From Sphaerisporangium rufum (lineage in GTDB: Bacteria > Actinomycetota > Actinomycetes > Streptosporangiales > Streptosporangiaceae): a DNA stretch of 64,000 nucleotides. A model generated the notes under the pieces. That model did not search any database. It worked only from the letters and a program-made list of their open reading frames with translations, and had not been told where the DNA came from. Shown here in pieces: positions 1-64,000 of this stretch. How positions within the stretch are numbered: the stretch's first letter is position 1; every line of letters starts with the position of its first letter. The stretch covers positions 1 through 64,000 of the forward strand of contig NZ_BOOU01000069.1 in assembly GCF_016863395.1 (NCBI RefSeq). Reading direction: 5' to 3'. Made by a program: the position numbers and the translations under genes.

Positions 1-10
1 GCAGCGCGGG

Positions 11-83
11 CACCACCTGGGATTCCCGTTCCGCCGGCACCACCTGGGATTCGTTCTCCCGCACCGCCGGTACCACCTGGGAC
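11..83. repeat. Three short direct repeats at the left edge
   Basis: Three imperfect copies of a 13-base unit of the type CACCACCTGGGAT begin at 11, 38 and 71. The spacings of 27 and 33 are multiples of three, which suggests in-frame coding repeats. On the minus strand, in the frame with GC-rich third positions, each unit reads S-Q-V-V-P-A, so this may be part of a gene leaving the window to the left. I found no convincing start codon or ribosome binding site for it. The plus-strand frame open from 1 to 279 gives a Pro-rich peptide but has poor third-position GC. Confidence 0.4.
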
Positions 84-383
84 TGAATGCGAACGAAAAC
101 ATCTCGACCCGTCGTCCGGTTTGCAGAACAGAAGATCACAAAGGCAAGAAAGACCGGAGATCCGACCCGCCGTAGCCAGAAAGACCGGCGGAGAAACGGC
201 TCCGAAGGGGCGCCGACCACCGCCCGTACTGAACAGGACTTCGCACCACCGCGAGAGAACGGCACGGAAAGCGCGGTAATGATGACCGCGCCCGGCCGGC
301 CGCGATGAGACCCCGCCAGGCAGTGGCCTTCGGCTCCCCCCGCACGCATCACGCCCTCTCGCGACGCCCGCGGGCCGGCGCGG
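84..383. other. Intergenic region without a recognisable gene
   Basis: About 300 bases with visibly lower GC than the surroundings and no reading frame with actinobacterial codon use. An AGAAAGACCGG motif occurs twice (near 149 and 180). It lies downstream of the minus-strand regulator that ends at 384. I see no strong terminator hairpin. Confidence 0.5.
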
Positions 384-1382
384 TCAGCGGGTGGACGGGC
401 CGCCGGCGGGTGGGCCGGTGAGGGCGGCGCCGGTGGCGGTCAGCTCGTAGCGGAGGAAGCGGCCGTCGCGGACCGGGTAGATGAGACCGCAGTCGCGCAG
501 CGCGTGCAGGTGCTCCGACACCGTCCCCTTGGCCAGCCCGAGCCGCCGGGCCGCCGCGCCGGTCGTGACCCCCGCCGCCGCCTCGGCCAGCAGCCGGGCC
601 CGGGTGCGGCCGAGCAGCGTCACCAGCGCCGCGGACGGCTCGGCGGCGGGCCGGGCCAGGTCGCCGCGGCCGCGGGCCGGGTAGAAGAGCGCCGGCTGCC
701 AGGGCCGGTCCAGCAGCAGCGTCGGATGCGGGCCGTTGAAGAGGCTCGGCACCAGCAGCAGGCCGCGGCCGTCCGCGTGGTGCACGGCCGTACCCGGGCC
801 ACGCACCATCAGCGCCCCGGGCCGCCAGGTGATGTCCGGGTGGAGCCGGCCGGCCACCTGCTCGATGCCGGCGGCCACCAGATGCCGCCCGCGCGCCGAC
901 ACGTCGGCCATCAGGATGTCGCGGACCCGCCGCCAGTTCGGCGCGAGCACCGCCGTCCAGACGCGGGAGACGGCGGCGCCGAGTTGCCGGGTCACCTGGT
1001 CGGGCCGGTCCAGCGCGCGGGCCGGACCGGCCGCCGGCCGCTCGCGGTGCACCCGGCCGATCTCCCTGGCCACCACCTCCGGCGGGGTGGCGAGCAGCCG
1101 ATCGAGTTCGTCGGCGAACGGCTGCTCGGGGTCGGTCGACGGGCCGGGCGGGGGCGGGGTGAGGAAGTCGGGGACGTAGCCCTGGTGGGTGAGCAGGTCG
1201 GGCAGCAGCGAGAGGTCGATCGCGGCCAGCCGGGGCCGGTGGCGGGCGACGAACCGGTCGACCGCCGGCTCGCCGGGCACCGGGCTGAGGTGGGCGCGTA
1301 CCAGTGCCAGCGTCTCCCACAGCGGCGAGACGGCGAAGCGGACCCGCAGCAGGTCCTGGTCGGTGAGGGTCAGCGTCAGCAT
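384..1382 (-). CDS. ArsR-like winged-helix regulator (DUF5937 type)
   Basis: Predicted 332-residue DNA-binding regulator. The N-terminus (MLTLTLTDQDLLRVRFAVSP) is what I know from DUF5937 proteins. The last 80 residues form a winged helix: AAARRLGLAKGTVSEHLHAL is the recognition region, followed by a wing ending in RFLRYELT. I chose the ATG at 1382 because family similarity begins there. A GTG at 1418 would add 12 residues, but the AAGGAG next to it is too close to serve it. The gene is divergent from the MFS transporter at 1449, with only about 66 bases between, so it is the likely regulator of that transporter and of the aminopeptidase coupled to it. The ligand is unknown. Confidence 0.85.
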   Translation of the reverse strand: MLTLTLTDQDLLRVRFAVSPLWETLALVRAHLSPVPGEPAVDRFVARHRPRLAAIDLSLLPDLLTHQGYVPDFLTPPPPGPSTDPEQPFADELDRLLATPPEVVAREIGRVHRERPAAGPARALDRPDQVTRQLGAAVSRVWTAVLAPNWRRVRDILMADVSARGRHLVAAGIEQVAGRLHPDITWRPGALMVRGPGTAVHHADGRGLLLVPSLFNGPHPTLLLDRPWQPALFYPARGRGDLARPAAEPSAALVTLLGRTRARLLAEAAAGVTTGAAARRLGLAKGTVSEHLHALRDCGLIYPVRDGRFLRYELTATGAALTGPPAGGPSTR

Positions 1383-1448
1383 CCGGGTGAGTTCGGTCTG
1401 GGCCGAACCGTTGGCCACCTCCTTGCCCGTGGCCGCATTGTGCCACGC

Positions 1449-2738
1449 ATGCCGACGACCGCCGGAGCGACCGCCCTGAGCCGGCGGCTGCGCGCCGCCG
1501 CGCTGCCCGGGGCGACCGCGGCGTACTTCGTCGCGATCGGGATGACCCTGCCGGCGACCCCGCGGTTCGTGGCCGGGCCGCTCGGCGGGGACCCGGCCCT
1601 GGTCGGGGCCGCGGCGGCGGTGTTCAGCGTCGTCTCGCTGCTGGTACGGCTGCCGCTGGCCCGCCGGATCGGCCGGTGGCCGCGCCGTGCGGCGCTATCC
1701 GGTGCCGCCGGGCTGCTGGCCGCCGCCATCGCCGCCCACCTGGGAATCGGGCACGCCGTCCCGCTGCTTTCGGCCCGCGCGGTGGCGGGTGCCGCCGACG
1801 GGGTGTTCCTGCTGGTCGCGGTGGCCGCCGCCGACCAGGACGCGGCGGAGGGGCGGCGCGCGGCGGCGGTGAGCCGGCTCACCCTGATGGTCTACGGCGG
1901 GCTGCTCGCCGGGCCGGTGGCGGCGGAGCTGCTCCAGGCCCGCTTCGGGCTGGCCGTGGTGTGGGCGGCCGCCGCCGCGGCCGGCGTGGTCGCGACCGCC
2001 CTGGCCGCCGCGGTTCCCCAGTCCCGGCCGGAGGCCGCGGATCGGGCGGATCGCACCGGCCGGTCCGCGCGGGCGGGGTGGGTGCCGCGCGGGGCGGTGG
2101 GGCCGGCGGTGGTGTGCGTGCTGGTCACCGCGGGGCCGGTGGCATTCGGCACGTTCGTCGGCCTGTACGTGCTGGGCACCGGCCGGCCGGGCGCCGCGCT
2201 GGAACTCGGGGTGTGCGCCGCGGGCACGCTGGCCGGCCGGGCACTGGCCGGGCCCCGGCTGGACCGGCTGGACCCGGTCGCGGTGACCGTGGCGAGCGTG
2301 GCCGCCACCGGGGCGGCGTTGCTGCTGCTGTCCACCGGCACCGCGCTGGTGGTCACCGTCGCCGCGGCGCTGCTGCTGGCGGCGGGGCAGAGCGTCGCGT
2401 TCCCCGCGCTGACGTCGCTGGCGCTGCGCGCTGCGCCGCCGCACGACCGGTTGCCGGCGATCGCGGCGGTCACCGCGGCCTACGACGTGGGGTTCGTGCT
2501 GTCGGGGCTCGGCCTGGGCGTGCTGGGCGCGGCGGCCGGGCTGCCGGTCATGTTCGCGGCCGCCGGCCTGGTCGCGCTGGCCGCGCTCGGCGCCGTCCCC
2601 GCCCTGCGCCGTGCGGCGCCCCGGCGGGCACGCGCCGCCGGCGGCGGACCGGCCGGGCGCGGCGAACCGCCGGGTCCGGAAATGGAACGTGGCGGGCCGG
2701 CGGGCCGGTCCGGATCTCACGAAGAAGGAGAACGATGA
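1449..2738 (+). CDS. MFS transporter
   Basis: Hydrophobic protein of 429 residues with about twelve membrane segments and an Ala/Gly/Val-rich core, typical of the major facilitator superfamily drug-efflux type. An RxxxRxGRWPRRA stretch between segments 2 and 3 fits the cytoplasmic MFS loop motif. The C-terminal 50 residues are Arg/Pro/Gly-rich and probably cytoplasmic. The stop codon overlaps the start of the aminopeptidase at 2735 by four bases (ATGA), so the two are translationally coupled. Divergent from the DUF5937 regulator, which suggests local control. The substrate cannot be read from the sequence. Confidence 0.88.
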   Translation: MPTTAGATALSRRLRAAALPGATAAYFVAIGMTLPATPRFVAGPLGGDPALVGAAAAVFSVVSLLVRLPLARRIGRWPRRAALSGAAGLLAAAIAAHLGIGHAVPLLSARAVAGAADGVFLLVAVAAADQDAAEGRRAAAVSRLTLMVYGGLLAGPVAAELLQARFGLAVVWAAAAAAGVVATALAAAVPQSRPEAADRADRTGRSARAGWVPRGAVGPAVVCVLVTAGPVAFGTFVGLYVLGTGRPGAALELGVCAAGTLAGRALAGPRLDRLDPVAVTVASVAATGAALLLLSTGTALVVTVAAALLLAAGQSVAFPALTSLALRAAPPHDRLPAIAAVTAAYDVGFVLSGLGLGVLGAAAGLPVMFAAAGLVALAALGAVPALRRAAPRRARAAGGGPAGRGEPPGPEMERGGPAGRSGSHEEGER

Positions 2739-3967
2739 CGAACGACACGGATGCGGGTGCGCGGCTGGACCGCTACGCGCGGGTGATCCTGGAGACCGGG
2801 GTGGTGTTGCGCCCGGGACAGGATCTGGCGATCAACGCCCTGGTGGAGCACGCGCCGCTGGCCCGGGCGATCGCCGAGGCGGCCTACCGGCACGGCGCCG
2901 GCTACGTGGACATCTGGTACTTCGACCCGCACGCCAAGGCGTCCCGGGTGCGGCACGCGGCGCCGGAGTCGCTCGGCCGGACCCCGCCGTGGCTGGACCG
3001 GCGGTACGAGGACCTGGCCGAACGCGGCGGCGCGCTGGTCAACATCACCGGCGATCCGGACCCGGAGCTGCTGGCCGGCCTGGATCCGGCGCGCGCCGGG
3101 ATGGACCGGATGCCCGCCCTGGCCTCCCGGTTCCGGGTGCAGAGCCGGGGGCTGGTCGCCTGGACGATCGCCGCCTACCCGACCGCCGCCTGGGCGCGCG
3201 GCGTGTACGGCGAGCCGGACGTCGAGCGGCTGTGGCGGGACCTGGAGCACTTCCTGCGCCTGGACGAGCCGGACCCGGTGGCGGCCTGGCGCGAGCACCT
3301 GGACCTGCTGCGCCACCGGGCGGCGCTGCTCACCGAGGCCGGGTTCGACGAGCTGCACTACACCGGGCCGGGCACCGACCTGCGGGTCGGGCTCATCCCT
3401 GAGGCCCGCTGGACGATCTCCGCGCACGACATGCCGGACGGTTCGGTCAACGTGCTGAACCTGCCGACCGAGGAGGTGTTCACGACGCCGCACCGCGAGC
3501 GGGCCGAGGGCGTGGTCAGCGCCACCCGCCCGCTCGCGTTGGGCGGCGTCGTGGTGGAGGATCTGTGGCTGCGGCTGGCCGGCGGCCGGGTCGTCGAGGT
3601 GGACGCGCGGACCGGCCGGGACACCGTCGCCCGGCAGCTGGCGGACGTGCCGGGCGCGGGCCGTCTCGGCGAGGTGGCGCTGGTGGACGGCACCACCTCC
3701 CGCATCGGCCGGCTCGGCACCGTCTACCGGGACACGTTGCTGGACGAGAACGCGACCTGTCACATCGCGTGGGGCGGAGGCATCCCGACCGCGTTCGCGG
3801 ACTGGCGGGAGATCGACGACGCCACCCTGGCCGGCCGGGGGGTGAACTTCTCCAAGGTGCACGTCGACTTCATGATGGGCGGGCCCGGGCTGACCGTCCG
3901 GGGCCGCCGGGCCGGCGGGGGCGGCGAGACGACCATCCTTGAGGACGGTGCCTGGGCCCTCGGCTGA
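2735..3967 (+). CDS. Aminopeptidase, family M29
   Basis: A 410-residue metallo-aminopeptidase of the AmpS/AmpT/PepS type, expected to release N-terminal residues from peptides in the cytoplasm with two metal ions. Length matches the family. Candidate metal ligands in family order are Glu246 or Glu247 (LPTEEVF), Glu313 (GEVALVD), His343 (CHIAWGGG), His376 and Asp378 (HVDFMMGG). The position seven residues after the first His, which is Tyr in AmpT as I recall it, is Ile350 here. The ATG is preceded by GAAGGAG and overlaps the MFS stop, so a role in handling a peptide exported or imported by that transporter is possible but only inferred. Confidence 0.88.
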   Translation: MTNDTDAGARLDRYARVILETGVVLRPGQDLAINALVEHAPLARAIAEAAYRHGAGYVDIWYFDPHAKASRVRHAAPESLGRTPPWLDRRYEDLAERGGALVNITGDPDPELLAGLDPARAGMDRMPALASRFRVQSRGLVAWTIAAYPTAAWARGVYGEPDVERLWRDLEHFLRLDEPDPVAAWREHLDLLRHRAALLTEAGFDELHYTGPGTDLRVGLIPEARWTISAHDMPDGSVNVLNLPTEEVFTTPHRERAEGVVSATRPLALGGVVVEDLWLRLAGGRVVEVDARTGRDTVARQLADVPGAGRLGEVALVDGTTSRIGRLGTVYRDTLLDENATCHIAWGGGIPTAFADWREIDDATLAGRGVNFSKVHVDFMMGGPGLTVRGRRAGGGGETTILEDGAWALG

Positions 3968-4112
3968 CCGTGACGATGTAGGTGAACGCCTCCGGCCGGA
4001 TCCGGCCCTTCGCCCGCGCGTGAGGGCCGGGCCGCGGGTGGCCGCCTCCGGTATGGTCCGGCTCGTCGCCGGAGGGTGAGGATGGCGGCGAACACCCGCC
4101 GGTGGCGTTCGC

Positions 4113-4667
4113 TCAGGTCATGGCGGCGCGGGTGGCGGTGCGGAGTTCCTGCAGGTCGACGTCCAGGTCGACCAGGACGCGGGCGGCCAGGCCCTGGCCC
4201 TCGCGGATCATGCCGAGCAGGATGTGGCCGGTGCCGATGTGGTCGTGCCGGAGGTTGACGGCCTCGCGCAGCGAGAGTTCGAGCACCTTCTTGGCACGCT
4301 TGGTGAAGGGGATGTGCCCGCCGAAGCGCCGGCGGCGGGCGCGCGGCGCCCGGTCCAGCGCGCCCGGGCCGAAGGTGGCCTCGACCTTCTCCCGGACGCT
4401 GTCGAGGTCGATGCCGATGCTCTCCAGGGCCGCCGCGTCCAGCTCGTCGGCCCGGCGCCCGGTGGTGCGGAGGCGGCCGATCCGGTCGGCCACCCGGTCG
4501 TGGTCCAGGCCGTGCCCGACCAGCACCCGCCCGGCCACCGAGTCCGGCTGCCGGAGCAGGCCGAGCAGCACGTGCTCGGTGCCGATGTGCTCGTCGTCCA
4601 GCAGCCGGGCCTCGGCCTGGGCCAGGACCACCGCCTGCCGGGCGTCCTGGTGGAAGCGTTCGAACAT
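4113..4667 (-). CDS. Free-standing Clp N-terminal domain protein
   Basis: Protein of 184 residues made of two Clp_N repeats: residues 1-70 (FERFHQDARQAVVLAQAEA, then HIGTEHVLLGLL) and about 120-180 (FTKRAKKVLELSLREA, then HIGTGHILLGMI). This is the substrate/adaptor-binding N-domain of ClpC/ClpA, but no AAA+ module follows; the protein stops after the domain. It could compete for or bind ClpC adaptors, or sense substrates. It lies three bases after the small HTH gene, whose end carries the AAGGAG ribosome binding site, so the two form an operon under the operator at 4907-4951. Confidence 0.9.
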   Translation of the reverse strand: MFERFHQDARQAVVLAQAEARLLDDEHIGTEHVLLGLLRQPDSVAGRVLVGHGLDHDRVADRIGRLRTTGRRADELDAAALESIGIDLDSVREKVEATFGPGALDRAPRARRRRFGGHIPFTKRAKKVLELSLREAVNLRHDHIGTGHILLGMIREGQGLAARVLVDLDVDLQELRTATRAAMT

Positions 4668-4670
4668 GGC

Positions 4671-4904
4671 CTACCTCTCCTTCCGTAGCAGTCCGCGGCC
4701 GCCCGCGTACTTCTTGTGCACCGCCTGCTTGCTCACGCCGAGTAGCACCGCGATGTCCTGCCAGGACCAGCCCTGGTCCCGGGCGTTGTCGACCTGGAGG
4801 GCCTCCAGCCGTTCGACCAGGACCCGCAGCGCGCGTACGGCCCGCAGGCCGACGGACGGATCCCGGCTGCTCGCATCCGCGGCGAGCCGTGCCGTATCGC
4901 TCAT
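4671..4904 (-). CDS. Small helix-turn-helix protein
   Basis: Protein of 77 residues. The second half carries a helix-turn-helix, WSWQDIAVLLGVSKQAVHKKYAG, of the kind seen in sigma-like or MerR-like small regulators. The first half is a helical region rich in Arg and Ala. It is the first gene of a two-gene operon with the Clp N-domain protein. Two inverted repeats built from GTCAA/TTGAC half-sites begin three bases upstream of its ATG, so autoregulation is likely and any transcript leader would be very short. I infer that it is the DNA-binding partner for these sites; no known member is identified. Confidence 0.82.
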   Translation of the reverse strand: MSDTARLAADASSRDPSVGLRAVRALRVLVERLEALQVDNARDQGWSWQDIAVLLGVSKQAVHKKYAGGRGLLRKER

Positions 4905-4906
4905 GT

Positions 4907-4951
4907 CGTCAATTTAAGTTGACGAAGACGCAGGTGTCAACCACGGTTGAC
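4907..4951. promoter_or_regulatory. Double operator of GTCAA/TTGAC half-sites
   Basis: Two dyads stand side by side. CGTCAA-6-TTGACG occupies 4907-4924 and GTCAACC-2-GGTTGAC occupies 4936-4951; their centres are 28 bases apart. Four half-sites share GTCAA. They sit between the minus-strand HTH/Clp-N operon and the plus-strand ABC exporter, touching the start of the HTH gene. The likely ligand is the HTH protein at 4671-4904 (inference). Confidence 0.6.
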
Positions 4952-5073
4952 GATCGTGATGCGGCGCCCCGGCGGGAGCGGCGGATCGGACACGGTATAA
5001 GTGCAGGTCAGCAGGTTATTGACCAGAAAATCGATTGCCGCGGTACCGCCCGGTGAGACAGCCTGGGAGGGCT

Positions 5074-6765
5074 ATGCGCTCCCTTCCCGTCGCCGATCCC
5101 GGCGTTCCCGATGCCCGCAGCCCGTTCCGGTACCTGTGGTGGGTCACCCGCACCCAGGGCCGGTCGCTGGTCGCCGGCATCGGCTTCGCCGTGGCGTGGT
5201 GGCTGGCGCAGGCGCTGGTTCCCATGGTCGTCGGCAAGGCCATCGACAGCCTGACCGCGCAGGACGCGGCCCAGCTGGGCCGCTGGTCGGGGGTGCTGCT
5301 CGGGCTCGGCGTGGTGACCGCGTTCTCCGGCGTCATGCGCCACCGGATGGCGGTCTTCATCTGGCTGTCGGCCGCGTACCGCACCGTGCAGGTGACCGTG
5401 CGGCAGGCCACCCGGCTCGGCGCGACGCTGCCCAAGCGGCTGTCCACCGGCGAGGTGGTCAGCGTCGGCAACTCCGACATCGCCCACATCGGCAACTCGA
5501 TGGAGATCCTGCCGCGCGGGTCGGGCTCGGTGGTCGCGATCGCGGCGGTCACCGTCATCCTGATCGCCACCTCGCCGCAGCTCGGCCTGCTGGTGCTGCT
5601 CGGCGTGCCGCTGATGGCGCTGCTGGTCGCCCCGCTGCTGCGCCCGCTGCACCGGCGCCAGCACGAGCAGCGCGAGCTGCAGGGCGACCTGGCCACCCGG
5701 GCCACCGACATCGTCGCCGGCCTGCGGGTGCTGCGCGGCATCGGCGGCGAGCAGGTCTTCGCCGACCGCTACCGGCAGGAGTCGCAGCGGGTGCGCCACG
5801 CCGGGGTGCGGGTCGCCTCGGTCGACGCCACGCTGGAAGGCGTCCAGCTGCTGCTGCCCGGCCTGCTCATCGCGTTCCTCACCTGGCGCGGCGCGCACTA
5901 CGCCCTGGAGGGCACGATCACCGTCGGGCAGCTGGTCGCCTTCTACGGGTACGCCCTGTTCCTGGTGGGCCCGCTGCGCACCCTCACCGAGGCGGCCGAC
6001 AAGCTGACCAAGGGCCACGTCTCGGCCCGGCGCGTGGTGCGCATCCTCAGCCTGGAGCCGGAGATCGGCGGCCCCGGCGAGGCGACCACCGAGGGCGGCG
6101 ACCTGGTCGACGAGACGTCCGGCGTCATCGTGCGGCCGGGCCGGCTCACCGCGCTGGCCGCGGCGACCCCCGAGGAGGCCACCGAGGTCGCCGAGCGGCT
6201 CGGCCGCTACGTCGACGGCGACGTGACCTACGGCGGCGTGCCGCTGGCGGCGCTGCGCCCGGCGGAGGTCCGGCGGCGGATCCTGGTGGCCGACAACGGC
6301 GCCCGGCTGTTCACCGGCCCGCTGCGCGAGCAGCTCGACGTGGCCGGCACCGCCACCGACGACGACATCCGGCGCGTGCTGGACGAGGCGTGCGCGCAGG
6401 ACGTGGTGGACGCGCTGCCCGACGGCCTGGCCTCGCACGTCGCCGAGTCCGGCCGGGAGTTCTCCGGCGGGCAGCAGCAGCGGCTGCGGCTGGCCCGCGC
6501 GCTGCTCACCGACCCCGAGGTGCTGGTGCTGGTCGAGCCGACCAGCGCGGTGGACGCGCACACCGAGGCCCGGATCGCCGAGCGGCTCGGCGCCGCCCGG
6601 TCGGGCCGGACCACCCTGGTGTGCACCACCAGCCCGCTCGTACTCGACCGGGCCGACCATGTGATCTACCTGGCGGAGGGCCGGGTGCGCGCCGAGGGCA
6701 CGCACCGCGAGCTGCTCGCCGCCGAACCCGGTTACACCGCGACAGTGACCCGCGGAGAGGACTGA
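5074..6765 (+). CDS. ABC exporter half, catalytic residues degenerate but signature motif intact
   Basis: Membrane-fused ABC half-transporter of 563 residues, with six membrane segments in about 1-310 and a nucleotide-binding domain after that. The P-loop is absent: LTALAAATPEEAT stands where GxxGxGKST belongs. The Walker B Asp is Val (VLVLVEPTS), and the switch His is missing (VCTTSPLV). The signature motif EFSGGQQQR is intact. This is the non-catalytic partner of a heterodimer with the gene that follows two bases later. The ATG at 5074 has GGGAGG just upstream; a TTG at 5035 is less likely. Confidence 0.9.
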   Translation: MRSLPVADPGVPDARSPFRYLWWVTRTQGRSLVAGIGFAVAWWLAQALVPMVVGKAIDSLTAQDAAQLGRWSGVLLGLGVVTAFSGVMRHRMAVFIWLSAAYRTVQVTVRQATRLGATLPKRLSTGEVVSVGNSDIAHIGNSMEILPRGSGSVVAIAAVTVILIATSPQLGLLVLLGVPLMALLVAPLLRPLHRRQHEQRELQGDLATRATDIVAGLRVLRGIGGEQVFADRYRQESQRVRHAGVRVASVDATLEGVQLLLPGLLIAFLTWRGAHYALEGTITVGQLVAFYGYALFLVGPLRTLTEAADKLTKGHVSARRVVRILSLEPEIGGPGEATTEGGDLVDETSGVIVRPGRLTALAAATPEEATEVAERLGRYVDGDVTYGGVPLAALRPAEVRRRILVADNGARLFTGPLREQLDVAGTATDDDIRRVLDEACAQDVVDALPDGLASHVAESGREFSGGQQQRLRLARALLTDPEVLVLVEPTSAVDAHTEARIAERLGAARSGRTTLVCTTSPLVLDRADHVIYLAEGRVRAEGTHRELLAAEPGYTATVTRGED

Positions 6766-6767
6766 TC

Positions 6768-8900
6768 GTGAGCTTGCGGCAGCAGGCCGGCGCCGACGCC
6801 GGCCGGATGGACGAGCGCGCCGTGGCCGGCGACCTCGCGGCGGACGCCGCCCAGGACGCCGCGCGGATCGCGCCGGCCGGGGAGACCGCCGGGCACGCCC
6901 CGGGCGCGCCCGGCGCCGAGGACGTCCGGACCGCGCTCGGGGGTGCGGTCCGGACCGACGCGCCCGGGCCGGACGAGGGGACCGCCGGCTCCGGGACCGC
7001 GGCGCCGCCCGGCACGGACCTCGCCGCCGAGCCCGCTCCGCCGGGCGAGGTTCCGGCGGCCGGCTCCGGCGGCTCCGATCAGACCGGCTCCGATCAGACC
7101 GGCTCCGATCCGGCCGGTTCGGGTGCGGCCGGCTCCGGCGACGGCGGGGCCGCCGGGGGGCGGGCGATCCTGCCGGTGGCCGACGAGGCGCAGGTGCGGG
7201 CGTACGCGCGGCGGCTCACCCTGAAGTACCCGCGCCGGCTGGCGCTCGCGCTCGGCCTGCACGGGCTCGCCGCGGTGGCCGGCCTGGTCGCGCCGCGGCT
7301 GCTCGGCGAGCTGGTGCAGGGCGTGCGGGACGGCACCGGCACCGACGTGGACACCGTGGCGCTGGCCATCGCCGCCTTCGTCGTCGCCCAGGCCGTCCTG
7401 ATCAGGTACGCGGTGTACGTCTCGGCCCGGCTGGGCGAGAAGGTGCTGGCCGAGCTGCGCGAGGAGTTCGTCGACCGGGTGCTGGCGCTGCCGCTGTCGA
7501 CCGTGGAGCGGGCCGGCTCCGGCGACCTGGTGACCCGCACCTCGCGGGACGTGGACGCGCTGGCGCGCACCGTGCGGCACGCCGTGCCCGAGACGCTGAT
7601 CGCGGTGGTGGCCGGGGCGTTCGTGCTCGGTGCGCTCGCCCTGGTCGGCCCGCTGCTGATGTTGCCGTCGCTGGCCGCGGTACCGCTGCTGTGGTACGCC
7701 ACCCGGTGGTATTTGAAGCGGGCCCGGGACGGCTATCTGCGGGAGAACGCCGCCTACGCCGAGATCACCGAAGGGCTCACCGAGACCGTCGAGGGCGCGC
7801 GGACCGTCGAGGCGTTCGGCCTGCGCCGGCGCCGCCACGAGCGCACCGACCGGGACATCGCCCGGTCCTGGGCGGCCGAGCGGTACACGCTGGGCCTGCG
7901 CACGGTGTGGTTCCCGGCGGTGGAGTTCGGCTACGTGCTGCCGGTGACGGCGACCCTGCTGGGCGGCGGCCTGTTCTACCTGAACGGCTGGGTGTCGCTG
8001 GCCCAGGTGACCGCGGCCACCCTGTACGTCCAGCAGCTCATCGACCCGCTGGACCGGCTGCTGTCCTGGGTGGACGAGCTGCAGGTGGGCGGCGCCTCCA
8101 TGGCCCGGCTGCTCGGCGTGGCCAACGTGCCCGACGACCGGGACGCGGGCCAGGACCGCCCCGCGGGCGAGGAGATCGCCGCCCGGGACGTCCGGTACGC
8201 CTACCGGCCCGGCACCGACGTGCTGCACGGCGTCTCGCTGCGGGTGGCGCCGGGCGAGCGGCTCGCCATGGTCGGGCCGTCCGGGGCGGGCAAGTCGACG
8301 CTGGGCCGGCTGCTGGCGGGCATCCACGGCCCGCGCACCGGCGCGGTGACGGTCGGCGGGGTGCCGCTGGTGGAGCTGCCGCTGGACGAGCTGCGCGGCC
8401 ACGTGGCCCTGGTGACCCAGGAGCACCACATGTTCCGCGGCACGGTACGAGAGAACGTGCTGATCGGCCGGCCCGGCGCCGACGACGGCCAGGTGGCCGC
8501 GGCGCTGGCCGCGGTGGACGCCGCCGACTGGGTGGCCGAGCTGCCCGAGGGGCTGGACACCGCGGTCGGCTCCGGCGGGTTCACCCTGTCGCCCGCGCAG
8601 GCCCAGCAGCTCGCGCTGGCCCGGCTGGTGCTCGCCGACCCGCACACCCTGGTGCTGGACGAGGCCACCTCGCTGATCGACCCGCGCGCGGCCCGGCACC
8701 TGGAGCGCTCGCTGGCCGCGGTGCTGGCCGGCCGGACGGTGATCGCCATCGCGCACCGGCTCTACACCGCGCACGACGCCGACCGGGTGGCCGTGGTCGA
8801 GGACGGCCGGATCAGCGAGCTGGGCTCGCACGACGAGCTGGTCGCCGCGGGCGGCGCCTACGCCGCGCTGTGGCGCAGCTGGCACGGCACCCCGCGCTGA
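6768..8900 (+). CDS. ABC exporter half, Walker motifs intact but signature motif degenerate
   Basis: Half-transporter of 710 residues. The first 135 residues are a disordered Ala/Gly/Pro-rich cytoplasmic extension with GSDQTGSDQTGSD repeats. A six-segment membrane domain and an ATPase domain follow. Walker A GPSGAGKST, Walker B TLVLDEATS and the switch His (IAIAHRL) are all canonical, but the signature is LSPAQAQQL instead of LSGGQ. It complements the preceding gene: Walker motifs here plus the signature there make one complete ATP site. The GTG start has GGAGAGG seven bases upstream. The substrate is unknown; multidrug or lipid/peptide export is the usual role. Confidence 0.92.
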   Translation: MSLRQQAGADAGRMDERAVAGDLAADAAQDAARIAPAGETAGHAPGAPGAEDVRTALGGAVRTDAPGPDEGTAGSGTAAPPGTDLAAEPAPPGEVPAAGSGGSDQTGSDQTGSDPAGSGAAGSGDGGAAGGRAILPVADEAQVRAYARRLTLKYPRRLALALGLHGLAAVAGLVAPRLLGELVQGVRDGTGTDVDTVALAIAAFVVAQAVLIRYAVYVSARLGEKVLAELREEFVDRVLALPLSTVERAGSGDLVTRTSRDVDALARTVRHAVPETLIAVVAGAFVLGALALVGPLLMLPSLAAVPLLWYATRWYLKRARDGYLRENAAYAEITEGLTETVEGARTVEAFGLRRRRHERTDRDIARSWAAERYTLGLRTVWFPAVEFGYVLPVTATLLGGGLFYLNGWVSLAQVTAATLYVQQLIDPLDRLLSWVDELQVGGASMARLLGVANVPDDRDAGQDRPAGEEIAARDVRYAYRPGTDVLHGVSLRVAPGERLAMVGPSGAGKSTLGRLLAGIHGPRTGAVTVGGVPLVELPLDELRGHVALVTQEHHMFRGTVRENVLIGRPGADDGQVAAALAAVDAADWVAELPEGLDTAVGSGGFTLSPAQAQQLALARLVLADPHTLVLDEATSLIDPRAARHLERSLAAVLAGRTVIAIAHRLYTAHDADRVAVVEDGRISELGSHDELVAAGGAYAALWRSWHGTPR

Positions 8901-8957
8901 CCCGGCCCGGCGCCCTCGGGCCGGTGCGGCCCCGGACGTACCGGACACCGGGTAGGG

Positions 8958-9072
8958 ACCGGGAAAGAAGACGAGCCGGCACCCGGACGCAGCGGGCAGC
9001 GTCCCTGCCATCGAGGACCGCCCTGCCCGGGCGGCAGGGGCCGGGGAAAGAAGACGAGCCGGCACCAGGACG
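8958..9072. repeat. Near-perfect 30-base direct repeat, two copies
   Basis: A segment containing GGGAAAGAAGACGAGCC occurs at 8958-8989 and again at 9041-9072, with one or two differences and about 50 bases between. It fills the space between the convergent exporter and S9 peptidase genes. Only the second copy is completed into a strong hairpin by the following sequence. The arrangement looks like a duplicated terminator. Confidence 0.65.
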
Positions 9073-9084
9073 GCGTGCCGGCTC
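9056..9084. terminator. Bidirectional hairpin between convergent genes
   Basis: Perfect ten-base stem GAGCCGGCAC / GTGCCGGCTC (one further C-G pair possible beside it) with a nine-base loop, located between the end of the exporter operon at 8900 and the end of the peptidase at 9097. There is no U-tract, as is common in high-GC actinobacteria. Confidence 0.65.
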
Positions 9085-9096
9085 GCTTCCCTGCCG

Positions 9097-11166
9097 TCAG
9101 GAGATGCCGAGGGACTTCTTCAGGAAGTCCACCTGCAGGTGCAGCAGGTTCTCCGCCACCACCTCCTGCGGGGTCATGTGGGTGACGCCGGACAGCGGCA
9201 GCACGGTGTGCGGGCGGCCGGCGGCCAGCAGCGCCGACGACAGCCGCAGGGTGTGCGCGGCGACCACGTTGTCGTCGGCCAGCCCGTGGATCAGCATCAG
9301 CGGCCGGGACAGCTTCTCGGCGTCGCCGAGCAGCGAGACCCGCTCGTAGGCGTCCGGCCGCTCGTCCGGGTGGCCCAGGTACCGCTCGGTGTAGGCGGTG
9401 TCGTACAGCCGCCAGTCGCTGACCGGCGCTCCGGCGACGGCCGCGTGGAAGACGTCCGGGCGGCGCAGCACCGCCAGCGCGGCCAGGTAGCCGCCGAACG
9501 ACCAGCCCTTGATCGCCACCCGGGACAGGTCCAGGTCGTCGGGGTAGAGCTGCGCGACGCCGTGCAGCGCGTCGACCTGGTCCTCCAGCACCGGGCCGGG
9601 CACGTCGTGGCGCAGCTCGCGCTCGAACGCCGGCCCGCGGCCCGGGGTGCCGCGCCCGTCGGCGATGATCACCGCGAACCCCTGGTCGGCGAACCACTGC
9701 GGCTCCAGGAACATCCGGCCGGCGGCCAGGACGCGCTGGGCGTGCGGGCCGCCGTAGGGGTCCATCAGCACCGGCAGCCGCCGCGAGCCGGGGACGTGCC
9801 CGGTGGGCAGCAGCACCGCGGTGGCGAGCTCCCGCTCGCCGGCCCGGACCAGCGCGACCCGCGGCTCCAGCCTCGGGCGCTCGGCCAGCGAGGCGATCCG
9901 CGCCCGGCGGTCGCCGCGGCGGACGTCGACCGTGGTGGCCGGCGAGCCGAGCTCCTGCCGGGCGACCAGCAGGGTGCCGCCGGACAGCCGGCCCGCGTGC
10001 ACCCCCGGCTCGGTGGTGACCGGGGTGAGGCCGGCCGGTGACCAGGTCCACAGGTGGATCTCGGTGGGCTCGGCGCCGCTCGCCCGGAACAGCACGGTGT
10101 CGCCGTCCACCCCGGCCACGTCGCGCACCTGCAGCCCGGGCGGGGTGACCGGCACGTCGCCGGCGAACAGCCGGCGGGCGCCGCCGTCGTCGGCGGTCCA
10201 CAGCAGGGTGCCGTCGGCCAGCCTGGCCGGCACCCCGGGGACCACGTCGACCCACGCCGGGTCGGTGTCCTGGCGGATCACCTCGGTGGCGCCGGTGGCC
10301 GGGTCGACGGCCAGCACGCGGATGGTCCGCTGGTCGCGCGGCATGGTGACGATCAGCGGGCCGTGCCGGTCCCACACCGCGGTGACCAGGTACTCGTCGT
10401 CGAACGGGACCGGGACCCGCGAGCCGTCCAGCCCTATCACGAACAGCTCGACGGTGGCGTTGGGCGTGCCGGCCGACGGGTAGGCCACCTCGACCGGCGG
10501 GCGGGCCGGGTTGGCCGGGTCGGCGATGTGCCACCGCTGCACCGGGGAGTCGTCGGCCCGCTCGGCCAGGATCGCGGTGCCGTCCGGGGACCACCAGTGG
10601 CCGCGCAGCCGTTCCAGCTCCTCGGCCGCCACGAATTCGGCCAGGCCGTAGGTGACGCCGGCGCCCTCCGGCTCGGCCAGCGCGCGGTCGGCGCCGGAGG
10701 CGATCTCCTGGACGCGCAGCGCGCCCCCGGTGACGTAGGCGACGCGGGCACCGTCGGCCGACAGCCGCGGGTCGATCACCGGGCCGGGGGTCGCCAGCCG
10801 CCGCACCGCGCCGGACTCCAGGTCGGCCAGGTAGAGCCCGCCGGACAGCGTGAACACCGCGATGGTGACCGCCGCGTCGACGGCGTAGCCGACCACGCCG
10901 CCCGCCTGCTCCCGGGCCCGCTCGCGCCGGGCCCGCTCCTCGGCGGGCAGATCTTCGTCGGCGCCGCCGAGATCGGCCGGGTCGACCAGCACCCGCTCGG
11001 CGCCGGTGTCGAGGTCCAGCTCCAGCAGGCGGTTCACCGGGTCGGTGCCCGAGCCGCCGCGCAGGAACAGCACGCGGCCGCCGTCCGGGGTGATGGTGAA
11101 GCCGCGCGGCGTCCCGAGGGTGAACCGGCGGGTCCTGGCGTAAAGGCGCGGGAAGCTGTCACTCAT
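9097..11166 (-). CDS. Dipeptidyl-peptidase IV-like S9 family peptidase
   Basis: A 689-residue prolyl-oligopeptidase-family enzyme. The N-terminal 420 residues form a beta-propeller (repeated WxxDG and LxLAD-type strands). The EFVAAEEL segment carries the Glu-Glu pair that in DPP IV binds the substrate amino terminus. The C-terminal alpha/beta-hydrolase domain has Ser in GWSFGGY, Asp in HGLADDNV and His in SGVTHM. It should release N-terminal dipeptides. No signal peptide is visible, so it is likely cytoplasmic. I chose the ATG at 11166; in-frame upstream Met codons at 11175 and 11208 are less family-like. Divergent from mshB with 70 bases between. Confidence 0.9.
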   Translation of the reverse strand: MSDSFPRLYARTRRFTLGTPRGFTITPDGGRVLFLRGGSGTDPVNRLLELDLDTGAERVLVDPADLGGADEDLPAEERARRERAREQAGGVVGYAVDAAVTIAVFTLSGGLYLADLESGAVRRLATPGPVIDPRLSADGARVAYVTGGALRVQEIASGADRALAEPEGAGVTYGLAEFVAAEELERLRGHWWSPDGTAILAERADDSPVQRWHIADPANPARPPVEVAYPSAGTPNATVELFVIGLDGSRVPVPFDDEYLVTAVWDRHGPLIVTMPRDQRTIRVLAVDPATGATEVIRQDTDPAWVDVVPGVPARLADGTLLWTADDGGARRLFAGDVPVTPPGLQVRDVAGVDGDTVLFRASGAEPTEIHLWTWSPAGLTPVTTEPGVHAGRLSGGTLLVARQELGSPATTVDVRRGDRRARIASLAERPRLEPRVALVRAGERELATAVLLPTGHVPGSRRLPVLMDPYGGPHAQRVLAAGRMFLEPQWFADQGFAVIIADGRGTPGRGPAFERELRHDVPGPVLEDQVDALHGVAQLYPDDLDLSRVAIKGWSFGGYLAALAVLRRPDVFHAAVAGAPVSDWRLYDTAYTERYLGHPDERPDAYERVSLLGDAEKLSRPLMLIHGLADDNVVAAHTLRLSSALLAAGRPHTVLPLSGVTHMTPQEVVAENLLHLQVDFLKKSLGIS

Positions 11167-11236
11167 GACCCTCATCCTGCCAGGTGGGGAGAAACAAGGA
11201 TGCCCCACGGGCGGGCCTGGGGATAGCCTCTAGCGC

Positions 11237-12145
11237 ATGACCGATCGCCGTTTGCTGCTGGTGCACGCCCACCCCGATGACGAGACGAGCGGTACGGGGG
11301 CCACGATGGCGAAATACGCCGCGGAGGGGGCCCGGGTCATCCTGGTGACCTGCACCCTCGGTGAGGAGGGCGAGATCGTCGCCCCCGACCTCGCGCACCT
11401 GGCCTCCGCCCGCGAGGACCGCCTCGGCGAGCACCGGGTGACCGAGCTGGAGGCGGCCTGCAAGGCCCTGGGGGTCGACGACCACCGCTTCCTGGGCGGC
11501 CCCGGCCGCTGGCGCGACTCCGGCATGATGGGGGAGGCCACCAACGACCACCCGCGGGCGTTCTGGCGCGCCGACCTGGACGAGGCGGCCGGCGAGCTGG
11601 TGCCGGTCATCCGCGAGGTCCGCCCCCAGGTGCTGGTGACCTACGACGACAACGGCTTCTACGGCCACCCCGACCACATCCAGGCGCACCGGGTCGCGGT
11701 GCGGGCCGCCGAGCTGGCCGCCGACGCCGCGTTCGGCGCCGGCGAGCCGTGGACGATCGCCAAGGTGTACTTCACGACCATGACCAAGTCGTCGATGCGC
11801 CGGATGGCCGAGGCGATGCGCGGCACCGACTTCGACTTCTTCACCGAGGAGACGGTGGACGACATGCCGTTCGGCGTGCCTGACGCGGACGTCACCGCCG
11901 AGATCGACGCGCGGGCGTACGCCGGGGCCAAGCTGGAGGCCATGCGCGCCCACCGCTCGCAGATCGACATGTCCGCGCCGTGGTTCGCGATCTCCACCCG
12001 GATGGGGGAGGACCCGCTGGGCGTGGAGCACTACATCCTGGCCCGGGGCGAGCGCGGGCCGGCCGGCCGCCCCGTGCCGGTGGAGGCGGGCGGCCTCGGC
12101 GAGCCGTCGGAGCGGGAGGACGACCTGTTCGCCGGCATCGGCTAG
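11237..12145 (+). CDS. mshB: MshB-type N-acetylglucosaminyl-inositol deacetylase
   Basis: A 302-residue zinc deacetylase of the LmbE/PIG-L fold, expected to remove the acetyl group from GlcNAc-Ins in mycothiol biosynthesis. AHPDDE at residues 11-16 supplies His and Asp ligands plus the catalytic Asp, and YGHPDH supplies the third ligand. The CTLGEEGE segment and GRWRDSGM are characteristic of the MshB/Mca group; overall length and the end fit MshB better than Mca. A small membrane-protein gene follows after eleven bases and may be in the same transcript. The short leader holds a TAGCCT element that could be a -10 box. Confidence 0.9.
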
Positions 12146-12156
12146 CCTGGCTGCCC

Positions 12157-12618
12157 ATGGAGGACGAGCAGGTCGAGCCCACCCCGCCGGCGCCCGAGCC
12201 GGGCCCGGTGGTCAGCGGCGCCGCCTACGGCCTGCTCTTCGTGCTCGGTGTCGTCTACGGCGTGGTGGCCGGGCTGCAGCACGCCTGGCAGCCGGCCGGG
12301 GTGGCGCCGCTGGTGCCCGTCCTGCTGGCCGCCGCGCTGTTCGGGCTGCTGTACGGCGCCGGGCGGCTGATGGGCACCAAGCTGGCCCCCTTCGTCACCG
12401 GCAGCGGATGGATGCTCGCCTCGCTGGCCTTCTCGGTGATGCGGCCCGAGGGCGACCTGGTGGTGGCCGCGGACGCCTCCGGCTACTGGTATCTGGGCTG
12501 CGGGGCGCTGGCGATGGTGGCCGCGGTGCTGCTCACCCCGTCCTCCGGCTCCTGGCTGCTGCGCGAGCGGCCCTTGGGGCGGTCGTCGATCGGCTTCTCC
12601 GACGGCAACCCCGCCTGA
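12157..12618 (+). CDS. Small membrane protein (DUF6113-like)
   Basis: Protein of 153 residues with a short acidic/Pro-rich cytoplasmic N-terminus and four hydrophobic helices (about 20-42, 50-70, 80-98, 105-125), ending in a basic tail. Many actinobacteria place such a protein directly after mshB; I link it to DUF6113 from memory. The start ATG is eleven bases after the mshB stop. Function unknown. Confidence 0.8.
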   Translation: MEDEQVEPTPPAPEPGPVVSGAAYGLLFVLGVVYGVVAGLQHAWQPAGVAPLVPVLLAAALFGLLYGAGRLMGTKLAPFVTGSGWMLASLAFSVMRPEGDLVVAADASGYWYLGCGALAMVAAVLLTPSSGSWLLRERPLGRSSIGFSDGNPA

Positions 12619-12692
12619 GCGGCGCCGCCCCGCGGGCGGGCGGCGCGCCGGCGGGGCTGTCGCCCGGCGGGCGGCCGGGTGACAATCGGGGT

Positions 12693-13172
12693 ATGCGCGG
12701 ACGGCACCGGGTGCGGCAGGTGATCAACTACGCGAACCTCGCCACCCCGCTCGGACTGCTCATCGCGGTGGCCGGCCGGGCGCGGGTGCGCCGCGGCGAG
12801 CACGGCCTGCTGTACGCCCACGGCTACCGCATCCGCTTCCCGGTGGCCGGGGCCTTCACCGTCGGCAACGTCGTGATCACCGCACGGCCCGACGGGTACC
12901 TGACCGGTGCCCTGCTGCGCCACGAGGCCCGGCACGCCACCCAGTGGGCCTGCTGCGCCGGCCTGCCGATGCTCCCGCTCTACCTGCTGGCGGTGGCGGT
13001 CTCGTTCGCGCTGTGCGGGCACCCGGCGTCCTGGAACGTCTTCGAACGCCTGGCCGATCTGGACGAGGGGGGCTACCCGCGGCACCCGTCCCGATGGCGA
13101 AGGCGCACCCTGGAAGCAGGCGGGCCGGCCCCCGGCCCGTCGGACGATCTTGATGGGAAGGGGGTGGTATGA
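12693..13172 (+). CDS. Hypothetical protein with HExxH motif and membrane segment
   Basis: Protein of 159 residues that I do not recognise beyond its pattern. It has a hydrophobic N-terminal region, then LLRHEARHATQWA, where HEARH matches the HExxH zinc-binding motif, followed at once by a hydrophobic helix (LPMLPLYLLAVAVSFAL). A basic, Pro-rich tail ends the protein. The layout suggests a small membrane-associated metal-dependent protein, possibly a peptidase, but no third metal ligand is obvious. It stands alone, 74 bases after the previous gene. Confidence 0.72.
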   Translation: MRGRHRVRQVINYANLATPLGLLIAVAGRARVRRGEHGLLYAHGYRIRFPVAGAFTVGNVVITARPDGYLTGALLRHEARHATQWACCAGLPMLPLYLLAVAVSFALCGHPASWNVFERLADLDEGGYPRHPSRWRRRTLEAGGPAPGPSDDLDGKGVV

Positions 13173-13280
13173 CCGGACCGCACGTACAAGGCATGTTTTC
13201 CGGGCACGGGGCATGATCCATGCCAGGGAGTCCGCCCGGCGGACGCCCGCCTCCAGCCGGCCACGTACCAGGAGGGTCAC

Positions 13281-14273
13281 ATGTCGCACACCGTCCGCCC
13301 CGAGGTCCCCCCGAGCGCGCCGCCGGCCGCCCCGGCGGCGCCGCCGGCCGAGCGCAGCTGGCCGGCCGACTTCCGGGACCGGCTGACCTGCCCGATCCCG
13401 GACTTCCGCGAGGTCGTCAGCGTCACCTGGCACGGCGGGTTCCGGCCGGACGTCGGGGACGCCGACCGCATCCCGGTACTGCGGGCCGGCCTGCCGCCGG
13501 TGGGCCCGGGCCAGACCGGCGTCACCTGGGTGGGACACGCCACCTACATCGTGCGCATCGGCGGGCTGACCGTGCTGACCGACCCGGTCTGGTCCCGCAA
13601 GATCCCCGGGGTGCGGCAGCGGCTCACCCCGCCGGGGCTGGCCTGGAGCGAGCTGCCCCCGGTGGACGCCGTCGTGATCAGTCACAACCACTACGACCAC
13701 CTGGACGCCCCGACGATGCGCCGACTGCCGCGGCACACCCCGCTGTTCGTCCCGGCCAACCTCGGCCGCTGGTTCACCCGGCGCGGCTTCACCAACGTCA
13801 CCGAGCTGGACTGGTGGGAGAGCGCCCGGATCGGCGAGGTGGACTTCGACTTCGTGCCGGCCCACCACTGGAGCCGCCGGTCGATGTTCGACACCTGCCG
13901 GTCGCTGTGGGGCGGCTGGGTGCTGAGCGCGCCCGGCCACCGGGTGTACTTCGCCGGCGACACCGCCTACGGCGAGCGCCTGCGGCTCATCGGCGAGCGA
14001 TACCCCGGAATCGACCTGGCGCTGATGCCGGTCGGCGCCTACGAGCCGCGCTGGTTCATGCACGTCTCGCACCTGGACCCGGCCGAGGCCGTACAGGCGT
14101 GCGCCGACGTCGGCGCCCGGCGGATGGCCACCATGCACTGGGGCACGTTCGTGCTGTCCGGCGAGCCGCTGATGGCGCCGCTGCACGAGGCCCGCGCCGC
14201 GTGGAGCGCCGCCGGCCGCAACCGCGCCGACCTGTGGGACCTCGCCATCGGCGAGACCCGCCTGCTCACCTGA
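13281..14273 (+). CDS. MBL-fold metallo-hydrolase (NAPE-PLD/UlaG-like)
   Basis: A 330-residue metallo-beta-lactamase-fold enzyme. After a 25-residue Ala/Pro-rich start come WVGHATYIVRIGG, the metal-binding SHNHYDHLD, the later His of PAHHWSRRS, FAGDTAYG, and a final His pair in FMHVSHLDPAE and TMHWGTF. The pattern matches N-acyl-phosphatidylethanolamine phospholipase D-like hydrolases, so a phosphodiester or lactone substrate is likely. AGGAGG stands seven bases before the ATG. It converges on the cysS-like gene with a four-base gap. Confidence 0.9.
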   Translation: MSHTVRPEVPPSAPPAAPAAPPAERSWPADFRDRLTCPIPDFREVVSVTWHGGFRPDVGDADRIPVLRAGLPPVGPGQTGVTWVGHATYIVRIGGLTVLTDPVWSRKIPGVRQRLTPPGLAWSELPPVDAVVISHNHYDHLDAPTMRRLPRHTPLFVPANLGRWFTRRGFTNVTELDWWESARIGEVDFDFVPAHHWSRRSMFDTCRSLWGGWVLSAPGHRVYFAGDTAYGERLRLIGERYPGIDLALMPVGAYEPRWFMHVSHLDPAEAVQACADVGARRMATMHWGTFVLSGEPLMAPLHEARAAWSAAGRNRADLWDLAIGETRLLT

Positions 14274-14277
14274 CGCC

Positions 14278-15666
14278 TCAGGACCAGGTCTGGCCCTGCG
14301 GGGTGTCCGCGACGGCGACGCCGAGGGCGGCCAGCTCGTCGCGCAGCCGGTCGGCGGCCGGCCAGTCCCGGGCTTCCCGGGCCTTGGCGCGGGCCTCGAG
14401 CAGCTCGGCCGCACCCGCCGGCAGCGGCACGGCCGCCGGCGCCCGGCCGACCTCGGCGGCCAGGTCCAGGCCGAGCACCTGGTCCAGGTGCAGGAACGTC
14501 TCGAACCGCGACCCGGGCGCCACCTGCTCGTCCCGCTCCAGCTCGCGCAGCACCCGCAGCGCCGCCGGCGTGTCCAGGTCGTCGTCGAACGCCGCCATGG
14601 CGCGCTCGGCGTGCGGGGCGCTCATCGGCCGGCTCGGCGACTCGGCCCACTCGGCGACCCGCCGCCGCCAGCGCCGCAGCGTGCGATCGGCCGCCCGCAA
14701 GGTGTCCCAGGTGAGGTTCATCTGCTGCCGGTAGCGGTGCTCCAGCAGCGCCAGCCGCACCGCCAGCGGGTCCAGCCCGGCCTCGGCCACGTCCGGCAGC
14801 AGCACCACGTTGCCGGTGGACTTGGCCATCTTGCGCCCGTCGAACAGCAGGTGCTCGCCGTGCACCCAGTGCCGGACCACCTCGTGGCCGGCGGCGGCGT
14901 CGGACTGGGCGCGCTCGTCCTCGTGGTGCGGGAACCGCAGGTCCTTGCCGCCGGTGTGCACGTCGATGCGCTCGCCGAGGAACCGCAGCGACATGGCCGA
15001 GCACTCGGTGTGCCAGCCGGGGAAGCCGCGGCCCCACGGGGCGTCCCAGGTCAGCTCCCGGTCCGAGCCCTTCCACAGCGCCCAGTCGGCGTGGAACCGC
15101 TTGCGCGGGTCCACCCCCGCCACCCGGTGCCCGGGGCGCAGCGCGTCCAGCCGGTTGCCGGAGATCTCGCCGTAGGAGGGGAAGCTCTCGGCGGCGAAGA
15201 ACACCGAGCCGTCGTCCACCTGGTAGGCGTGGCCGAGGTCGATCAGCTTGGCGATCAGGTCGATCATCAGGTCGATCGACTCGCTCGCCCGCGGGGTGTA
15301 CTCCGGCGGGCGCATGTTCAGCGCGGCGGTGTCCCGGCGGAAGGCGTCCTCGTAGAACCGGGCGATGTCCATCGCCGAGCGGCCCTCCCGGCGGGCCTGC
15401 TGGAGCACCTTGTCCTCGCCGGCCGGGTCGATCTGGTCGTCGTCCACCAGATGCCCGACGTCGGTGATGTTCTGGCAGACCACCGTGCGGATCCGGTGCC
15501 GCTCCAGCACCCGCCGCATCAGGTCCGGCAGCAGGTAGGAGCGCAGGTTCCCGACGTGGGCGAAGCGGTAGACCGTCGGCCCGCAGGCGTACACGCGCAG
15601 CGCCCCGGCGCCCGCCGGGACGATCGGCTCGACCTGGCGGGTCCGGGTGTCGTACAGCCGCAACAT
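14278..15666 (-). CDS. cysS: Cysteinyl-tRNA synthetase
   Basis: A 462-residue class Ia synthetase that charges tRNA-Cys. The zinc Cys lies in YACGPTVY, the HIGH motif is HVGN, the second zinc group is in WHTECSAM and FPHHEDE, and KMSKS appears as KMAKSTGN. The C-terminal helical domain ends in VADTPQGQTW as in bona fide CysRS. MshC, the mycothiol paralogue, is shorter and lacks this tail, so I prefer CysRS despite mshB being 2 kb away. It starts nine bases after the sigma-region-4-like protein and is the last gene of the helicase operon, an odd neighbourhood for a synthetase. It may be a second copy. Confidence 0.9.
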   Translation of the reverse strand: MLRLYDTRTRQVEPIVPAGAGALRVYACGPTVYRFAHVGNLRSYLLPDLMRRVLERHRIRTVVCQNITDVGHLVDDDQIDPAGEDKVLQQARREGRSAMDIARFYEDAFRRDTAALNMRPPEYTPRASESIDLMIDLIAKLIDLGHAYQVDDGSVFFAAESFPSYGEISGNRLDALRPGHRVAGVDPRKRFHADWALWKGSDRELTWDAPWGRGFPGWHTECSAMSLRFLGERIDVHTGGKDLRFPHHEDERAQSDAAAGHEVVRHWVHGEHLLFDGRKMAKSTGNVVLLPDVAEAGLDPLAVRLALLEHRYRQQMNLTWDTLRAADRTLRRWRRRVAEWAESPSRPMSAPHAERAMAAFDDDLDTPAALRVLRELERDEQVAPGSRFETFLHLDQVLGLDLAAEVGRAPAAVPLPAGAAELLEARAKAREARDWPAADRLRDELAALGVAVADTPQGQTWS

Positions 15667-15675
15667 GCCCCGAGC

Positions 15676-17535
15676 TTAGATCGACCCGGCGGCCGGGTCG
15701 AGGAAGGCCAGGATGTCCCGGTCGCCGCGCTCGCGCAGCCGGGTCAGCACCTCCTCGCGGGACGCCCCCTCCGGCAGCCCGACCCGCCCGCCGATCAGCC
15801 GCAGCGCCTCGGCCTCCGACGCCACCGGTGCGGTGTACCCGATCAGGTGCAGCGCCATGTTGATCGGCGGCAGCCCGGCGGCCGCCTGCGGCAGGTACCG
15901 GGTCAGCAGCTCGCCGCCGTCCGACACCGTCAGGAAGATCGCGTCGCCCTCGCTCGCGTTGTAGTCGGCGAGCACCGCCCGGATCGAGCCCATCGTCGGC
16001 TGGTTGTGCCAGCTGATCACCACGTCGCCGGACGGGGTGGAGGTGGTGAGCGAGCCGCCGGGCGCCATGCCCAGGTGGGCGGCGAACCCGGTCGGCAGCG
16101 GCGACCCCGACCCGCGCAGGTGCTCGGCGTTGACGTCGACCCGGTGCCACCAGCGCCCGTCCCGGCTGCGGAACGACCGGCGGGTCATCGACACGTCGCG
16201 GCGCGGGCTGTAGGCCTCGGCCTGCTCGGGGTCGGCCACCCGGATCCAGCCGCGCTGGGTGCGCTCGAAGCCCGGCCCGCCCGCGTAGGCCCGCACCGAG
16301 CTCTCGCTGACCTCGTAACGCGTCGTCAGGTTGGCGACGACGGAGTTCACCGACGCCTCGCCGCCGGCCCGCTCGATCTCCCGGACGATCATCTCGCGGA
16401 TGCCGATGTACTCCTCGCCGCCCCAGCGGGTCAGGCCGTACCGGTTGCGGTCCACCCGCATGAACCGCTCGTCCGCGGTCAGCTGGTTGCGGATGCCGAC
16501 CAGGCTGTAGTCCTCGCCGATGCGGGCCTGGATCTCCTCGGGGCTGAGCGGCGACTCGGCGACGGCCAGCACCGCCTCGGCCTTCTCGTTGACGCTGCGC
16601 GGCCACGGCACCAGGTGGCCGTCCAGGATGCGCAGCGCCGGGACCACGGCCAGCCAGCGCTCGGCGACGTCCTCGCGCACCCCGAGCCGGGTGACCATGG
16701 AGACCGCCTCGGCCAGCTTCACCGGCCCGCCGGTGAACAGCCGCCGGGTGCGCTCCTTGAGGTCCTCGGCGCCGCCGGCGACCAGCCAGCCGTCCACCTG
16801 CTCGTACCCGCTCAGCAGGGTGCGGACGAACCGCCAGGCCGGGATGCCCAGGGTGGCCAGCTCGGCGCGGTGCCAGGGCACCGCCGCGGCCAGGTCGTCG
16901 GCCGGGACGGCCGCGCCCAGCCGCCCGCGCAGCCAGGTCAGGTGCGCGGTCAGCGGCGCCGCCTCCGGGGCGGCCAGCCGCGCCTGGACGTGGTCGCGCA
17001 GGTCGCGCTCGATCTGCCGGATCCGCTCGCGGGTCACCGAGAACCGCTGGGCCAGCTCGTCCAGCGTCACCCGCTGCTCGGCGTACACCCGGTCGCGGGC
17101 GATGGCCCGCTGCCGGTCGTCCAGCCCGGCGAAGAACTCGTCGATCAGCGCCGGCACCGGCCGCTCGGGGGTGGCCGGCGGCGCCGGCGCCGGTTCCGGC
17201 TCGCCGGCGGTCTCCGGCCCCATCAGCCGGGCGAGCATCCCGGTGACCAGCGGCTGCACCGCCTCCCGGGACCCCGGCGCGCGCAGGCTGCGCTCGGGGT
17301 CGATCACGCGCAGCAGGGGAAGGCTGTCGCCGAGCGGCAGATGGCCCCAGCAGGTCACCACCAGGTCGGTGAGCCGCGCCCCCACCTGGGCGGTTCCGAT
17401 GATCAGGCAGGCGCGGTCCAGCGGAAGCGCCAGCCACCACGCGTCGGGCAGCCGGGGGTCGCTCGCGATCGGCGCCACCTGCTCCGGTGCCGTCCAGCGC
17501 AGCGGCGGCACGATATCGCTCAGGCTCAGATTCAT
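15676..17535 (-). CDS. Large regulator-like protein with sigma-region-4 helix-turn-helix
   Basis: A 619-residue protein of unknown function. Residues 1-105 (SDIVPPLRW, then RLPDAWWLALP) are shared with the paralogue at 19689. After a Pro-rich linker, residues 125-185 carry VTLDELAQRFSVTRERIRQIE, an almost perfect copy of sigma-70 region 4.2. Two winged-helix-like segments follow (about 328-370, LSPEEIQARIG to NRYGLTRW; and 375-433, EYIGIREMIVREI to GWIRV). The C-terminal 170 residues (DVSMTRRSF to RERGDRDILAFL) are again shared with the paralogue. No sigma region 2 is present, so it is not a sigma factor itself. It lies 70 bases after the helicase gene. Confidence 0.8.
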   Translation of the reverse strand: MNLSLSDIVPPLRWTAPEQVAPIASDPRLPDAWWLALPLDRACLIIGTAQVGARLTDLVVTCWGHLPLGDSLPLLRVIDPERSLRAPGSREAVQPLVTGMLARLMGPETAGEPEPAPAPPATPERPVPALIDEFFAGLDDRQRAIARDRVYAEQRVTLDELAQRFSVTRERIRQIERDLRDHVQARLAAPEAAPLTAHLTWLRGRLGAAVPADDLAAAVPWHRAELATLGIPAWRFVRTLLSGYEQVDGWLVAGGAEDLKERTRRLFTGGPVKLAEAVSMVTRLGVREDVAERWLAVVPALRILDGHLVPWPRSVNEKAEAVLAVAESPLSPEEIQARIGEDYSLVGIRNQLTADERFMRVDRNRYGLTRWGGEEYIGIREMIVREIERAGGEASVNSVVANLTTRYEVSESSVRAYAGGPGFERTQRGWIRVADPEQAEAYSPRRDVSMTRRSFRSRDGRWWHRVDVNAEHLRGSGSPLPTGFAAHLGMAPGGSLTTSTPSGDVVISWHNQPTMGSIRAVLADYNASEGDAIFLTVSDGGELLTRYLPQAAAGLPPINMALHLIGYTAPVASEAEALRLIGGRVGLPEGASREEVLTRLRERGDRDILAFLDPAAGSI

Positions 17536-17605
17536 GAAGATCCAACCGGATGGGGCTCTGGGGGCGGGATCGGACGGGTCCTATCCCCGGTTTCAGGTTA
17601 TTGCG

Positions 17606-19678
17606 TCAGGACGGCAGGAAGGGACTCGCCCGCCCGGAGTAGGACACGTACAGCAGCTCGGTGGCCCGGGTGCACGCCATGTACAGCAGCCCTCGCTCAC
17701 GTTGCAGGTCATGGGCCCGGGCCGCCGGGTCCTCGTCGCCGGGGGTGAGCTCCCGGGTCACCGGCACCACGCCGTCGGCGATGCCGGCCAGCGCGACCCG
17801 GCGCACCTCCAGCCCGCGCAGGCCGTGCAGCGTGGTGACCCGCACCCGCGCCCCGGCGGCGGCCAGCGCCGCGCGGGCCCGCCGGACCAGCTCGCCCTCC
17901 CGGGCCGCGACGGCGATCTCGCCCGCCGGGACCCCGTCGGCCAGCCACCCGCCCACCCGGGCGACCAGGCCGGCCAGCTCCGCCTCCGGGGACACGTACC
18001 GGCGCACCTGCGGACCCGCGCCCGGCCGGGTCGCGCGGATCCCGGCCAGCTCGGTGACCCCGTCCACCAGCCCGTCCGCCGGGCCGCCGCCGCGCAGCCG
18101 CACCGCCCAGCGCAGGATCTCCTGCGGCATGCGGTAGGACAGGGTCAGGTGGTGGTGCTCGGCCTGGATGCCCACCGCGCCGAGCACCGTGCGGGAGTCG
18201 AAGACCCGCTGGTGCGGGTCGCCGGCGATGAACAGGTCGTCGGTGTCGTGCGGCACGGCGGCGCGCAGCAGCCGCCACTGCGCCGGGTGCAGGTCCTGCG
18301 CCTCGTCCACCACGATGTGCCGGTACGGCTCGCGCCGCGGCGTCTCGCCCAGCAGGTCGCCGGTCGTGCGGCCGAGCAGCGTCGAGGCGTCCGCGGCGAG
18401 CTGGAGCAGCGTGCGCCGGCCGGAGGCGCGCAGCCGCCCGGTGACGTGCTCGATGGCCTTCCAGACCGCGATGCGCTCCTGTTCGTCGAGCTCGACGCCG
18501 CGGCCCGGGCGGGCGGCCGCCAGGTACTCCTGCACCGTGCACAGGTTCTGCGCGAGGATGACCTGCTCCCACTCGCGCGCCAGGAAGACCGGGCCGTGCA
18601 GCCCGCCGGTGATCTCGGCCGCCTCCCGCCACAGCGTGCCGAGGTCCGGGCCGCCGACCAGCAGCGGCTGGCGGCCCTCGGCCTCGGCGACCACCCGCTG
18701 CGCCAGGCGCTCGACGTTGCCGACCTCGACCCGCCCGCGGACCTTGTCCCCGTCCCCGGCCAGCAGCAGGTCCAGCTTGGCGGTCATGTCCTTGCCCACC
18801 GCCCGGGAGAACGTCACGAACAGCACCCGCCCGGCGCCGGCCCGGGCCAGGTGGGCGGCCCGGTGCAGCGCGACGGCGGTCTTGCCGGTGCCCGCGCCCC
18901 CGGTGACCAGCACCGGGCCGGCGAACCCGTCGTGCCGGGCCAGCCGGTACTGGATCGGGGCCAGGAACGTGCACCAGCGCGGCAGGGCCAGGACGCGGTC
19001 CAGCTCGATCGGGTCGGGGACGAAGACCGCCCGGTCCGGGGTGCGCGCCAGCGCCGCCACCAGGTCGCCGGGGTCGACGGAGGCGGCCGGCACCGCCACC
19101 CGCTCCTCCAGTGCCCGGCGGGCCCGCTCGGCCGGGCCGCCGCCGGCCAGCACCCACAGCGGCGCGAACTGGCTGGCCGGCAGCAGCGACTCCAGCGCGG
19201 ACAGGCCCACGTCGGTGGTGAGCCGCCGCAGCAGCGGCAGCAGCCACGGGTCGGTGCCCACCGCGAGCAGCTCGGCGTCGGTGTGGCCGGCGAACAGCCG
19301 CGCCGCGGTGGTGGCGGCCGCGCGGCGCAGCGCGGGCTCCACCCGTTCGAGGGCCTCGGCGTCCCACTCCTCGGCCACCCCGATCACCGGGTTGACGGTG
19401 AACCGGTGCCGCTGGGCATGCGACCACGCCTGAGCGTCGGGCAGCACGGTGAGCATCCAGAACACCCGGCCCTGGCGGACCACGACGCCGCGCAGCCCGC
19501 CGGCCAGCCGCAGCGTCGCCACCCGCCGGTCGCGGGTGTTGCGCACCCGTTCGGGGTGCGGGGCCGCCTCGGCGTCGTCCAGGAAATGGTGCAGCGCGAG
19601 CACCGCCTCCCGGCGCACCGGCCCGGCGAGGGCACCGAGATCACGGTGCACCTCGGGCGCGATCGCGAGCCGGGGCAC
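17606..19678 (-). CDS. UvrD-type helicase with RelE-like N-terminal domain
   Basis: A 690-residue superfamily 1 helicase. Residues 1-95 look like a RelE/ParE-fold domain (HPERVRNTRDRRVATLRLAG, then GVVVRQGRVFWMLTVLP), followed by a linker region. Helicase motifs are in order: Walker A GGAGTGKTA at about 260, motif Ia FVTFSRAV, motif II VVDEAQD at 457-463, motif III FIAGDPHQRVFD, motif IV TLSYRMPQEI, motif V TTLHGLRGLEVRRV and motif VI LYMACTRAT. The GTG start is ten bases after the stop of the upstream paralogue gene. It is the centre of a four-gene operon and should translocate on nucleic acid; the RelE-like part may bind or cut RNA, or bind a ribosome. Confidence 0.88.
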   Translation of the reverse strand: MPRLAIAPEVHRDLGALAGPVRREAVLALHHFLDDAEAAPHPERVRNTRDRRVATLRLAGGLRGVVVRQGRVFWMLTVLPDAQAWSHAQRHRFTVNPVIGVAEEWDAEALERVEPALRRAAATTAARLFAGHTDAELLAVGTDPWLLPLLRRLTTDVGLSALESLLPASQFAPLWVLAGGGPAERARRALEERVAVPAASVDPGDLVAALARTPDRAVFVPDPIELDRVLALPRWCTFLAPIQYRLARHDGFAGPVLVTGGAGTGKTAVALHRAAHLARAGAGRVLFVTFSRAVGKDMTAKLDLLLAGDGDKVRGRVEVGNVERLAQRVVAEAEGRQPLLVGGPDLGTLWREAAEITGGLHGPVFLAREWEQVILAQNLCTVQEYLAAARPGRGVELDEQERIAVWKAIEHVTGRLRASGRRTLLQLAADASTLLGRTTGDLLGETPRREPYRHIVVDEAQDLHPAQWRLLRAAVPHDTDDLFIAGDPHQRVFDSRTVLGAVGIQAEHHHLTLSYRMPQEILRWAVRLRGGGPADGLVDGVTELAGIRATRPGAGPQVRRYVSPEAELAGLVARVGGWLADGVPAGEIAVAAREGELVRRARAALAAAGARVRVTTLHGLRGLEVRRVALAGIADGVVPVTRELTPGDEDPAARAHDLQRERGLLYMACTRATELLYVSYSGRASPFLPS

Positions 19679-19688
19679 GGTGGCCCCG

Positions 19689-22178
19689 TCAGGCCATGAG
19701 GGACAGCAGGTCGCGGTCCCCGCGTTCGCGCAGCCGGTTCGCCAGGTCGGCCCGGCCGACCGGGCCGGTCATGCCGATCCGGGTGGCCAGCACCCGGGTG
19801 GTCTCGTCCGGGGAGTCCACCGTGCCGGTCTCGGTGTACCCGGCCAGCCGCAGGGCCGTCGCGCCGGGCGGCAGGTCGGCGGGCGCGGCCGGGACCAGCC
19901 GGGCGCGCAGCCGCTCCTCGTCCTCGGCGACCGTCAGGAACAGGTGCGAGCCGGGCTGGGCGCCCATCTCGGCCAGCAGCGGGGCGAGCGAGTCGGCCGC
20001 CGGGCGGGCCTGCCAGCTCAGCGTGACCTCGCCGGCCGGGCCGGTGACCGTCCGGGTCTCGCCGGGCGCCAGCCCGAGGTAGGCGGCGAACCCGCTCGGC
20101 AGCGGGCACTCGCCGCCGTCGAGCTGCTCGGGCGTGACGTCCACCCGCAGCCACCACAGGCCGTCGGGGTGGCGGAAGCACCGGCGGGTCATCGACACGT
20201 CCTTCAGCGGCCCGGCCGGGCCGGACGGCGGCCCGAGCGGATCGCTCACCGGGCCGGGGGCCTCCTGCGGCTGCTCGGAGCCCTCCTCGGGCTTCTTGTT
20301 CTGGATGCGCAGCTGCGGGACGCTCTCCAGCCACTCCTTGGCCACCTCGGGGTGGATGCCGAGCGTGGAGACCAGCTCCAGCGCGCGGGCCACCGTCGGC
20401 GGGCGGTCGGCGTCCAGGATCAGCGCGCAGGTGCGCTCGCGCAGTTCGGCCAGGTCGCCGGACACCAGCCACCCGTCCTGCATGGTGTAGCCGGGCAGGG
20501 TGGCCTGCACGAACTGCCAGGCCGGGATGTCCAGCGAGCGCAGCTCGCGGCCGTGCCAGTCCGCCGCCGACACCAGCCGCGCGCGCGGCGCGGCCACCCC
20601 GAGCGTGCCGGGCAGCTTCTCCAGGTGCTCGGCGTACGGCGTGGCGCGCTCGCTGTCCAGCCAGGACTCCACCCGCTCGCGCAGCAGGCGCTCCAGCTCG
20701 ACGATCTCCTCGGCCGGGACGGCGAACAGTTTGGCCAGCTCCTCGGGGGCGGCCGGGCTGTCGGTGAAGACGTAGTTCTGCGCCACCGCCCACGACTTGT
20801 CGTCCAGGTCGGCGAACGCGGCGTCGATCAGCGCGGGGATGTCGCGCCCGGTGCGCCCGGTGCCGACGTCGTCGGTGGTCACCGCGGCGCCCGTCTCCGG
20901 GCCCTGCGGGCCGGCGAAACCCGACGCGCCGGACGTGCCCGACATGTCGGGTGAGCCGGATGGGCCGGAGAAGCCGGAGAGGTCGTCACCGGCCGGGCCG
21001 CCCGGCAGGCCGGCCGCGGCGGGCGCGTCGTCCTCAGCGGGCCGCGCCCCGGCGGGCTGCTCAGGCTCGGGAACGAACGGCCGGATGGGCGCCGGGGCGG
21101 GCGGCGGCTCGGCCACCGGCGTGGCCGGCGACAGCACCCCCGGGTCGCCGCCGTACCAGTGCCGGTCCGGCGGCACGAACGGCGGCACCTCGGCCAGGCC
21201 GAGGTCACGCAGCTCGTCGGGCGGCGGCGGGCGCTCGCCGCGCGGCGGCGGCGTGAACGGCGAGAAGGGCGAGCCGGCGGCGGACGGCGGGACCGGGGCC
21301 GGCCCGCCGCCCTGCCGCAGCGCGGCCTCCGCCATCCGGGCGGCGGACAGGCCGAGCGGGTCGCTCTGGTCGATGGCGGCCGGCCGCCGCTTGGGCAGCG
21401 GCGGCAACGGTGGCAGCGGCGGCTCGGCGACGGGCGACGCGGCCGGCTCTCCGGCCGGCCCCGCGTCGGCGGCGGACGCGGCGGGCAGGGCGGGCGGCTC
21501 GGCCGCGAAGGCCGCCGAGCCGGCGGAGCCCGCGGAGCCCGCGGCGGCGGAGCCGGCGGCGGCGGCGGGGCTCGCGACGGCGGGCGACGGGAGGTCGGCG
21601 GCGGGCGACAGGAGGTCGGCGGCGGGGGAGAGGTCGGCGGCGGGGGAACGGTCCGGCTCGGCCGGCGGGGCATCCGGCCGGGCATGCTCGCCGGTGTGCC
21701 GGCCGGCCGGCCGGGCGTGCTCGCCGGTGTGGCGCGCCTCGGCGGCGGGCCGTGCCTCGCCCTCCCGCGTCCCCTCACCGGCCAGGCGGGTGAAGACCGC
21801 GGTGAACAGCGCGGTCAGCACCGGGCGCACCCGGACGAACGGCTGGTCGGTCAGCTCGCGCCCGGTCAGCGACAGCAGCCCGAACCACGAGCCGGCCCGG
21901 TCGAGCGCGATGGACACCTGCGGGTCGTCGGCCTCGTCGGGGTCCATCACGTGCAGCGCGGGCAGGATGTCGCCGATGGCGGCGGCCGGCCAGCGGGCCA
22001 GGGCCAACTCGGTGAGCAACTCGCCGAGGGCCTCCGGCCCGAGCACCGGGAACACCCGGCTCACCGGAACGGCCCGCCACCAGGCGTCCGGCAGGCCCGG
22101 CGCCTCCTGGAGCCGGGCGAACTCGGTCGCGTCGCTCCAGCGCAGCGGAGGTACGAGATCACTCAGGCAGAAGTTCAT
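19689..22178 (-). CDS. Large paralogue of the sigma-region-4-like protein
   Basis: An 829-residue protein, first in the operon with the helicase. Residues 1-130 match the N-terminus of the 15676-17535 protein (SDLVPPLRW, then GLPDAWWRAVP). A 300-residue low-complexity Pro/Ala/Ser-rich segment follows. Residues 448-510 align with the partner's helix-turn-helix but the motif is eroded (PEELAKLFAVPAEEIVELER lacks the RERIRQIE core). The two winged-helix segments are replaced by a short linker. The C-terminal 170 residues (DVSMTRRCF to RERGDRDLLSLM) match the partner again. The ATG is preceded by GAGAGG at seven bases. Probably a structural or targeting partner; function unknown. Confidence 0.8.
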   Translation of the reverse strand: MNFCLSDLVPPLRWSDATEFARLQEAPGLPDAWWRAVPVSRVFPVLGPEALGELLTELALARWPAAAIGDILPALHVMDPDEADDPQVSIALDRAGSWFGLLSLTGRELTDQPFVRVRPVLTALFTAVFTRLAGEGTREGEARPAAEARHTGEHARPAGRHTGEHARPDAPPAEPDRSPAADLSPAADLLSPAADLPSPAVASPAAAAGSAAAGSAGSAGSAAFAAEPPALPAASAADAGPAGEPAASPVAEPPLPPLPPLPKRRPAAIDQSDPLGLSAARMAEAALRQGGGPAPVPPSAAGSPFSPFTPPPRGERPPPPDELRDLGLAEVPPFVPPDRHWYGGDPGVLSPATPVAEPPPAPAPIRPFVPEPEQPAGARPAEDDAPAAAGLPGGPAGDDLSGFSGPSGSPDMSGTSGASGFAGPQGPETGAAVTTDDVGTGRTGRDIPALIDAAFADLDDKSWAVAQNYVFTDSPAAPEELAKLFAVPAEEIVELERLLRERVESWLDSERATPYAEHLEKLPGTLGVAAPRARLVSAADWHGRELRSLDIPAWQFVQATLPGYTMQDGWLVSGDLAELRERTCALILDADRPPTVARALELVSTLGIHPEVAKEWLESVPQLRIQNKKPEEGSEQPQEAPGPVSDPLGPPSGPAGPLKDVSMTRRCFRHPDGLWWLRVDVTPEQLDGGECPLPSGFAAYLGLAPGETRTVTGPAGEVTLSWQARPAADSLAPLLAEMGAQPGSHLFLTVAEDEERLRARLVPAAPADLPPGATALRLAGYTETGTVDSPDETTRVLATRIGMTGPVGRADLANRLRERGDRDLLSLMA

Positions 22179-22208
22179 CCCGTTTCCTCTCCGGTGTTTT
22201 CCCGTTGA

Positions 22209-22224
22209 CCAGACCATAGTCTGG
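22209..22224. promoter_or_regulatory. Palindrome upstream of the helicase operon
   Basis: CCAGAC-CATA-GTCTGG is a perfect 6-4-6 inverted repeat 31 bases upstream of the first operon gene (start 22178). It lies in the only space between that operon and the methyltransferase gene, where a leader or promoter would be. Candidate operator; no regulator is assigned. Confidence 0.45.
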
Positions 22225-22249
22225 CAAATCGCTGGATCGAAGACGGCCG

Positions 22250-23032
22250 TTAGGCCCGCACGGCGGCGAATCGCAACCGGACGTAGTCCGCCACCCACCC
22301 CGACTCGCGGCGCAACGCCGGCGCGGCCAGCTCGTTGACCCGGCGCAGCAGCGGCTCCACCCGGGTGGGCGGCACCGCGTCCAGCAGGGCGCCGGCGAAC
22401 ATCCGCACCCAGTCGGCCGCGCCGCCCGGGCACTCGTCGAGCGGTGTCGGCCGGTCGAAGTATTCCAGCAACCGGACGGTGAAGCCGCCCCGCTCCAGGC
22501 GCAGCGCGTACTCGGCGGGGGTGGGAAAATACCACGGAAGCTCGGGCTCGCCGAGGCCGTGCTCGCGCCAGGCCGTGCGCATCGCCGAGGTGAGCGCCGC
22601 GCAGTTGCCCGCACCGCCCATTTCCGCCACGAACCGCCCGCCCGGGGCCAGGGCCGCCCGCACGCAGCCGATCACCGCGTCCGGGTCGCGGCCCATCCAG
22701 TGCAGCGCCGCGTTGGAGAAGACCGCGTCGTAGGGCTCGGCGACCCGGAAGTCGGCGCCGTCGCCGACGGTGAAGGTCAGCCCGGGATGCTGGGCGATCG
22801 CCGCCTCGATCATCGTCGGTGACCCGTCCATGCCGAGTACGGTGGTGCCGCGGGCCGCGATGTCGGCGGTGAGCACCCCGGTGCCGCAGCCGAGGTCGAG
22901 GACGCGCTCGCCGGGCCGCGGGTCCAGCAGCTCGATCAGCGGTGCGCCGTGCGCGGAGACGTAGCCGAACGAGCTGTCATAGGCGCGAGCGTTCCACCGC
23001 GTCAAGATCGGGCTGTCGTACCGCAAGGCCAT
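22250..23032 (-). CDS. Class I SAM-dependent methyltransferase
   Basis: A 260-residue methyltransferase. Motif I is RVLDLGCGTGVLTADIA, followed by the acidic loop VLGMDGS, then DAVFSNAALHWM and LAPGGRFVAEMG. The HW motif after motif IV and the overall order resemble trans-aconitate 2-methyltransferase and small-molecule methyltransferases. I chose the ATG (MALRYDSP) at 23032; a GTG at 23080 would add sixteen residues. It is transcribed in the same direction as the helicase operon, upstream of it, with a 71-base gap. The substrate is unknown. Confidence 0.87.
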   Translation of the reverse strand: MALRYDSPILTRWNARAYDSSFGYVSAHGAPLIELLDPRPGERVLDLGCGTGVLTADIAARGTTVLGMDGSPTMIEAAIAQHPGLTFTVGDGADFRVAEPYDAVFSNAALHWMGRDPDAVIGCVRAALAPGGRFVAEMGGAGNCAALTSAMRTAWREHGLGEPELPWYFPTPAEYALRLERGGFTVRLLEYFDRPTPLDECPGGAADWVRMFAGALLDAVPPTRVEPLLRRVNELAAPALRRESGWVADYVRLRFAAVRA

Positions 23033-23157
23033 CAGCTCGCATTCTCGGAGACACTCGGCTCGTGTCCGTAAGTAAGACACTTTAGAGCCTTAATGACCTC
23101 AGGACACTGGGTTCGAGACGGCCGTACGGCCGCCGCCGGCCGGGCCCGCGGCCGCGG

Positions 23158-24252
23158 TCAGCCCATGGAGCGGACCCAGTTGGCCTTCAGGTAGTTCTTC
23201 GCCGCGTCGGTCTCCGGGACGCTGAGTAGCACCGGGGTACCGGGCACCGCGGGCAGGCGGCGGGCGGCGTCCCGGTCCAGGGTGCCCTTCATCTCCATCG
23301 CCTCCATCCGCGCCGGCCGGGCGAAGCCCTTGAGCAGCAGGTTCTGCGCCTCGTCGCCGTAGAGGAACTCCTCCCACAGCCGGGCGGCCGCCGGGTGCGG
23401 CGCCCGGCGGTTGATCGCCTGCGCGAAGTACGAGACCAGCGGGGCGTCCGCCGGCACCACGACCTTCCACTCGGGTTTCGCGTCGCCGGCGCTCTCGGCG
23501 GCCTTGGCGGCGTTCACGTAGTCCCAGTCGACCAGGGCGTTCGCCTGCGAGGGCGGCTTGAACGCGCCGGACTGCCGCAGCCGGGTGAAGAACTCCAGCC
23601 CGCGCCGGGCCTCAGGCCGGCCGTCCCGCAGCGAGGCCGCCATCACCCCGTGGAACGCCGAGGCGGTGCGCAGCGGGTCACCGGGCAGCGCGACGGCGTA
23701 CCCGGGGCGCAGCAGGTCGGCCATCCGCCGCGGCGCGGGCACCTTGCGCGGGTCGTACCCGATCGACATCATCCCGCCGTACCCGGCGTACCAGTGACCG
23801 GCCGGGTCCTTGCCGCCGTCCGGGATGTCCTGCCAGGCCGCCACCTTGTACGGGGCGAACCGGTTGGCGTTGGCGATGGCGACGTCCATCCCCACGTCGA
23901 ACACGTCGGGCGCCTGGCCGGGCCTGGCGCGGTCGGCCACCTCGATCTCCCGCGCGCTGCTCGCGCGCGGTTCGGCCACGTTGACCCGGATGCCGTACTC
24001 GCCGGAGAAGCGGTCCATCACCGCGCCGAAGTTGACCCAGTCGCGCGGGACGCCGACCAGGTTGAGCTGCCCCTCCCGCCGGGCCGTCTCCACCAGCCGC
24101 TCCATGGTGCCGAAGCCCTCGGCCAGCGACGCGGCCGACGGGTTCACCGGCGGGAGCTTCTTCTGCGTGGTCGACGGGGCGGAGCAGGCGGCCACGGCGA
24201 CGGCCAGCAACGCTGCGGACGACAGGACGGCACGTGAGGTCACGAGACGCAT
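23158..24252 (-). CDS. Solute-binding lipoprotein of an ABC importer
   Basis: A 364-residue exported lipoprotein. The signal peptide RLVTSRAVLSSAALLAVAVA is followed by the lipobox AVAACS with the lipidated Cys. The mature part resembles the extracellular solute-binding protein family 1/8 (iron or polyamine type): VETARREGQLNLVGVP, PDVFDVGMDVA, then ALVDWDYVNAAK. No permease or ATPase genes are adjacent, so it would serve an importer encoded elsewhere. The ATG at 24252 is the start that places the signal peptide correctly. Confidence 0.86.
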   Translation of the reverse strand: MRLVTSRAVLSSAALLAVAVAACSAPSTTQKKLPPVNPSAASLAEGFGTMERLVETARREGQLNLVGVPRDWVNFGAVMDRFSGEYGIRVNVAEPRASSAREIEVADRARPGQAPDVFDVGMDVAIANANRFAPYKVAAWQDIPDGGKDPAGHWYAGYGGMMSIGYDPRKVPAPRRMADLLRPGYAVALPGDPLRTASAFHGVMAASLRDGRPEARRGLEFFTRLRQSGAFKPPSQANALVDWDYVNAAKAAESAGDAKPEWKVVVPADAPLVSYFAQAINRRAPHPAAARLWEEFLYGDEAQNLLLKGFARPARMEAMEMKGTLDRDAARRLPAVPGTPVLLSVPETDAAKNYLKANWVRSMG

Positions 24253-24345
24253 ACTCGGCGGCGCATAGCAGCCGATCGAGGGGACGCGCGGGGATTTGAC
24301 CCGCTGTTGGCAGGCCCGTGGCAACCCGCCGACCGGCCCGCGGGG

Positions 24346-24579
24346 TCAGCGGTCGGGGACGACCCGGGCGGCGACCACCGCCGCGGCCGGGATCTCCACC
24401 AGGGTGCCGTCCCGCCTGCGCACCGCCAGCACCCCGTCCCGCCAGGACTCCAGCACGCCGACCGCGTCGCGGAACCCGGCGGGGTCGCGCCGCCGCACGG
24501 TGACCCGGCGGCCCACGTCGGCGGGGGTGACGGCGACGACGAACCTTCCGCCAAAGTGCGCTGTCACCGCTGTTGCCAC
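24346..24579 (-). CDS. Stand-alone SH3-like domain related to GNAT N-terminus
   Basis: A 77-residue protein: GRRVTVRRRDPAGFRDAVGVLESWRDGVLAVRRRDGTLVEIP is divided into short beta strands and ends VVAARVVPDR. In several actinobacteria a region like this is the N-terminal domain of a longer GNAT acetyltransferase encoded beside ferredoxin and dapC (recalled from genome context, for example Rv0428c-like proteins). Here the gene stops after the domain and only 93 bases separate it from the next gene, so the acetyltransferase part is absent. Its role alone is unknown. Confidence 0.7.
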   Translation of the reverse strand: MATAVTAHFGGRFVVAVTPADVGRRVTVRRRDPAGFRDAVGVLESWRDGVLAVRRRDGTLVEIPAAAVVAARVVPDR

Positions 24580-24673
24580 CCTCCCGTTTCAGACAGGTGC
24601 CCCGCACGGCAATACTAGGTCTAGCAACCCGCGGTCGAGTCGTGCGAAGGCGCGGAACAAGAAGGAGCCCGAG

Positions 24674-25000
24674 GTGACCTACGTCATCGCGCAGCCTTGC
24701 GTTGATGTGCTGGACAAGGCGTGCATCGAGGAGTGCCCCGTCGATTGCATCTACGAGGGCAACCGCATGCTCTACATCCACCCGGACGAGTGCGTGGACT
24801 GCGGTGCGTGCGAGCCGGTCTGCCCGGTGGAGGCGATCTTCTACGAGGACGACACGCCCGACCAGTGGAAGGACTTCTACAAGGCCAACGTGGAGTTCTT
24901 CGACGACCTCGGGTCGCCCGGCGGCGCCTCCAAGGTCGGCAAGATCGAGAAGGACCACCCGATCGTGGCGGCGCTCCCGCCGCAGGCCGAGGAGCACTGA
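24674..25000 (+). CDS. fdxA: 7Fe ferredoxin FdxA
   Basis: A 108-residue soluble ferredoxin with 3Fe-4S and 4Fe-4S clusters. Cys residues are spaced CVDVLDKACIEECPVDC and CVDCGACEPVCP, the arrangement of seven-iron ferredoxins. It would carry electrons to cytochromes P450 or other reductive enzymes. The GTG start has AAGGAG seven bases upstream. A possible -10 element, TACTAG, lies near 24613. It is followed by dapC, as is usual in actinobacteria. Confidence 0.95.
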   Translation: MTYVIAQPCVDVLDKACIEECPVDCIYEGNRMLYIHPDECVDCGACEPVCPVEAIFYEDDTPDQWKDFYKANVEFFDDLGSPGGASKVGKIEKDHPIVAALPPQAEEH

Positions 25001-25160
25001 GCCTGTTCCCGCCGGGCCCGGTGCGCGGTGGGCCGTCCGCCCGCCGCACACCGGGTTCGCCGCCGCTGGAGTTCACGGGCCGCCGCCGGGTACCGTGGCC
25101 GCCGGCCCGCGGACACCCGCGGGCCGGACGTGCACGCGCTGACTGATTCGGGGGTGCTCC

Positions 25161-26240
25161 GTGATCGAGCTGCCTGACTTTCCGTGGGACCGGCTGACGC
25201 CGTACAAGGAGCGGGCGCTCGCGCATCCGGACGGCCTGGTCGACCTGTCGGTCGGCACCCCGGTCGACCCGGTGCCCGAGGTGGTCCGCGCGGCGCTGGC
25301 CGGAGCGGCCGACAGCCCCGGCTACCCCCTCACCCACGGCACCCCCCGGCTGCGGGAGGCCGCCGCCGGGTGGCTGGCCCGCCGGCACGGCGTCACCGCC
25401 GACCCCGAGGCCGTGCTGCCCGCCATCGGCACCAAGGAGCTGGTCGCCTGGCTGCCGACGCTGCTCGGCGTGCGCCCCGGGGACCGGGTGGTCATCCCCG
25501 CGCTGGCCTACCCCACCTACGACGTGGGCGCCCGGATCGCCGGCGCCACCGCCTACGCCACCGACGGCCTGCTCGGCCTCGGCCCGGAGCGGGTGCCGCT
25601 GGTCTGGGTCAACTCCCCGTCCAACCCCACCGGGCGGGTGCTGCCCGCCGAGCACCTGCGCAAGGTGGTCGCCTGGGCGCGCGAGCGCGGCGCGGTGGTC
25701 GCCTCCGACGAGTGCTACATCGAGCTGGGCTTCGACGAGCGCCCGGTGTCGATCCTGCACCCGGAGGTCTGCGGCGGCTCCCACGAGGGCCTGCTCGCCG
25801 TCCACTCGCTGTCCAAGCGGTCGAACCTGGCCGGTTACCGGGCCGGGTTCGTCACCGGCGACCCGGCGATCGTCCGGCGGCTGCTGGAGGTGCGCAAGCA
25901 CGCGGGCATGATGGTGCCCGCGCCGGTCCAGGCGGCGATGGCGGCCGCGCTGGACGACGACGAGCACGCCCGCCTCCAGCACGCCCGGTACGCGGCGCGC
26001 CGCGCGCTGTTGCGCCCGGCGCTGGAGAAGGCCGGCTGGCGGGTCGAGCACTCCACCGCCGGGCTCTACCTGTGGGCGACCGACGACCGAGGCTGCTGGG
26101 ACCAGGTCCGCGCGCTAGCCCAGATGGGGATTTTGGTCGCGCCGGGCGACTTTTACGGACATGAGGGTTCGCGGCACGTCCGGGTGGCCCTGACCGCCAC
26201 CGACGAGCGGGTCAATGCGGCGGTGCTTCGGCTCCAGTAA
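25161..26240 (+). CDS. dapC: Succinyldiaminopimelate aminotransferase DapC
   Basis: A 359-residue fold-type I PLP aminotransferase expected to make N-succinyl-2-amino-6-ketopimelate/diaminopimelate interconversion in the succinylase lysine pathway. The PLP Lys is in SLSKRSNLAGYR, preceded by NSPSNPTG, SDECYIELGF and the cofactor-binding FVTGDP region; the final Arg is in HVRVALT. GTG start. fdxA upstream and dapD/dapE 3 kb downstream support the assignment over other class I aminotransferases. Confidence 0.9.
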   Translation: MIELPDFPWDRLTPYKERALAHPDGLVDLSVGTPVDPVPEVVRAALAGAADSPGYPLTHGTPRLREAAAGWLARRHGVTADPEAVLPAIGTKELVAWLPTLLGVRPGDRVVIPALAYPTYDVGARIAGATAYATDGLLGLGPERVPLVWVNSPSNPTGRVLPAEHLRKVVAWARERGAVVASDECYIELGFDERPVSILHPEVCGGSHEGLLAVHSLSKRSNLAGYRAGFVTGDPAIVRRLLEVRKHAGMMVPAPVQAAMAAALDDDEHARLQHARYAARRALLRPALEKAGWRVEHSTAGLYLWATDDRGCWDQVRALAQMGILVAPGDFYGHEGSRHVRVALTATDERVNAAVLRLQ

Positions 26241-26251
26241 GATCCGGCGCC

Positions 26252-26911
26252 ATGACCATTGTGGTCGTGCTCGTCGTGAGCGCCGCCATTCTCGTCGTCG
26301 TGCTGGGCGCGCTGCTCGGCACCCGGCGACCCGACCGACCGGCCCGGCCGGCTCCCCGATTCATGGAGCCCGAGCCCGAGCCGGTGGGTCCGCATCCCGC
26401 GCTGGCACGCCCGGTGGTCCTCGATCCCGACAACCTCGACCCGCGCACGATCAAGGTGGGCGACACCATCGACCGGCAGGGCGCCCGCTCGCGCGTCCTC
26501 GGCGCCCTGCACCTGTCCTGGCAGGGCGACCAGTGGACCCGCTACCTGCTGGAGGAGGGCCCCCGCCTCTACCAGTGGCTCTCGGTGCAGGAGCGCGACG
26601 GCGGCCTGCCCGACGGGCAGGCCCACCTGGAGGTCTTCCTGTGGACCCCGGTGCCGACCCAGGGCATGGTGCCGGCCAAGAGCATGCTGATCATGGAGGG
26701 CGTGGAGTTCTTCCCGGTCGAGCGGGGCACCGCCGCGTTCCGCGCCGAGGGCACCACCGGCCATCCCGAGCGCGGGCTGCTCGACTTCGCCGACTACCGG
26801 GCTGCCGACGGCCGGCTGCTCAGCTTCAACCGGGTCCAGGGCGAGCCGTGGACCGCCTCCTACGCCCGCCCGCTCTCGCCCGGCTCCATCTACGTCGAGC
26901 GCATGCTCTGA
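26252..26911 (+). CDS. DUF4178 domain membrane-anchored protein
   Basis: A 219-residue protein: one N-terminal membrane helix (VVVLVVSAAILVVVLGALLG), a Pro-rich stretch, then a domain with IKVGDTIDRQG, RYLLEEGPRLYQWLSVQE and LLDFADYRAADGRLLSFNR that I recognise as DUF4178. DUF4178 proteins often travel with phage-shock-like or DUF350 membrane genes, but none is present. It starts eleven bases after dapC and may share its transcript. Function unknown. Confidence 0.82.
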   Translation: MTIVVVLVVSAAILVVVLGALLGTRRPDRPARPAPRFMEPEPEPVGPHPALARPVVLDPDNLDPRTIKVGDTIDRQGARSRVLGALHLSWQGDQWTRYLLEEGPRLYQWLSVQERDGGLPDGQAHLEVFLWTPVPTQGMVPAKSMLIMEGVEFFPVERGTAAFRAEGTTGHPERGLLDFADYRAADGRLLSFNRVQGEPWTASYARPLSPGSIYVERML

Positions 26912-26956
26912 TCCCCGGCCGTCCGTGATCCCCGGCCGGTCCGTGATCCCCGGCCG
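26909..26956. repeat. Tandem repeat after the DUF4178 gene
   Basis: Three copies of TGATCCCCGGCCG begin at 26909, 26926 and 26944 (period 17-18). The first overlaps the stop codon of the DUF4178 gene. They carry TGA in each unit and may form alternative stem-loops. Confidence 0.6.
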
Positions 26957-27419
26957 CTCCGCGTGACACCGCCTGCCGGTCCCCGATGGCTGACGTCCCC
27001 TGCCCGGCCGGCCTCCGGTGCCCGCCGGTCCGCCGGAGGCCGGTCCGCCGTCCCGGCCGGTGCGGGAGCCCCTGCCCGGCCCTGGCCGCGATCTCCTGGG
27101 CCGGCCCCGGTGCTCGCTCGCCCAACGGTGGAAACTTTCACCGCCGGGGGCGGCGCCGCCGTCCGCCGCCGGCCGGAACGCCAGGTGGGCGCGGGGTGGC
27201 CCGCCGCACGGACACGACGGCGCGGCCGCCGGTTGACCGGAGGGCCGCCGCCGGGATTTGCTCGCGCCGGCGGGCAACGACCGGTGCGAACGGCACGGCC
27301 CGGCGTCACGCGCGAATTGTGAGCGCTCACTTCGCGCTCCCGCCCCGGTGCACCGTTCGACCGGTCCGGCGCCCCGCCCGCCGCCGCGAACGCACCTCTC
27401 GGAGAATGGGAAGGCACCC
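26957..27419. other. 460-base intergenic region before the esterase
   Basis: No reading frame here has convincing codon use; short frames on both strands are Pro/Arg-rich shadows. The region is the leader of the CBM2 esterase gene and contains the GTGAGCGCTCAC palindrome at 27319. The stretch 26957-27300 is uniformly GC-rich and I see nothing else in it. Confidence 0.5.
27319..27330. promoter_or_regulatory. LacI-family (CebR/CelR-like) operator
   Basis: The 12-base perfect palindrome GTGAGCGCTCAC stands 89 bases before the GTG of the CBM2 esterase. The central GAGCGCTC is the core of actinobacterial CebR/CelR operators, whose ligand is cellobiose (established for Streptomyces and Thermobifida). 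It fits regulation of a plant-polysaccharide enzyme. No LacI regulator is encoded in the window. Confidence 0.6.
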
Positions 27420-28724
27420 GTGCGACAGTTCAGCTCCTCATCCCTGCGGACCTGGCTCTCGGCCGCCGCCGCGCTCGTGGCGGCCGCGTCCGTCGTGGCC
27501 GGCGCGCAGGCCGCCACCGCCGTCGCGGCCGGTTGCCGCGTCGGGTATAAGGTGGCCAGCTCGTGGCCCGGCGGGTTCGTCGCGGACATCACGATCACCA
27601 ACCTCGGCGATCCGATCAGCGGCTGGCGGCTCGCCTGGTCGTTCGCCCCCGGCCAGACCGTCAACCAGCTGTGGAACGGCTCCTACGTCCAGTCCGGAAC
27701 CCAGGTGACCGTCACCAACGTCTCCTACAACGGCGCCCTCGGGACCGGCGCGAGCACCACGCTGGGGCTGTACGCCGGCGGCCCCGCCGACCCGGTGCCG
27801 CAGAGCTTCACCCTCAACGGGGTCATCTGCACCGGCGGCGTGGCCACGCCCTCTCCCACGCCGACCCCCACTCCCACTCCCACCCCGACTCCCACGCCCA
27901 CCCCCTCCCCGACCCCCACTCCCACCCCGACTCCCACGCCCACCCGCCCGGCCATCGAGAACAACTTCCCGGTCACCCGGGAGGCGGCGTACGGCACGGG
28001 TAACCGGTACACCGTGTTCCGGCCGTCGAACCCCGCGGCCACCGGACGCCCGCTGCCGGTGCTGGTCTTCGGCAACGGGGCCTGCGCGCACACCAACATC
28101 AGCGAGGTGGTCCAGGCGCTGACCTTCGTCGCGGCCCGCGGGTTCGTCGTGGTGGACACCGGGTCGGTGGACGGCTCGCCGAACGGGGTGGCCAGCGGCA
28201 ACCCGATCCCGTCCCTGCTGACCGAGGCCATCACCTGGGCGGAGCGGGAGAACGCCCGCGCCGGCTCGCCGCTGGCCCAGCGGCTCGACCTGTCCAGGGT
28301 CGCCGCCGCCGGCCACTCCTGCGGCGGGCTGGAGGCCCTGGTCGCCGCCCAGGACCCGAGGGTCAAGAGCGTCATCGCGCTGGACAGCGGTTTCTTCGCC
28401 GACGGATCCTTCGGCTACCCGCGCTCGGAGCTGGGCAAGCTGCACACCCCGGCCATGTTCATGGACGGCGGGCCCTCCGACATCGCCTACGACAACACCC
28501 GGGCCAACTACGACCTGGCGCGGGTGCCCGCGGTGCTGGCCGAGCACCCGCAGGCCGGACACGCCGGGTTCATCGCCGGAGCCCAGATGGCCGAAGGCAT
28601 GACGACGGTGGTGCAGTTCCTGGACATGACGCTGAACGGCAACGCCACGGCCCGCTCGTACATCCTCAGCCCGACCGGGCTGGCGGCCAGGGCCCCGTGG
28701 AGCGTCCGCACGAAGAACTTCTGA
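27420..28724 (+). CDS. Secreted alpha/beta hydrolase with cellulose-binding module CBM2
   Basis: A 434-residue secreted enzyme. Residues 1-35 are a signal peptide (LSAAAALVAAASVVAGAQA). Residues 38-140 form a CBM2 module, with the usual Cys pair (GCRVGYKV and GVICTGG) and Trp residues in SSWPGG, SGWRLAWSF and LWNGSY. A (Pro-Thr/Ser) linker of about 40 residues follows. The hydrolase domain carries the nucleophile Ser in AGHSCGGLEA and a late His in AGHAGF. It should act on acylated plant polysaccharide such as acetyl-xylan or similar esters. The GTG start has GGGAAGG upstream. The LacI-type operator in front suggests induction by cellobiose-type sugars. Confidence 0.88.
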   Translation: MRQFSSSSLRTWLSAAAALVAAASVVAGAQAATAVAAGCRVGYKVASSWPGGFVADITITNLGDPISGWRLAWSFAPGQTVNQLWNGSYVQSGTQVTVTNVSYNGALGTGASTTLGLYAGGPADPVPQSFTLNGVICTGGVATPSPTPTPTPTPTPTPTPTPSPTPTPTPTPTPTRPAIENNFPVTREAAYGTGNRYTVFRPSNPAATGRPLPVLVFGNGACAHTNISEVVQALTFVAARGFVVVDTGSVDGSPNGVASGNPIPSLLTEAITWAERENARAGSPLAQRLDLSRVAAAGHSCGGLEALVAAQDPRVKSVIALDSGFFADGSFGYPRSELGKLHTPAMFMDGGPSDIAYDNTRANYDLARVPAVLAEHPQAGHAGFIAGAQMAEGMTTVVQFLDMTLNGNATARSYILSPTGLAARAPWSVRTKNF

Positions 28725-28746
28725 CCGCGGGACGGCCCGGCCGTCC

Positions 28747-29580
28747 TCAGGTGATCTGCACGCCGCCGGCCGCGGCGGGCCTGGTGTCCGCGCGCCAGCC
28801 GTCGTGGCCGGTGGCCGAGCGCCAGGTGACGCCCGCGTAGCGCACCTCGCGCAGGCCGTACCGCTTGGCGTTGGCCACCGACCAGGCGGCGATCAGCCAG
28901 CCGCGCCGGGTCGAGGACGCCTTGATCACCTCGCCGTCGCCCGCCGCCCGGCCCAGCGTGCGCACCAGCTCCTGGCGCGCCTTGCCGGGCTGGGACGGCG
29001 CGGGCTTCTCCGGCACCGGGTACCAGCAGTGAACCGCCTTGGCGGCCCGGCCGGTGAACGCGTCGGCCAGGATGACCGCGTCCGCCTCGTGCTGGGCGTA
29101 GGCCGAGCCGTCCGCCGAGCGCTGCACCGCCTGGGCGGCCTCGTGCAGCGGCAGCTTCTGGTAGTTCTTCACCTTGGCCAGCGCGGCGAAGAACTTGCGG
29201 GTCGCGTAGACCGGGTCCTGCAGCTGCTCGACGGTGCCCCAGCCCTGCGAGGGCCGCTGCTGGAACACCCCGACCGAGTCGCGGTCGCCGAACGGCAGGT
29301 TCAGCATCTTCGACTCCTGGATCGCGGTGACGTACGCGATCTCCACCGCCCGCTCCGGCATCCCGCGGCGGTCGGCCACCGCGGCGATCGTCGCGGCCAC
29401 CTGGGCCTGCTCGATCTCCAGGTCCAGCGTGCCCGCGGGCGTGCGCACCTGGCAGTGCTCGCCCAGCGCGAACGGCTGCGCTCGGTGCAGAAGGTGATAA
29501 ACCCCGAAAAATATGGCGATGGCGAGAACGACAACGATGGCGATGATCGTCAGGGTCGCTCTGGAGAATCGCCGTGCCAC
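28747..29580 (-). CDS. Membrane-anchored lysozyme-like protein
   Basis: Single-pass protein of about 277 residues. RRFSRATLTIIAIVVVLAIA is the N-terminal membrane helix. The outer part contains QVAATIAAVADRRGMPERAVEIAYVTAIQESKMLNL and SVGVFQQRPSQGWG, which look like a lytic transglycosylase/lysozyme fold with Glu in QES as the candidate catalytic residue. Such proteins are often annotated as heavy-metal transporter or hypothetical in actinobacteria. I chose the GTG at 29580, which gives a short basic start before the helix; a GTG at 29622 would extend it by fourteen residues. It is divergent from dapD. Confidence 0.75.
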   Translation of the reverse strand: MARRFSRATLTIIAIVVVLAIAIFFGVYHLLHRAQPFALGEHCQVRTPAGTLDLEIEQAQVAATIAAVADRRGMPERAVEIAYVTAIQESKMLNLPFGDRDSVGVFQQRPSQGWGTVEQLQDPVYATRKFFAALAKVKNYQKLPLHEAAQAVQRSADGSAYAQHEADAVILADAFTGRAAKAVHCWYPVPEKPAPSQPGKARQELVRTLGRAAGDGEVIKASSTRRGWLIAAWSVANAKRYGLREVRYAGVTWRSATGHDGWRADTRPAAAGGVQIT

Positions 29581-29636
29581 GCTCAAGAACCTACCGGCCC
29601 GGCCGAGTACCTCGTGCGGCACTAAGCTCCACTTGC

Positions 29637-30473
29637 ATGAGCCAGTCCTACGAAAGCCCCTTGCCGGTCGCCATTGACGAGCTGTGGGAGCGGCGCGCCG
29701 AACTCTCCCCCGACGACACCGAGGCGCGCGGTGCGATCGTCGGGGCCGTCGACCTGCTGGACACCGGCAAGGCCCGGGTGGCGTTCGTCGACCCCGCCTC
29801 CGGCGGCGTGGTCGTGGACGAGCGGGCCAAGCGCGCCATCCTGCTGAGCTTCCGGGTGCTCGGCATGGTCCGCAGCCAGGTGGGCGACTTCCACCACAAC
29901 GACCGCATCCCCCTGAAGACGTCGCTGGAAGGCGTGCGGGTGGTGCCCGGCGCCATCGCCCGCTGGGGCTCCTACCTGGCCCCCGGCGTGGTCCTGATGC
30001 CGAGCTACACCAACATCGGCGCCTACGTGGACAGCGGCACCATGGTCGACACCTGGGCGACCGTCGGCTCCTGCGCCCAGATCGGCCGCAACGTGCACCT
30101 GTCCGGCGGCGTCGGCATCGGCGGCGTGCTGGAGCCGCCGAACGCCGTCCCGGTGATCGTCGAGGACGAGGCCCTGATCGGCAGCCGTTCGATGATCGTC
30201 GAGGGCGCCCGGGTCGGCACCGGCGCCGTGGTCGGCGCCGGCACCATCCTGTCCGCCTCCATCCCGGTGATCGACGTGACCACCGGCGAGGAGATCAGCC
30301 GCGGCCACGTCCCCGACTGGTGCGTCGCCGTCGGCGGCACCCGGCCCAAGGAGTTCCCCGGCGGCACCTTCGGCCTGCCCTGCGTCCTGGTGCTCAAGCG
30401 GCTGGAGCCCGGGCAGCGGCACGACAAGGCCGAGCTGAACGACGTCCTGCGGCAGCACGGCCTCAATGCCTGA
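29637..30473 (+). CDS. dapD: Tetrahydrodipicolinate N-succinyltransferase DapD
   Basis: A 278-residue left-handed beta-helix acyltransferase that uses succinyl-CoA to make N-succinyl-2-amino-6-ketopimelate in lysine/diaminopimelate synthesis. The hexapeptide repeats run through [40 protein letters not shown] and [16 protein letters not shown]. The C-terminus overlaps the start of dapE by eight bases, so the pair is an operon. Length and sequence are of the E. coli-like type, shorter than the mycobacterial DapD. Confidence 0.95.
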
Positions 30474-31533
30474 CGTCCGGCCGCTCGACCTGACCGCCGG
30501 CGCCGGCGAGCTCACCGCCGCGCTCGTCGACATCGAGTCGGTCAGCGGCGGCGAGAAGGCCCTGGCCGACGCGATCGAGGCGGCGCTCGCGCCGCTGCCG
30601 CACCTCGCCGTCGAGCGCGACGGCGAGGCGGTGATCGCCCGCACCCGGCTCGGCCGGCCCGAGCGGGTGGTCATCGCCGGCCACATCGACACCGTCCCGG
30701 TGGCCGGCAACCTGCCCTCCCGGGTCGAGGGCGACCTCATCCACGGCTGCGGCACCTCGGACATGAAGAGCGGCGTCGCCGTCGCGCTCCGGCTCGCCGC
30801 CGGCCTCCCCGAACCGAGCCGCGACGTGACCTACGTCTTCTACGACTGCGAGGAGGTCGAGGCCGAGCGCAACGGCCTGGCCCGGCTCGGCCGCACCCGG
30901 CCCGAGCTGCTGGCCGGCGACTTCGCCGTGCTGATGGAGCCCACGGACGGCGAGATCGAGGGCGGCTGCCAGGGCACCCTGCGCGCGCAGATCACCACCC
31001 GCGGCCGGCGCGCGCACAGCGCCCGCTCCTGGTTCGGCGTCAACGCCATCCACGCGGTGGCGCCGCTGCTCGACCGGCTCGCCGCCTACGTGCCGCGCGA
31101 GCCGGTCGTCGACGGCCTCACCTACCACGAAGGGCTGAACGCCGTCGGCATCACCGGCGGCGTCGCCGGCAACGTCATCCCCGACGAGTGCGTGCTGACG
31201 GTGAACCATCGCTTCGCCCCGGACCGGTCGCTGGAGGAGGCGCGGCAGCATGTCCGGGAGGTCTTCGATGGGCACGAGGTGCGCTTCACCGATGGCGCCC
31301 CCGCCGCCCGGCCTGGCCTCACCCACCCGGCGGCCGCCGCGTTCGCCGCCGCGGTCGGCGGCACCCCGCGCGCCAAGCTCGGCTGGACCGACGTGGCGCG
31401 CTTCGCCGCGCTCGGCATCCCGGCGGTCAACTACGGCCCCGGCGACCCCAACCTGGCCCACCAGCAGGGCGAGCACGCCTCGCTGTCCCGGATCGCCGAG
31501 TGCGACCGCCGGATGTTCGCCTGGCTCGGCTGA
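30466..31533 (+). CDS. dapE: Succinyl-diaminopimelate desuccinylase DapE
   Basis: A 355-residue M20 metallohydrolase. Metal ligands are in AGHIDTVPV (His, and catalytic Asp), [10 protein letters not shown] (bridging Asp), CEEVE (catalytic Glu pair) and a late His in [14 protein letters not shown]. It hydrolyses N-succinyl-L,L-diaminopimelate to free diaminopimelate and succinate. It begins within the end of dapD and is followed by a long hairpin terminator at 31552. Confidence 0.95.
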
Positions 31534-31551
31534 CCCGGCCGGCCTGGAAAA

Positions 31552-31600
31552 AGAAAGCGGCTCTCCCCTCCTGGCCATTAGGTGGGGAGAGCCGCTTTCT
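31552..31600. terminator. Long perfect hairpin after dapE
   Basis: A 17-base perfect stem, AGAAAGCGGCTCTCCCC at 31552-31568 and its exact complement at 31584-31600, encloses a 15-base loop in which CCT/AGG can pair further. It starts 18 bases after the dapE stop. It lacks a long U-tract but has TTTCT on the right arm, so it can act as an intrinsic terminator. Confidence 0.85.
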
Positions 31601-31795
31601 GTCCCGAGCAGCACCCTCGTCACTTAGACGTCACCCTTCGAGTGAACGGTTCCCCTGCTCCAGCCGGATTTTCGGCGAATTCCCGCCGTCGCGCGCCGGG
31701 GTTGCCACCGCCGGGCAGGGGTTCCCGACACGATGGGTCTCCGCGGCGGTCAGACAGGGCGTTAGCGGGCGTCCTGCCGGGTTAGCGTGACCCTC

Positions 31796-32587
31796 ATGAC
31801 TTCACGCCAGGAACGCCGCCAGGGGCAGTCCATAGTCCGTGGCAAGTTCGTCCCCGACTCCACCCACGACCAGCGGTTGCTCGACCGGCCCGGCGGCTCC
31901 GACTGGCTGCACATGGATCCATGGCGGGTGCTGCGCATCCAGGCCGAGTTCGTCGAGGGCTTCGGCCAGCTCGCCGAGCTTCCCCCGGCCGTCACCGTGT
32001 TCGGCTCGGCCCGCACCAGGCCTGGCGACCCCGGCTACGAGATGGGCGTCCAGCTCGGCGCCGCGCTCGCCCGGGCCGGCTACGCGGTGATCACCGGTGG
32101 CGGTCCCGGCTGCATGGAGGCGGCCAACAAGGGCGCGCGCGAGGCGGGCGGCGTGTCGATCGGCCTCGGCATCGAGCTGCCGTTCGAGCAGAAGCTGAAC
32201 GACTACGTCGACGTGGGCATCGAGTTCCGCTACTTCTTCGTCCGCAAGACCATGTTCGTCAAGTACGCCGACGCGTTCGTCGTGCTCCCCGGCGGCTTCG
32301 GCACGCTGGACGAGCTCTTCGAGGCGGTGACCCTGGTCCAGACCGGGAAGATCACCCAGTTCCCCATCGTGCTGCTGGGGACCGCCTTCTGGCGGCCGCT
32401 GATCGAGTGGATCAAGGAGTCGCTGCTGTCGCACGGCATGATCTCCGCCCAGGACCCCGACCTGCTGCACATCACCGACGACCCCGACGAGGCCGTCAAG
32501 CTCATCGTGGACAGCCGCCGCCGCGCCGACCAGGCCGAGCTGGAGGCCCGCGTCCAGGCCGCCTCCGCCGACCACAACGGCACCTGA
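31796..32587 (+). CDS. LOG family protein (TIGR00730)
   Basis: A 263-residue member of the lonely-guy family. It carries the nucleotide-binding GGGPGCMEAANKGA and the diagnostic PGGFGTLDELFE. Plant and actinobacterial LOG enzymes are cytokinin riboside 5'-monophosphate phosphoribohydrolases; many bacterial members act on AMP. The start MTSRQERRQGQ matches actinobacterial homologues. A GTG at 31787 would add three residues. Another LOG gene follows after 147 bases. Confidence 0.9.
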   Translation: MTSRQERRQGQSIVRGKFVPDSTHDQRLLDRPGGSDWLHMDPWRVLRIQAEFVEGFGQLAELPPAVTVFGSARTRPGDPGYEMGVQLGAALARAGYAVITGGGPGCMEAANKGAREAGGVSIGLGIELPFEQKLNDYVDVGIEFRYFFVRKTMFVKYADAFVVLPGGFGTLDELFEAVTLVQTGKITQFPIVLLGTAFWRPLIEWIKESLLSHGMISAQDPDLLHITDDPDEAVKLIVDSRRRADQAELEARVQAASADHNGT

Positions 32588-32734
32588 CCGGCCGGCGGCG
32601 CGACCCAGGTCCACCGGTTGAGCGATCATCCCTGGCGGCGGCGCGAACGCCGGCCGGCGGGCGCACGAGCGCCGCCGGCTCGATGGTCTTCCCTGGAAGG
32701 GATCTCGGCCCGTCATCTCGGTAAGGTGTTCGGC

Positions 32735-33328
32735 GTGACCATGGCGATCTGCGTGTTCTGCGCGTCCAGCTTGAAGATCGACAAGAAGTACCTGGACCTG
32801 GCCGCCGAGGTGGGCACCGAGCTGGCCCGGCGCGGGCACACGCTGGTCAGCGGCGGCGCCATGGTCTCCTGCATGGGCGCGGTGGCCCGGGCGGCCCGCG
32901 CGGCCGGCGGGCGCACGGTCGGCGTGATGCCGCGGGTCCTGGTGGACCTGGAGATCGCCGACGAGGAGAGCGACGAGCTGATCATCACCTCGGACATGCG
33001 GGAGCGCAAGGGCGTCATGGACACCCGGTCCGACGGCTTCCTGGTGCTGCCCGGCGGCATCGGCACCCTGGAGGAGCTGTTCGAGATCTGGACGTCCCGG
33101 GTGATCGGCATGCACGACAAGCCGCTGGTCATCCTGGACCCCTGGGGCCTGTACGCGCCGCTGCGGCTGCAGGTGGGCCAGATGTACGAGGCGGGGTTCA
33201 CCCGCCCGGACGTCTTCGACGCCATCGCCTGGACCACCACGGTCCCCGACGCCCTGGACCACCTGGAACGGCCGACGCGCCCGTTCACCCCGCGAGCGGA
33301 GGAGATCGGCGAGTCCACGCCCGCCTGA
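32735..33328 (+). CDS. Second LOG family protein with altered first motif
   Basis: A 197-residue LOG protein beginning ICVFCASSLKID, the usual start of the family. The C-terminal PGGIGTLEELFEIWT motif is intact. The first glycine motif is SGGAMVSCMG instead of GGGxGLMG, so the phosphate-binding turn is unusual. I chose the GTG (with AAGG eight bases upstream) just before ATG 32741. It is tandem with the other LOG protein and may have a different substrate or be regulatory. Confidence 0.88.
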   Translation: MTMAICVFCASSLKIDKKYLDLAAEVGTELARRGHTLVSGGAMVSCMGAVARAARAAGGRTVGVMPRVLVDLEIADEESDELIITSDMRERKGVMDTRSDGFLVLPGGIGTLEELFEIWTSRVIGMHDKPLVILDPWGLYAPLRLQVGQMYEAGFTRPDVFDAIAWTTTVPDALDHLERPTRPFTPRAEEIGESTPA

Positions 33329-33441
33329 CGGGGTGGACATCCGGTCCATCAGGTCACCGGCCGGCTGCCACAGGCCCGCGCGGTGCCGGCCGGACATGCC
33401 GGCGGGCCGCGATGCCATCACCGCGGCCCGCCAGGACGGAT

Positions 33442-34407
33442 TCAGCGGGCGGTGCCCGCCGGAACACCTGCCGTGGCGCTCGCTGGAACGCCTGCCGTGG
33501 CGCCCGCCGTGGCGCCTGCCGTGGCGCGGCGAGCCGGGCCGTCCGGCGGATCCGCCGGGACCGTGCCGCCGCGGCGGGCCAGGGTGAGCCCGGCGAGCAC
33601 GACGATGAAGACCATGCCGTAGATCGTGGTCAGCAGCGACGTCTCGTAGATGTCGGCGGTACGCCACTGGTGGCCGAGCGCGTCGGTCACGATCTTCCGC
33701 TCGCCGGTCACGTAGTCCACGAGGAACGTCGCCGCGGTCGCCGCGTACATCACCAGCGCCTGCACGTCGCCCGCCCGGTCCGGCCCGGACGGCTCCGCCG
33801 ATACCGGCCCGCGGGACCGCAGGTACAGCGCGAACGCCTGCAGGAACAGGTAGGTCGTGAACGACCAGCCGAGGAAGTTGACCAGCGGCACGCCGAAGAA
33901 CCCGCCGCCGTTCTCCCACACCCACATCCGCTGGATGGTCGCGCGGGTGGGGTCCATGGACAGATCCCAGGCGACCATGGCGAAGGAGGCGACGACCGGC
34001 GTCCCGACGGTGACCAGCGGGCCCGAACCGCGCCGGACCCGCCCGACCAGCACGGTGGCGACCGTCCAGGCCAGGTAGCCGATCGCCGCGTACGTCGGCC
34101 CGATCAGCACCGGGACTCCCAGCACCTGCAGGCCCAGCGTGTAGTGGTAGTTCCCGAACGGGAAGCCGGTGTAGACGCTGAGGCTCTCCATCGCGCTGCT
34201 GATCAGCAGGGTGGCCCCGAGGAACACCGCGATCGCGCGCCACCCGTACCGGCGGGACCCGTGCAGCAGGGTGAACGCCGTCTGGGCGAGCAGCAGCAGC
34301 GGGAACGTGACGCCGGGCGCGAGGCCCCTGGTCAGCGAAAGGATCCCCACCAGGCCGGTGAGGACCCACAGGACGGACGGTGCCGATCGGCGTGGGCCGG
34401 CGGTCAT
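33442..34407 (-). CDS. Carotenoid biosynthesis protein (DUF422/CruF-like)
   Basis: A 321-residue membrane protein with about seven hydrophobic segments. It contains FPFGNYHYTLGLQVLGVPVLIGPTYA and VAWDLSMDPTRAT, which I recognise as DUF422, the 1',2'-hydratase/membrane family of carotenoid end-group enzymes. The C-terminal tail is an Ala/Thr/Gly/Val repeat. GGAGG stands seven bases before the ATG at 34407. No other carotenoid genes are nearby, so the substrate is uncertain. Confidence 0.85.
   Translation of the reverse strand: MTAGPRRSAPSVLWVLTGLVGILSLTRGLAPGVTFPLLLLAQTAFTLLHGSRRYGWRAIAVFLGATLLISSAMESLSVYTGFPFGNYHYTLGLQVLGVPVLIGPTYAAIGYLAWTVATVLVGRVRRGSGPLVTVGTPVVASFAMVAWDLSMDPTRATIQRMWVWENGGGFFGVPLVNFLGWSFTTYLFLQAFALYLRSRGPVSAEPSGPDRAGDVQALVMYAATAATFLVDYVTGERKIVTDALGHQWRTADIYETSLLTTIYGMVFIVVLAGLTLARRGGTVPADPPDGPARRATAGATAGATAGVPASATAGVPAGTAR
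33467..33526. repeat. 12-base tandem repeats in the 3' end of the CruF-like gene
   Basis: Units of CCTGCCGTGGCG type occur at 33467, 33491, 33503 and 33515, the last three being contiguous. On the minus strand they encode repeats of Ala-Thr-Ala-Gly in the disordered C-terminal tail. In-frame length variation is expected between strains. Confidence 0.65.
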
Positions 34408-34771
34408 GACCACCTCCATGAGGGACGGAATCGAGGTACCTACCGGACCTCGCTCCGATCCTGTCCGGCCCACCCCCGCCGGGCATCGGGTGTGCGCTGG
34501 ACATCGGCGCTACCACCGGCGCGGGAGCCGGCTGCCGCGGGTGCCGCAGGACCGGTTCGGCTACCACGAACGCGGTAGGCGGGCCACCTGACGGAGGCCG
34601 CCCACCGGACCCGCCGGCCAGGCGAGAGCACCGAGGCGGGCTGCCGGCGGCCGGTCACCTCGACGGTGATGCGTCTGTGCTCTGAGGCGAGTGAGCCGCT
34701 GAACCGGCCCTCGGTGGGCCGTCCCGGCATCCGGGCCCGACCAAAGGCGCCGATGTGGCACGATTCGGTAT
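34408..34771. other. 360-base divergent intergenic region
   Basis: It lies between the CruF-like gene (minus) and the DivIVA-like gene (plus), so it must hold promoters for both. Short frames on both strands lack codon bias. I found no clear operator or hairpin in it. Confidence 0.45.
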
Positions 34772-35521
34772 GTGGTGGTCCTCCTCGCGCTCTCGTTCGC
34801 CGCGCTCGCGGTGCTGTACTGCGTGGTCAAGGTCGCGCAGGGGCACGGCGGCGAGCTGGTGGAGTTCGCCCCCGACGTCCCGGAGCTGCACCTGCCCGAT
34901 CCGAGCCGGCTGACGGCCGTCGACTTCATGGCGCTGCGGCTGCCGATGAGCGTGGTCGGTTACCACACCCAGAGCGTCGACGAGGCGCTGCAGCGGGCGG
35001 CGACCGCCATCGGCGAGCGCGACACGCACATCGCGGTGCTGGAGCAGCGGGTCGCCGAGCTGCTCTCCGGGCGTATGCAGGCCCGGCAGGGCAACTACAT
35101 GAGGCCGTCGTACGCCCCGGAGTCGCCGGGGGCCGAGCCCGAGCCCGGGCCGGCGCCGTGGTTCGCCGAGGCGGCCGGGATGACCGGCCGGCCCGCCGAG
35201 ATCCTCGGCCACCCGGGGGAGGACACCGACCCGACCGGAGCCCCGGGCGCGCGGTTCGACGCGTTCTCCCCGATCGTGGAGTCTCCCCGCGAGAACGGCA
35301 CGGCCGAGGGGACCCCGGCGACCGGAACCGGAGCCGGTTCGGCGGAGCGGGGGCCGGCGGAGGACCCGAAGCCCGGCCGCGCCGCGGCGGAGCCGTCCGG
35401 CCGGACCGCCGAGGAGGCCGACACCCCGGCGGACGGCGTGCCCGCCCTTCCCAAGCGTCCGAAGGCCGGCGGGGACCGGGCCGGTGACCCGCCGCCCGCC
35501 GGTGTCCGGGACCGGCGGTGA
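34772..35521 (+). CDS. DivIVA-like membrane protein
   Basis: A 249-residue protein: one N-terminal membrane helix (VVLLALSFAALAVLYCVV), then FMALRLPMSVVGYHTQSVDEALQRAATAI, which matches the short DivIVA N-domain motif (RxxxxGYxxxxVDxxL), a coiled-coil segment, and a 130-residue acidic/Pro-rich disordered tail. DivIVA-type domains recognise curved membranes at poles and septa. Its stop overlaps the start of tag by four bases, so the pair is co-translated. GTG start. Confidence 0.82.
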   Translation: MVVLLALSFAALAVLYCVVKVAQGHGGELVEFAPDVPELHLPDPSRLTAVDFMALRLPMSVVGYHTQSVDEALQRAATAIGERDTHIAVLEQRVAELLSGRMQARQGNYMRPSYAPESPGAEPEPGPAPWFAEAAGMTGRPAEILGHPGEDTDPTGAPGARFDAFSPIVESPRENGTAEGTPATGTGAGSAERGPAEDPKPGRAAAEPSGRTAEEADTPADGVPALPKRPKAGGDRAGDPPPAGVRDRR

Positions 35522-36066
35522 CCGTCGAGCTCGTCCGGTGCGGCTGGGTCACCTCCGCCCCGGACTACATCCGCTACCACGACGAGGAGTGGGGCCGCCC
35601 GGTCCGCGGTGACGACCAGGTCTTCGAGCGGCTGACGCTGGAGGCGTTCCAGTCCGGGCTGTCCTGGCTGACGATCCTCCGCAAGCGCGACAACTTCCGG
35701 GCCGCCTTCGCCGGGTTCGCCATCGAGAAGGTCGCCGCCTTCGGGCCGGCCGACGTCGAGCGACTGATGGCCGACGCCGGCGTCGTCCGCAACCGGGCCA
35801 AGATCGAGGCGGCCGTCGCCAACGCCCGGGCCGCCGCCGGGGTGCCCGGCGGCATCTCCGACCTGGTCTGGCGGTACGCCGACCCCGCGTCCCCGGTACC
35901 GGCCTCGCTCGCCGACGTGCCCGCCATCACGCCGGCCTCCCGGGCGCTGGCCAAGGAGCTGAAGAAGCACGGCTTCCGCTTCGTCGGCCCCACCACCGCC
36001 TACGCCATGATGCAGGCCATCGGCCTGGTCAACGACCACCTCGCCACCTGCTGGACCCGCGGCTGA
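35518..36066 (+). CDS. tag: DNA-3-methyladenine glycosylase I
   Basis: A 182-residue base-excision glycosylase removing 3-methyladenine from alkylated DNA. The zinc ligands are Cys in RCGWVTS, the His in YIRYHDEEWG, and the His and Cys of NDHLATCW. The helix-hairpin-helix region contains FQSGLSWLTILRKRDNFRAAF. The GTG start overlaps the end of the DivIVA-like gene. Confidence 0.93.
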   Translation: MTVELVRCGWVTSAPDYIRYHDEEWGRPVRGDDQVFERLTLEAFQSGLSWLTILRKRDNFRAAFAGFAIEKVAAFGPADVERLMADAGVVRNRAKIEAAVANARAAAGVPGGISDLVWRYADPASPVPASLADVPAITPASRALAKELKKHGFRFVGPTTAYAMMQAIGLVNDHLATCWTRG

Positions 36067-36128
36067 TCCCGGCCGCCGCCGGCGCGGCCGCCTCGACCGG
36101 CCGTCGCGACCGTCGCGGGCCCCCCTGA

Positions 36129-36857
36129 TCAGCCGCCCGGTACGGGCGACGGCGGGTGCACCGGAACGGGGTCGATCAACCTGCCGGCCAGCGCGGTCAC
36201 CTCGGCCTCGGCGGCGGCCAGCGAACCCGCCGCCGCCGGCCGGAGCGCGGCCAGCTGCGGGATGAAATCGGCCACGGTCAGCTCGGCGGCGACGAAGAAG
36301 AGGTTCTCCTCGCGCACGCCATGTTCGGTGAAGTAGGTCCGCAGGTACGGGGTCTGGAAATCCCAGCCCTCCCGGGGAGTGCCCGGTCCGTAGGCGCCGC
36401 CACGTGCCATGATCACAACGACCTTCGTGTCGTGCAGCGGCCTCTGCGCCGAACCGGGGCCGCCGAACGCCCCGGGGAAGGTCATCCGGTCGATCCACGC
36501 CTTCAGCGCGGCCGGAATCGAGAAGTTGTACATCGGGGCGCCGATCAGCACGACGTCGGCCGATCTCATTTCGCTGATCAGCGGCTCGGTCAGCTCCCAT
36601 TCCCGCCGCTCGGCCGGGCTCTCGATCAGCTCGGGCACCCGGTCGAGCGGCAGCAGCCCGTGCCGCTCCACCCGCCGGCCCAGTTCGGCGAACGCGGTGG
36701 TCAGCGGCGGTACCGGGGCGGCGGCCAGGTCCCGGTACCGGTGAGCGGCCGGGCCGTGCCGGTCGCGCCAGGCGGCGGCGAACGACGCGGTCAGCCGCCT
36801 GGTGATCGACTCGTCGGAAGTATTGGCAGCGGAGTCCACATGCAGCAGGGACGCCAT
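36129..36857 (-). CDS. FMN-dependent NADH-azoreductase
   Basis: A 242-residue flavodoxin-fold reductase. HVDSAANTSDESITRRLT binds the FMN phosphate, and APMYNFSIPAALKAWIDRM is the conserved FMN-binding loop of the AzoR family. It reduces azo dyes and quinones with NAD(P)H and is often linked to thiol or quinone stress. AGGAGA precedes the ATG. It is divergent from the ECF sigma factor gene, and each carries an ECF41-like promoter in the 75-base space between. Confidence 0.9.
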   Translation of the reverse strand: MASLLHVDSAANTSDESITRRLTASFAAAWRDRHGPAAHRYRDLAAAPVPPLTTAFAELGRRVERHGLLPLDRVPELIESPAERREWELTEPLISEMRSADVVLIGAPMYNFSIPAALKAWIDRMTFPGAFGGPGSAQRPLHDTKVVVIMARGGAYGPGTPREGWDFQTPYLRTYFTEHGVREENLFFVAAELTVADFIPQLAALRPAAAGSLAAAEAEVTALAGRLIDPVPVHPPSPVPGG

Positions 36858-36868
36858 CGGTCTTCTCC

Positions 36869-36895
36869 TGTCACCTCGGGTACGTCGGATACGTC
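36869..36895 (+). promoter_or_regulatory. ECF41-like promoter toward the ECF sigma gene
   Basis: TGTCAC at 36869-36874 and CGTC at 36892-36895 are separated by 17 bases. Both boxes match the promoter consensus recalled for ECF41 sigma factors (TGTCACA and CGTC). It would start transcription about 30 bases before the GTG at 36933, consistent with autoregulation. Confidence 0.55.
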
Positions 36896-36904
36896 ATAGG
36901 AGGC

Positions 36905-36931
36905 GACGGGGCGAAGCACGGAAAGGTGACC
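36905..36931 (-). promoter_or_regulatory. ECF41-like promoter toward the azoreductase gene
   Basis: On the minus strand GGTCAC (36931-36926) and CGTC (36908-36905) are separated by 17 bases, the mirror of the plus-strand promoter. It would start about 40 bases before the azoreductase ATG at 36857. The two -10 boxes are only ten bases apart, so the promoters must compete or be coupled. Confidence 0.5.
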
Positions 36932-36932
36932 G

Positions 36933-37811
36933 GTGGACGACCAGGACGGGCTGGCCGAACGGTTCGAGGCGCAGCGCGGGCAGCTGCGTGCCCTCGCGCA
37001 CCGGATGCTCGGCTCGCCGGGCGAGGCCGAGGACGCGGTGCAGGAGGCGTGGTTCCGGCTGCGCCGGACCGACGCCGGCCAGGTGGACAACCTGGCCGGC
37101 TGGCTGCGGACCGTGGTGAGCCGCATCTGCCTCGACCTGCTCCGGGCCCGCGGCTCGCGGCCGGAGGATCCCACCGAGCAGCAGGTACTGGACGAGATCT
37201 CCGCTCCCGGCCGGGGGACCCGTCCGGAGGACGCGGCGGTGCTCGCCGACTCGGTCGGGAACGCGCTCCTGGTGGTCCTGGACCGGCTCGCCCCCGCCGA
37301 ACGGGTCGCGTTCGTGCTGCACGACATGTTCGCGGTGCCGTTCGACCAGATCGCGCCAATCGTGGCGCGGACGCCGGTCACCACGAAGAAGCTGGCCAGC
37401 CGGGCCCGCCGGAAGGTCCAGGGCACCCCGCGGGTCCCGGCGGCCGAGCTGGCCCGGCACCGGCGGGTCGTGTCCGCGTTCCTCGCCGCCGCGCGGGCCG
37501 GCGACCTGGCCGGGGTCCTCGCCGTGCTGGCTCCGGACGTGGTCCGGCGCGTCGATCCGGCCGCCCTGCCGGCGGGCGCGGCCGCCGAACTCCGCGGCGC
37601 GCGGGCGGTGGCGGAGGGGGCGCTGGCCATGGTCGCCAGGGCGCGGGTCACCGACCTCGTCCTGGTGAACGGCGCCGTCGGCGTCGTGGTGGCGCCGCGC
37701 GGCCGGCTGTTCCTCGCGGTCACCTTCGTGATCGAGGACGACCGGATCGCCGGGTACGAGGTGGTGGCCGACCCCGCGCGGCTGCGCGGGCTGGACCTCG
37801 CCGTGCTCTAG
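36933..37811 (+). CDS. ECF sigma factor with SnoaL-like C-terminal domain (ECF41/SigJ type)
   Basis: A 292-residue group 4 sigma factor. Residues 10-85 are region 2 (AHRMLGSPGEAEDAVQEAWFRL), about 110-165 region 4 (LDRLAPAERVAFVLHDMF to KKLASRARRKV), and the last 120 residues (VVSAFLAAARAGDLAGVLAVLAPDV) form a SnoaL-like domain that in ECF41 factors controls activity. The DGGGK and WLPEP motifs of classic ECF41 proteins are not visible. Its stop codon shares CTAG with the convergent VOC gene. No anti-sigma gene is adjacent. Confidence 0.9.
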   Translation: MDDQDGLAERFEAQRGQLRALAHRMLGSPGEAEDAVQEAWFRLRRTDAGQVDNLAGWLRTVVSRICLDLLRARGSRPEDPTEQQVLDEISAPGRGTRPEDAAVLADSVGNALLVVLDRLAPAERVAFVLHDMFAVPFDQIAPIVARTPVTTKKLASRARRKVQGTPRVPAAELARHRRVVSAFLAAARAGDLAGVLAVLAPDVVRRVDPAALPAGAAAELRGARAVAEGALAMVARARVTDLVLVNGAVGVVVAPRGRLFLAVTFVIEDDRIAGYEVVADPARLRGLDLAVL

Positions 37812-38197
37812 CCGTCCCAGCGCCGCGCGTTCTGGTCGTTCAGCGTGCCCGGAGGCTGCGGGATCACGCAGAAGGGCAGCCCGGCGGGGTCCTCCATCAC
37901 CTGCCAGTGGTCGTGCACCAGCCGCAGCCGCCGGGCGCCGAGCGCCTCCAGCCGCGCGGTCTCCGCCGCCAGATCGTCGGTGTGGATGTCGAGGTGGACC
38001 CGGGCGGGCCCGCTGCCGAGCCGCTGGACGAGCAGGGCGAACGCCTCCCCGGGCAGGTGGGCGCCGTGGTACTCCGGATACCGCTCGAACGGGACCAGCT
38101 CCTGCCCGGTCGCCCCCTGCCAGAATGCGAGTTCCTTGTCGTGGTCGGCCTCCGGCACGTCGATCACGGCCTTGTAAATCCTGCTGTAGTGCGCCAT
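37808..38197 (-). CDS. VOC-family (glyoxalase-like) protein
   Basis: A 129-residue vicinal-oxygen-chelate-fold protein with one long beta-alpha-beta-beta-beta unit: KAVIDVPEADHDKELAFWQGATGQEL, then HLDIHTDDLAAETARLEALGARRL and WQVMEDPAGLPFCVIPQP. This is the GyrI/glyoxalase-bleomycin-like group, of unknown substrate. It converges on the ECF factor gene, with the two stop codons sharing CTAG at 37808-37811. Confidence 0.87.
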   Translation of the reverse strand: MAHYSRIYKAVIDVPEADHDKELAFWQGATGQELVPFERYPEYHGAHLPGEAFALLVQRLGSGPARVHLDIHTDDLAAETARLEALGARRLRLVHDHWQVMEDPAGLPFCVIPQPPGTLNDQNARRWDG

Positions 38198-38431
38198 CCC
38201 CCCATCCTTCCGCCACCGGGGTTCGCCGGACGCTCGTCAGGTGAACCCCGGTGGGCGGCGGCGCCGCCGGCTGGCGACGCCTGAGCCGGGACATCCGTCC
38301 TGACCGCTGGCCGCCGGGAGTGGTTCGGCACCCCTACACGCGTGACCCTGTCGAGAAAAGTCGGAGATTTCCGTACCGACGTGCCGACGTGCCGACGCGA
38401 GGGAGCGGCCAACGTGCCAGGAGAAATCACG

Positions 38432-39001
38432 TCAAGCCGTAACTCGCGTGGGCCGGTACCTCAGGGCGACCGCCCCCGACCGGAACTCACGGCGGTCCAC
38501 GGGCTCGAGCTGGATGCGCTCGCGCAGACCGGCGAGCAACGTCGGCCCGTGCCCGGCAAGGAGCGGCTGCACCAGGAACTCGTACTCGTCGATCAGTCCC
38601 AGATCCGCCAACGCCAGGGGGAGCGTCACGCCACCCACCCACAGGCCCTCGCCTGACTCCTGCTTGAGCCGCTGAACCGCTTGCCCGACGTCGCCTCGCA
38701 CCAGCTCGGCGTTCCAATCGGCCGCGCTCAGCGTGCTCGACACGACGTACTTCTTCGCCCGGTCGATGGTCTCGGCGAACGGGATCTGCCAGTCAGCCAT
38801 CCAGTCAGGCCACGTGCCCGTGGCCGGCTTCCGCCACGCCGACTCCATCATCTCGTAGGTCACCCGGCCGAACAGCAGGGCATCGGCTCGCCCCATCTCA
38901 GCGGTCCAGTAACGCATCGACTCCTCGTCCGGGGCGAGCCCTGCCTCGTGATGGCAGCAGCCGTCGAGCGTGACGTTGATCGAGTATCGGAGTGGTCTCA
39001 T
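38432..39001 (-). CDS. Dihydrofolate reductase-like (RibD C-terminal) protein
   Basis: A 189-residue member of the YwjB/RibD-C family. MRPLRYSINVTLDGCCHHEAG is the usual start, with DALLFGRVTYEMM and LWVGGVTLPLALADLGLIDEYEFLVQPLLAGHG in the NADPH-binding core. It is probably an NADPH-dependent reductase of unknown substrate. A perfect 9-2-9 palindrome lies 40 bases upstream, so it is likely under a dimeric repressor encoded elsewhere. The 230 bases downstream hold a short CGACGTGC tandem near 38374 and nothing else clear. Confidence 0.87.
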   Translation of the reverse strand: MRPLRYSINVTLDGCCHHEAGLAPDEESMRYWTAEMGRADALLFGRVTYEMMESAWRKPATGTWPDWMADWQIPFAETIDRAKKYVVSSTLSAADWNAELVRGDVGQAVQRLKQESGEGLWVGGVTLPLALADLGLIDEYEFLVQPLLAGHGPTLLAGLRERIQLEPVDRREFRSGAVALRYRPTRVTA

Positions 39002-39040
39002 CTTGTCGCTCTCCCTTGATGCGCGCAGCGCGTTTTCACC

Positions 39041-39060
39041 AGCCGTCTACATAGACGGCT
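39041..39060. promoter_or_regulatory. Palindromic operator of the DHFR-like gene
   Basis: AGCCGTCTACATAGACGGCT is a perfect 9-2-9 palindrome centred 50 bases upstream of the start at 39001, where a promoter should be. The TCTA-TAGA core is typical of dimeric TetR/PadR/MarR-type sites. No regulator gene is adjacent. Confidence 0.55.
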
Positions 39061-39266
39061 GTCGCCGCGATTTCTAATCGGCGCCCGATCGCGGCGCTCC
39101 GTCCCACCCAGCGGGCGGCCCCCTTCCGGTCCTGCGCCGGACCGTGGGGAAGAGCCGCGCAGGGCGCCGCTGCCGATCCGATCGATCACCTCCGCCCTGA
39201 AGCCGGCGTCCGGGCGGAGATCGGAGAGCGGCGCCGCTGGTGACCGCACTTCGGGCAGGCGCCGGT

Positions 39267-39689
39267 TCATGAGCGCGCCTCGAACCAGATCGTGCGGCCC
39301 CGGTCGTGGGAGCGCCATCCCCAAGCTGTGGACAACTCCCGGACCAGCCACAGACCGCGACCGCTCTCGCCGAGCGGGTCCACCCGCTCCGGGATCACTG
39401 GCAGATCAACAGGGGACCCCTCGTCGGTCACCTCGACGCGGACCGTTCCTCCGTCGTCGTGCACCCGGATGTGCACCATGCCGCCCGGCCGGTGGCCCGA
39501 CCGCGAGTGGCGGACGGCGTTGGTGAAGACCTCGCTCACCAGCGTCTCGACGTCGTCCAGCAGTTCGTCGTCCAGCACCCGCCCGCCGGCCTGGCGCAGC
39601 ACCGAACGCACGTACGCCCGGGCCACGTGGACCGAACCGTCGAGGCCCGGCAGATCGACCTTGCCGAGAAGGGCGCCCATGGTTCGCAC
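39267..39689 (-). CDS. ATP-binding protein of the anti-sigma kinase (HATPase) type
   Basis: A 140-residue stand-alone GHKL domain. The N box is ETLVSEVFTNAVRHS, the G1 box VEVTDEGSP and the G2 box GESGRGLWLVREL, with no sensor or phospho-acceptor domain. Such RsbW-like proteins are numerous in actinobacteria and regulate sigma factors or development. I chose the GTG at 39689, which has AGGAGG at seven bases. It is divergent from the XRE/DUF397 pair, the arrangement known from WhiJ-like loci. The 280-base spacer at 39690-39968 is AT-richer than its surroundings and holds promoters for both sides. Confidence 0.87.
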   Translation of the reverse strand: MRTMGALLGKVDLPGLDGSVHVARAYVRSVLRQAGGRVLDDELLDDVETLVSEVFTNAVRHSRSGHRPGGMVHIRVHDDGGTVRVEVTDEGSPVDLPVIPERVDPLGESGRGLWLVRELSTAWGWRSHDRGRTIWFEARS

Positions 39690-39968
39690 CGCCTTACCTC
39701 CTGGATTTCCGCGAGCCGCTTTATTTCGGTGTTCTCACCCGCCTGACGGCCGGTAGGAATTGTGACCCCAGGATCATCGGGGAAATGTCCAATAGTCGTC
39801 ATTCGTGCATTGAGAACCGCTTGCCGGCTCTCTTAGATTGCCGGAAGATGTATCGCGGCGAGCATTAACGCGGTGGACGATCCCGGCACGAAAACCCCCG
39901 AGTTCCGGGGCTGGATGTGAGAAATCTGTAAGCGATTGTCAGTACGACGAAGATGGGCGAGGTGGGGA

Positions 39969-40796
39969 ATGGGCAATGATCTCGATCCGCGGTTGACGCC
40001 GGTCCAGCGCTTCGGCAGAGAGCTGGGCCGGGTGCGAAGGGATGCCGGGCTGACCCAGGCCGTGCTCGGCAAGCGACTCGGCTGCTCTTCCTCGCTCGTC
40101 GCCCATATCGAGGTGGGCGACCGCCGGCCCCGGCCCGAGCTCGCCGCCCGCTGCGACGAGGTGTTCGGCACCGGCGACCTCTTCACCCGGCTCTACCGGA
40201 ACCTGACCTCACCCGCCGGGCCGGACTGGTACCTCCGCTGGAGCGACGAGATCGAGCCGCGGGCCCGCACGCTGCGCAGCTGGGACCCGCTGCTGATCCC
40301 CGGTCTGCTCCAGACGGAGGACTACGCGCGGGCCGTCTTCCGCGGCGGCCTGGCCACCTCGGAGCGCGAGATCGAGGACGGGGTGAACGCCCGGATGCGG
40401 CGGAAGCCGGTACTGGAGCGCGACAGACCGCCCGCACTGTGGGTCCTGCTGGACGCCGGGGTGCTGCACCGCCTGGTCGGCAGCCCCGAGGTGATGCACC
40501 AGCAACTCGACCACCTCGCGACCATGGCCACCCGCCAGCACGTAAAGGTGCAGATCGTCCCGGAGGGCGTTCTTTGTACGGCCGGATGGATGTCGGGTTT
40601 TGTTATCGCCGAATTGCCCGACGCGCCCACAGCGGTATCCGTTGAATCGTCCGGCCGGGGAGAGGTGTCGGCCGAACATGATTTCGTCTCGATGATCTGG
40701 GATCGGTATGACAGGATAAGAGCGGACGCGTGCCCATCCGGGCAATCGCTCGACATCATCAAGGAGGCCCAAGAGCAATGGAAGCAACAGATCTGA
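39969..40796 (+). CDS. XRE-family regulator with DUF5753 (WhiJ/BldB-associated type)
   Basis: A 275-residue regulator. Residues 15-70 form the helix-turn-helix (ELGRVRRDAGLTQAVLGKRLGCSSSLVAHIEVGDRRP). The rest is DUF5753 (EIEPRARTLRSWDPLLIPGLLQTEDYARAVF to the C-terminus), which senses an unknown signal. The ATG at 39969 has GAGGTGGGG in front. It overlaps the DUF397 gene by 19 bases and is divergent from the ATPase gene, giving a three-gene development-type regulatory locus as in Streptomyces whiJ. Confidence 0.92.
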   Translation: MGNDLDPRLTPVQRFGRELGRVRRDAGLTQAVLGKRLGCSSSLVAHIEVGDRRPRPELAARCDEVFGTGDLFTRLYRNLTSPAGPDWYLRWSDEIEPRARTLRSWDPLLIPGLLQTEDYARAVFRGGLATSEREIEDGVNARMRRKPVLERDRPPALWVLLDAGVLHRLVGSPEVMHQQLDHLATMATRQHVKVQIVPEGVLCTAGWMSGFVIAELPDAPTAVSVESSGRGEVSAEHDFVSMIWDRYDRIRADACPSGQSLDIIKEAQEQWKQQI

Positions 40797-41002
40797 CCGG
40801 CACGGACCTATCGCACGCCGCGTGGAAGAAGAGCTCGCGTAGTGGTGACAGCGGCGGGAACTGTGTCGAGGTCGCTTCGAACCTCCCCGGGGTCGTCGGG
40901 GTGCGGGACAGCAAGCGGCCGGCCGTTCCGGCGCTGATCTTCACCCCCGGCGCGTGGTCGATGTTCTTGGGCGGCGTCAAGGGCGGCGACTTCGACCACT
41001 GA
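40778..41002 (+). CDS. DUF397 small protein
   Basis: A 74-residue protein with the DUF397 pattern WKKSSRSGDSGGNCVEVA and GVRDSKRP, ending in FTPGAWSMFLGGVKGGDFD. DUF397 proteins are thought to act as partners or inhibitors of the adjacent XRE/DUF5753 regulator. The ATG has AAGGAGG at ten bases, inside the end of the regulator gene. Confidence 0.92.
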   Translation: MEATDLTGTDLSHAAWKKSSRSGDSGGNCVEVASNLPGVVGVRDSKRPAVPALIFTPGAWSMFLGGVKGGDFDH

Positions 41003-41022
41003 GGTCGATGTGCCGTCCGATG

Positions 41023-41943
41023 TCACCGGCCGGCAGCGTCGTTACCGGCCGAATCGGCACCTGCTTCATCGTCGATGAACCGCAGCACGCGGGCGTTGAC
41101 CGCTTCCGGCGCCTCCAGCGGAAGCCCGTGGCCGATGCCCGGCAGGATCTCGGCGCGGGCCCCCGAGATGAAGGTGCTCGCGTGCCTTAGCGCCTTGCGC
41201 GGGGTGACCAGGATGCTGCGCCCGGAGATCAGGACGAGCGCGGGCAGGCGGATCGAGCGCAACTCCTCATCGGTGAACGGCCTGGCCCCCGGGCGGGAGG
41301 ACGGGCGGAACGTCCGCGTGCTCAGCATGATCGGGGCCATCAGCCGGGCCGGGGCGATCAGCGCGTGGTTGGCCAGCACTCGCGCGAACCAGGGCCGGAA
41401 CCGGCGCGGGAAGAGCATCGCGACCAGGCCGCCGAGCGTGGCGGCCAGGAAGCGGGGCGGGACCTTCTGCAGGCCGCCGGGGTCGAGCAGGGTGACCGAG
41501 GCCAGGCGTTCGGCGCCGTACACGGCCTGGTTGAGCGTCAGCCAGCCACCGTAGGACACGCCGACCAGGTGCACGCGTTCCAGGCCGAGCCCGGCGAGCA
41601 CCTCGTTCACCCAGGCGGCATTGTCCTGGGAGTCCTTGGCCACGGTGTGCTGGACGCTGCGACCGGGGTCGTCGATGGTGTCGATGGCGTAGACGGGGTG
41701 GCGCTCGCCGAACGCCTCGACCTGCGGGAACCAGTTGGAGGAGTTCGCGCCGTGTCCGTGCAGCAGCACGATGGGCTCTCCTCGCTCGGCTCCGGTGCGA
41801 TGGACGTGCACGACGCCGAAGCGGGTCTCGACGTCGTACTCCTCCCGGGGCATGGGCCACATGCCCATGGCCTCCTCGTAAGCCTGGAGGAACCGGGTTC
41901 TCGCCTCTTCGCTGACGAAGCGGCCGACAGCGGTCCTGGTCAT
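41023..41943 (-). CDS. Alpha/beta hydrolase
   Basis: A 306-residue hydrolase. The oxyanion-hole motif is VLLHGHGANSSNW, the nucleophile Ser is in GVSYGGW, and the late His is in GIGHGLPLE. The acid is not certain. A lipase, esterase or haloperoxidase-like role is possible. It is divergent from the TetR gene and the 34-base operator between them begins 12 bases before its start codon, so the TetR protein very probably controls it. Confidence 0.88.
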   Translation of the reverse strand: MTRTAVGRFVSEEARTRFLQAYEEAMGMWPMPREEYDVETRFGVVHVHRTGAERGEPIVLLHGHGANSSNWFPQVEAFGERHPVYAIDTIDDPGRSVQHTVAKDSQDNAAWVNEVLAGLGLERVHLVGVSYGGWLTLNQAVYGAERLASVTLLDPGGLQKVPPRFLAATLGGLVAMLFPRRFRPWFARVLANHALIAPARLMAPIMLSTRTFRPSSRPGARPFTDEELRSIRLPALVLISGRSILVTPRKALRHASTFISGARAEILPGIGHGLPLEAPEAVNARVLRFIDDEAGADSAGNDAAGR

Positions 41944-41954
41944 CGCGTCCTCCT

Positions 41955-41988
41955 CGATTTTGGTAGTACCATCGTACTACCAAAATCG
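41955..41988. promoter_or_regulatory. TetR operator, near-perfect 34-base palindrome
   Basis: CGATTTTGGTAGTAC at 41955-41969 and its exact complement GTACTACCAAAATCG at 41974-41988 surround a four-base spacer. It is in the 70-base space between the hydrolase (start 41943) and the TetR regulator (start 42014). The AT-rich arms contrast with the GC-rich surroundings. This is very probably the operator of the adjacent regulator. Confidence 0.85.
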
Positions 41989-42013
41989 GATGGCTGGGTG
42001 AGAGGGTGGTCCC

Positions 42014-42631
42014 ATGCCGAAGCTGGCCGACCACGGCGAGCGGCGCGCGCAGATCGCCGAGGCGCTCCTGCGCATCGCCGGGAGCAAAGGGCTGCATGCC
42101 GTCACCATGCGGTCGGTCGCGGCGGAGGCGGGTTTCGCGGTGGCCGTCGTGCAGTACTACTTCGAGTCCAAGGAGAAGCTGCTGCTGTTCGCGCTACAGC
42201 ACCTGGCGCACCGGCTGGCCGAGCGGGTCCGGGCACGGGTGGGCGCGGCCGGGCCGGGCGCGGGCGGTCTTCGCGCCGTCGAGGCCGTCCTCACCGAGGC
42301 GGTTCCCGCGGACGAGGAGAGCCGGATCTTCCACCTTGTCTACACGGCATACGCGGTCCTGTCGGTGACCGACCCGGCGCTGGCCGCCCAGCCCTTCCTG
42401 GACGCCCCCGACCGGATGCAGGCCTTCGTCGCCGACCGGTTGTGCGAGGCCCGAGACACCGGAGAGGCCGCCGCCAATCTCGACCCGGAGATCGAGGCGG
42501 CCGGCCTGCTCGCCATGTCGGCGGGTCTAGGCACCAGCGTCCTGCTGGGCCAGCGCACCGCCGACCAGGCCCTGCACATCCTGCGCCATCACCTCGCCCG
42601 CCTCGCCGTGCCCGACGCCTCCCGGCGCTGA
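42014..42631 (+). CDS. TetR/AcrR family repressor
   Basis: A 205-residue regulator. The helix-turn-helix is residues 10-55 (AQIAEALLRIAGSKGLHAVTMRSVAAEAGFAVAVVQYYFESKEKLL). The ligand-binding part (about 70-195) has no recognisable ligand motif. It probably represses itself and the divergent hydrolase through the operator at 41955-41988. The stop codon runs into a small ACCCGG/CCGGGT hairpin. Confidence 0.92.
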   Translation: MPKLADHGERRAQIAEALLRIAGSKGLHAVTMRSVAAEAGFAVAVVQYYFESKEKLLLFALQHLAHRLAERVRARVGAAGPGAGGLRAVEAVLTEAVPADEESRIFHLVYTAYAVLSVTDPALAAQPFLDAPDRMQAFVADRLCEARDTGEAAANLDPEIEAAGLLAMSAGLGTSVLLGQRTADQALHILRHHLARLAVPDASRR

Positions 42632-42646
42632 CCCGGTTCACCGGGT
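42631..42646. terminator. Small hairpin after the TetR gene
   Basis: ACCCGG-TTCA-CCGGGT overlaps the last base of the TetR stop codon. It is a short stem with no U-tract, so a weak terminator at best. Confidence 0.4.
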
Positions 42647-42725
42647 GGCACGGCGTACGGGCGCGGGCGTGGTGACGCGGCAGCGGCCCCGGGCCGCCTA
42701 GTGGCGTGGTCCGGCTTGACCTTGA

Positions 42726-42749
42726 CACGGTGATAAGCCCTTCACTGTG
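42726..42749. promoter_or_regulatory. Dyad upstream of the HEAT protein gene, candidate MerR site
   Basis: CACGGTGA and TCACTGTG, eight bases apart, are inverted with one mismatch (7 of 8 pairs). A TTGACA at 42722 just precedes it. The dyad sits between -35 and start regions of the HEAT/MerR operon, where MerR regulators bind. The adjacent MerR-type protein at 43443 is the natural candidate; inferred only. Confidence 0.4.
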
Positions 42750-42767
42750 GTCGAGGAGGTGGTCTCC

Positions 42768-43427
42768 ATGGCCATGCCGGACGAGGACCCGAACACGATG
42801 CGCGCCCTCCGGGCGCTGGAGAACGAAGATCAGTCGGTGCGGCTGCGGGCGGCGCTGGCGGTCGGCACGAACCCGGATCCGCGGTTCGTCGACAAGCTCA
42901 TCGAGCGATGCGCGATCGAGCCGGAGTTCCTCGTGCGCGACATGCTCACCTGGGCACTCACCCGCCACTCGTCGGCGATGACGGTCCCGCAGCTGATCGG
43001 GGAGCTCCGCTCGCCGCGCGCGCAGGCACGCAGCCAGGCGCTGCACACCCTGTCCAAGGTCGGTGACCGGCAGGCGTGGCCGGCGATCACCCGGGAGCTG
43101 CTGACCGACGCCGACGACGAGGTGGCCCGGGCCGCCTGGCGCGCCGCCGTCGTCCTGGTACCCGAAGGGGAGGAGTCCGGGCTGGCCGCGGTCCTGGTGA
43201 CGCAGCTCGGCCGCGGCGGGCGCGAGGCCCAGCTGAGCCTCAGCCGGGCGCTGGTCGCGCTCGGCGAGGCGATCACGCCGGTCCTGCAAACCGCCAAGAC
43301 GGATCCCGAGCCCCGGGTGCGCCGGCACGCCATCGCCACCGAAGGGCTGCTCCTCGACCCCGACGCCGGGTTCGAGTACGCGATCGAGGAGGCCAAGCGC
43401 ATCGTAGCCTTGGGTACGAACGGCTAG
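42768..43427 (+). CDS. HEAT-repeat protein
   Basis: A 219-residue all-helical protein with repeats of the type DQSVRLRAALAVGTNPDPRFVDKLI, DDEVARAAWRAAVVLVPEG and DPEPRVRRHAIATEGLLLDPD. These are HEAT/PBS-lyase-like repeats that form a protein- or ligand-binding arch. The ATG at 42768 has AGGAGG eight bases upstream. It is followed 15 bases later by the MerR protein, which has its own HEAT repeats. Function unknown. Confidence 0.85.
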   Translation: MAMPDEDPNTMRALRALENEDQSVRLRAALAVGTNPDPRFVDKLIERCAIEPEFLVRDMLTWALTRHSSAMTVPQLIGELRSPRAQARSQALHTLSKVGDRQAWPAITRELLTDADDEVARAAWRAAVVLVPEGEESGLAAVLVTQLGRGGREAQLSLSRALVALGEAITPVLQTAKTDPEPRVRRHAIATEGLLLDPDAGFEYAIEEAKRIVALGTNG

Positions 43428-43442
43428 GAGGGACGCCAGGCG

Positions 43443-44441
43443 GTGCTGATCGGCGAGGTGGCACGACGGTCCGGGGTGAGCGCCCGCATGCTCCGGCACT
43501 ACGAGTCGCTCGGCCTGGTACGGCCGGCGGATCGTACCGGCAGCGGCTACCGGGAGTACTCCGGCGAGGACATCCAGCGGATCTTCCACATCGAGAGCCT
43601 GCGGTCCCTCGGGCTGTCGCTGCGCGAGGTGGGCCGGGCGCTGGACGATCCCGGCTTCGCGCCCGCGGCGCTGGTGGACGACCTGATCCGCCAGACGCGG
43701 GAGCGCATCGCGGGCGAGGTGGAACTGCTCACCCGGCTGCGCCGGATCGGTGCCGCCGAACCCGCCGGCTGGGAGGAGGTCCTGCGGATCGTCGCGCTGC
43801 TGCAGGCCCTGGGCTCGGAGAGCGCCGCCGGACGCCAGCGCGCGGCCCTGTCCGCGGCCGGCGAGGTGCCGGTGGAGGTGCTGGTCGAGGCGGTGTTGAG
43901 CGAGCCGAACCCGAACGTCGCCGGCGCCCTCCGCTGGGCGCTGGCGCGGTCGGGTGATGGCGGGCCGGCCCTGCTGGCGGAAGGGCTCGGCTCGCCGGCG
44001 CCCGCCGTGCGGCGGCGCGCCGTCGAGTCCATCGCCAAGCTCCCGGGCGACGAGGCGACCGCGCTGCTCCGCGACGCCCTCACGCACGCCGACCACGGGG
44101 TCCGCGGCCATGCGGCGCTGGCCCTCGGGGCGCGTGGCGTGGCCGACGCGGTTCCCACGCTCATCGACATGATCGTCCAGGGGGTGAACGACGTCGACGC
44201 GGCCGACGCGCTGGGCGCGCTGGCGGCCGATCCCGCCCTGGCGGACCGGATCGCCACCGGACTGGTCGACCGCCTCACCCAGGTCTCAGATGATCCGCCC
44301 GCTCGTGGCCGGCTGACCCAGGCGCTCGCCGACATCCCCGGGGCCACGGTGACCCGTGCCCTGACCGCCCTGTCCCAGGACGCCGACCGCGCCGTCGCCC
44401 TCACCGCGACCTACCTCCTCAAGCTCCGCGCCACCCGGTGA
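43443..44441 (+). CDS. MerR-family regulator with HEAT repeats
   Basis: A 332-residue protein. Residues 1-70 form a MerR winged helix (LIGEVARRSGVSARMLRHYESLGLV to YREYSGEDIQRI), with a dimerisation helix to about 110. Residues 140-332 contain HEAT repeats (NPNVAGALRWALARS, APAVRRRAVESIAKLPG, DHGVRGHAALALGARG) like those of the upstream gene. The repeats probably sense a ligand or bind the upstream HEAT protein. GTG start. This is a regulator fused to the same repeat type as its partner, suggesting a linked module. Confidence 0.88.
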   Translation: MLIGEVARRSGVSARMLRHYESLGLVRPADRTGSGYREYSGEDIQRIFHIESLRSLGLSLREVGRALDDPGFAPAALVDDLIRQTRERIAGEVELLTRLRRIGAAEPAGWEEVLRIVALLQALGSESAAGRQRAALSAAGEVPVEVLVEAVLSEPNPNVAGALRWALARSGDGGPALLAEGLGSPAPAVRRRAVESIAKLPGDEATALLRDALTHADHGVRGHAALALGARGVADAVPTLIDMIVQGVNDVDAADALGALAADPALADRIATGLVDRLTQVSDDPPARGRLTQALADIPGATVTRALTALSQDADRAVALTATYLLKLRATR

Positions 44442-44620
44442 GCGGGCCGTTCCCGGGGGCGCCACCGCCGCTCGGCGACATGACGTCCCGGAGGCGGGGC
44501 GGGATGGACGTGTGGCTCAGCGTCCGGAGCCATGCCGCCGCGCGGTCCGTCCGGTACTGATCTTTACGCGCAGGGAGAAGAACACGAAGATCCGTGCCCA
44601 TCTGAGGTTAGCGTCGCGAT

Positions 44621-45157
44621 ATGCCGACAGAGATCGTTTATGAGACGCATTCCTTGAGCGAGGACAACGATCGCGGGATCGCCACCGGATGGCTGCCCGG
44701 ACGCCTGTCCGAGCGGGGCCGGCGGCTGGCCGCGGAACTGGGCGAGCGACGCCGGGCGGACGGCCTGACCGCCGTGTTCACCTCCGACCTGGCCCGGGCG
44801 GCCGAGACCGCCGCGCTGGCGTTCGCCGGGTCCGGCGTTCCGGTCCTGCACGACTGGCGGCTCCGCGAGTGCGACTACGGCGACCGCAACGGCATGCCCG
44901 CCGCCCAGTTGCACCGCAGCCGCTCCGAGCACCTCGACCGGCCCTACCCGGGCGGGGAGAGCTGGCGGCAGGCGGTGCACCGGGTCGGCCGCTTCCTCGA
45001 CGACCTGCCGCTGCGCTGGAACGACACCCGGATCCTGGTGATCGGGCACGTTGCCACCCGCTGGGCGTTCGACCACATCCTGGACGGCGTCCCGCTGGAA
45101 GACCTGGTGGACGCCGATTTCGCCTGGCGCGAAGGCTGGGAGTACCGCCTCCCCTGA
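44621..45157 (+). CDS. Histidine phosphatase family protein with altered first motif
   Basis: A 178-residue member of the phosphoglycerate-mutase-like family. The usual RHG motif is replaced by YETHSLS, where His is retained but Arg is Thr. The other catalytic groups are present: Arg in TSDLARAAETA, Glu in RECDYGDRNG and the second His in VIGHVATRW. It may retain phosphatase activity with different specificity. Stand-alone, with 180 bases before it that show no clear motif. Confidence 0.83.
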   Translation: MPTEIVYETHSLSEDNDRGIATGWLPGRLSERGRRLAAELGERRRADGLTAVFTSDLARAAETAALAFAGSGVPVLHDWRLRECDYGDRNGMPAAQLHRSRSEHLDRPYPGGESWRQAVHRVGRFLDDLPLRWNDTRILVIGHVATRWAFDHILDGVPLEDLVDADFAWREGWEYRLP

Positions 45158-45345
45158 CGGTGAAGCCACCTCGGTGCCCGGTGGGCGGCGGACGCCGATC
45201 AGGGAGACGGGATCTTGGTTTCTCGCACTCATCGCCGGAGTGCGGCAGGCTGATCAAGGGGAGATGGCGCCGCCGCGAGTCGGGGATGAGCGTCATCTGC
45301 ACTGGACCATCAGCTGCCCGTCGGATATGCCACAGGAGTCCTTCG

Positions 45346-46676
45346 ATGCCCGTCCAGCCCTCGACCGGTTCCCCGCATCCCGCCGAAGGGCCAGGTCACG
45401 ACGCTGACCGTGCGGACGCCGGCATCCTGCCTGGAGCCGGCCCGTACACCGATGCGGTGCTGGCCGCCGCGATCGACGCCACCCGGCTGGGCGTCCGCGC
45501 CCCGCTGAGCGCCGAACTGCTGCGCGCGGCGGCGCCCGGCTACTGCCCGCCCGCCCGGTGGGCCGCGGCCCCCGCCGACTGGTTCGAGGCCGCCCTCGCC
45601 TCCGCCACCGCCTCCGCCGCCCTCGTCGCCACCGAGATGGGCCGGGAGGCGGGCTACCAGGTCGCCGACGACCTCCAGGGGCACGCCGGAGCCCGCCGCC
45701 ACCCGGCGAAGGTGCCGGGCACCTGCTGGCAGGCCCTCTGCGACCACCTCGCCGACCCCGGCGATCAGCTCCGCGCCGGCACCGCCGCGACGAACCGGCT
45801 GCTGTACCGCTACGCCGAACCCCTGCTCCGCCGGGCCGCCGACGGTGGCGCGGAGCAGGCCGCCGTCCGGCTGGCGGATCTGCTGGCCGGGCGCGAGCGC
45901 ATGGCGGAGGCGCTGGCCCTGCTGCGGGTGCCGGCGGACGCCGGTGACGAGGAGGCCGCCGCCAGGCTGGCCGAGTTGCTGGCCGGTGAGGGCCGGGAGG
46001 AGGAGTTACGGTCACGGGCCGAGGCGGGGGACAGGTGGGCCGCATCTCGACTCGCCGAGTGGCTCACTGAGCAGGGGCGGGTGGCGGAGGCGTCGGCGGT
46101 GCTGCGGGTGCGGGCGGACGCGGGCGATGAACGGGCTGCCCACCTGATGGCCGAATTGGCCGCCGGTCAGGAGCAGGTGATGGACCCGTTGGCGCGGTTG
46201 CGGGTACGCGCCGACGCCGGTGATGGGCGGGCCGCCGCCCGGCTGGCCGATCTGGCGGTCGTGCGGGAGCGCCCGGAGGAGGCGCTGGCGACGCTGCGGG
46301 TGCGGGCGGACGCCGGTGACGAGGAGGCGGCCTCGCGGCTGGCGACGCTGCTGGCCAGGCAGGGAGAAGTGGCGGAACTCCGGGCGCGGGCCGACGCGGG
46401 CGACGAGTGGGCCGTCCTGAAGGTGGCGTCACTGCTGGCCGATCAAGGGCAGGTGACGGAGGCGGTGGCGATGTTGCGTGCACGGGCTGACGTCGGCGAC
46501 GAAAGAGCGGGCGCCATGCTGAGTACGCTCCTGTTCCAGCACGGGCGGATGGCGGACCTGCGTGCCCGAGTCGACATGGCGAGGAACTCGCATCCCTGTT
46601 CTTCCTCGAACTCCTCGCCCGCGAAGATCCGGCACAGGCGGCGCAGGTCCGCCGGCACGGCCTGCCGGCTGATTGA
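45346..46676 (+). pseudogene. TPR/Sel1-like repeat protein with a frameshift near 46577
   Basis: A protein of 18 to 30-residue repeats of the type LRVRADAGDEEAASRLATLLA. The N-terminal 130 residues (GILPGAGPYTDAVLAAAIDATRLGV to CWQALCDHL) match the last part of larger actinobacterial NTPase/TPR proteins, so the usual N-terminal half seems missing. After GTC GAC at 46575 the frame loses codon bias; the frame shifted by one base continues GEELASLFFLELLAREDPAQ and stops at 46674-46676 with normal codon use. One base appears to be missing near 46577. AGGAG precedes the ATG. Could be a sequencing error or a dying gene. Confidence 0.75.
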
Positions 46677-46877
46677 CCGGATCATCCGACCCCGGCGCCC
46701 TGGAAGCGGGATCAGCGAGCCGTTCACCCGGCGCCGGTCTCTCCCGGGCCGTTACCCCACCGCCCATCCACCCGGTGGGGCAGAAGGTCACCCGGCCACG
46801 TCGCCCCCTCGCGCGACCAGCACCCCGTTCACCCGCAGCCGGTCCCTCCCGCACCCGCACGCGGAGCGCGCGCCGAA

Positions 46878-47696
46878 TCACAACCCGCGGAAGGTAGGGG
46901 TCTGCTTGGCGAGGAAGGAGCGGGTGGCGGCGTGGTGGTCTTCGGTCTTGGCGCAGGTGTCCTGCAGGTCGGCCTCGACCTCCAGGGATTCCTCCAGAGA
47001 GTGCGCGGCGGCGAAGTCCAGGGCCTGCTTGACGGCGCCGTAAGCCACGGTGGGGCCGGCGGCCAGGCGGGCGGCCAGCTCGCGGGCGGCGGCCAGGGCG
47101 TCGGGGGCGACCGAGGTGACCAGGCCGAGGCGCAGGGCCTCGGCGGCGTCCACCGGGGTGCCGAGGAGGAGCAGCTCGCGGGCCTTGGCCGGGCCGACCA
47201 GCCGGGGGAGCGTCCAGGAGGCGCCGGAGTCGGGGGCGAGGCCGATGGCGGTGAAGGCCATGGTGAACCGGGCGTTCTCGGCGGCCACCCGGAAGTCGCA
47301 GGCGAAGGCCAGCGAGGCGCCGGCGCCGGCCGCGATGCCGTTGACGGCGGCCACCACCGGCTTGCCCATGCCGGTCACCGCCATGATGATCGGGTTGTAG
47401 TGGCCGCGGACGGTGTCGTTGAGGCCGGTGCCGGCGTCGAGGTTCTCGGCGTGCTCCCGCAGGTCCTGCCCGACGCAGAACGCCCGGCCGGCCCCGGTGA
47501 TCAGCACCGCCCGGGCGCCGGCGTCGTCGCGGGCGCGCTCCAGCGCCTCCAGCAGCGCGGCCTTCATCGGCACGGTGAGCGCGTTCATCGCCTCCGGGCG
47601 GTCCAGCGTGATCGTCGCGACTCCGCCGGTCAGGTCGTACCGCACGTGCTCGTGGCCGTGCACGTCGGTGGCCGGGCGGTCGGGAGACTGATCCAT
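46878..47696 (-). CDS. Enoyl-CoA hydratase/isomerase
   Basis: A 272-residue crotonase-fold enzyme. The oxyanion hole segments are GRAFCVGQDL and NGIAAGAGASLAFACDFRVA. Asp of LAPDSGASW and the spacing fit the PaaG/PaaB group (2-(1,2-epoxyphenyl)acetyl-CoA isomerase) better than simple crotonase. It is in an operon with the PaaX-like regulator whose stop codon overlaps its ATG by one base. The C-terminal AKQTPTFRGL ending is typical. A pathway for phenylacetate or related acids is implied, but no other paa genes are here. Confidence 0.88.
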   Translation of the reverse strand: MDQSPDRPATDVHGHEHVRYDLTGGVATITLDRPEAMNALTVPMKAALLEALERARDDAGARAVLITGAGRAFCVGQDLREHAENLDAGTGLNDTVRGHYNPIIMAVTGMGKPVVAAVNGIAAGAGASLAFACDFRVAAENARFTMAFTAIGLAPDSGASWTLPRLVGPAKARELLLLGTPVDAAEALRLGLVTSVAPDALAAARELAARLAAGPTVAYGAVKQALDFAAAHSLEESLEVEADLQDTCAKTEDHHAATRSFLAKQTPTFRGL

Positions 47697-48520
47697 CAGT
47701 GGACTCCTTTGTCCAGGTTGCGGGTGACGAAGGCGGCGGCCGCCGGCAGCAGCCGGGCGGCCTCTTGTTCGAAGTAGGCGCGGGCCTTCTCGCCCGGCCA
47801 GGCCGCCGGGAGGAGCTCGGCCGGCAGGCCCGGATCGCGGAACAGGAAGTTGCGCCATCCGTGGACCAGTCTGCTGCGTGCCGCGAAGATCCGGTCGTCG
47901 GGGGCGTCGTCGTCCAGCGCGCCGACCAGGTCGACGGCCTGTTCCATCCATTCCTCGTAGGCGCGGGCGATGCCGTCCAGGTCCCAGGCCCGGCCGACCA
48001 GCTCGCGCGGGTCGCCGTCCAGGGTGGCCTCGAAGCGGTCGGCGGCCAGCTCCAGGTCGTCCAGCAGCGCGGGGAGTTCCGGCGAGGGGCGGGGCCCGAT
48101 CCAGGTGGTCTCGGCCAGCGGCGCGTAGCCGAGGAACGCCAGGTCGGCCCGGAGCCGCTCGCGGCGGGGCCGGTCGCGCACCGGCGGCACGACCAGCACG
48201 TGCCATCGCCCGGACCAGGAGGCGCCGCCGCCGCGGTAGACGCGAACGGCGGTCTCGTCCAGCCGGCGCAGGCACTTGGGGGTGAGCGCGTACCCCGGGC
48301 CCTGCGGGAGGCGGACCGGCCGCAGCCAGTCCTGCCGGACCATCCGGGAGATCGCCGTGCGGACGGCCGGGGCGGCGATGTCCAGCGGCGCCAGCAGCCG
48401 TACCAGGGCTGCTACGGAGGCATGTCCGGAACGAATTCTCAGGTGGTCTCCGTAGAGATCGAAAAGCGCGGAACGGGCGTTCACATAGGCCAGTTTGGTC
48501 GGCGCAAGGGTCCCGGACAA
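47696..48520 (-). CDS. PaaX-family transcriptional regulator
   Basis: A 274-residue PaaX protein: ARSALFDLYGDHLRIRSGHASVAALVRLLAPLDIAAPAVRTAISRMVRQDWL is the winged-helix region, and WHVLVVPPVRDRPRRERLRADLAFLGYAPLAETTWIGP is the PaaX C-terminal domain. PaaX represses phenylacetate catabolism with phenylacetyl-CoA as inducer. The TTG start at 48520 lacks a good ribosome binding site; GTG at 48484 is an alternative. It overlaps the enoyl-CoA hydratase gene, so the two are co-expressed. Confidence 0.85.
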   Translation of the reverse strand: MSGTLAPTKLAYVNARSALFDLYGDHLRIRSGHASVAALVRLLAPLDIAAPAVRTAISRMVRQDWLRPVRLPQGPGYALTPKCLRRLDETAVRVYRGGGASWSGRWHVLVVPPVRDRPRRERLRADLAFLGYAPLAETTWIGPRPSPELPALLDDLELAADRFEATLDGDPRELVGRAWDLDGIARAYEEWMEQAVDLVGALDDDAPDDRIFAARSRLVHGWRNFLFRDPGLPAELLPAAWPGEKARAYFEQEAARLLPAAAAFVTRNLDKGVH

Positions 48521-48664
48521 CGCATTCTGGGAGGAGATCGTTACCCATGTGCGCTCGGGAGGCGGGATAATAGGACGTCACAGAAGACGTGAAAGCGGCG
48601 GGCGGTCGAGCGCGGACAGGCGCGCTTCGGCATCGCGCAGGCCGAGGCAGGAAGGGATACACGC

Positions 48665-48832
48665 ATGGCGGCGATGAAGCCGCGGACCGGCGACGGTCCG
48701 CTGGAGGTCACCAAGGAAGGACGGGGCATTGTCATGCGGGTCCCTCTGGAGGGTGGCGGGCGGCTCGTCGTCGAACTCTCACCAGACGAGGCCCGAGCCC
48801 TCGGCGACGCTCTGAAGAACGTCGTCGGCTGA
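48665..48832 (+). CDS. DUF3117 small protein
   Basis: A 55-residue protein, MAAMKPRTGDGPLEVTKEGR and on to RLVVELSPDEARALGDALKNVVG, the DUF3117 family that is widely conserved in actinobacteria. AGGAAGG is eight bases before the ATG. The function is not known; some members bind RNA polymerase or ribosome-linked factors only in speculation. It lies 109 bases before pepA and is divergent from the PaaX gene. An ACGTC/GACGT dyad is near 48575. Confidence 0.9.
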   Translation: MAAMKPRTGDGPLEVTKEGRGIVMRVPLEGGGRLVVELSPDEARALGDALKNVVG

Positions 48833-48941
48833 CATACCCCTGAGATCCACCACTGACACAGGCGACTTGACGGCCCCGGCGGCCGGGCCGCGCCCCCGCG
48901 CCGGGGCTGTCGCACATCCAAGCCCGGGGAGGGCCCGCGAG

Positions 48942-50405
48942 ATGCCGATCGAGTCCACGCTGCGATTCACCGAATCCCCGGCAGGTGACGCCGAAATGCG
49001 CGCCGTGCCGTTCGGCGATGATCTGACCGCCGAGGTGGAGCTGCCGGTCCCGGTACCGGCGCTGCTGGCCCATCACGAGGCCAAGGGGCAGGCCGGTGAG
49101 ATCGTCGAGGCGCCGGTGAGTGCGGGCGGCGAGGTGCGTCGGGTGCTGCTGTACGGCACGGGGGACGGCTCGCCGGGGGCGCTGCGCGCCGCGGGTGCCG
49201 CGCTGGCCCGCCGGGCCAAGGGCCGCCGGTCGCTGGAGATCGCCCTGCCCGCGGACGCGGCGGACGCGGGGTGGGCGGCGCTGGCCGAGGGGGCGCTGCT
49301 GGCCTGCTACACGATGCGGATCGGCCAGGCGCGCGGCGCCGCGGTCGCCGAGATCCGGCTGGCGGGCCCGGCGGCGGCCCGGGACGCGGTGGCGCGCGCC
49401 GAGGTGGTGGCCCGGGCCACCGCCACCGCGCGCGACCTGGCCAACACGCCGGCCTCGGTGAAGACCCCGGCCTGGCTGGCGGACCGGGCGGTGGAGATCG
49501 CCGAACGGTCCGGCCTGACCGCGAAGATCTTCGACCAGGCGGAGCTGGCCGCCGGCGGGTTCGGCGGCATCCTGGCGGTCGGCCAGGGGTCGGCCAGCCC
49601 GCCCCGGCTGATCGAGCTGTCCTATCGCCCCGACGACCCGGACGGCACGCACGTGGTGCTGGTGGGCAAGGGCATCACCTTCGACAGCGGCGGCCTGTCG
49701 CTCAAGCCGACCGACGGCATGAAGTTCATGAAGACCGACATGGCGGGCGGCGCCGTGGTGATCGCGGTGCTGGGCGCGTTGCGCGACCTGGGCGTCCGCA
49801 CCAGGGTGACCGGGCTGGTGGCCGCGGCGGAGAACATGCCGTCCGGCTCGGCGCAGCGCCCGGGCGACGTGATCACCCACTACGGCGGGCGCACGGTCGA
49901 GGTGCTGAACACCGACGCCGAGGGCCGGCTGGTGCTGGCCGACGCGCTGGCGTACGCGGACGAGCGGCTGGACCCCGACACCGTGGTGGACGTGGCCACC
50001 CTGACCGGCGCCATCACCGTCGCGCTCGGCAAGGACGTCGGCGCGGTGTTCTCGCCGAGCGACGAGCTGGCCCGGGAGCTGACCGAGGCGGGGTCGGCGG
50101 CCGGCGACCGGCTGTGGCGGATGCCGATCGTCGAGGACTACCGGCCCGCGCTGGACTCGCCGGTGGCCGACCTGTGCAACATCGACGGGGAGAACCGGTT
50201 CGGCGGCGGGGCGATCACCGCCGCGCTGTTCCTGCGCGAGTTCGCCGGCGGGCGCCGCTGGGCGCACCTGGACATCGCGGGGGTGGCGCGCAGCACCGCC
50301 GACGAGGGCGTCTTCACCAAGGGTGCCACCGGCTACGGCACCCGCCTGCTGCTGCGCTGGCTCGCCCCCACCGCTCCAGACGCAGCCCCGGACTCCACCG
50401 CCTAG
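48942..50405 (+). CDS. pepA: Leucyl aminopeptidase
   Basis: A 487-residue M17 aminopeptidase releasing N-terminal residues from peptides. Metal and catalytic residues lie in VGKGITFDSGGLSLKP (Lys, Asp), MKTDMAGGAVV (Asp) and NTDAEGRLVLADAL (Asp, Glu, Arg). Length and order match the family. The ATG at 48942 is preceded by GGGGAGGG at nine bases; a TTG at 48867 would add 25 low-complexity residues. The gene is upstream of the O-methyltransferase and sigE, as part of the conserved stress block. Confidence 0.93.
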   Translation: MPIESTLRFTESPAGDAEMRAVPFGDDLTAEVELPVPVPALLAHHEAKGQAGEIVEAPVSAGGEVRRVLLYGTGDGSPGALRAAGAALARRAKGRRSLEIALPADAADAGWAALAEGALLACYTMRIGQARGAAVAEIRLAGPAAARDAVARAEVVARATATARDLANTPASVKTPAWLADRAVEIAERSGLTAKIFDQAELAAGGFGGILAVGQGSASPPRLIELSYRPDDPDGTHVVLVGKGITFDSGGLSLKPTDGMKFMKTDMAGGAVVIAVLGALRDLGVRTRVTGLVAAAENMPSGSAQRPGDVITHYGGRTVEVLNTDAEGRLVLADALAYADERLDPDTVVDVATLTGAITVALGKDVGAVFSPSDELARELTEAGSAAGDRLWRMPIVEDYRPALDSPVADLCNIDGENRFGGGAITAALFLREFAGGRRWAHLDIAGVARSTADEGVFTKGATGYGTRLLLRWLAPTAPDAAPDSTA

Positions 50406-50508
50406 GGCTCCGCCGTGCAGGGCTGAGCGGCGCCTGGACGCGGTTCCCGGCGCCGCCGCCGCGGTCACCTCGGCTCCGGCCGGCAGGGCCGGGCGTGGCC
50501 CCCCGGGG

Positions 50509-51159
50509 TCAGGTGGGCAGCTTGATGGCGGCCAGCAGGCCGTCGCCCAGCGGGATCATCACCGACCGCAGCCGCTCGTCCTCGCGGACCAGCTTGCCCA
50601 GCTCGCGGATCGCCACGGTGTCCGGGTCGCGCTGCGCCGGGTCGGCCACCCGGTCGTGCCACAGCGCGTTGTCGAACGCCACGATGCCGCCGGGCCGTAG
50701 CAGGCGCACCGCCTCGCCCAGATAGTCGCCGTACTTGGCCTTGTCCGCGTCGCAGAACACCAGGTCGTAGCCGCCGTCGGCCAGCCGAGGCAGCACGTCC
50801 AGGGCGCGCCCGCCGATCAGCCGGACCCGGCTGCCGGAGAACCCGGCCTCGGCGAACGCCTGGCGGGCCAGCCGCTGGTGCTCGGGCTCGCGGTCGATGC
50901 TGGTCAGCGTGCCGTCCGGCCGCATGCCGCGCAGCAGCCACAGGCCGGACACCCCGCAGCCGGTGCCGATCTCGACCACGGCGCGGGCGTTGATGGCCGT
51001 CGCCAGGAAGCACAGCGCCGCACCGGCGCCGGGCAGCACGGGGACGGCCCCCACGTCGACGCCGCGCCGGCGGGCGGCCCGCTGCACGTCGTCCTCGGTA
51101 TGGAAGCCCTCCGCGTAGGCCAGGGTGGCCTCCACCGGAGTACTCGGCGTCGGGGCCAT
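50509..51159 (-). CDS. O-methyltransferase (Rv1220c-like)
   Basis: A 216-residue class I methyltransferase of the caffeoyl-CoA O-methyltransferase type. Motif I is VVEIGTGCGVSGLWLL, with SIDREPEHQRLARQAF and VFCDADKAKYGDYL. In Mycobacterium the homologue Rv1220c is divergent from sigE in the same arrangement, and that conserved context supports the assignment. The methylated substrate is unknown. Confidence 0.9.
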   Translation of the reverse strand: MAPTPSTPVEATLAYAEGFHTEDDVQRAARRRGVDVGAVPVLPGAGAALCFLATAINARAVVEIGTGCGVSGLWLLRGMRPDGTLTSIDREPEHQRLARQAFAEAGFSGSRVRLIGGRALDVLPRLADGGYDLVFCDADKAKYGDYLGEAVRLLRPGGIVAFDNALWHDRVADPAQRDPDTVAIRELGKLVREDERLRSVMIPLGDGLLAAIKLPT

Positions 51160-51225
51160 CGGCCTCTCCTCCAGCCTTCGCCGTACGCACGTTTTGGTCG
51201 CAGCCTAGGGGAGTGAGAGCCGTAC

Positions 51226-51253
51226 GGGAACTCACGCCACATCCTGCACGTTG
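51226..51253 (+). promoter_or_regulatory. SigE-type ECF promoter upstream of sigE
   Basis: GGGAACT at 51226-51232 and CGTTG at 51249-51253 are separated by 16 bases, matching the GGGAAC-N16-CGTT consensus of actinobacterial envelope-stress ECF factors. Transcription would start near 51260, before the sigE start at 51347, so sigE is probably autoregulated. It also rules out a start codon at 51251. Confidence 0.7.
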
Positions 51254-51346
51254 CACCCTTTGAACGACCTTTGTACGAGGGAGTTCCCGGACACGGTCCA
51301 GCCTGATCGGTTCGCGGGTACGCAGGAGGGGACGAAAGCAGGCACT

Positions 51347-52006
51347 ATGGCTGTAGCGGTGGTCCCGGAGAGAGGAGTGCTGGTGGAAGATCGCCACCAG
51401 GCCGATACTCCTGACAGTGCGTTCGCCGGGGGAGAGCCCCGGTTGCCCGGGGAGGGCTGGACTCCTCCGACGTGGGAGGAGGTCGTCCGCACCCATTCGG
51501 CGCGCGTCTACCGGCTGGCATACCGGCTGACCGGCAACGTGCACGACGCCGAAGATCTCACCCAGGAGGTCTTCGTCCGGGTGTTCCGGTCCCTGTCCAG
51601 CTACACGCCCGGCACTTTCGAGGGCTGGCTGCACCGCATCACCACGAACCTTTTCCTGGACATGGCGCGGCGCAGGCAGCGCATCCGGTTCGAGGGGCTC
51701 GGCGACGACGCCGGGGAGCGGCTGCGCGGCCGCGAGCCCTCGCCGGCCCAGGTGTTCGACGACGCGCAGCTGGAGCCGGACATCCAGGCGGCCCTCGACT
51801 CGCTGCACCCGGAGTTCCGCGCCGCGGTGGTGCTGTGCGACATCGAAGGCCTGTCCTATGAGGAGATCGCGGCGACGCTCGGCGTGAAGCTGGGCACCGT
51901 ACGCAGCCGTATCCACCGCGGTCGTAGCCAGTTGCGGGAGGCGCTCGAGCACCGGGCACCCCGTCGTGACGGACTCCCCCCGACCGTGACCAGGGAGGGA
52001 GCATGA
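51347..52006 (+). CDS. sigE: ECF sigma factor SigE
   Basis: A 219-residue group 4 sigma factor. Region 2 is [39 protein letters not shown] and region 4 is [41 protein letters not shown]. The family controls envelope stress. Two start codons are possible: ATG 51347 (chosen) and GTG 51383, which has AGGAG five bases upstream and is a good alternative. The stop overlaps the rseA start by four bases. It has a SigE-type promoter of its own. Confidence 0.93.
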
Positions 52007-52539
52007 GCCATCTCGGCGAGCGCGCGTCCGCGCTCATTGACGGCGAGCTCGGCCACGCCGAGCGCGAGCGTGCGCTGGCGCATCTGACGTTCTGCGCGGA
52101 CTGCCGCGTCGAACTCGACGCGATGCGGGCGCTCAAGAGCCGCCTTCGATCACTGGAGGCGCCGGTCATGCCGGCGGACCTCACGATGTCCCTGCTGCGG
52201 ATGTCCGAGCCCGGCGGGCCGATCCCGCCGCGCGTCCGTCCCTTTCCCGATGTCTCCTACTCGCTGACCAGCGCGCCGGCCGACAACCGGCCGCGCCGGG
52301 GCGCCGGTTTCGCCGGCCCCGGCCGGGCGGGCCGGCCGGGCCGGGGCCGGCGCGGCGGGTACGTCGCGGTCGGCGTCGCGTCGGCCGCCGTCGCCCTCGG
52401 CACGCTGTTCATGGTGGGCGGCACCGAGAGCCAGAACCAGCGGCCGCCGGTGGAGATGTTCGCCAACCAGCACCGGGCCACCACTCCGGCGGGCACGGTC
52501 ACGCCGGCCCGCCAGGGCGGCGTCCAGCAGCGGCCCTGA
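52003..52539 (+). CDS. rseA: Zinc-dependent anti-sigma factor RseA
   Basis: A 178-residue protein with a zinc-binding anti-sigma (ZAS) N-terminus: [38 protein letters not shown], with the His-x3-Cys-x2-Cys of HLTFCADC. A basic, Gly/Arg-rich region precedes one membrane helix ([20 protein letters not shown]), and a short outer segment ends the protein. It holds SigE inactive until envelope stress. Its start overlaps the sigE stop. A strong hairpin at 52541 begins two bases after its stop. Confidence 0.92.
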
Positions 52540-52540
52540 C

Positions 52541-52572
52541 CGGTGTGCCGGGCGTCCGCGCCCGGCACACCG
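52541..52572. terminator. Strong hairpin after rseA
   Basis: CGGTGTGCCGGGCG at 52541-52554 and its exact complement at 52559-52572 form a 14-base stem with a four-base loop, starting two bases after the rseA stop. No U-tract. It should separate sigE-rseA from htrA transcription or act as an mRNA 3' stabiliser. Confidence 0.8.
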
Positions 52573-52708
52573 TACCGGAGAGGCCGGGACGGCGCATACG
52601 ATCGAAGCCACGCCGCCGGGTGTCGCCGGGCCTTACGGGTTTCGTATGGTCGCCGCGCGACAATCTGGGGTAAGCGAACTTGACTTTGGTCCCGGGAGTG
52701 AGCCTTCG

Positions 52709-54331
52709 ATGACCGACGAGAAGCGTGCCTTCGATGCGGGGGAGGCGGCCCCGCCGTCCCAGCGGTCCTGGGACGGCTCGCCGGATGACGGTTCGGGCAC
52801 CGGCGGCATGCGGGTGCGTCCGGAGTTCCGGCCGGCCGGCGACCGTGGGCCGGGTGACGCCCCGGTCTCCGGTCCCGACGCCTTCACCGGGCCGAACCCC
52901 TACGCGGGCGCCGGTCCCTACGGGGCGGGCGAGCGGCGTGACCAGTACGAGAACACCGGGCCGATCCCCTTCGCCGCCGAGCGCACCGACGCCTACCCCT
53001 CCCCGGGGTACGGAGGGTGGGGCAACCCGTCCGGCGGGCCGCTCCCGCCGCCGCCCGGCCAGGCCGGCCCGAACGGTCCGGGCGGCCCTGGCGGCCCTGG
53101 CGGCCCTGGGGGTTCCTACGGCCCGCCGCCGCCGCGCAACGCCTACGGCATGGGGCCCGGCTGGGCGCCGCCGCCGTCCGGCGGTCCGGAGCCGCGGCGG
53201 GCGGGCCTGCCGAAGACCGGCGTGCTGGTCGCGCTGGCCCTGCTGATCGCGCTGGTGGCCTCGGTGGCGGGCAGCGCCGGCACCTTCCTGCTCACCCGGT
53301 CGGCCGACTCCGGCGTCGACCCCGCCTACACGATCGGGAAGCCGAGCGGCACGGTCGTCAACCGGGCGCCCGACTCGGTGGCCGGCATCGCGGCCAGGGT
53401 GCTGCCGAGCGTGGTGTCGCTGGACGTGCGCGGCAACAGCGAGGCGGGCACCGGCTCCGGGTTCGTGATCAAGGGCGGTTACGTGGTCACCAACAACCAT
53501 GTGGTGGCCGCCGGAGTGCAGACCGGCAACATCAAGATCTCCTTCAACAACAAGAAGACCTCGCCGGCCAAGATCGTCGGACGGGATCCCAGCTCCGACA
53601 TCGCGGTGGTCAAGCCGGACAACACCTTCGGGGCCCCGGAGATCGCGCTGGGCGACTCCGACAAGGTGGTGGTCGGCGACCCGGTGATCGCCATCGGCTC
53701 GCCGCTCGGCCTGTCCGGCACGGTGACCACCGGCATCGTCAGCTCGCTGAACCGCCCGGTCACCGCGGGCGGCGAGAGCGGCTCGGAGTCGTCGTTCATC
53801 AACGCCATCCAGACCGACGCGGCGATCAACCCGGGCAACTCCGGCGGGCCGCTGGTCAACGCCGCGGGTGAGGTCATCGGGGTCAACTCCGCCATCGCCA
53901 CCCTCGGCAGCTCCTCGATCGGCGGTTCGCAGAGCGGCAGCATCGGCCTGGGCTTCTCCATCCCGGCCAACCACGTGCGCCGGATCGCCGAGGAGCTCAT
54001 CACCACCGGCACGGCCAAGAAGTCGCGGATCGGCGTCCAGCTCGACACCTCCTACACCGGAGAGGGCGTCCGGATCGCCACCAGCGGCCAGCCGGGCCTG
54101 GGCGAGGCGGTCACCCCCGACGGTCCGGCCGCCCGGGCGGGGCTCAAGGCCGGTGACGTGATCCTGGAGGTGGACGGCACGCCGATGAGCCAGCCGTCCG
54201 AGCTGATCGTCACCATCCGCAGCAAGGCGCCCGGCGACAAGGTGAACATCAAATACACCAGGGACGGCAAGGAGCGCACCGCCACCGTCACCGTCGAGGC
54301 GGCGCCGGTGCCGACCCCGCAGCCGTCCTGA
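52709..54331 (+). CDS. htrA: HtrA/DegP-like serine protease with PDZ domain
   Basis: A 540-residue envelope protease/chaperone. The first 165 residues are a cytoplasmic Gly/Pro-rich region, followed by a membrane helix (TGVLVALALLIALVASVAGSAGT). The trypsin-like domain has His in TNNHVVAAG, Asp in DPSSDIAVVK and Ser in NPGNSGGPL. The C-terminal 95 residues are a PDZ domain (GLGEAVTPDGPAARAGLKAGDVILEVDG). It degrades misfolded secreted proteins and is the usual downstream member of the SigE locus. A hairpin at 52541 separates it from rseA, so it may have its own promoter. Confidence 0.93.
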   Translation: MTDEKRAFDAGEAAPPSQRSWDGSPDDGSGTGGMRVRPEFRPAGDRGPGDAPVSGPDAFTGPNPYAGAGPYGAGERRDQYENTGPIPFAAERTDAYPSPGYGGWGNPSGGPLPPPPGQAGPNGPGGPGGPGGPGGSYGPPPPRNAYGMGPGWAPPPSGGPEPRRAGLPKTGVLVALALLIALVASVAGSAGTFLLTRSADSGVDPAYTIGKPSGTVVNRAPDSVAGIAARVLPSVVSLDVRGNSEAGTGSGFVIKGGYVVTNNHVVAAGVQTGNIKISFNNKKTSPAKIVGRDPSSDIAVVKPDNTFGAPEIALGDSDKVVVGDPVIAIGSPLGLSGTVTTGIVSSLNRPVTAGGESGSESSFINAIQTDAAINPGNSGGPLVNAAGEVIGVNSAIATLGSSSIGGSQSGSIGLGFSIPANHVRRIAEELITTGTAKKSRIGVQLDTSYTGEGVRIATSGQPGLGEAVTPDGPAARAGLKAGDVILEVDGTPMSQPSELIVTIRSKAPGDKVNIKYTRDGKERTATVTVEAAPVPTPQPS

Positions 54332-54439
54332 TCGGCCGCCGCGTGGTGCCCCGCCCGGTCGTGGCTTAGTCTGAAGACGGCCGGTGCGGGGCTTTCGCCG
54401 TCCCGCGGTCGCGGCCGCCGTCGAAGGTAGGAGATCAGC

Positions 54440-54814
54440 GTGTTCGGACTCGGCCTGGGAGAGGTCCTGGCGCTCGTGGTCATCGGCCTGCTGGTGCTCG
54501 GCCCGGAGAAGCTCCCGCAGGCCGCCGCCCAGGCCGGCCGGGCGCTGCGCCAGGTGCGCCGGATGGCGGACAACGCCCGCAACGACCTGCGCGACAACCT
54601 CGGCCCGGAGTTCGCGGACTTCGACCCGCGGGACCTGCACCCGAAGAACTTCGTCCGCAAGCACCTGATCCAGGACCTTGAGGACGACTGGAACCGCCCG
54701 GCCGCCGATCCGGCGGCCGCCTACACCCCCGACTACGCCGAGCCGGCCTACGCCGACCGGGGCGGCGAGCTCGGCTACGGCGAGATCCCGCCGTACGACT
54801 CCGAAGCGACCTGA
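54440..54814 (+). CDS. tatB: Sec-independent (Tat) translocase protein TatB
   Basis: A 124-residue protein: MFGLGLGEVLALVVIGLLVLGPEKLP is the N-terminal membrane helix and FG-LG hinge, followed by an amphipathic helix (AAAQAGRALRQVRRMADNARNDL) and an acidic/Tyr-rich tail. TatB recognises twin-arginine signal peptides with TatC. The GTG start has TAGGAG upstream. The position after htrA is as in Mycobacterium. Confidence 0.92.
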   Translation: MFGLGLGEVLALVVIGLLVLGPEKLPQAAAQAGRALRQVRRMADNARNDLRDNLGPEFADFDPRDLHPKNFVRKHLIQDLEDDWNRPAADPAAAYTPDYAEPAYADRGGELGYGEIPPYDSEAT

Positions 54815-54964
54815 CCCGGCGCGGTGGCTCGCCCGCCCGCGGCGCCGGTAGCCTCGCCGCGCGTCCGGCAGGTGCGCCGCCGCACAGATTTACCGGCCGG
54901 GACGCCCGGCCGCCGCACATCACGCCGCGAACGACGCGAAGGGCCCGCCCGGCCGCTTGGGTTC

Positions 54965-55012
54965 ACATGGTCGTCGCAACACCTCGATCTTGAGGGGTTG
55001 CGACGACCATGT
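54965..55012. terminator. Long bidirectional hairpin between tatB and mrp
   Basis: The arm ACATGGTCGTCGCAAC at 54965-54980 pairs with GTTGCGACGACCATGT at 54997-55012 (16 pairs). Inside the loop CCTC (54982) pairs with GAGG (54992). It lies between the convergent tatB and mrp genes and can end transcription from both sides. No U-tract. Confidence 0.85.
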
Positions 55013-55043
55013 CGTTGTCGGAGGAGATGGGCCGGGAGCGCGG

Positions 55044-56183
55044 TCAGCGGCCGGCCGGGGACAGGCCGAGCTGCATGCCCTTGATGCTGCCGCTCTTCCT
55101 GGCCAGCCCGGTGGCGATGCGCCGCAGCTCGGCCGCGGCCGGGGACTCGGGCTCCGACAGCACCAGCGGCTTGCCGCTGTCGCCGCCCTCGCGCAGCCCG
55201 AGGTCGATCGGCACCTGGCCGAGCAGCGGCACCCGGCTGCCCAGCGTGCGGGTCAGCCCGTCGGCGACCGCCTGGCCGCCGCCCTCGCCGAACACCGCGA
55301 TGCGCTCGTCGCAGTGCGGGCAGGGCAGCCACGCCATGTTCTCGATGACGCCGGCGATCTGCTGGTGGGTCTGGGTGGCGATGGACCCGGCCCGCTCGGC
55401 CACCTCGGCGGCGGCCTGCTGCGGCGTGGTGACCACCAGGATCTCCGCGCTCGGCATCCGCTGGGCGACGGAGATCGCGATGTCGCCGGTGCCGGGCGGC
55501 AGGTCCATGAACAGCACGTCCAGGTCGCCCCAGTAGACGTCCGCGAGGAACTGGTGCAGCGCCCGGTCGAGCATCGGCCCGCGCCACACCACCGGGGTGT
55601 TGCCCGGCGGCTTGAACATGCCGACCGAGATGACCTTCATGTCGTAGGCCACCGGCGGCATGATCATGTCTTCGACCTTGGTGGGGCGCTCGTTCACGCC
55701 GAGCATGCGCGGCACCGAGTGGCCGTAGATGTCGGCGTCCACCACGCCGACCTTCAGGCCGGAGGCGGCCATCGCGGCGGCCAGGTTCACCGTCACCGAG
55801 GACTTTCCGACGCCGCCCTTGCCGCTGGCCACCGCGAAGACGCGGGTCAGCGAGCCGGGCTTGGCGAACGGGATCTCCTTCTCCGGGCCGCGGTTGCCGC
55901 GCAGCTTGGTCTGCAGGGTCTGCCGCTGCTCGGCGCTCATCACGTCCAGCTCGACCTGCACGCCGGTGACGCCCTCGACTCCGGAGACCGCGGCGGTGAC
56001 GTCCCGGGTGATGGTGTCACGCATCGGGCAGCCGGCGACGGTCAGGTAGACGCCGACCCGCACCACCCCATCGGGGGAGATATCGACGCTCTTGACCATG
56101 TCAAGGTCGGTGATCGGCCGGCGGATCTCCGGGTCGTTGACCGTTGCCAGGGCGGCCGTCACCTGATCTGGGGTTGGTGCCAT
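55044..56183 (-). CDS. mrp: Mrp/NBP35-family iron-sulfur carrier ATPase
   Basis: A 379-residue P-loop ATPase. An N-terminal MIP18/DUF59 domain (VTAALATVNDPEIRRPITDLDMV, residues 8-80) precedes the deviant Walker A GKGGVGKSS, switch region MDLPPGTGD and the CPHC that bridges a 4Fe-4S cluster between subunits. It loads and transfers iron-sulfur clusters to client proteins. It is the usual end of the actinobacterial sigE-htrA-tatB block. Confidence 0.93.
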   Translation of the reverse strand: MAPTPDQVTAALATVNDPEIRRPITDLDMVKSVDISPDGVVRVGVYLTVAGCPMRDTITRDVTAAVSGVEGVTGVQVELDVMSAEQRQTLQTKLRGNRGPEKEIPFAKPGSLTRVFAVASGKGGVGKSSVTVNLAAAMAASGLKVGVVDADIYGHSVPRMLGVNERPTKVEDMIMPPVAYDMKVISVGMFKPPGNTPVVWRGPMLDRALHQFLADVYWGDLDVLFMDLPPGTGDIAISVAQRMPSAEILVVTTPQQAAAEVAERAGSIATQTHQQIAGVIENMAWLPCPHCDERIAVFGEGGGQAVADGLTRTLGSRVPLLGQVPIDLGLREGGDSGKPLVLSEPESPAAAELRRIATGLARKSGSIKGMQLGLSPAGR

Positions 56184-56596
56184 GGATCCATGGTATGAAC
56201 CTGGCGCCGTTCCGACGAATCCCGCCCCGGGCGCGCCGCCCGAGATCGTCCCGCGGCCGGATCCGGCCGCCGGGACCGGGACCGTGTCGATCGGCTCCGT
56301 CGCCCGGTCGCCGCTCCGGTCCGCGAGCCCGTTCCCGGTCGACCGCGCGAGCCCGTTCCCGTTCCCCGGTCGACCGGGCCACGCGGCGGCACCCCGGCGA
56401 TCGGGCCACGCGGCGGCGCCCGGGCGATCGGGCGGGATCCGGTGGTCTCCGGTTCGCGGGCACTTTGTGGCGGCTCGCCGGTCCTTTTCGCAGCGCCGGT
56501 CCTTTATTCAGCTCGTCGGTCATTCTCCTGAAATGGTGCGACTGCTCGGCACATAGGAGGAGTGTGCTTACTTCCGTCGACCAGAGGAGACGACCA
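56184..56596. other. 410-base region upstream of mrp, with repeats
   Basis: No gene is supported. A CGGGCCACGCGGCGGC unit repeats at 56375 and 56403 (period 28), and GCGAGCCCGTTCCC occurs twice nearby. Frames on either strand here are low-complexity (SPFPVDRASPFP on plus). It should contain the mrp promoter, on the right side, and the promoter of the sigma gene at 56597. Confidence 0.55.
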
Positions 56597-57154
56597 TTGG
56601 ACCCGCCCGTGGCTGACCCCCGGCCCGCCAGGTTCGAGGCGGTCTACCGCGAGACCTACGGCCTGATCACCGCCTACGCCGCGCGCCGGTGCGACAGCCC
56701 GCAGGACGCCGCCGACGTGGTCGCCGAGACCTTCACCATCGCCTGGCGGCGGCTGGACGACCTGCCGCCCGGCCCGGAGGCCCTGCTGTGGCTGTACGGG
56801 GTGGCCCGCAACGTGCTGGCCAACCACCGGCGCGGCGAGGCCCGCCGCCGGGCCCGCGACACCGAGCTGGACGCCGAGATGGCCGACCTGTACGCCGCCC
56901 GCCCGGACGGCGGCGTCGAGCTGGGCGCGATCGCCGAGGCGTTCCGCGCCCTGCCCGGCGACGACCGCGAGCTGCTGGCCCTGGTGGCCTGGGAGGGCCT
57001 GGACCGCGCCGAGGTGGCCCGGGTGCTCGGCGTCTCCCGCAACGCCGTCCGGGTCCGCCTGCACCGCGCCCGGCGGCGCCTGGCCCGCGCGCTCGCCACC
57101 GCGGGCGTCCCCACCACCGAATCCCGACTCGTCCCCACCGAGAGGTCACTGTGA
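56597..57154 (+). CDS. ECF-type sigma factor
   Basis: A 185-residue sigma factor. Region 2 is RFEAVYRETYGLITAYAARRCDSPQDAADVVAETFTIAWRRL and region 4 is LPGDDRELLALVAWEGLDRAEVARVLGVSRNAVRVRLHRAR. I chose the TTG at 56597, which has GAGGAG seven bases upstream; GTG 56564 and GTG 56609 are alternatives. It overlaps the following gene by four bases and is paralogous to the sigma factor at 61920, which also has an attached membrane protein. Confidence 0.87.
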   Translation: MDPPVADPRPARFEAVYRETYGLITAYAARRCDSPQDAADVVAETFTIAWRRLDDLPPGPEALLWLYGVARNVLANHRRGEARRRARDTELDAEMADLYAARPDGGVELGAIAEAFRALPGDDRELLALVAWEGLDRAEVARVLGVSRNAVRVRLHRARRRLARALATAGVPTTESRLVPTERSL

Positions 57155-58155
57155 AGGACATCGACCGGCTCGACGCCGCGCTGCGGCCGCTCGCCCGGGT
57201 CACCCCGGGCACCCCGCCCGCCGGAGCGTCCGGCGCCGGCGCGCGGAGCCTGCTGGCGACCATCCTCGCCGAGGACCCGGCCCGGGAACCGTCCGATGCC
57301 GCTGCCCGGCCCCGGCCGGCCCGCCGCTACCCCGTCCGGCGGTTCGCGCTGGGCGCCGCCGCCGCGGCGGCGATCGCCACCGGGATCGTGGCCGGCCCCG
57401 GCCTGCTGTCCGGCGCCACCCCCTCCTACGCCGTCAGCAAGGACGCGGACGGCGTCGTCTACGTCACGATTCGCGACTTCACCGACCCCGGCGGGCTGCG
57501 CCGGCAACTACGGGACCTGGACGTCCCGGCCATCGTCGACTACGCCCCGCCCGGCCGGTGGTGCAGGGAACCGCGCGGCGAGCACGTGGCGGACATCCCT
57601 GCCGGGCTCTACTCGGTGCCGGAGAACATTCCGGGAGAGGAGCACGGAAACGGGTGGCGGATGCGAATCGACACAAAGCTGTTCCGGCCCGGCGAGACGT
57701 TCGTGTGGACCATCAGCGACAACTCGACCAGCACCATCCTGATGAGGGGGCCGGTGTCACCGTGTGTCCTGATCCCCAGTACGAACAACATGATCAGAAC
57801 GATGCCGCCGTCCCTGCCGCCCGAACTCGACAAGGTGGCCACGCACGTCGCCACCGTAAAGGGGGGTTCCCTGGCCGGGTTCCGGGTGGATGAGAAGACC
57901 GTGGGCGAGGTGCTGCCCGAGCTGCGCAGACGCGGGTTGAGGGTGGAGTTCGTCCTCATGGCCATCGCTCAGGGAAACCCGGGTGGCTACGGAGTCCTCG
58001 GCGTGCGGAAGAAGCCGGTCGGCGACGACTGGATCGTCTGGGAGGCGAACGAGGACCGTCCGTCGAACGGCGTGGTCCAGTTGCTGGTCACCAAGGAGCG
58101 CTACGACCGCAACCCCGTCTACGCCGGCCCGCGCGACGCGATCATCAAGGAGTGA
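57151..58155 (+). CDS. Membrane protein paired with ECF sigma (CU044_5270-like)
   Basis: A 334-residue protein: a cytoplasmic 60-residue N-terminus (IDRLDAALRPLARVTPGTPP), one membrane helix (FALGAAAAAAIATGIVAGPGLL), and an outer domain of 240 residues with two Cys residues (RWCREP and SPCVLIP) likely to form a disulfide. It starts inside the stop of the ECF gene. A role as signal sensor or atypical anti-sigma is inferred from context only. A hairpin follows at 58162. Confidence 0.82.
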   Translation: MKDIDRLDAALRPLARVTPGTPPAGASGAGARSLLATILAEDPAREPSDAAARPRPARRYPVRRFALGAAAAAAIATGIVAGPGLLSGATPSYAVSKDADGVVYVTIRDFTDPGGLRRQLRDLDVPAIVDYAPPGRWCREPRGEHVADIPAGLYSVPENIPGEEHGNGWRMRIDTKLFRPGETFVWTISDNSTSTILMRGPVSPCVLIPSTNNMIRTMPPSLPPELDKVATHVATVKGGSLAGFRVDEKTVGEVLPELRRRGLRVEFVLMAIAQGNPGGYGVLGVRKKPVGDDWIVWEANEDRPSNGVVQLLVTKERYDRNPVYAGPRDAIIKE

Positions 58156-58161
58156 CCCGAT

Positions 58162-58203
58162 CCTGGGCCGAAGTCCCGGCGGGGGGCGGGACTTCGGCCC
58201 AGG
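58162..58203. terminator. Perfect 17-base hairpin between convergent genes
   Basis: CCTGGGCCGAAGTCCCG at 58162-58178 pairs exactly with CGGGACTTCGGCCCAGG at 58187-58203 around an eight-base G-rich loop. It lies after the sigma-linked membrane protein and before the convergent DUF1003 gene, so it can end both transcripts. Confidence 0.85.
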
Positions 58204-58282
58204 CGAGGCGGGACGTCCCGGTCAAGGACGCGGCCGGGCCCGGTGGTGCCACGGAGGTTCCGGGCGAAGCCTGGCGACGGGT

Positions 58283-58789
58283 TCAGCGGCGGTCGTCCGG
58301 GCCGGGCCGGGCCGGGCGGGTGCCGCCGGGGGCGGCGCGGAACTCGGCGGCCAGGTGCTCTAGCTCGTCGCGGATGTAGTCGCGGGTGGCCAGCTCGCCG
58401 AGTGCCAGCCGCAGCCCGGCGATCTCCCGGGTCAGGTACTCGATCTCCGCCTGGTCGCGCTCGGCGCGCAGCCGGTCCTGCTCGGTCTGCACCCGGTCCC
58501 GGTCGGCCTGCCGGTTCTGCGCGAGCAGGATCAGCGGCGCCGCGTAGGAGGCCTGCACCGACAGCATCAAGGTCAGGAAGATGAACGGATACGGGTCGAA
58601 GGCCAGGTGGCGCGGCACCAGCATGTTCCACGACACCCAGACGACGATGAACACCGTCAGGTAGACCAGGAAGCGGGCGGTGCCGAGGAACCGGGCGATC
58701 CGCTCCGACATCCGGCCGAACGCCTCGGGGTCGTAGTGCGGCCGGATCGTGCGGCGCAGCTCGCGCGGCTGGTCCAGCCGGTTCACCAT
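58283..58789 (-). CDS. DUF1003 membrane protein
   Basis: A 168-residue protein. RFLGTARFLVYLTVFIVVWVSWNML and DPYPFIFLTLMLSVQASYAAPLILLAQNRQADRDR are the two membrane helices and family motif. A coiled-coil tail follows (QTEQDRLRAERDQAEIEYLTREIAGL). Function unknown. It starts seven bases after the MgtE-N/CBS gene and forms an operon with it, as in other actinobacteria. Confidence 0.9.
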   Translation of the reverse strand: MVNRLDQPRELRRTIRPHYDPEAFGRMSERIARFLGTARFLVYLTVFIVVWVSWNMLVPRHLAFDPYPFIFLTLMLSVQASYAAPLILLAQNRQADRDRVQTEQDRLRAERDQAEIEYLTREIAGLRLALGELATRDYIRDELEHLAAEFRAAPGGTRPARPGPDDRR

Positions 58790-58796
58790 CGCCCCA

Positions 58797-60119
58797 TCAC
58801 CCCTCGCCCCCGTCCGGCCCGCCGTCCGACGTCGGGCCGGCGCCGGACGGATCGTACCCGGGCGAGTCCGGGTCCGGGACCTCGGGCCCCGCCGGCCGCT
58901 CGTCCCGCTCCCGCCAGTCGCTCGGCAGCAGGTGGTCCAGCACGTCGTCCACGGTCACCGCGCCGACCAGCCGGCCCAGCTCGTCGACCACCGGCGCGGC
59001 CACCAGGTTGTAGGTCGCCAGGAAGGAGGTGACCTCCGGCAGCGGCAGGTCGGGCCGGATCGGGTCCACGGTGGCGTCGATCGCCCCGCCGACCAGCGAG
59101 GACGGCGGCTCGCGCAGCAGCCGCTGGAAGTGGGCCACCCCCAGATACCGTCCGGTGGGCGTGTCGACCGGCGGCCGGGCCACGTACACCTGTGCGGCCA
59201 CCGCCGGGGTGACATCCTTGCGGCGGATCTCGGCCAGCGCCTCGGCGACCGTCGCGTGCGGCGGCAGCACCACCGGCCGGCTGGTCATCATGCCGCCCGC
59301 CGTGTTCTCCGCGTAGGTGAGCAGGCGCCGCACCGGCGCCGCCTCCCGCGGCTCCATCCGGGCCAGCAGCGCCTCGGCCTCGGCGGTGGGCAGGTCCTGC
59401 AGCAGGTCGGCGGCGTCGTCGGGATCCATGGCGGCGAGCACGTCGGCGGCCCGCTCGGCGTCCAGCCGGCCGAGGATGCCGATCTGGTCGCGTTCGGGCA
59501 GCTCCTCCAGCACGTCGGCCAGCCGCTCGTCCTCCAGCGCGGACGCCACCTCGGCCTGCCGCTTGCCGGGCAGGTGCCGCAGCACGTTCGCCAGGTCGGC
59601 CGGCCGGGTCTCCTCGAACGCGGCGAGCAGGCTGGCGGCCCCCTGGTCGCGCTGCACGACGCCGAATCCGGTGACCTCCGCCCAGTCCACCACGACGGTC
59701 TCGCCGCGCCGGCGGCGCAGCCCGCGACCGGTGCCGCCGCGCAGCACCGCCACCTTGGTGACCAGCCACTCGGCGGTCCGGCCCTGCTCCATGGCCAGGT
59801 CGAGGACGGTGACCCGCTGCCCGTCGAGCTCCACGGTCAGGTCGAGCAGCTCGCCGAGGGCCAGCGTCTCGGTGGCGTGCTTCTCGAAGCGCCGCAGGTT
59901 GATGCTGCCGGTGAAGATGACGGCGTCGGCCTCGATGCTGGTCACCCGGGTGATGGGCAGGAACACCCGGCGCCGCGGCTGCACCTCGACCACCAGGCCG
60001 TGCACCCGCGGCGGGTCGTTCGGCCGCAGGGCCACCACGACGTCCCTGACCCGGCCGATCTGGTCTCCCACCGGGTCGAACACCGCGGTGCCGGCCAGCC
60101 GGGCGACGAAGATCCTCAC
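58797..60119 (-). CDS. MgtE N-domain/CBS protein without transporter domain
   Basis: A 440-residue soluble protein: a PRC-barrel-like first 100 residues (FVARLAGTAVFDPVGDQIGRVRDVVVAL), an MgtE N-domain of short helical repeats (LANVLRHLPGKRQAEVASALEDERLADVLEELPERDQIGIL), and two CBS repeats (MMTSRPVVLPPHATVAEAL, and AIDATVDPIRPDLPLPEVTSFLATYNLVAAPVVDELGRLVGAVTVDDVL). MgtE channels have five membrane helices after the CBS pair; here the protein ends after a Pro/Gly-rich tail. It probably senses magnesium or nucleotides and acts on the DUF1003 partner. GTG start. Confidence 0.88.
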   Translation of the reverse strand: MRIFVARLAGTAVFDPVGDQIGRVRDVVVALRPNDPPRVHGLVVEVQPRRRVFLPITRVTSIEADAVIFTGSINLRRFEKHATETLALGELLDLTVELDGQRVTVLDLAMEQGRTAEWLVTKVAVLRGGTGRGLRRRRGETVVVDWAEVTGFGVVQRDQGAASLLAAFEETRPADLANVLRHLPGKRQAEVASALEDERLADVLEELPERDQIGILGRLDAERAADVLAAMDPDDAADLLQDLPTAEAEALLARMEPREAAPVRRLLTYAENTAGGMMTSRPVVLPPHATVAEALAEIRRKDVTPAVAAQVYVARPPVDTPTGRYLGVAHFQRLLREPPSSLVGGAIDATVDPIRPDLPLPEVTSFLATYNLVAAPVVDELGRLVGAVTVDDVLDHLLPSDWRERDERPAGPEVPDPDSPGYDPSGAGPTSDGGPDGGEG

Positions 60120-60245
60120 CACCGCAGCGTACGAGACCCCCGCCCCCCACCCCACCCCCGCCCCCACGTGTCGCCCGGCGGCTCGATGCCGTAGAGGGCG
60201 AGGACGACAGCTCTCTATAACTAAGAGTGACGATTTATTTACTCA

Positions 60246-60800
60246 GTGCTTGTCGCCTGCATCGATGAGAGCCTTCGTCGGCGCCCTGACGATGCCCGCG
60301 TTTACGCCATGGCCGCTGTGATCGTCGACAGGGCTGATCTCGATGCGATTCGCGGTGCTCTGGAGGATCTCCGTTTCGGGAAGTCCTCTTCCGTACATTG
60401 GCGTCTGGAGTCCGGGCGGCGGCGCCTCGTCATTGCCAGAGCTTTGTGCGACCTGCCGTTGAGGTGCGTGGTGACTGTGTGCCTGCATGGCAAGGAGGTG
60501 CGTTACGAGCGGGCAAGGCGCGCCTGCCTTGGACGGTTGCTGACTGAATTGGAGGGACGTGCCGTGGGCGAGGTGATGGTGGAGAGCCGCACGGTCGAGG
60601 ATCCACACGACAGGGGCTTCTTGACCGGTCTTCGGCGTTCCGGGCAGGTCTCTCGGGAACTGGCGGTCTGTTGGCGATCTCCGGAGACCGACCCGTTGCT
60701 GTGGGCGGCCGATATCGTCGTCGGCGCGACGACATCGTGGCTCGATGGCGAGGCGGCCTGCTTCGAGATGCCGGCTGACAAGATCGAGCTGATCGACTGA
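60246..60800 (+). CDS. DUF3800-like protein of unusual composition
   Basis: A 184-residue protein beginning LVACIDESLRRRPDDARVYAMAAVIV. The DES near the start, a central HWR and late LLWAADIVVGATTSWLDG fit the DUF3800 family, an RNase H-like fold often found near mobile or defence genes. GC is clearly lower than in neighbouring genes (about 62% by eye). The upstream 50 bases are AT-rich (CTCTCTATAACTAAGAG). GTG start. The match is pattern-based and the function unknown; the gene may have been acquired. Confidence 0.65.
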   Translation: MLVACIDESLRRRPDDARVYAMAAVIVDRADLDAIRGALEDLRFGKSSSVHWRLESGRRRLVIARALCDLPLRCVVTVCLHGKEVRYERARRACLGRLLTELEGRAVGEVMVESRTVEDPHDRGFLTGLRRSGQVSRELAVCWRSPETDPLLWAADIVVGATTSWLDGEAACFEMPADKIELID

Positions 60801-60810
60801 TAAAGCGCGA

Positions 60811-60846
60811 AGGCCGGACGCCCGATTCCATCGGTAGGCCCGGCCT
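60811..60846. terminator. Inverted repeat after the DUF3800-like gene
   Basis: AGGCCGG at 60811-60817 pairs with CCGGCCT at 60840-60846 around a 22-base loop. It follows the stop of the gene by 10 bases. Confidence 0.45.
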
Positions 60847-60865
60847 CACTTCCACACTCCCAAGG

Positions 60866-60890
60866 GTGCGGCATGACCAGTATGCCGCAC
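60866..60890. repeat. Perfect 9-base inverted repeat
   Basis: GTGCGGCAT-7-ATGCCGCAC at 60866-60890 lies 66 bases after the DUF3800-like gene and 116 bases before the end of the minus-strand membrane protein. It may be a terminator for either side or an operator. No gene starts next to it. Confidence 0.55.
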
Positions 60891-61005
60891 ACTAAGTACC
60901 CGTGCAACTGCGGTGGGCGACCCGCTGTCGATTCGGCCGCCGCGGCCGGCCGGTGGCAGTGCGCGCGGAACCGGTCGGCGTCGAACCTCCCCGTATCGAC
61001 CGTGG

Positions 61006-61923
61006 TCAGTCGGAGGCGGATCCGCCCTGGTCGGGGCGGGTCAGTTCCTCGGTGGTCCGGCCGGTGAGTTCTTCGACGCCGGCCTGGCGGGTCGAGCCGT
61101 CGCGCAGCGTCAGGGTGGCGCCGCGGATCTCCGGCGTGGTCGCCGCGTTCTCCTGTTCTTCGGTCGTCGGGGCGTCCGGCCACCAGACGGCGACGTGTCC
61201 CTGCCGGACGGTCGCGGTCACCGGGCCTTTGGCGACGGTGTCGAAGACCATCCCGACGACGTCGGCGCCGACCCGCCCGGTGACGCCGCGGATGCTGGTC
61301 GAGTCGGTGCTGAACACGCTGCCCAGGTGGACGAGGGCCGACTCCGGCGCCACGGCCGGTGCCGGCGGGGACTGCGGCGTCGCGAGGCTGCCGCCCATGG
61401 CCACGACCGACCCGTCCCGCAGGTAGCACGTCAAGTCGCTCGGCGCCGGGGCGCCATCGGTCAGGTAGACCATCACCAAGGAACCGCGGGCCTCGGTGAT
61501 CACCGGGCGCATCCTCGACCGGTCGGTGCCCGGGGCCTCGGCGTGATCGTCGCGGTTCGCCGCGGCGCACGCCGTTTCGGCCTCGCGGGCCGCGCTCGCG
61601 GACAGGTTTCCCGGTGCCGGCGACCAGGCCAGCGCCTGGCCGCCGCCGAACAGGCTCGGATAGGCCACGAGACCGGCGGTGATGGTGGCGGCGACGGCGC
61701 CGAAGGCGACCGCCCGTCGCGCCGTTCTGGACCGCCACCGGAGCGGCGAGGGCGTCGGCGCCGGGACGGGCAGGTGGTCGCCGCCCCCGGAGAGCGCCCG
61801 GTGCAGCACCCGCCGTGCCTGCGCGTCGGTGCCGGTGACCAGGTCGGGCTCCGTCACCGCCGGGTCGAGGCCGGCCAGGGCCTGGTCGAGCCGGTCGTCG
61901 GCGAGCTTGGTGATGTCGTTCAT
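61006..61923 (-). CDS. Membrane protein paired with ECF sigma (second pair)
   Basis: A 305-residue protein with a cytoplasmic start (NDITKLADDRLDQALAGLDPAV), a membrane helix (AVAFGAVAATITAGLVAYPSLF) and an outer domain with two Cys residues (ETACAAAN and DLTCYLRDG). AAGGAG precedes the ATG by six bases. It starts within the stop of the sigma gene (61920), so it is co-translated. Same organisation as the pair at 56597-58155, with little identity in the outer domain. A sensor or anti-sigma role is inferred. Confidence 0.82.
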   Translation of the reverse strand: MNDITKLADDRLDQALAGLDPAVTEPDLVTGTDAQARRVLHRALSGGGDHLPVPAPTPSPLRWRSRTARRAVAFGAVAATITAGLVAYPSLFGGGQALAWSPAPGNLSASAAREAETACAAANRDDHAEAPGTDRSRMRPVITEARGSLVMVYLTDGAPAPSDLTCYLRDGSVVAMGGSLATPQSPPAPAVAPESALVHLGSVFSTDSTSIRGVTGRVGADVVGMVFDTVAKGPVTATVRQGHVAVWWPDAPTTEEQENAATTPEIRGATLTLRDGSTRQAGVEELTGRTTEELTRPDQGGSASD

Positions 61924-62498
61924 GTCGAACTCCTTCGGGGCGTCGCGGTGGCGGGCCGGGCGGCGGGAGCCTCGGGCAATGCCCGGGCGTGGGCGCGCAG
62001 GGCCTTGCGGGCCCGGCTCAGGCGCAGGCGGTAGGCGACCGGCGAGATGCCCAGCACCTGGGCCGCCCGGGGCGCGTCCAGCCCGTCCCACACGGTCAGG
62101 GCCAGCGCCTCCTGATGGACCGCGGGCAGCCGGGACCAGGCCCGGGCCAGGTCGACCCGCCGGGCGACCAGATCGGGTTCGAGCGCTCCGTCCGGCCCGC
62201 CGGCCGTCGGGTCCTCGGAGATCCGCACGGCCAGTGCCTGCCGTTTCCGCTCCCCTCTGATGCTCGCCAGCAGGGTCAGCCGGGCGATGCCGAACAGCCA
62301 GGCGCGCGCGTCGTCCGGCCCGGCCGGGACGTCGTCGAGCCGGCGCCAGGCCACCATGAACACTTCGGACACGATGTCCTCGGCGTGGCTCGGCTGGACC
62401 CGGCGCTCGGCGAACCGCAGAACCGCCGGATAGGTCGCCGTGAAGAGGTCGGTGAACCGTCGTTCCCGCCCCGGGGGGCCCGTGTCGGGGATGCTCAT
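61920..62498 (-). CDS. ECF-type sigma factor (second pair)
   Basis: A 192-residue sigma factor. Region 2 is RRFTDLFTATYPAVLRFAERRVQPSHAEDIVSEVFMVAWRRL and region 4 is LPAVHQEALALTVWDGLDAPRAAQVLGISPVAYRLRLSRARKAL. It overlaps the membrane-protein gene by four bases. Paralogous in layout to the pair at 56597-58155. Confidence 0.87.
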   Translation of the reverse strand: MSIPDTGPPGRERRFTDLFTATYPAVLRFAERRVQPSHAEDIVSEVFMVAWRRLDDVPAGPDDARAWLFGIARLTLLASIRGERKRQALAVRISEDPTAGGPDGALEPDLVARRVDLARAWSRLPAVHQEALALTVWDGLDAPRAAQVLGISPVAYRLRLSRARKALRAHARALPEAPAARPATATPRRSST

Positions 62499-62651
62499 GC
62501 TCCTTCATGTCGAGTTCCCGCCCGAGTGTGTCAGCCCTTTCCGCCGGATTTCCGCCCGCCGGCCGGTCTCGGTGGGTGGATATCGGTTGAAGCGGTTGGC
62601 GATCATGTGACAGCATCAAAACGAGCTGATGGTACTTACGGGGTGGTTGGC

Positions 62652-63920
62652 ATGAGGACAAGGGGCGTGGCGCTCGGGCTCGCGCTGGTCTCGGCGTGCT
62701 CCTTCGGGTTCTCCGGATCGATGGCGAAGTTCGTCGGCGGGGGCGGGCTGACGCCGCTGCAGACGGGCTGGGTACGGATGGCCGGCGGCGCGGTACTGCT
62801 CCTGCTGGTCCTGGCCGTGTTCCGCCCGAAGGCGCTGCGGGTCGCCCGCCGCCGTCTGGGGTTCTACGCCGCCTTCGCGCTGATCGCCGTGGCGGCGGTG
62901 CAGTCGCTGTTCTTCGTGGCCATCACCCGGTTGCCGGTCGGGGTCGCGTTGCTGCTGGAGTACTGCGCGCCGGTGATGGTGGTGCTCTGGGTACGCCTCG
63001 TCCGGCGGACCCGGCTGGCCGTCTCGGCGTACGCCGGCGCGGTGATCGTGATCGTCGGCCTCGGCGTGGTGGCCGAGGTGTGGCAGGGGCTCGCGCTGGA
63101 CGGGCTCGGACTGATGATGGGGCTGGCCGGCGCGGCGTGCTGCGCCGGATATTTCGTGATGAGCTCTGATACCGGGGACGACGTGGACCCGCTCGGCCTG
63201 GTCGCCTGGGGCCTGGCCGGCGCCGCGGTGGTGCTGTTCCCCATCTCCCGGGCCTGGGAGATCCCGTGGGACGCCTTCGGCACCTCGGTCACCCTCGGCG
63301 GGCACACCGTCCCGGTGCTGCTGGCGGTGCTGGTGCTCATCGCGGTCGCCACCGTCCTCTCCTACGTCACCGGCGTCGCCGCGGTGCGCCGCCTGACCGC
63401 GGCCATCGGTGCCACCGTGGCGTCCCTGGAGATCGTGGCCGGCGCGGTGATCGCCTGGCTGCTGGTCGGCGAGCGGCTCGGCCCGGCCCAGCTCGTCGGT
63501 GGCGCGGTGGTCCTGGCCGGCGTCCTGCTCGCGCAGCTCGCGACGTCCGGCGCCGCCGTGGCCACCGAGGCGGGCGTGGTCGCGGCGGCCACCGGCGCGG
63601 GCGATTCGGATGACGGAGCCGGCGGGACCGGCTCGGGCGGCAGGGCCGGCGGGACCGGCTCGGATGGCGAGGCCGGCGGGACCGGCTCGGATGGCGAGGT
63701 CGGCGCGAGCGGCGCCCTCGGCTCGGAGGGCAGGGCCGGTGCGTACGCCGCGGCCCCGGCGTACTCCGGGGCGGCCGGGACTCAGTCCGGGATCGGCGCC
63801 AGCCGGACGACCGAGACGCCGGCCGCCGCCCAGCGGGCCGGGAGCGTGGCGGCGTCGGAGGCGTTGAGCCGCTCCTTGACCAGGGCCGCCACCGGACCGG
63901 CCGCCGACGGTGACGCGTGA
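62652..63920 (+). CDS. EamA/DMT-family transporter with low-complexity tail
   Basis: A 422-residue membrane protein with ten membrane helices in about 1-305, including two EamA units (SGSMAKFVGGGGLTPLQTGWVRMAGGAVLLLLVL and VASLEIVAGAVIAWLLVGERLGPAQLVGGAVVLAGVLLAQL). The rest is disordered and Gly/Ala/Ser-rich, including the 27-base repeat at 63618. DMT proteins export metabolites such as amino acids. The last 139 bases overlap a minus-strand gene at 63782, which is unusual; the true stop may be earlier if a frameshift is present. The ATG at 62652 has weak SD sequence. Confidence 0.85.
   Translation: MRTRGVALGLALVSACSFGFSGSMAKFVGGGGLTPLQTGWVRMAGGAVLLLLVLAVFRPKALRVARRRLGFYAAFALIAVAAVQSLFFVAITRLPVGVALLLEYCAPVMVVLWVRLVRRTRLAVSAYAGAVIVIVGLGVVAEVWQGLALDGLGLMMGLAGAACCAGYFVMSSDTGDDVDPLGLVAWGLAGAAVVLFPISRAWEIPWDAFGTSVTLGGHTVPVLLAVLVLIAVATVLSYVTGVAAVRRLTAAIGATVASLEIVAGAVIAWLLVGERLGPAQLVGGAVVLAGVLLAQLATSGAAVATEAGVVAAATGAGDSDDGAGGTGSGGRAGGTGSDGEAGGTGSDGEVGASGALGSEGRAGAYAAAPAYSGAAGTQSGIGASRTTETPAAAQRAGSVAASEALSRSLTRAATGPAADGDA
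63618..63698. repeat. Three 27-base tandem repeats in the DMT tail
   Basis: Units at 63618, 63645 and 63672 encode Gly-Gly-Thr-Gly-Ser-(Asp/Gly)-Gly-(Glu/Arg)-Ala. They are exactly 27 bases long and in frame, so they change length without frameshift. No function is assigned. Confidence 0.75.
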
Positions 63921-64000
63921 TCGAGCACCTCGACGGCGGCGTCGAACGACACCAGCCGGGCGCCGTTGTCCTTGCTGCGCAGCGTCACCCGCACCCGCCC
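63782..64000 (-). CDS. C-terminal fragment of an unrecognised protein
   Basis: The frame is open to the right edge of the window. The 72 visible residues include RVTLRSKDNGARLVSFDAAV and AALVKERLNASDAATLPARW, then AAAGVSVVRLAPIPD and the stop. Codon use is actinobacterial. I do not recognise the family. It overlaps the disordered tail of the DMT transporter gene by 139 bases on the other strand. Confidence 0.65.
   Translation of the reverse strand, partial: GRVRVTLRSKDNGARLVSFDAAVEVLDHASPSAAGPVAALVKERLNASDAATLPARWAAAGVSVVRLAPIPD

Follow-up and report, generated by a model that had tools for sequence, protein, structure and literature searches.

Among the closest described systems, the helicases PcrA and UvrD bind RNA polymerase, as stated in part of a published account (PMC8318588). 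Duplicates of cysteinyl-tRNA synthetase (CysRS) are also known. According to sections of PMC9437257, CysRS* is without the anticodon domain, and HisZ, which belongs to another family and is without adenylation activity, provides an analogue of the reduced second CysRS (CysRS2) described below. In the part of the literature covered, no description was found of the gene set P1-Hel-P3/CysRS2 or of a reduced CysRS2.

The window analysed here is a stretch of 64,000 nucleotides from Sphaerisporangium rufum, a member of the Streptosporangiaceae, a family of soil actinobacteria. An earlier note placed a four-gene operon in it, and all four frames are open, on the minus strand, with gaps of 10, 70 and 9 bases. 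P1 (19689..22178, 829 aa) is paralogous to P3 and contains a long linker of low complexity. Hel (17606..19678, 690 aa) is a RelE-tipped, UvrD/PcrA-like SF1 helicase, P3 (15676..17535, 619 aa) is a predicted modular nucleic-acid-binding protein, and CysRS2 (14278..15666) is a second, full-length cysteinyl-tRNA synthetase. The four genes are not the natural boundary of the set, because two more genes that had been overlooked immediately precede them on that strand. MTase (22250..23080), a class-I SAM methyltransferase, adjoins P1 and matches the NCBIfam trans-aconitate 2-methyltransferase at E 4e-17, below the cut-off. Upstream of MTase is SBP (23158..24324), a substrate-binding-protein-like ORF with a weak NCBIfam match (E 3e-4), and a homologue of SBP also precedes MTase at one other locus (L235). 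We lean, somewhat beyond even chances, towards reading P1-Hel-P3 as a helicase module that is associated with transcription and inherited vertically, next to an independent CysRS paralogue that is becoming non-catalytic. Its observed parts are the gene structure, folds, conservation, separability, repeated motif loss and retained core.

P1 and P3 are paralogous, aligning at 44% over 196 C-terminal columns (E 3e-42), 34% over 307 mid-protein and 43% over the first 83 residues. The intact sigma-region-4 helix-turn-helix (HTH) claimed for one of the two is confirmed in P3, where residues 136–178 (17002..17130, minus strand) match Pfam Sigma70_r4 at E 8e-9, above the curated cut-off. Sigma-factor models and chains align only within residues 113–219 of P3, at their region-4 ends, and sigma region 2, which binds the –10 element and the core, was not found in P3. 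Residues 314–371 (16423..16596, minus strand) form a HARE-HTH-like winged helix, sub-threshold in P3 itself (PF05066, E 0.014) and matched in 25 of 36 members at E<=0.1 (best 1.2e-4). The C-terminal part, about residues 458–568 (15832..16164, minus strand), is a B3-like DNA-binding pseudobarrel. It matches B3-type folds at middling Z, and a B3-type domain is probable, membership not being claimed. For P1, a profile search did not find the region-4 HTH, nor was there a Pfam or NCBIfam match at E<=1 or a PADLOC match at E<=0.1.

Hel was described as a UvrD-type helicase, and it matches UvrD-helicase at E 7e-20, with PF00580 and PF13361 above cut-off. Its Walker A sequence is GAGTGKT and its second motif is DEAQD; in the matched parts of Hel at the loci of the best 80 of 103 P3 relatives, GxGKT is present at 77 and DEAQD at 71. 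Of the whole-protein models PcrA scores best (8e-21), followed by HelR and HelD (1.7e-15 and 1e-10), every score lying under its cut-off. The RelE-like N-terminus proposed for Hel stands by fold, with almost no sequence support. In the AlphaFold model of residues 1–112 (19343..19678, minus strand; pLDDT 91.6), Foldseek ranks RelE structures first (9g12_B, 3bpq_B and 2khe; probability 1.00, best E 4.1e-4). The ParE_like profile matches 1 of 33 Hel N-termini (E 0.005), and a profile of the N-terminus searched against the PDB retrieved no RelE chain at E<=10. As candidate positions for the mRNA-cleavage active site of a RelE toxin, R52 and R63 are invariant and R57 nearly so in the alignment of this domain.

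Conservation of the gene order was followed at the loci of the best 80 of 103 P3 relatives, all in named genomes. A helicase match lies upstream of P3 at 80 of these 80 loci, any match being counted (that of L090 is a remnant), and P1 is present at 79. The gaps, extrapolated from alignment ends, have medians of 4 nt between P1 and Hel (79 values, 73 within 0–20 nt and 6 outside) and 49 nt between Hel and P3 (80 values). MTase lies upstream of P1 at all 67 resolvable loci. Confinement of the gene order to this strain, which would have spoken against the proposed operon, is thus not seen; P1-Hel-P3 is conserved in the Streptosporangiaceae, and is best read as a closely spaced, vertically inherited unit. 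A horizontal island is not favoured, because the flanking genes mshB, fdxA, dapC and MTase recur across genera in the loci read.

Two conserved cis elements accompany the trio. Upstream of P1 a 19-nt block, TTTGCCAGACTATGGTCTG (22210..22228, minus strand), forms with its flanks the inverted repeat CCAGAC-TATG-GTCTGG. Of 68 loci compared, 64 carry it with 0–2 mismatches no more than 200 nt upstream. The set includes L085, for which the upstream region of P3 was taken by mistake; the consensus was drawn from 69 rows, including this wrong one. In its own 7.8-Mb genome it is the sole site at <=3 mismatches, and a regulon reading was dropped. Between Hel and P3 (17536..17595, minus strand) lies a conserved two-block element, CTGAACTGCGGATA...GCCGGTTGGACC, the latter block adjoining the ATG; the version in the window is divergent and has a longer spacer. 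In the comparison of upstream regions, the rows labelled P1 for L026, L059 and L096 are really P3 upstream. Since conserved blocks precede both P1 and P3, separate promoters for the two genes, the other finding that would count against the proposed operon, are possible. A candidate hairpin, AAC..CGG/CCGGTT, was also spotted by eye in the alignment before P3.

CysRS2 of the window was rightly called a complete CysRS. It scores 378 bits against 340 for TIGR00435, above cut-off, and its motifs (HVGN, KMAKS, C28, C222, HHEDE) and anticodon domain are intact (CysS_C, E 1.8e-13). The protein forms its own clade (SH-aLRT 99). MshC is short too, and CysRS2 is not MshC, as ruled out by the clade (MshC itself sits on a long branch, its placement unsure) and by the score against the MshC equivalog TIGR03447 (248.6 bits vs a cut-off of 485.1). 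A separate mshC-like gene lies at C55. Because a canonical cysS is also present elsewhere in the genome, the charging activity of CysRS2 looks dispensable.

Beside the 80 P3 genes (best 80 of 103 relatives), both HIGH and KMSKS are lost in 39 of the 78 CysRS2 copies and intact in 39, two loci having no copy; with the window included, 40 are intact, 39 lost and 2 absent of 81. Counted as intact are L058 (464 aa; its start was mis-set in the alignment at 918 aa) and, by motif pattern, L055 (KMAES). At least 17 changes between intact and lost fall on the P3 tree. The figure is rough: the two loci without a copy are scored as lost, and the tree was built quickly, 26 of its 77 inner branches having support below 80. 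HxGN or KMxxS occurs in 0 of the 39 reduced copies, the checked zinc-ligand positions in 17 and the C-terminal domain in 7. The reduced proteins are about 206–390 aa long and keep the stem-contact/helical-bundle core. This core (residues 290–408; 14443..14799, minus strand) is kept in every CysRS2 row examined, each of the 79 rows filling 117–119 of its 119 columns, and it aligns to about residues 276–402 of E. coli CysRS. Judged from sequence, CysRS2 is best read as a paralogue of CysRS on its way to becoming a protein without catalysis. Many lineages pared it down yet kept the core, which therefore probably does something other than charging; the simplest candidate is binding to RNA (tRNA-like) or to a protein partner. 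The trio is ruled out as the cause of the reduction, since mini-CysRS2 genes also occur in trio-less genomes.

That the reduced genes are functionless pseudogenes in slow decay is unlikely. Motif loss is recurrent, as decay would predict, and at least four matches among those listed (G322, G332, G336, G370) bear stops, but 37 of 39 reduced rows begin at a conserved MLR and stay in a single frame as far as the core, their median GC3 is 0.937, and the core is complete in all 39. The dN/dS values, which are pairwise Nei-Gojobori estimates without a test on GC-biased genes, fall on both sides. The Herbidospora core gives 0.61, with a single pair reaching 1.10 in the non-core part; the cores of Microbispora (0.19) and Microtetraspora (0.23) resemble the full-length groups with several pairs (0.17–0.22), and that of reduced Nonomuraea gives 0.37. 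Against decay stands also the constant length of 206 aa in three trio-less genomes, with core dN/dS of about 0.29–0.35.

A somewhat less probable alternative joins all four genes, or five with MTase, in a single stress pathway, where tRNA-Cys would be sensed by CysRS2 or its core and the signal passed to the sigma-4/helicase unit; catalysis would be dispensable because only tRNA binding matters. The neighbourhood is consistent with such a link. A CysRS-like gene lies downstream of P3 on the same strand at 78 of 80 loci (best 80 of 103), with its alignment start less than 400 nt away at 60, and the gap in the window is 9 nt. Across 250 family genomes, 109 have trio and CysRS2, 74 the CysRS2 core only, 2 the trio only and 65 neither, so that 109 of the 111 genomes with a P3 orthologue have the core. 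These counts come from genome tables compared by eye, with G236 dropped at 42% identity (hence 111, not 112), and include core matches down to E near 1e-20, the weakest being taken uninspected, among the matches listed. The 74 core-only genomes argue against one pathway, and there CysRS2 occupies the same locus: the core is beside MTase in 7 of 9 trio-less loci read, and MTase is on the same strand adjoining the mini-CysRS2 in 6 of 9, gene names in these neighbourhoods being assigned by eye. Conversely, three trio loci are without CysRS2 (L059, L078, L225). In Herbidospora another gene and about 1 kb intervene, in L048 about 2 kb; the gene is on the opposite strand in G022, and about 15 kb and 19 kb from the trio in G006 and G008. 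The single four-gene pathway with tRNA charging suggested in the earlier note is thus given up as the main reading: CysRS2 is separable both ways, sometimes moved or flipped, and without HIGH and KMSKS in 39 of the 78 copies beside P3 genes. As the sequences place it, CysRS2 is a separate gene outside the P1-Hel-P3 unit, and probably older than the trio at the locus.

The least likely alternative, an anti-phage module in which foreign or modified DNA would be recognised by P1 and P3 and acted on by the helicase, with RelE cleaving mRNA, draws on distant P3 relatives on plasmids near PbeA (Arthrobacter) or UvrD-PDDEXK/DUF4011/PDC-S37-like genes (Microbacterium), on the match of Hel to GajB profiles (E 6.9e-25) and on three RelE-UvrD relatives (L126, L129, L135) that share a common type of neighbour gene, which we take to be DUF262-like, but it is opposed, as is the phage response raised earlier, by a single constant chromosomal locus in the loci read, by a search of phage sequences with P3, the one protein so searched, that gave no homologue, by the presence of P3 in every listed genome with CysRS2 of the four largest trio genera (g1, g4, g6, g49; genomes with neither are partly unlisted) and by an MzaA score of 34.4 bits vs a cut-off of 800. 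The Gabija nuclease partner GajA had no match at E<=0.1 in P1, P3 or CysRS2, the three proteins compared.

For the preferred reading, a transcription-associated module beside an independent CysRS paralogue, we infer the RNA polymerase docking, the helicase substrate, the RelE target, the core function and the direction of insertion. The trio was probably inserted into an older locus, next to the MTase gene and the second CysRS gene. P1 and P3 would be sequence-reading adaptors. Through its sigma-4-like HTH, P3 probably contacts either the beta flap of RNA polymerase or DNA resembling a –35 element, and DNA would be held by the B3-like domain and the winged helices. The adaptors may recruit Hel to transcription complexes, where it would strip stalled polymerase or R-loops, and its RelE domain would hold on to RNA or to the ribosome that follows. 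CysRS2 would have lost charging in many lineages and kept its core for a job with RNA (tRNA-like) or a protein partner. Only tentatively do we go further and propose a new transcription-linked machine, in which two sigma-4/winged-helix/B3 adaptors would steer the RelE-tipped motor to RNA polymerase and the trailing ribosome, beside a CysRS paralogue that would have become, repeatedly and in parallel, a small helical-core protein without catalysis. If true, the trio would be an undescribed bacterial route for clearing or servicing transcription complexes, with RelE as a physical hint of a ribosome link. CysRS2 would offer dozens of natural steps from a tRNA synthetase to a non-enzyme with kept and lost segments visible, so that one could test directly which segments of a synthetase are worth retaining.

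Compared with known systems, P3 shares the region-4 HTH with sigma-70 factors; it differs in having no region 2 or 3 match, the remainder being winged helices and a B3-like domain. MzaA of the MZA anti-phage system likewise carries a sigma-4 HTH within a large protein, but the match of P3 is limited to residues 126–176 and falls far short of full-length MzaA. Hel has the UvrD-family motor motifs of UvrD/PcrA and HelD/HelR, the SF1 motors acting on RNA polymerase; unlike them it bears a RelE-fold N-terminus, scores far below the equivalog cut-offs and is encoded between sigma-4/B3-like paralogues. The RelE fold of its residues 1–112 recalls RelE/ParE toxins and the RelE-effector fusion Cami1, whose chains 8phb and 8phj rank lower in the Foldseek list, but the Hel domain is fused to a helicase and has no sequence-level membership. 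Like MshC and CysRS*, as covered in parts of PMC9437257, CysRS2 is a CysRS paralogue alongside the canonical CysRS. It differs in forming a separate clade, whose reduced members have lost HIGH and KMSKS, and many also the zinc ligands and anticodon domain, while the helical core is kept.

All four reading frames of the arrangement claimed in the earlier note are open on the minus strand: P1 (19689–22178), the RelE-tipped UvrD-like helicase Hel (17606–19678), the P1 paralogue P3 with its sigma-region-4 helix-turn-helix (sigma-4; 15676–17535), and CysRS2, the window's second cysteinyl-tRNA synthetase gene (14278–15666), with gaps of 10, 70 and 9 bases. The P1 start chosen there is likewise supported, because the start ATGAACTTCTG is kept across the aligned upstream regions and orthologues, for instance that of L222, begin with MNFCLSDLVPPLRWS. 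The window's P3 displays 83–86% identity with Sphaerisporangium homologues and clusters with them in the P3 tree (support 100), which places the window in a Sphaerisporangium-like genome within the Streptosporangiaceae.

The P1-Hel-P3 trio is conserved as a unit. Named genomes were searched for homologues of P3. In the best 80 of 103 loci, a helicase match lies upstream of P3 at 80, P1 is present at 79, and a CysRS-like gene follows P3 on the same strand at 78, its alignment beginning no more than 400 nt from P3 in 60. The exception, L090, has the last 101 helicase residues only and is without P1. The gaps are strikingly constant in size, with medians of 4 nt between P1 and Hel (79 values, 73 within 0–20 nt) and 49 nt between Hel and P3 (80 values). 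The class-I methyltransferase gene MTase (22250–23080, minus strand) precedes P1 at 67/67 loci, counting those in which the start of P1 and a sufficient stretch of DNA before it were available.

Both P1 and P3 have conserved non-coding blocks at their starts. The block upstream of P1 carries 0–2 mismatches at 64 of 68 loci and, with up to 3 mismatches allowed, has a single site in the window's genome; these counts suggest a dedicated promoter or operator and not a regulon site. The Hel-P3 spacer (17536–17595, and the same place in 22 aligned loci) contains two conserved blocks with the potential to pair, AAC..CGG with CCGGTT. The window's first block differs from the others, and pairing as AACCGG/CCGGTT is still possible.

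The genome also encodes a canonical cysS (C62, 41%) and an mshC-like gene (C55, 40%). When 56 CysRS-like proteins were placed in a tree, the CysRS of the window grouped in a clade of 19 rows (SH-aLRT 99), separate from the CysRS-related enzyme MshC and from the canonical CysRS of actinobacteria. Full-length CysRS2 (65–72% identity) occurs in nine genomes without a P3 match, and mshB, fdxA or dapC, named by eye, lie near it in seven of these neighbourhoods (L213, L214, L216, L217, L219, L220, L221); of the other two, L215 spans only 3.5 kb and L218 is without gene calls. Therefore, CysRS2 is located at the window-type locus even without the trio.

Among 250 family genomes, 183 have a match to the CysRS2 core (E<=1e-20) and 112 a P3 match (E<=1e-100), one of which, in G236 (42%), is non-orthologous. 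Comparison of the genome lists by eye gave 109 genomes with trio and core, two with the trio alone (G014, G354), 74 with the core alone and 65 with neither. In nine hand-picked genomes of the 74 (L226–L234), MTase and a reduced CysRS2 are adjacent on the same strand in six, convergent in one and apart in two. The simplest history is that the MTase-CysRS2 pair came first and the trio was inserted between them later; alternatively, the trio may have been lost in other genera. At L111 (G035, 5755–10546), a P1-like gene remains together with a CysRS2 remnant of 214 aa, and Hel and P3 were not found within the 18 kb read; this is perhaps a trio in the course of being lost. At six of six loci in trio-less family genomes (L106–L110, L115), a lone P1/P3-family gene adjoins a SUF-like Fe-S cluster operon, its SUF genes identified by eye.

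CysRS2 itself was compared in 79 rows, 78 loci plus the window. C28, HxGN, WxxEC, HH and the KMSKS-like motif are all kept in 40 rows and not in 39, and HxGN or KMxxS is kept in none of these 39 reduced rows. The zinc-ligand positions checked (C28, C222, H247-H248) are kept in 17 of the 39 and the C-terminal domain in seven. Reduced lengths range from 211 to 465 aa (Microbispora 363–388, one Microtetraspora clade 233–236, Herbidospora 229–256), and the mini-CysRS2 of trio-less genomes have 206–271 aa. The reduction requires at least 17 changes on the P3 tree. The active-site motifs HIGH and KMSKS seem to be the first parts lost, because the L049 protein, which has lost both, retains its full length and zinc-ligand positions. 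In L227 (8101–8916), a long insert of AGS repeats separates the N-terminal part of a mini-CysRS2 from its core, at the place of the full-length catalytic middle.

The core, residues 290–408, is found in all 79 rows. Its aligned E. coli CysRS counterpart, about residues 276–402, we take to be the stem-contact fold and helical bundle. Core dN/dS in reduced groups is 0.19 (Microbispora), 0.23 (Microtetraspora), 0.37 (reduced Nonomuraea) and 0.61 (Herbidospora); one Planobispora/Planomonospora pair gives 0.39, and full-length groups with several pairs 0.17–0.22. Three trio-less minis of the same length have core ratios near 0.3, and three further pairs show 0.31–0.41 within the core versus 0.6–1.3 outside it. 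Counted against a functional reduced CysRS2 are Herbidospora, four stop-bearing core matches among the matches listed for family genomes, and the trio loci of L059, L078 and L225, where CysRS2 was not found.

The data establish anatomy, folds, conservation and separability. In the proposed mechanism, P1 and P3 would recruit Hel and would themselves bind either RNA polymerase or −35-like DNA; the RelE domain of Hel suggests contact with mRNA or ribosomes. HelR/HelD are the next-best profile matches of Hel, and PcrA-RNAP (PMC8318588) is a precedent for a helicase-polymerase link. The chief alternative for function is a role in defence, since distant relatives of P3 occupy defence-like plasmid neighbourhoods. 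The constancy of the trio locus and a P3 without a phage homologue in the search count for housekeeping. The distant P3 relatives lie on an Arthrobacter plasmid (L146, 5326–7524) and on Microbacterium chocolatum plasmids (L147, 3114–5096, and L152), whose records appear frame-broken. Those of L146 and L147 combine an RNA-polymerase alpha-CTD-like domain with sigma-4, and their genes lie near PbeA or UvrD-PDDEXK/DUF4011 (PDC-S37-like) genes. RelE-tipped UvrD-like helicases also occur in L126, L129 and L135, with P1/P3 not found in the stretch read; each adjoins a gene beginning MAKLS..LD..D..T(I/V)LLPEFQRGY, presumably DUF262-like.

In the literature searched, no description of the P1-Hel-P3 trio or of a reduced CysRS2 was found. 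The closest review (PMC9437257) names MshC and CysRS* as CysRS paralogues. Each part of the present set belongs to a known fold; what is new is the variation, in how the parts are combined and in how CysRS2 has been converted step by step.
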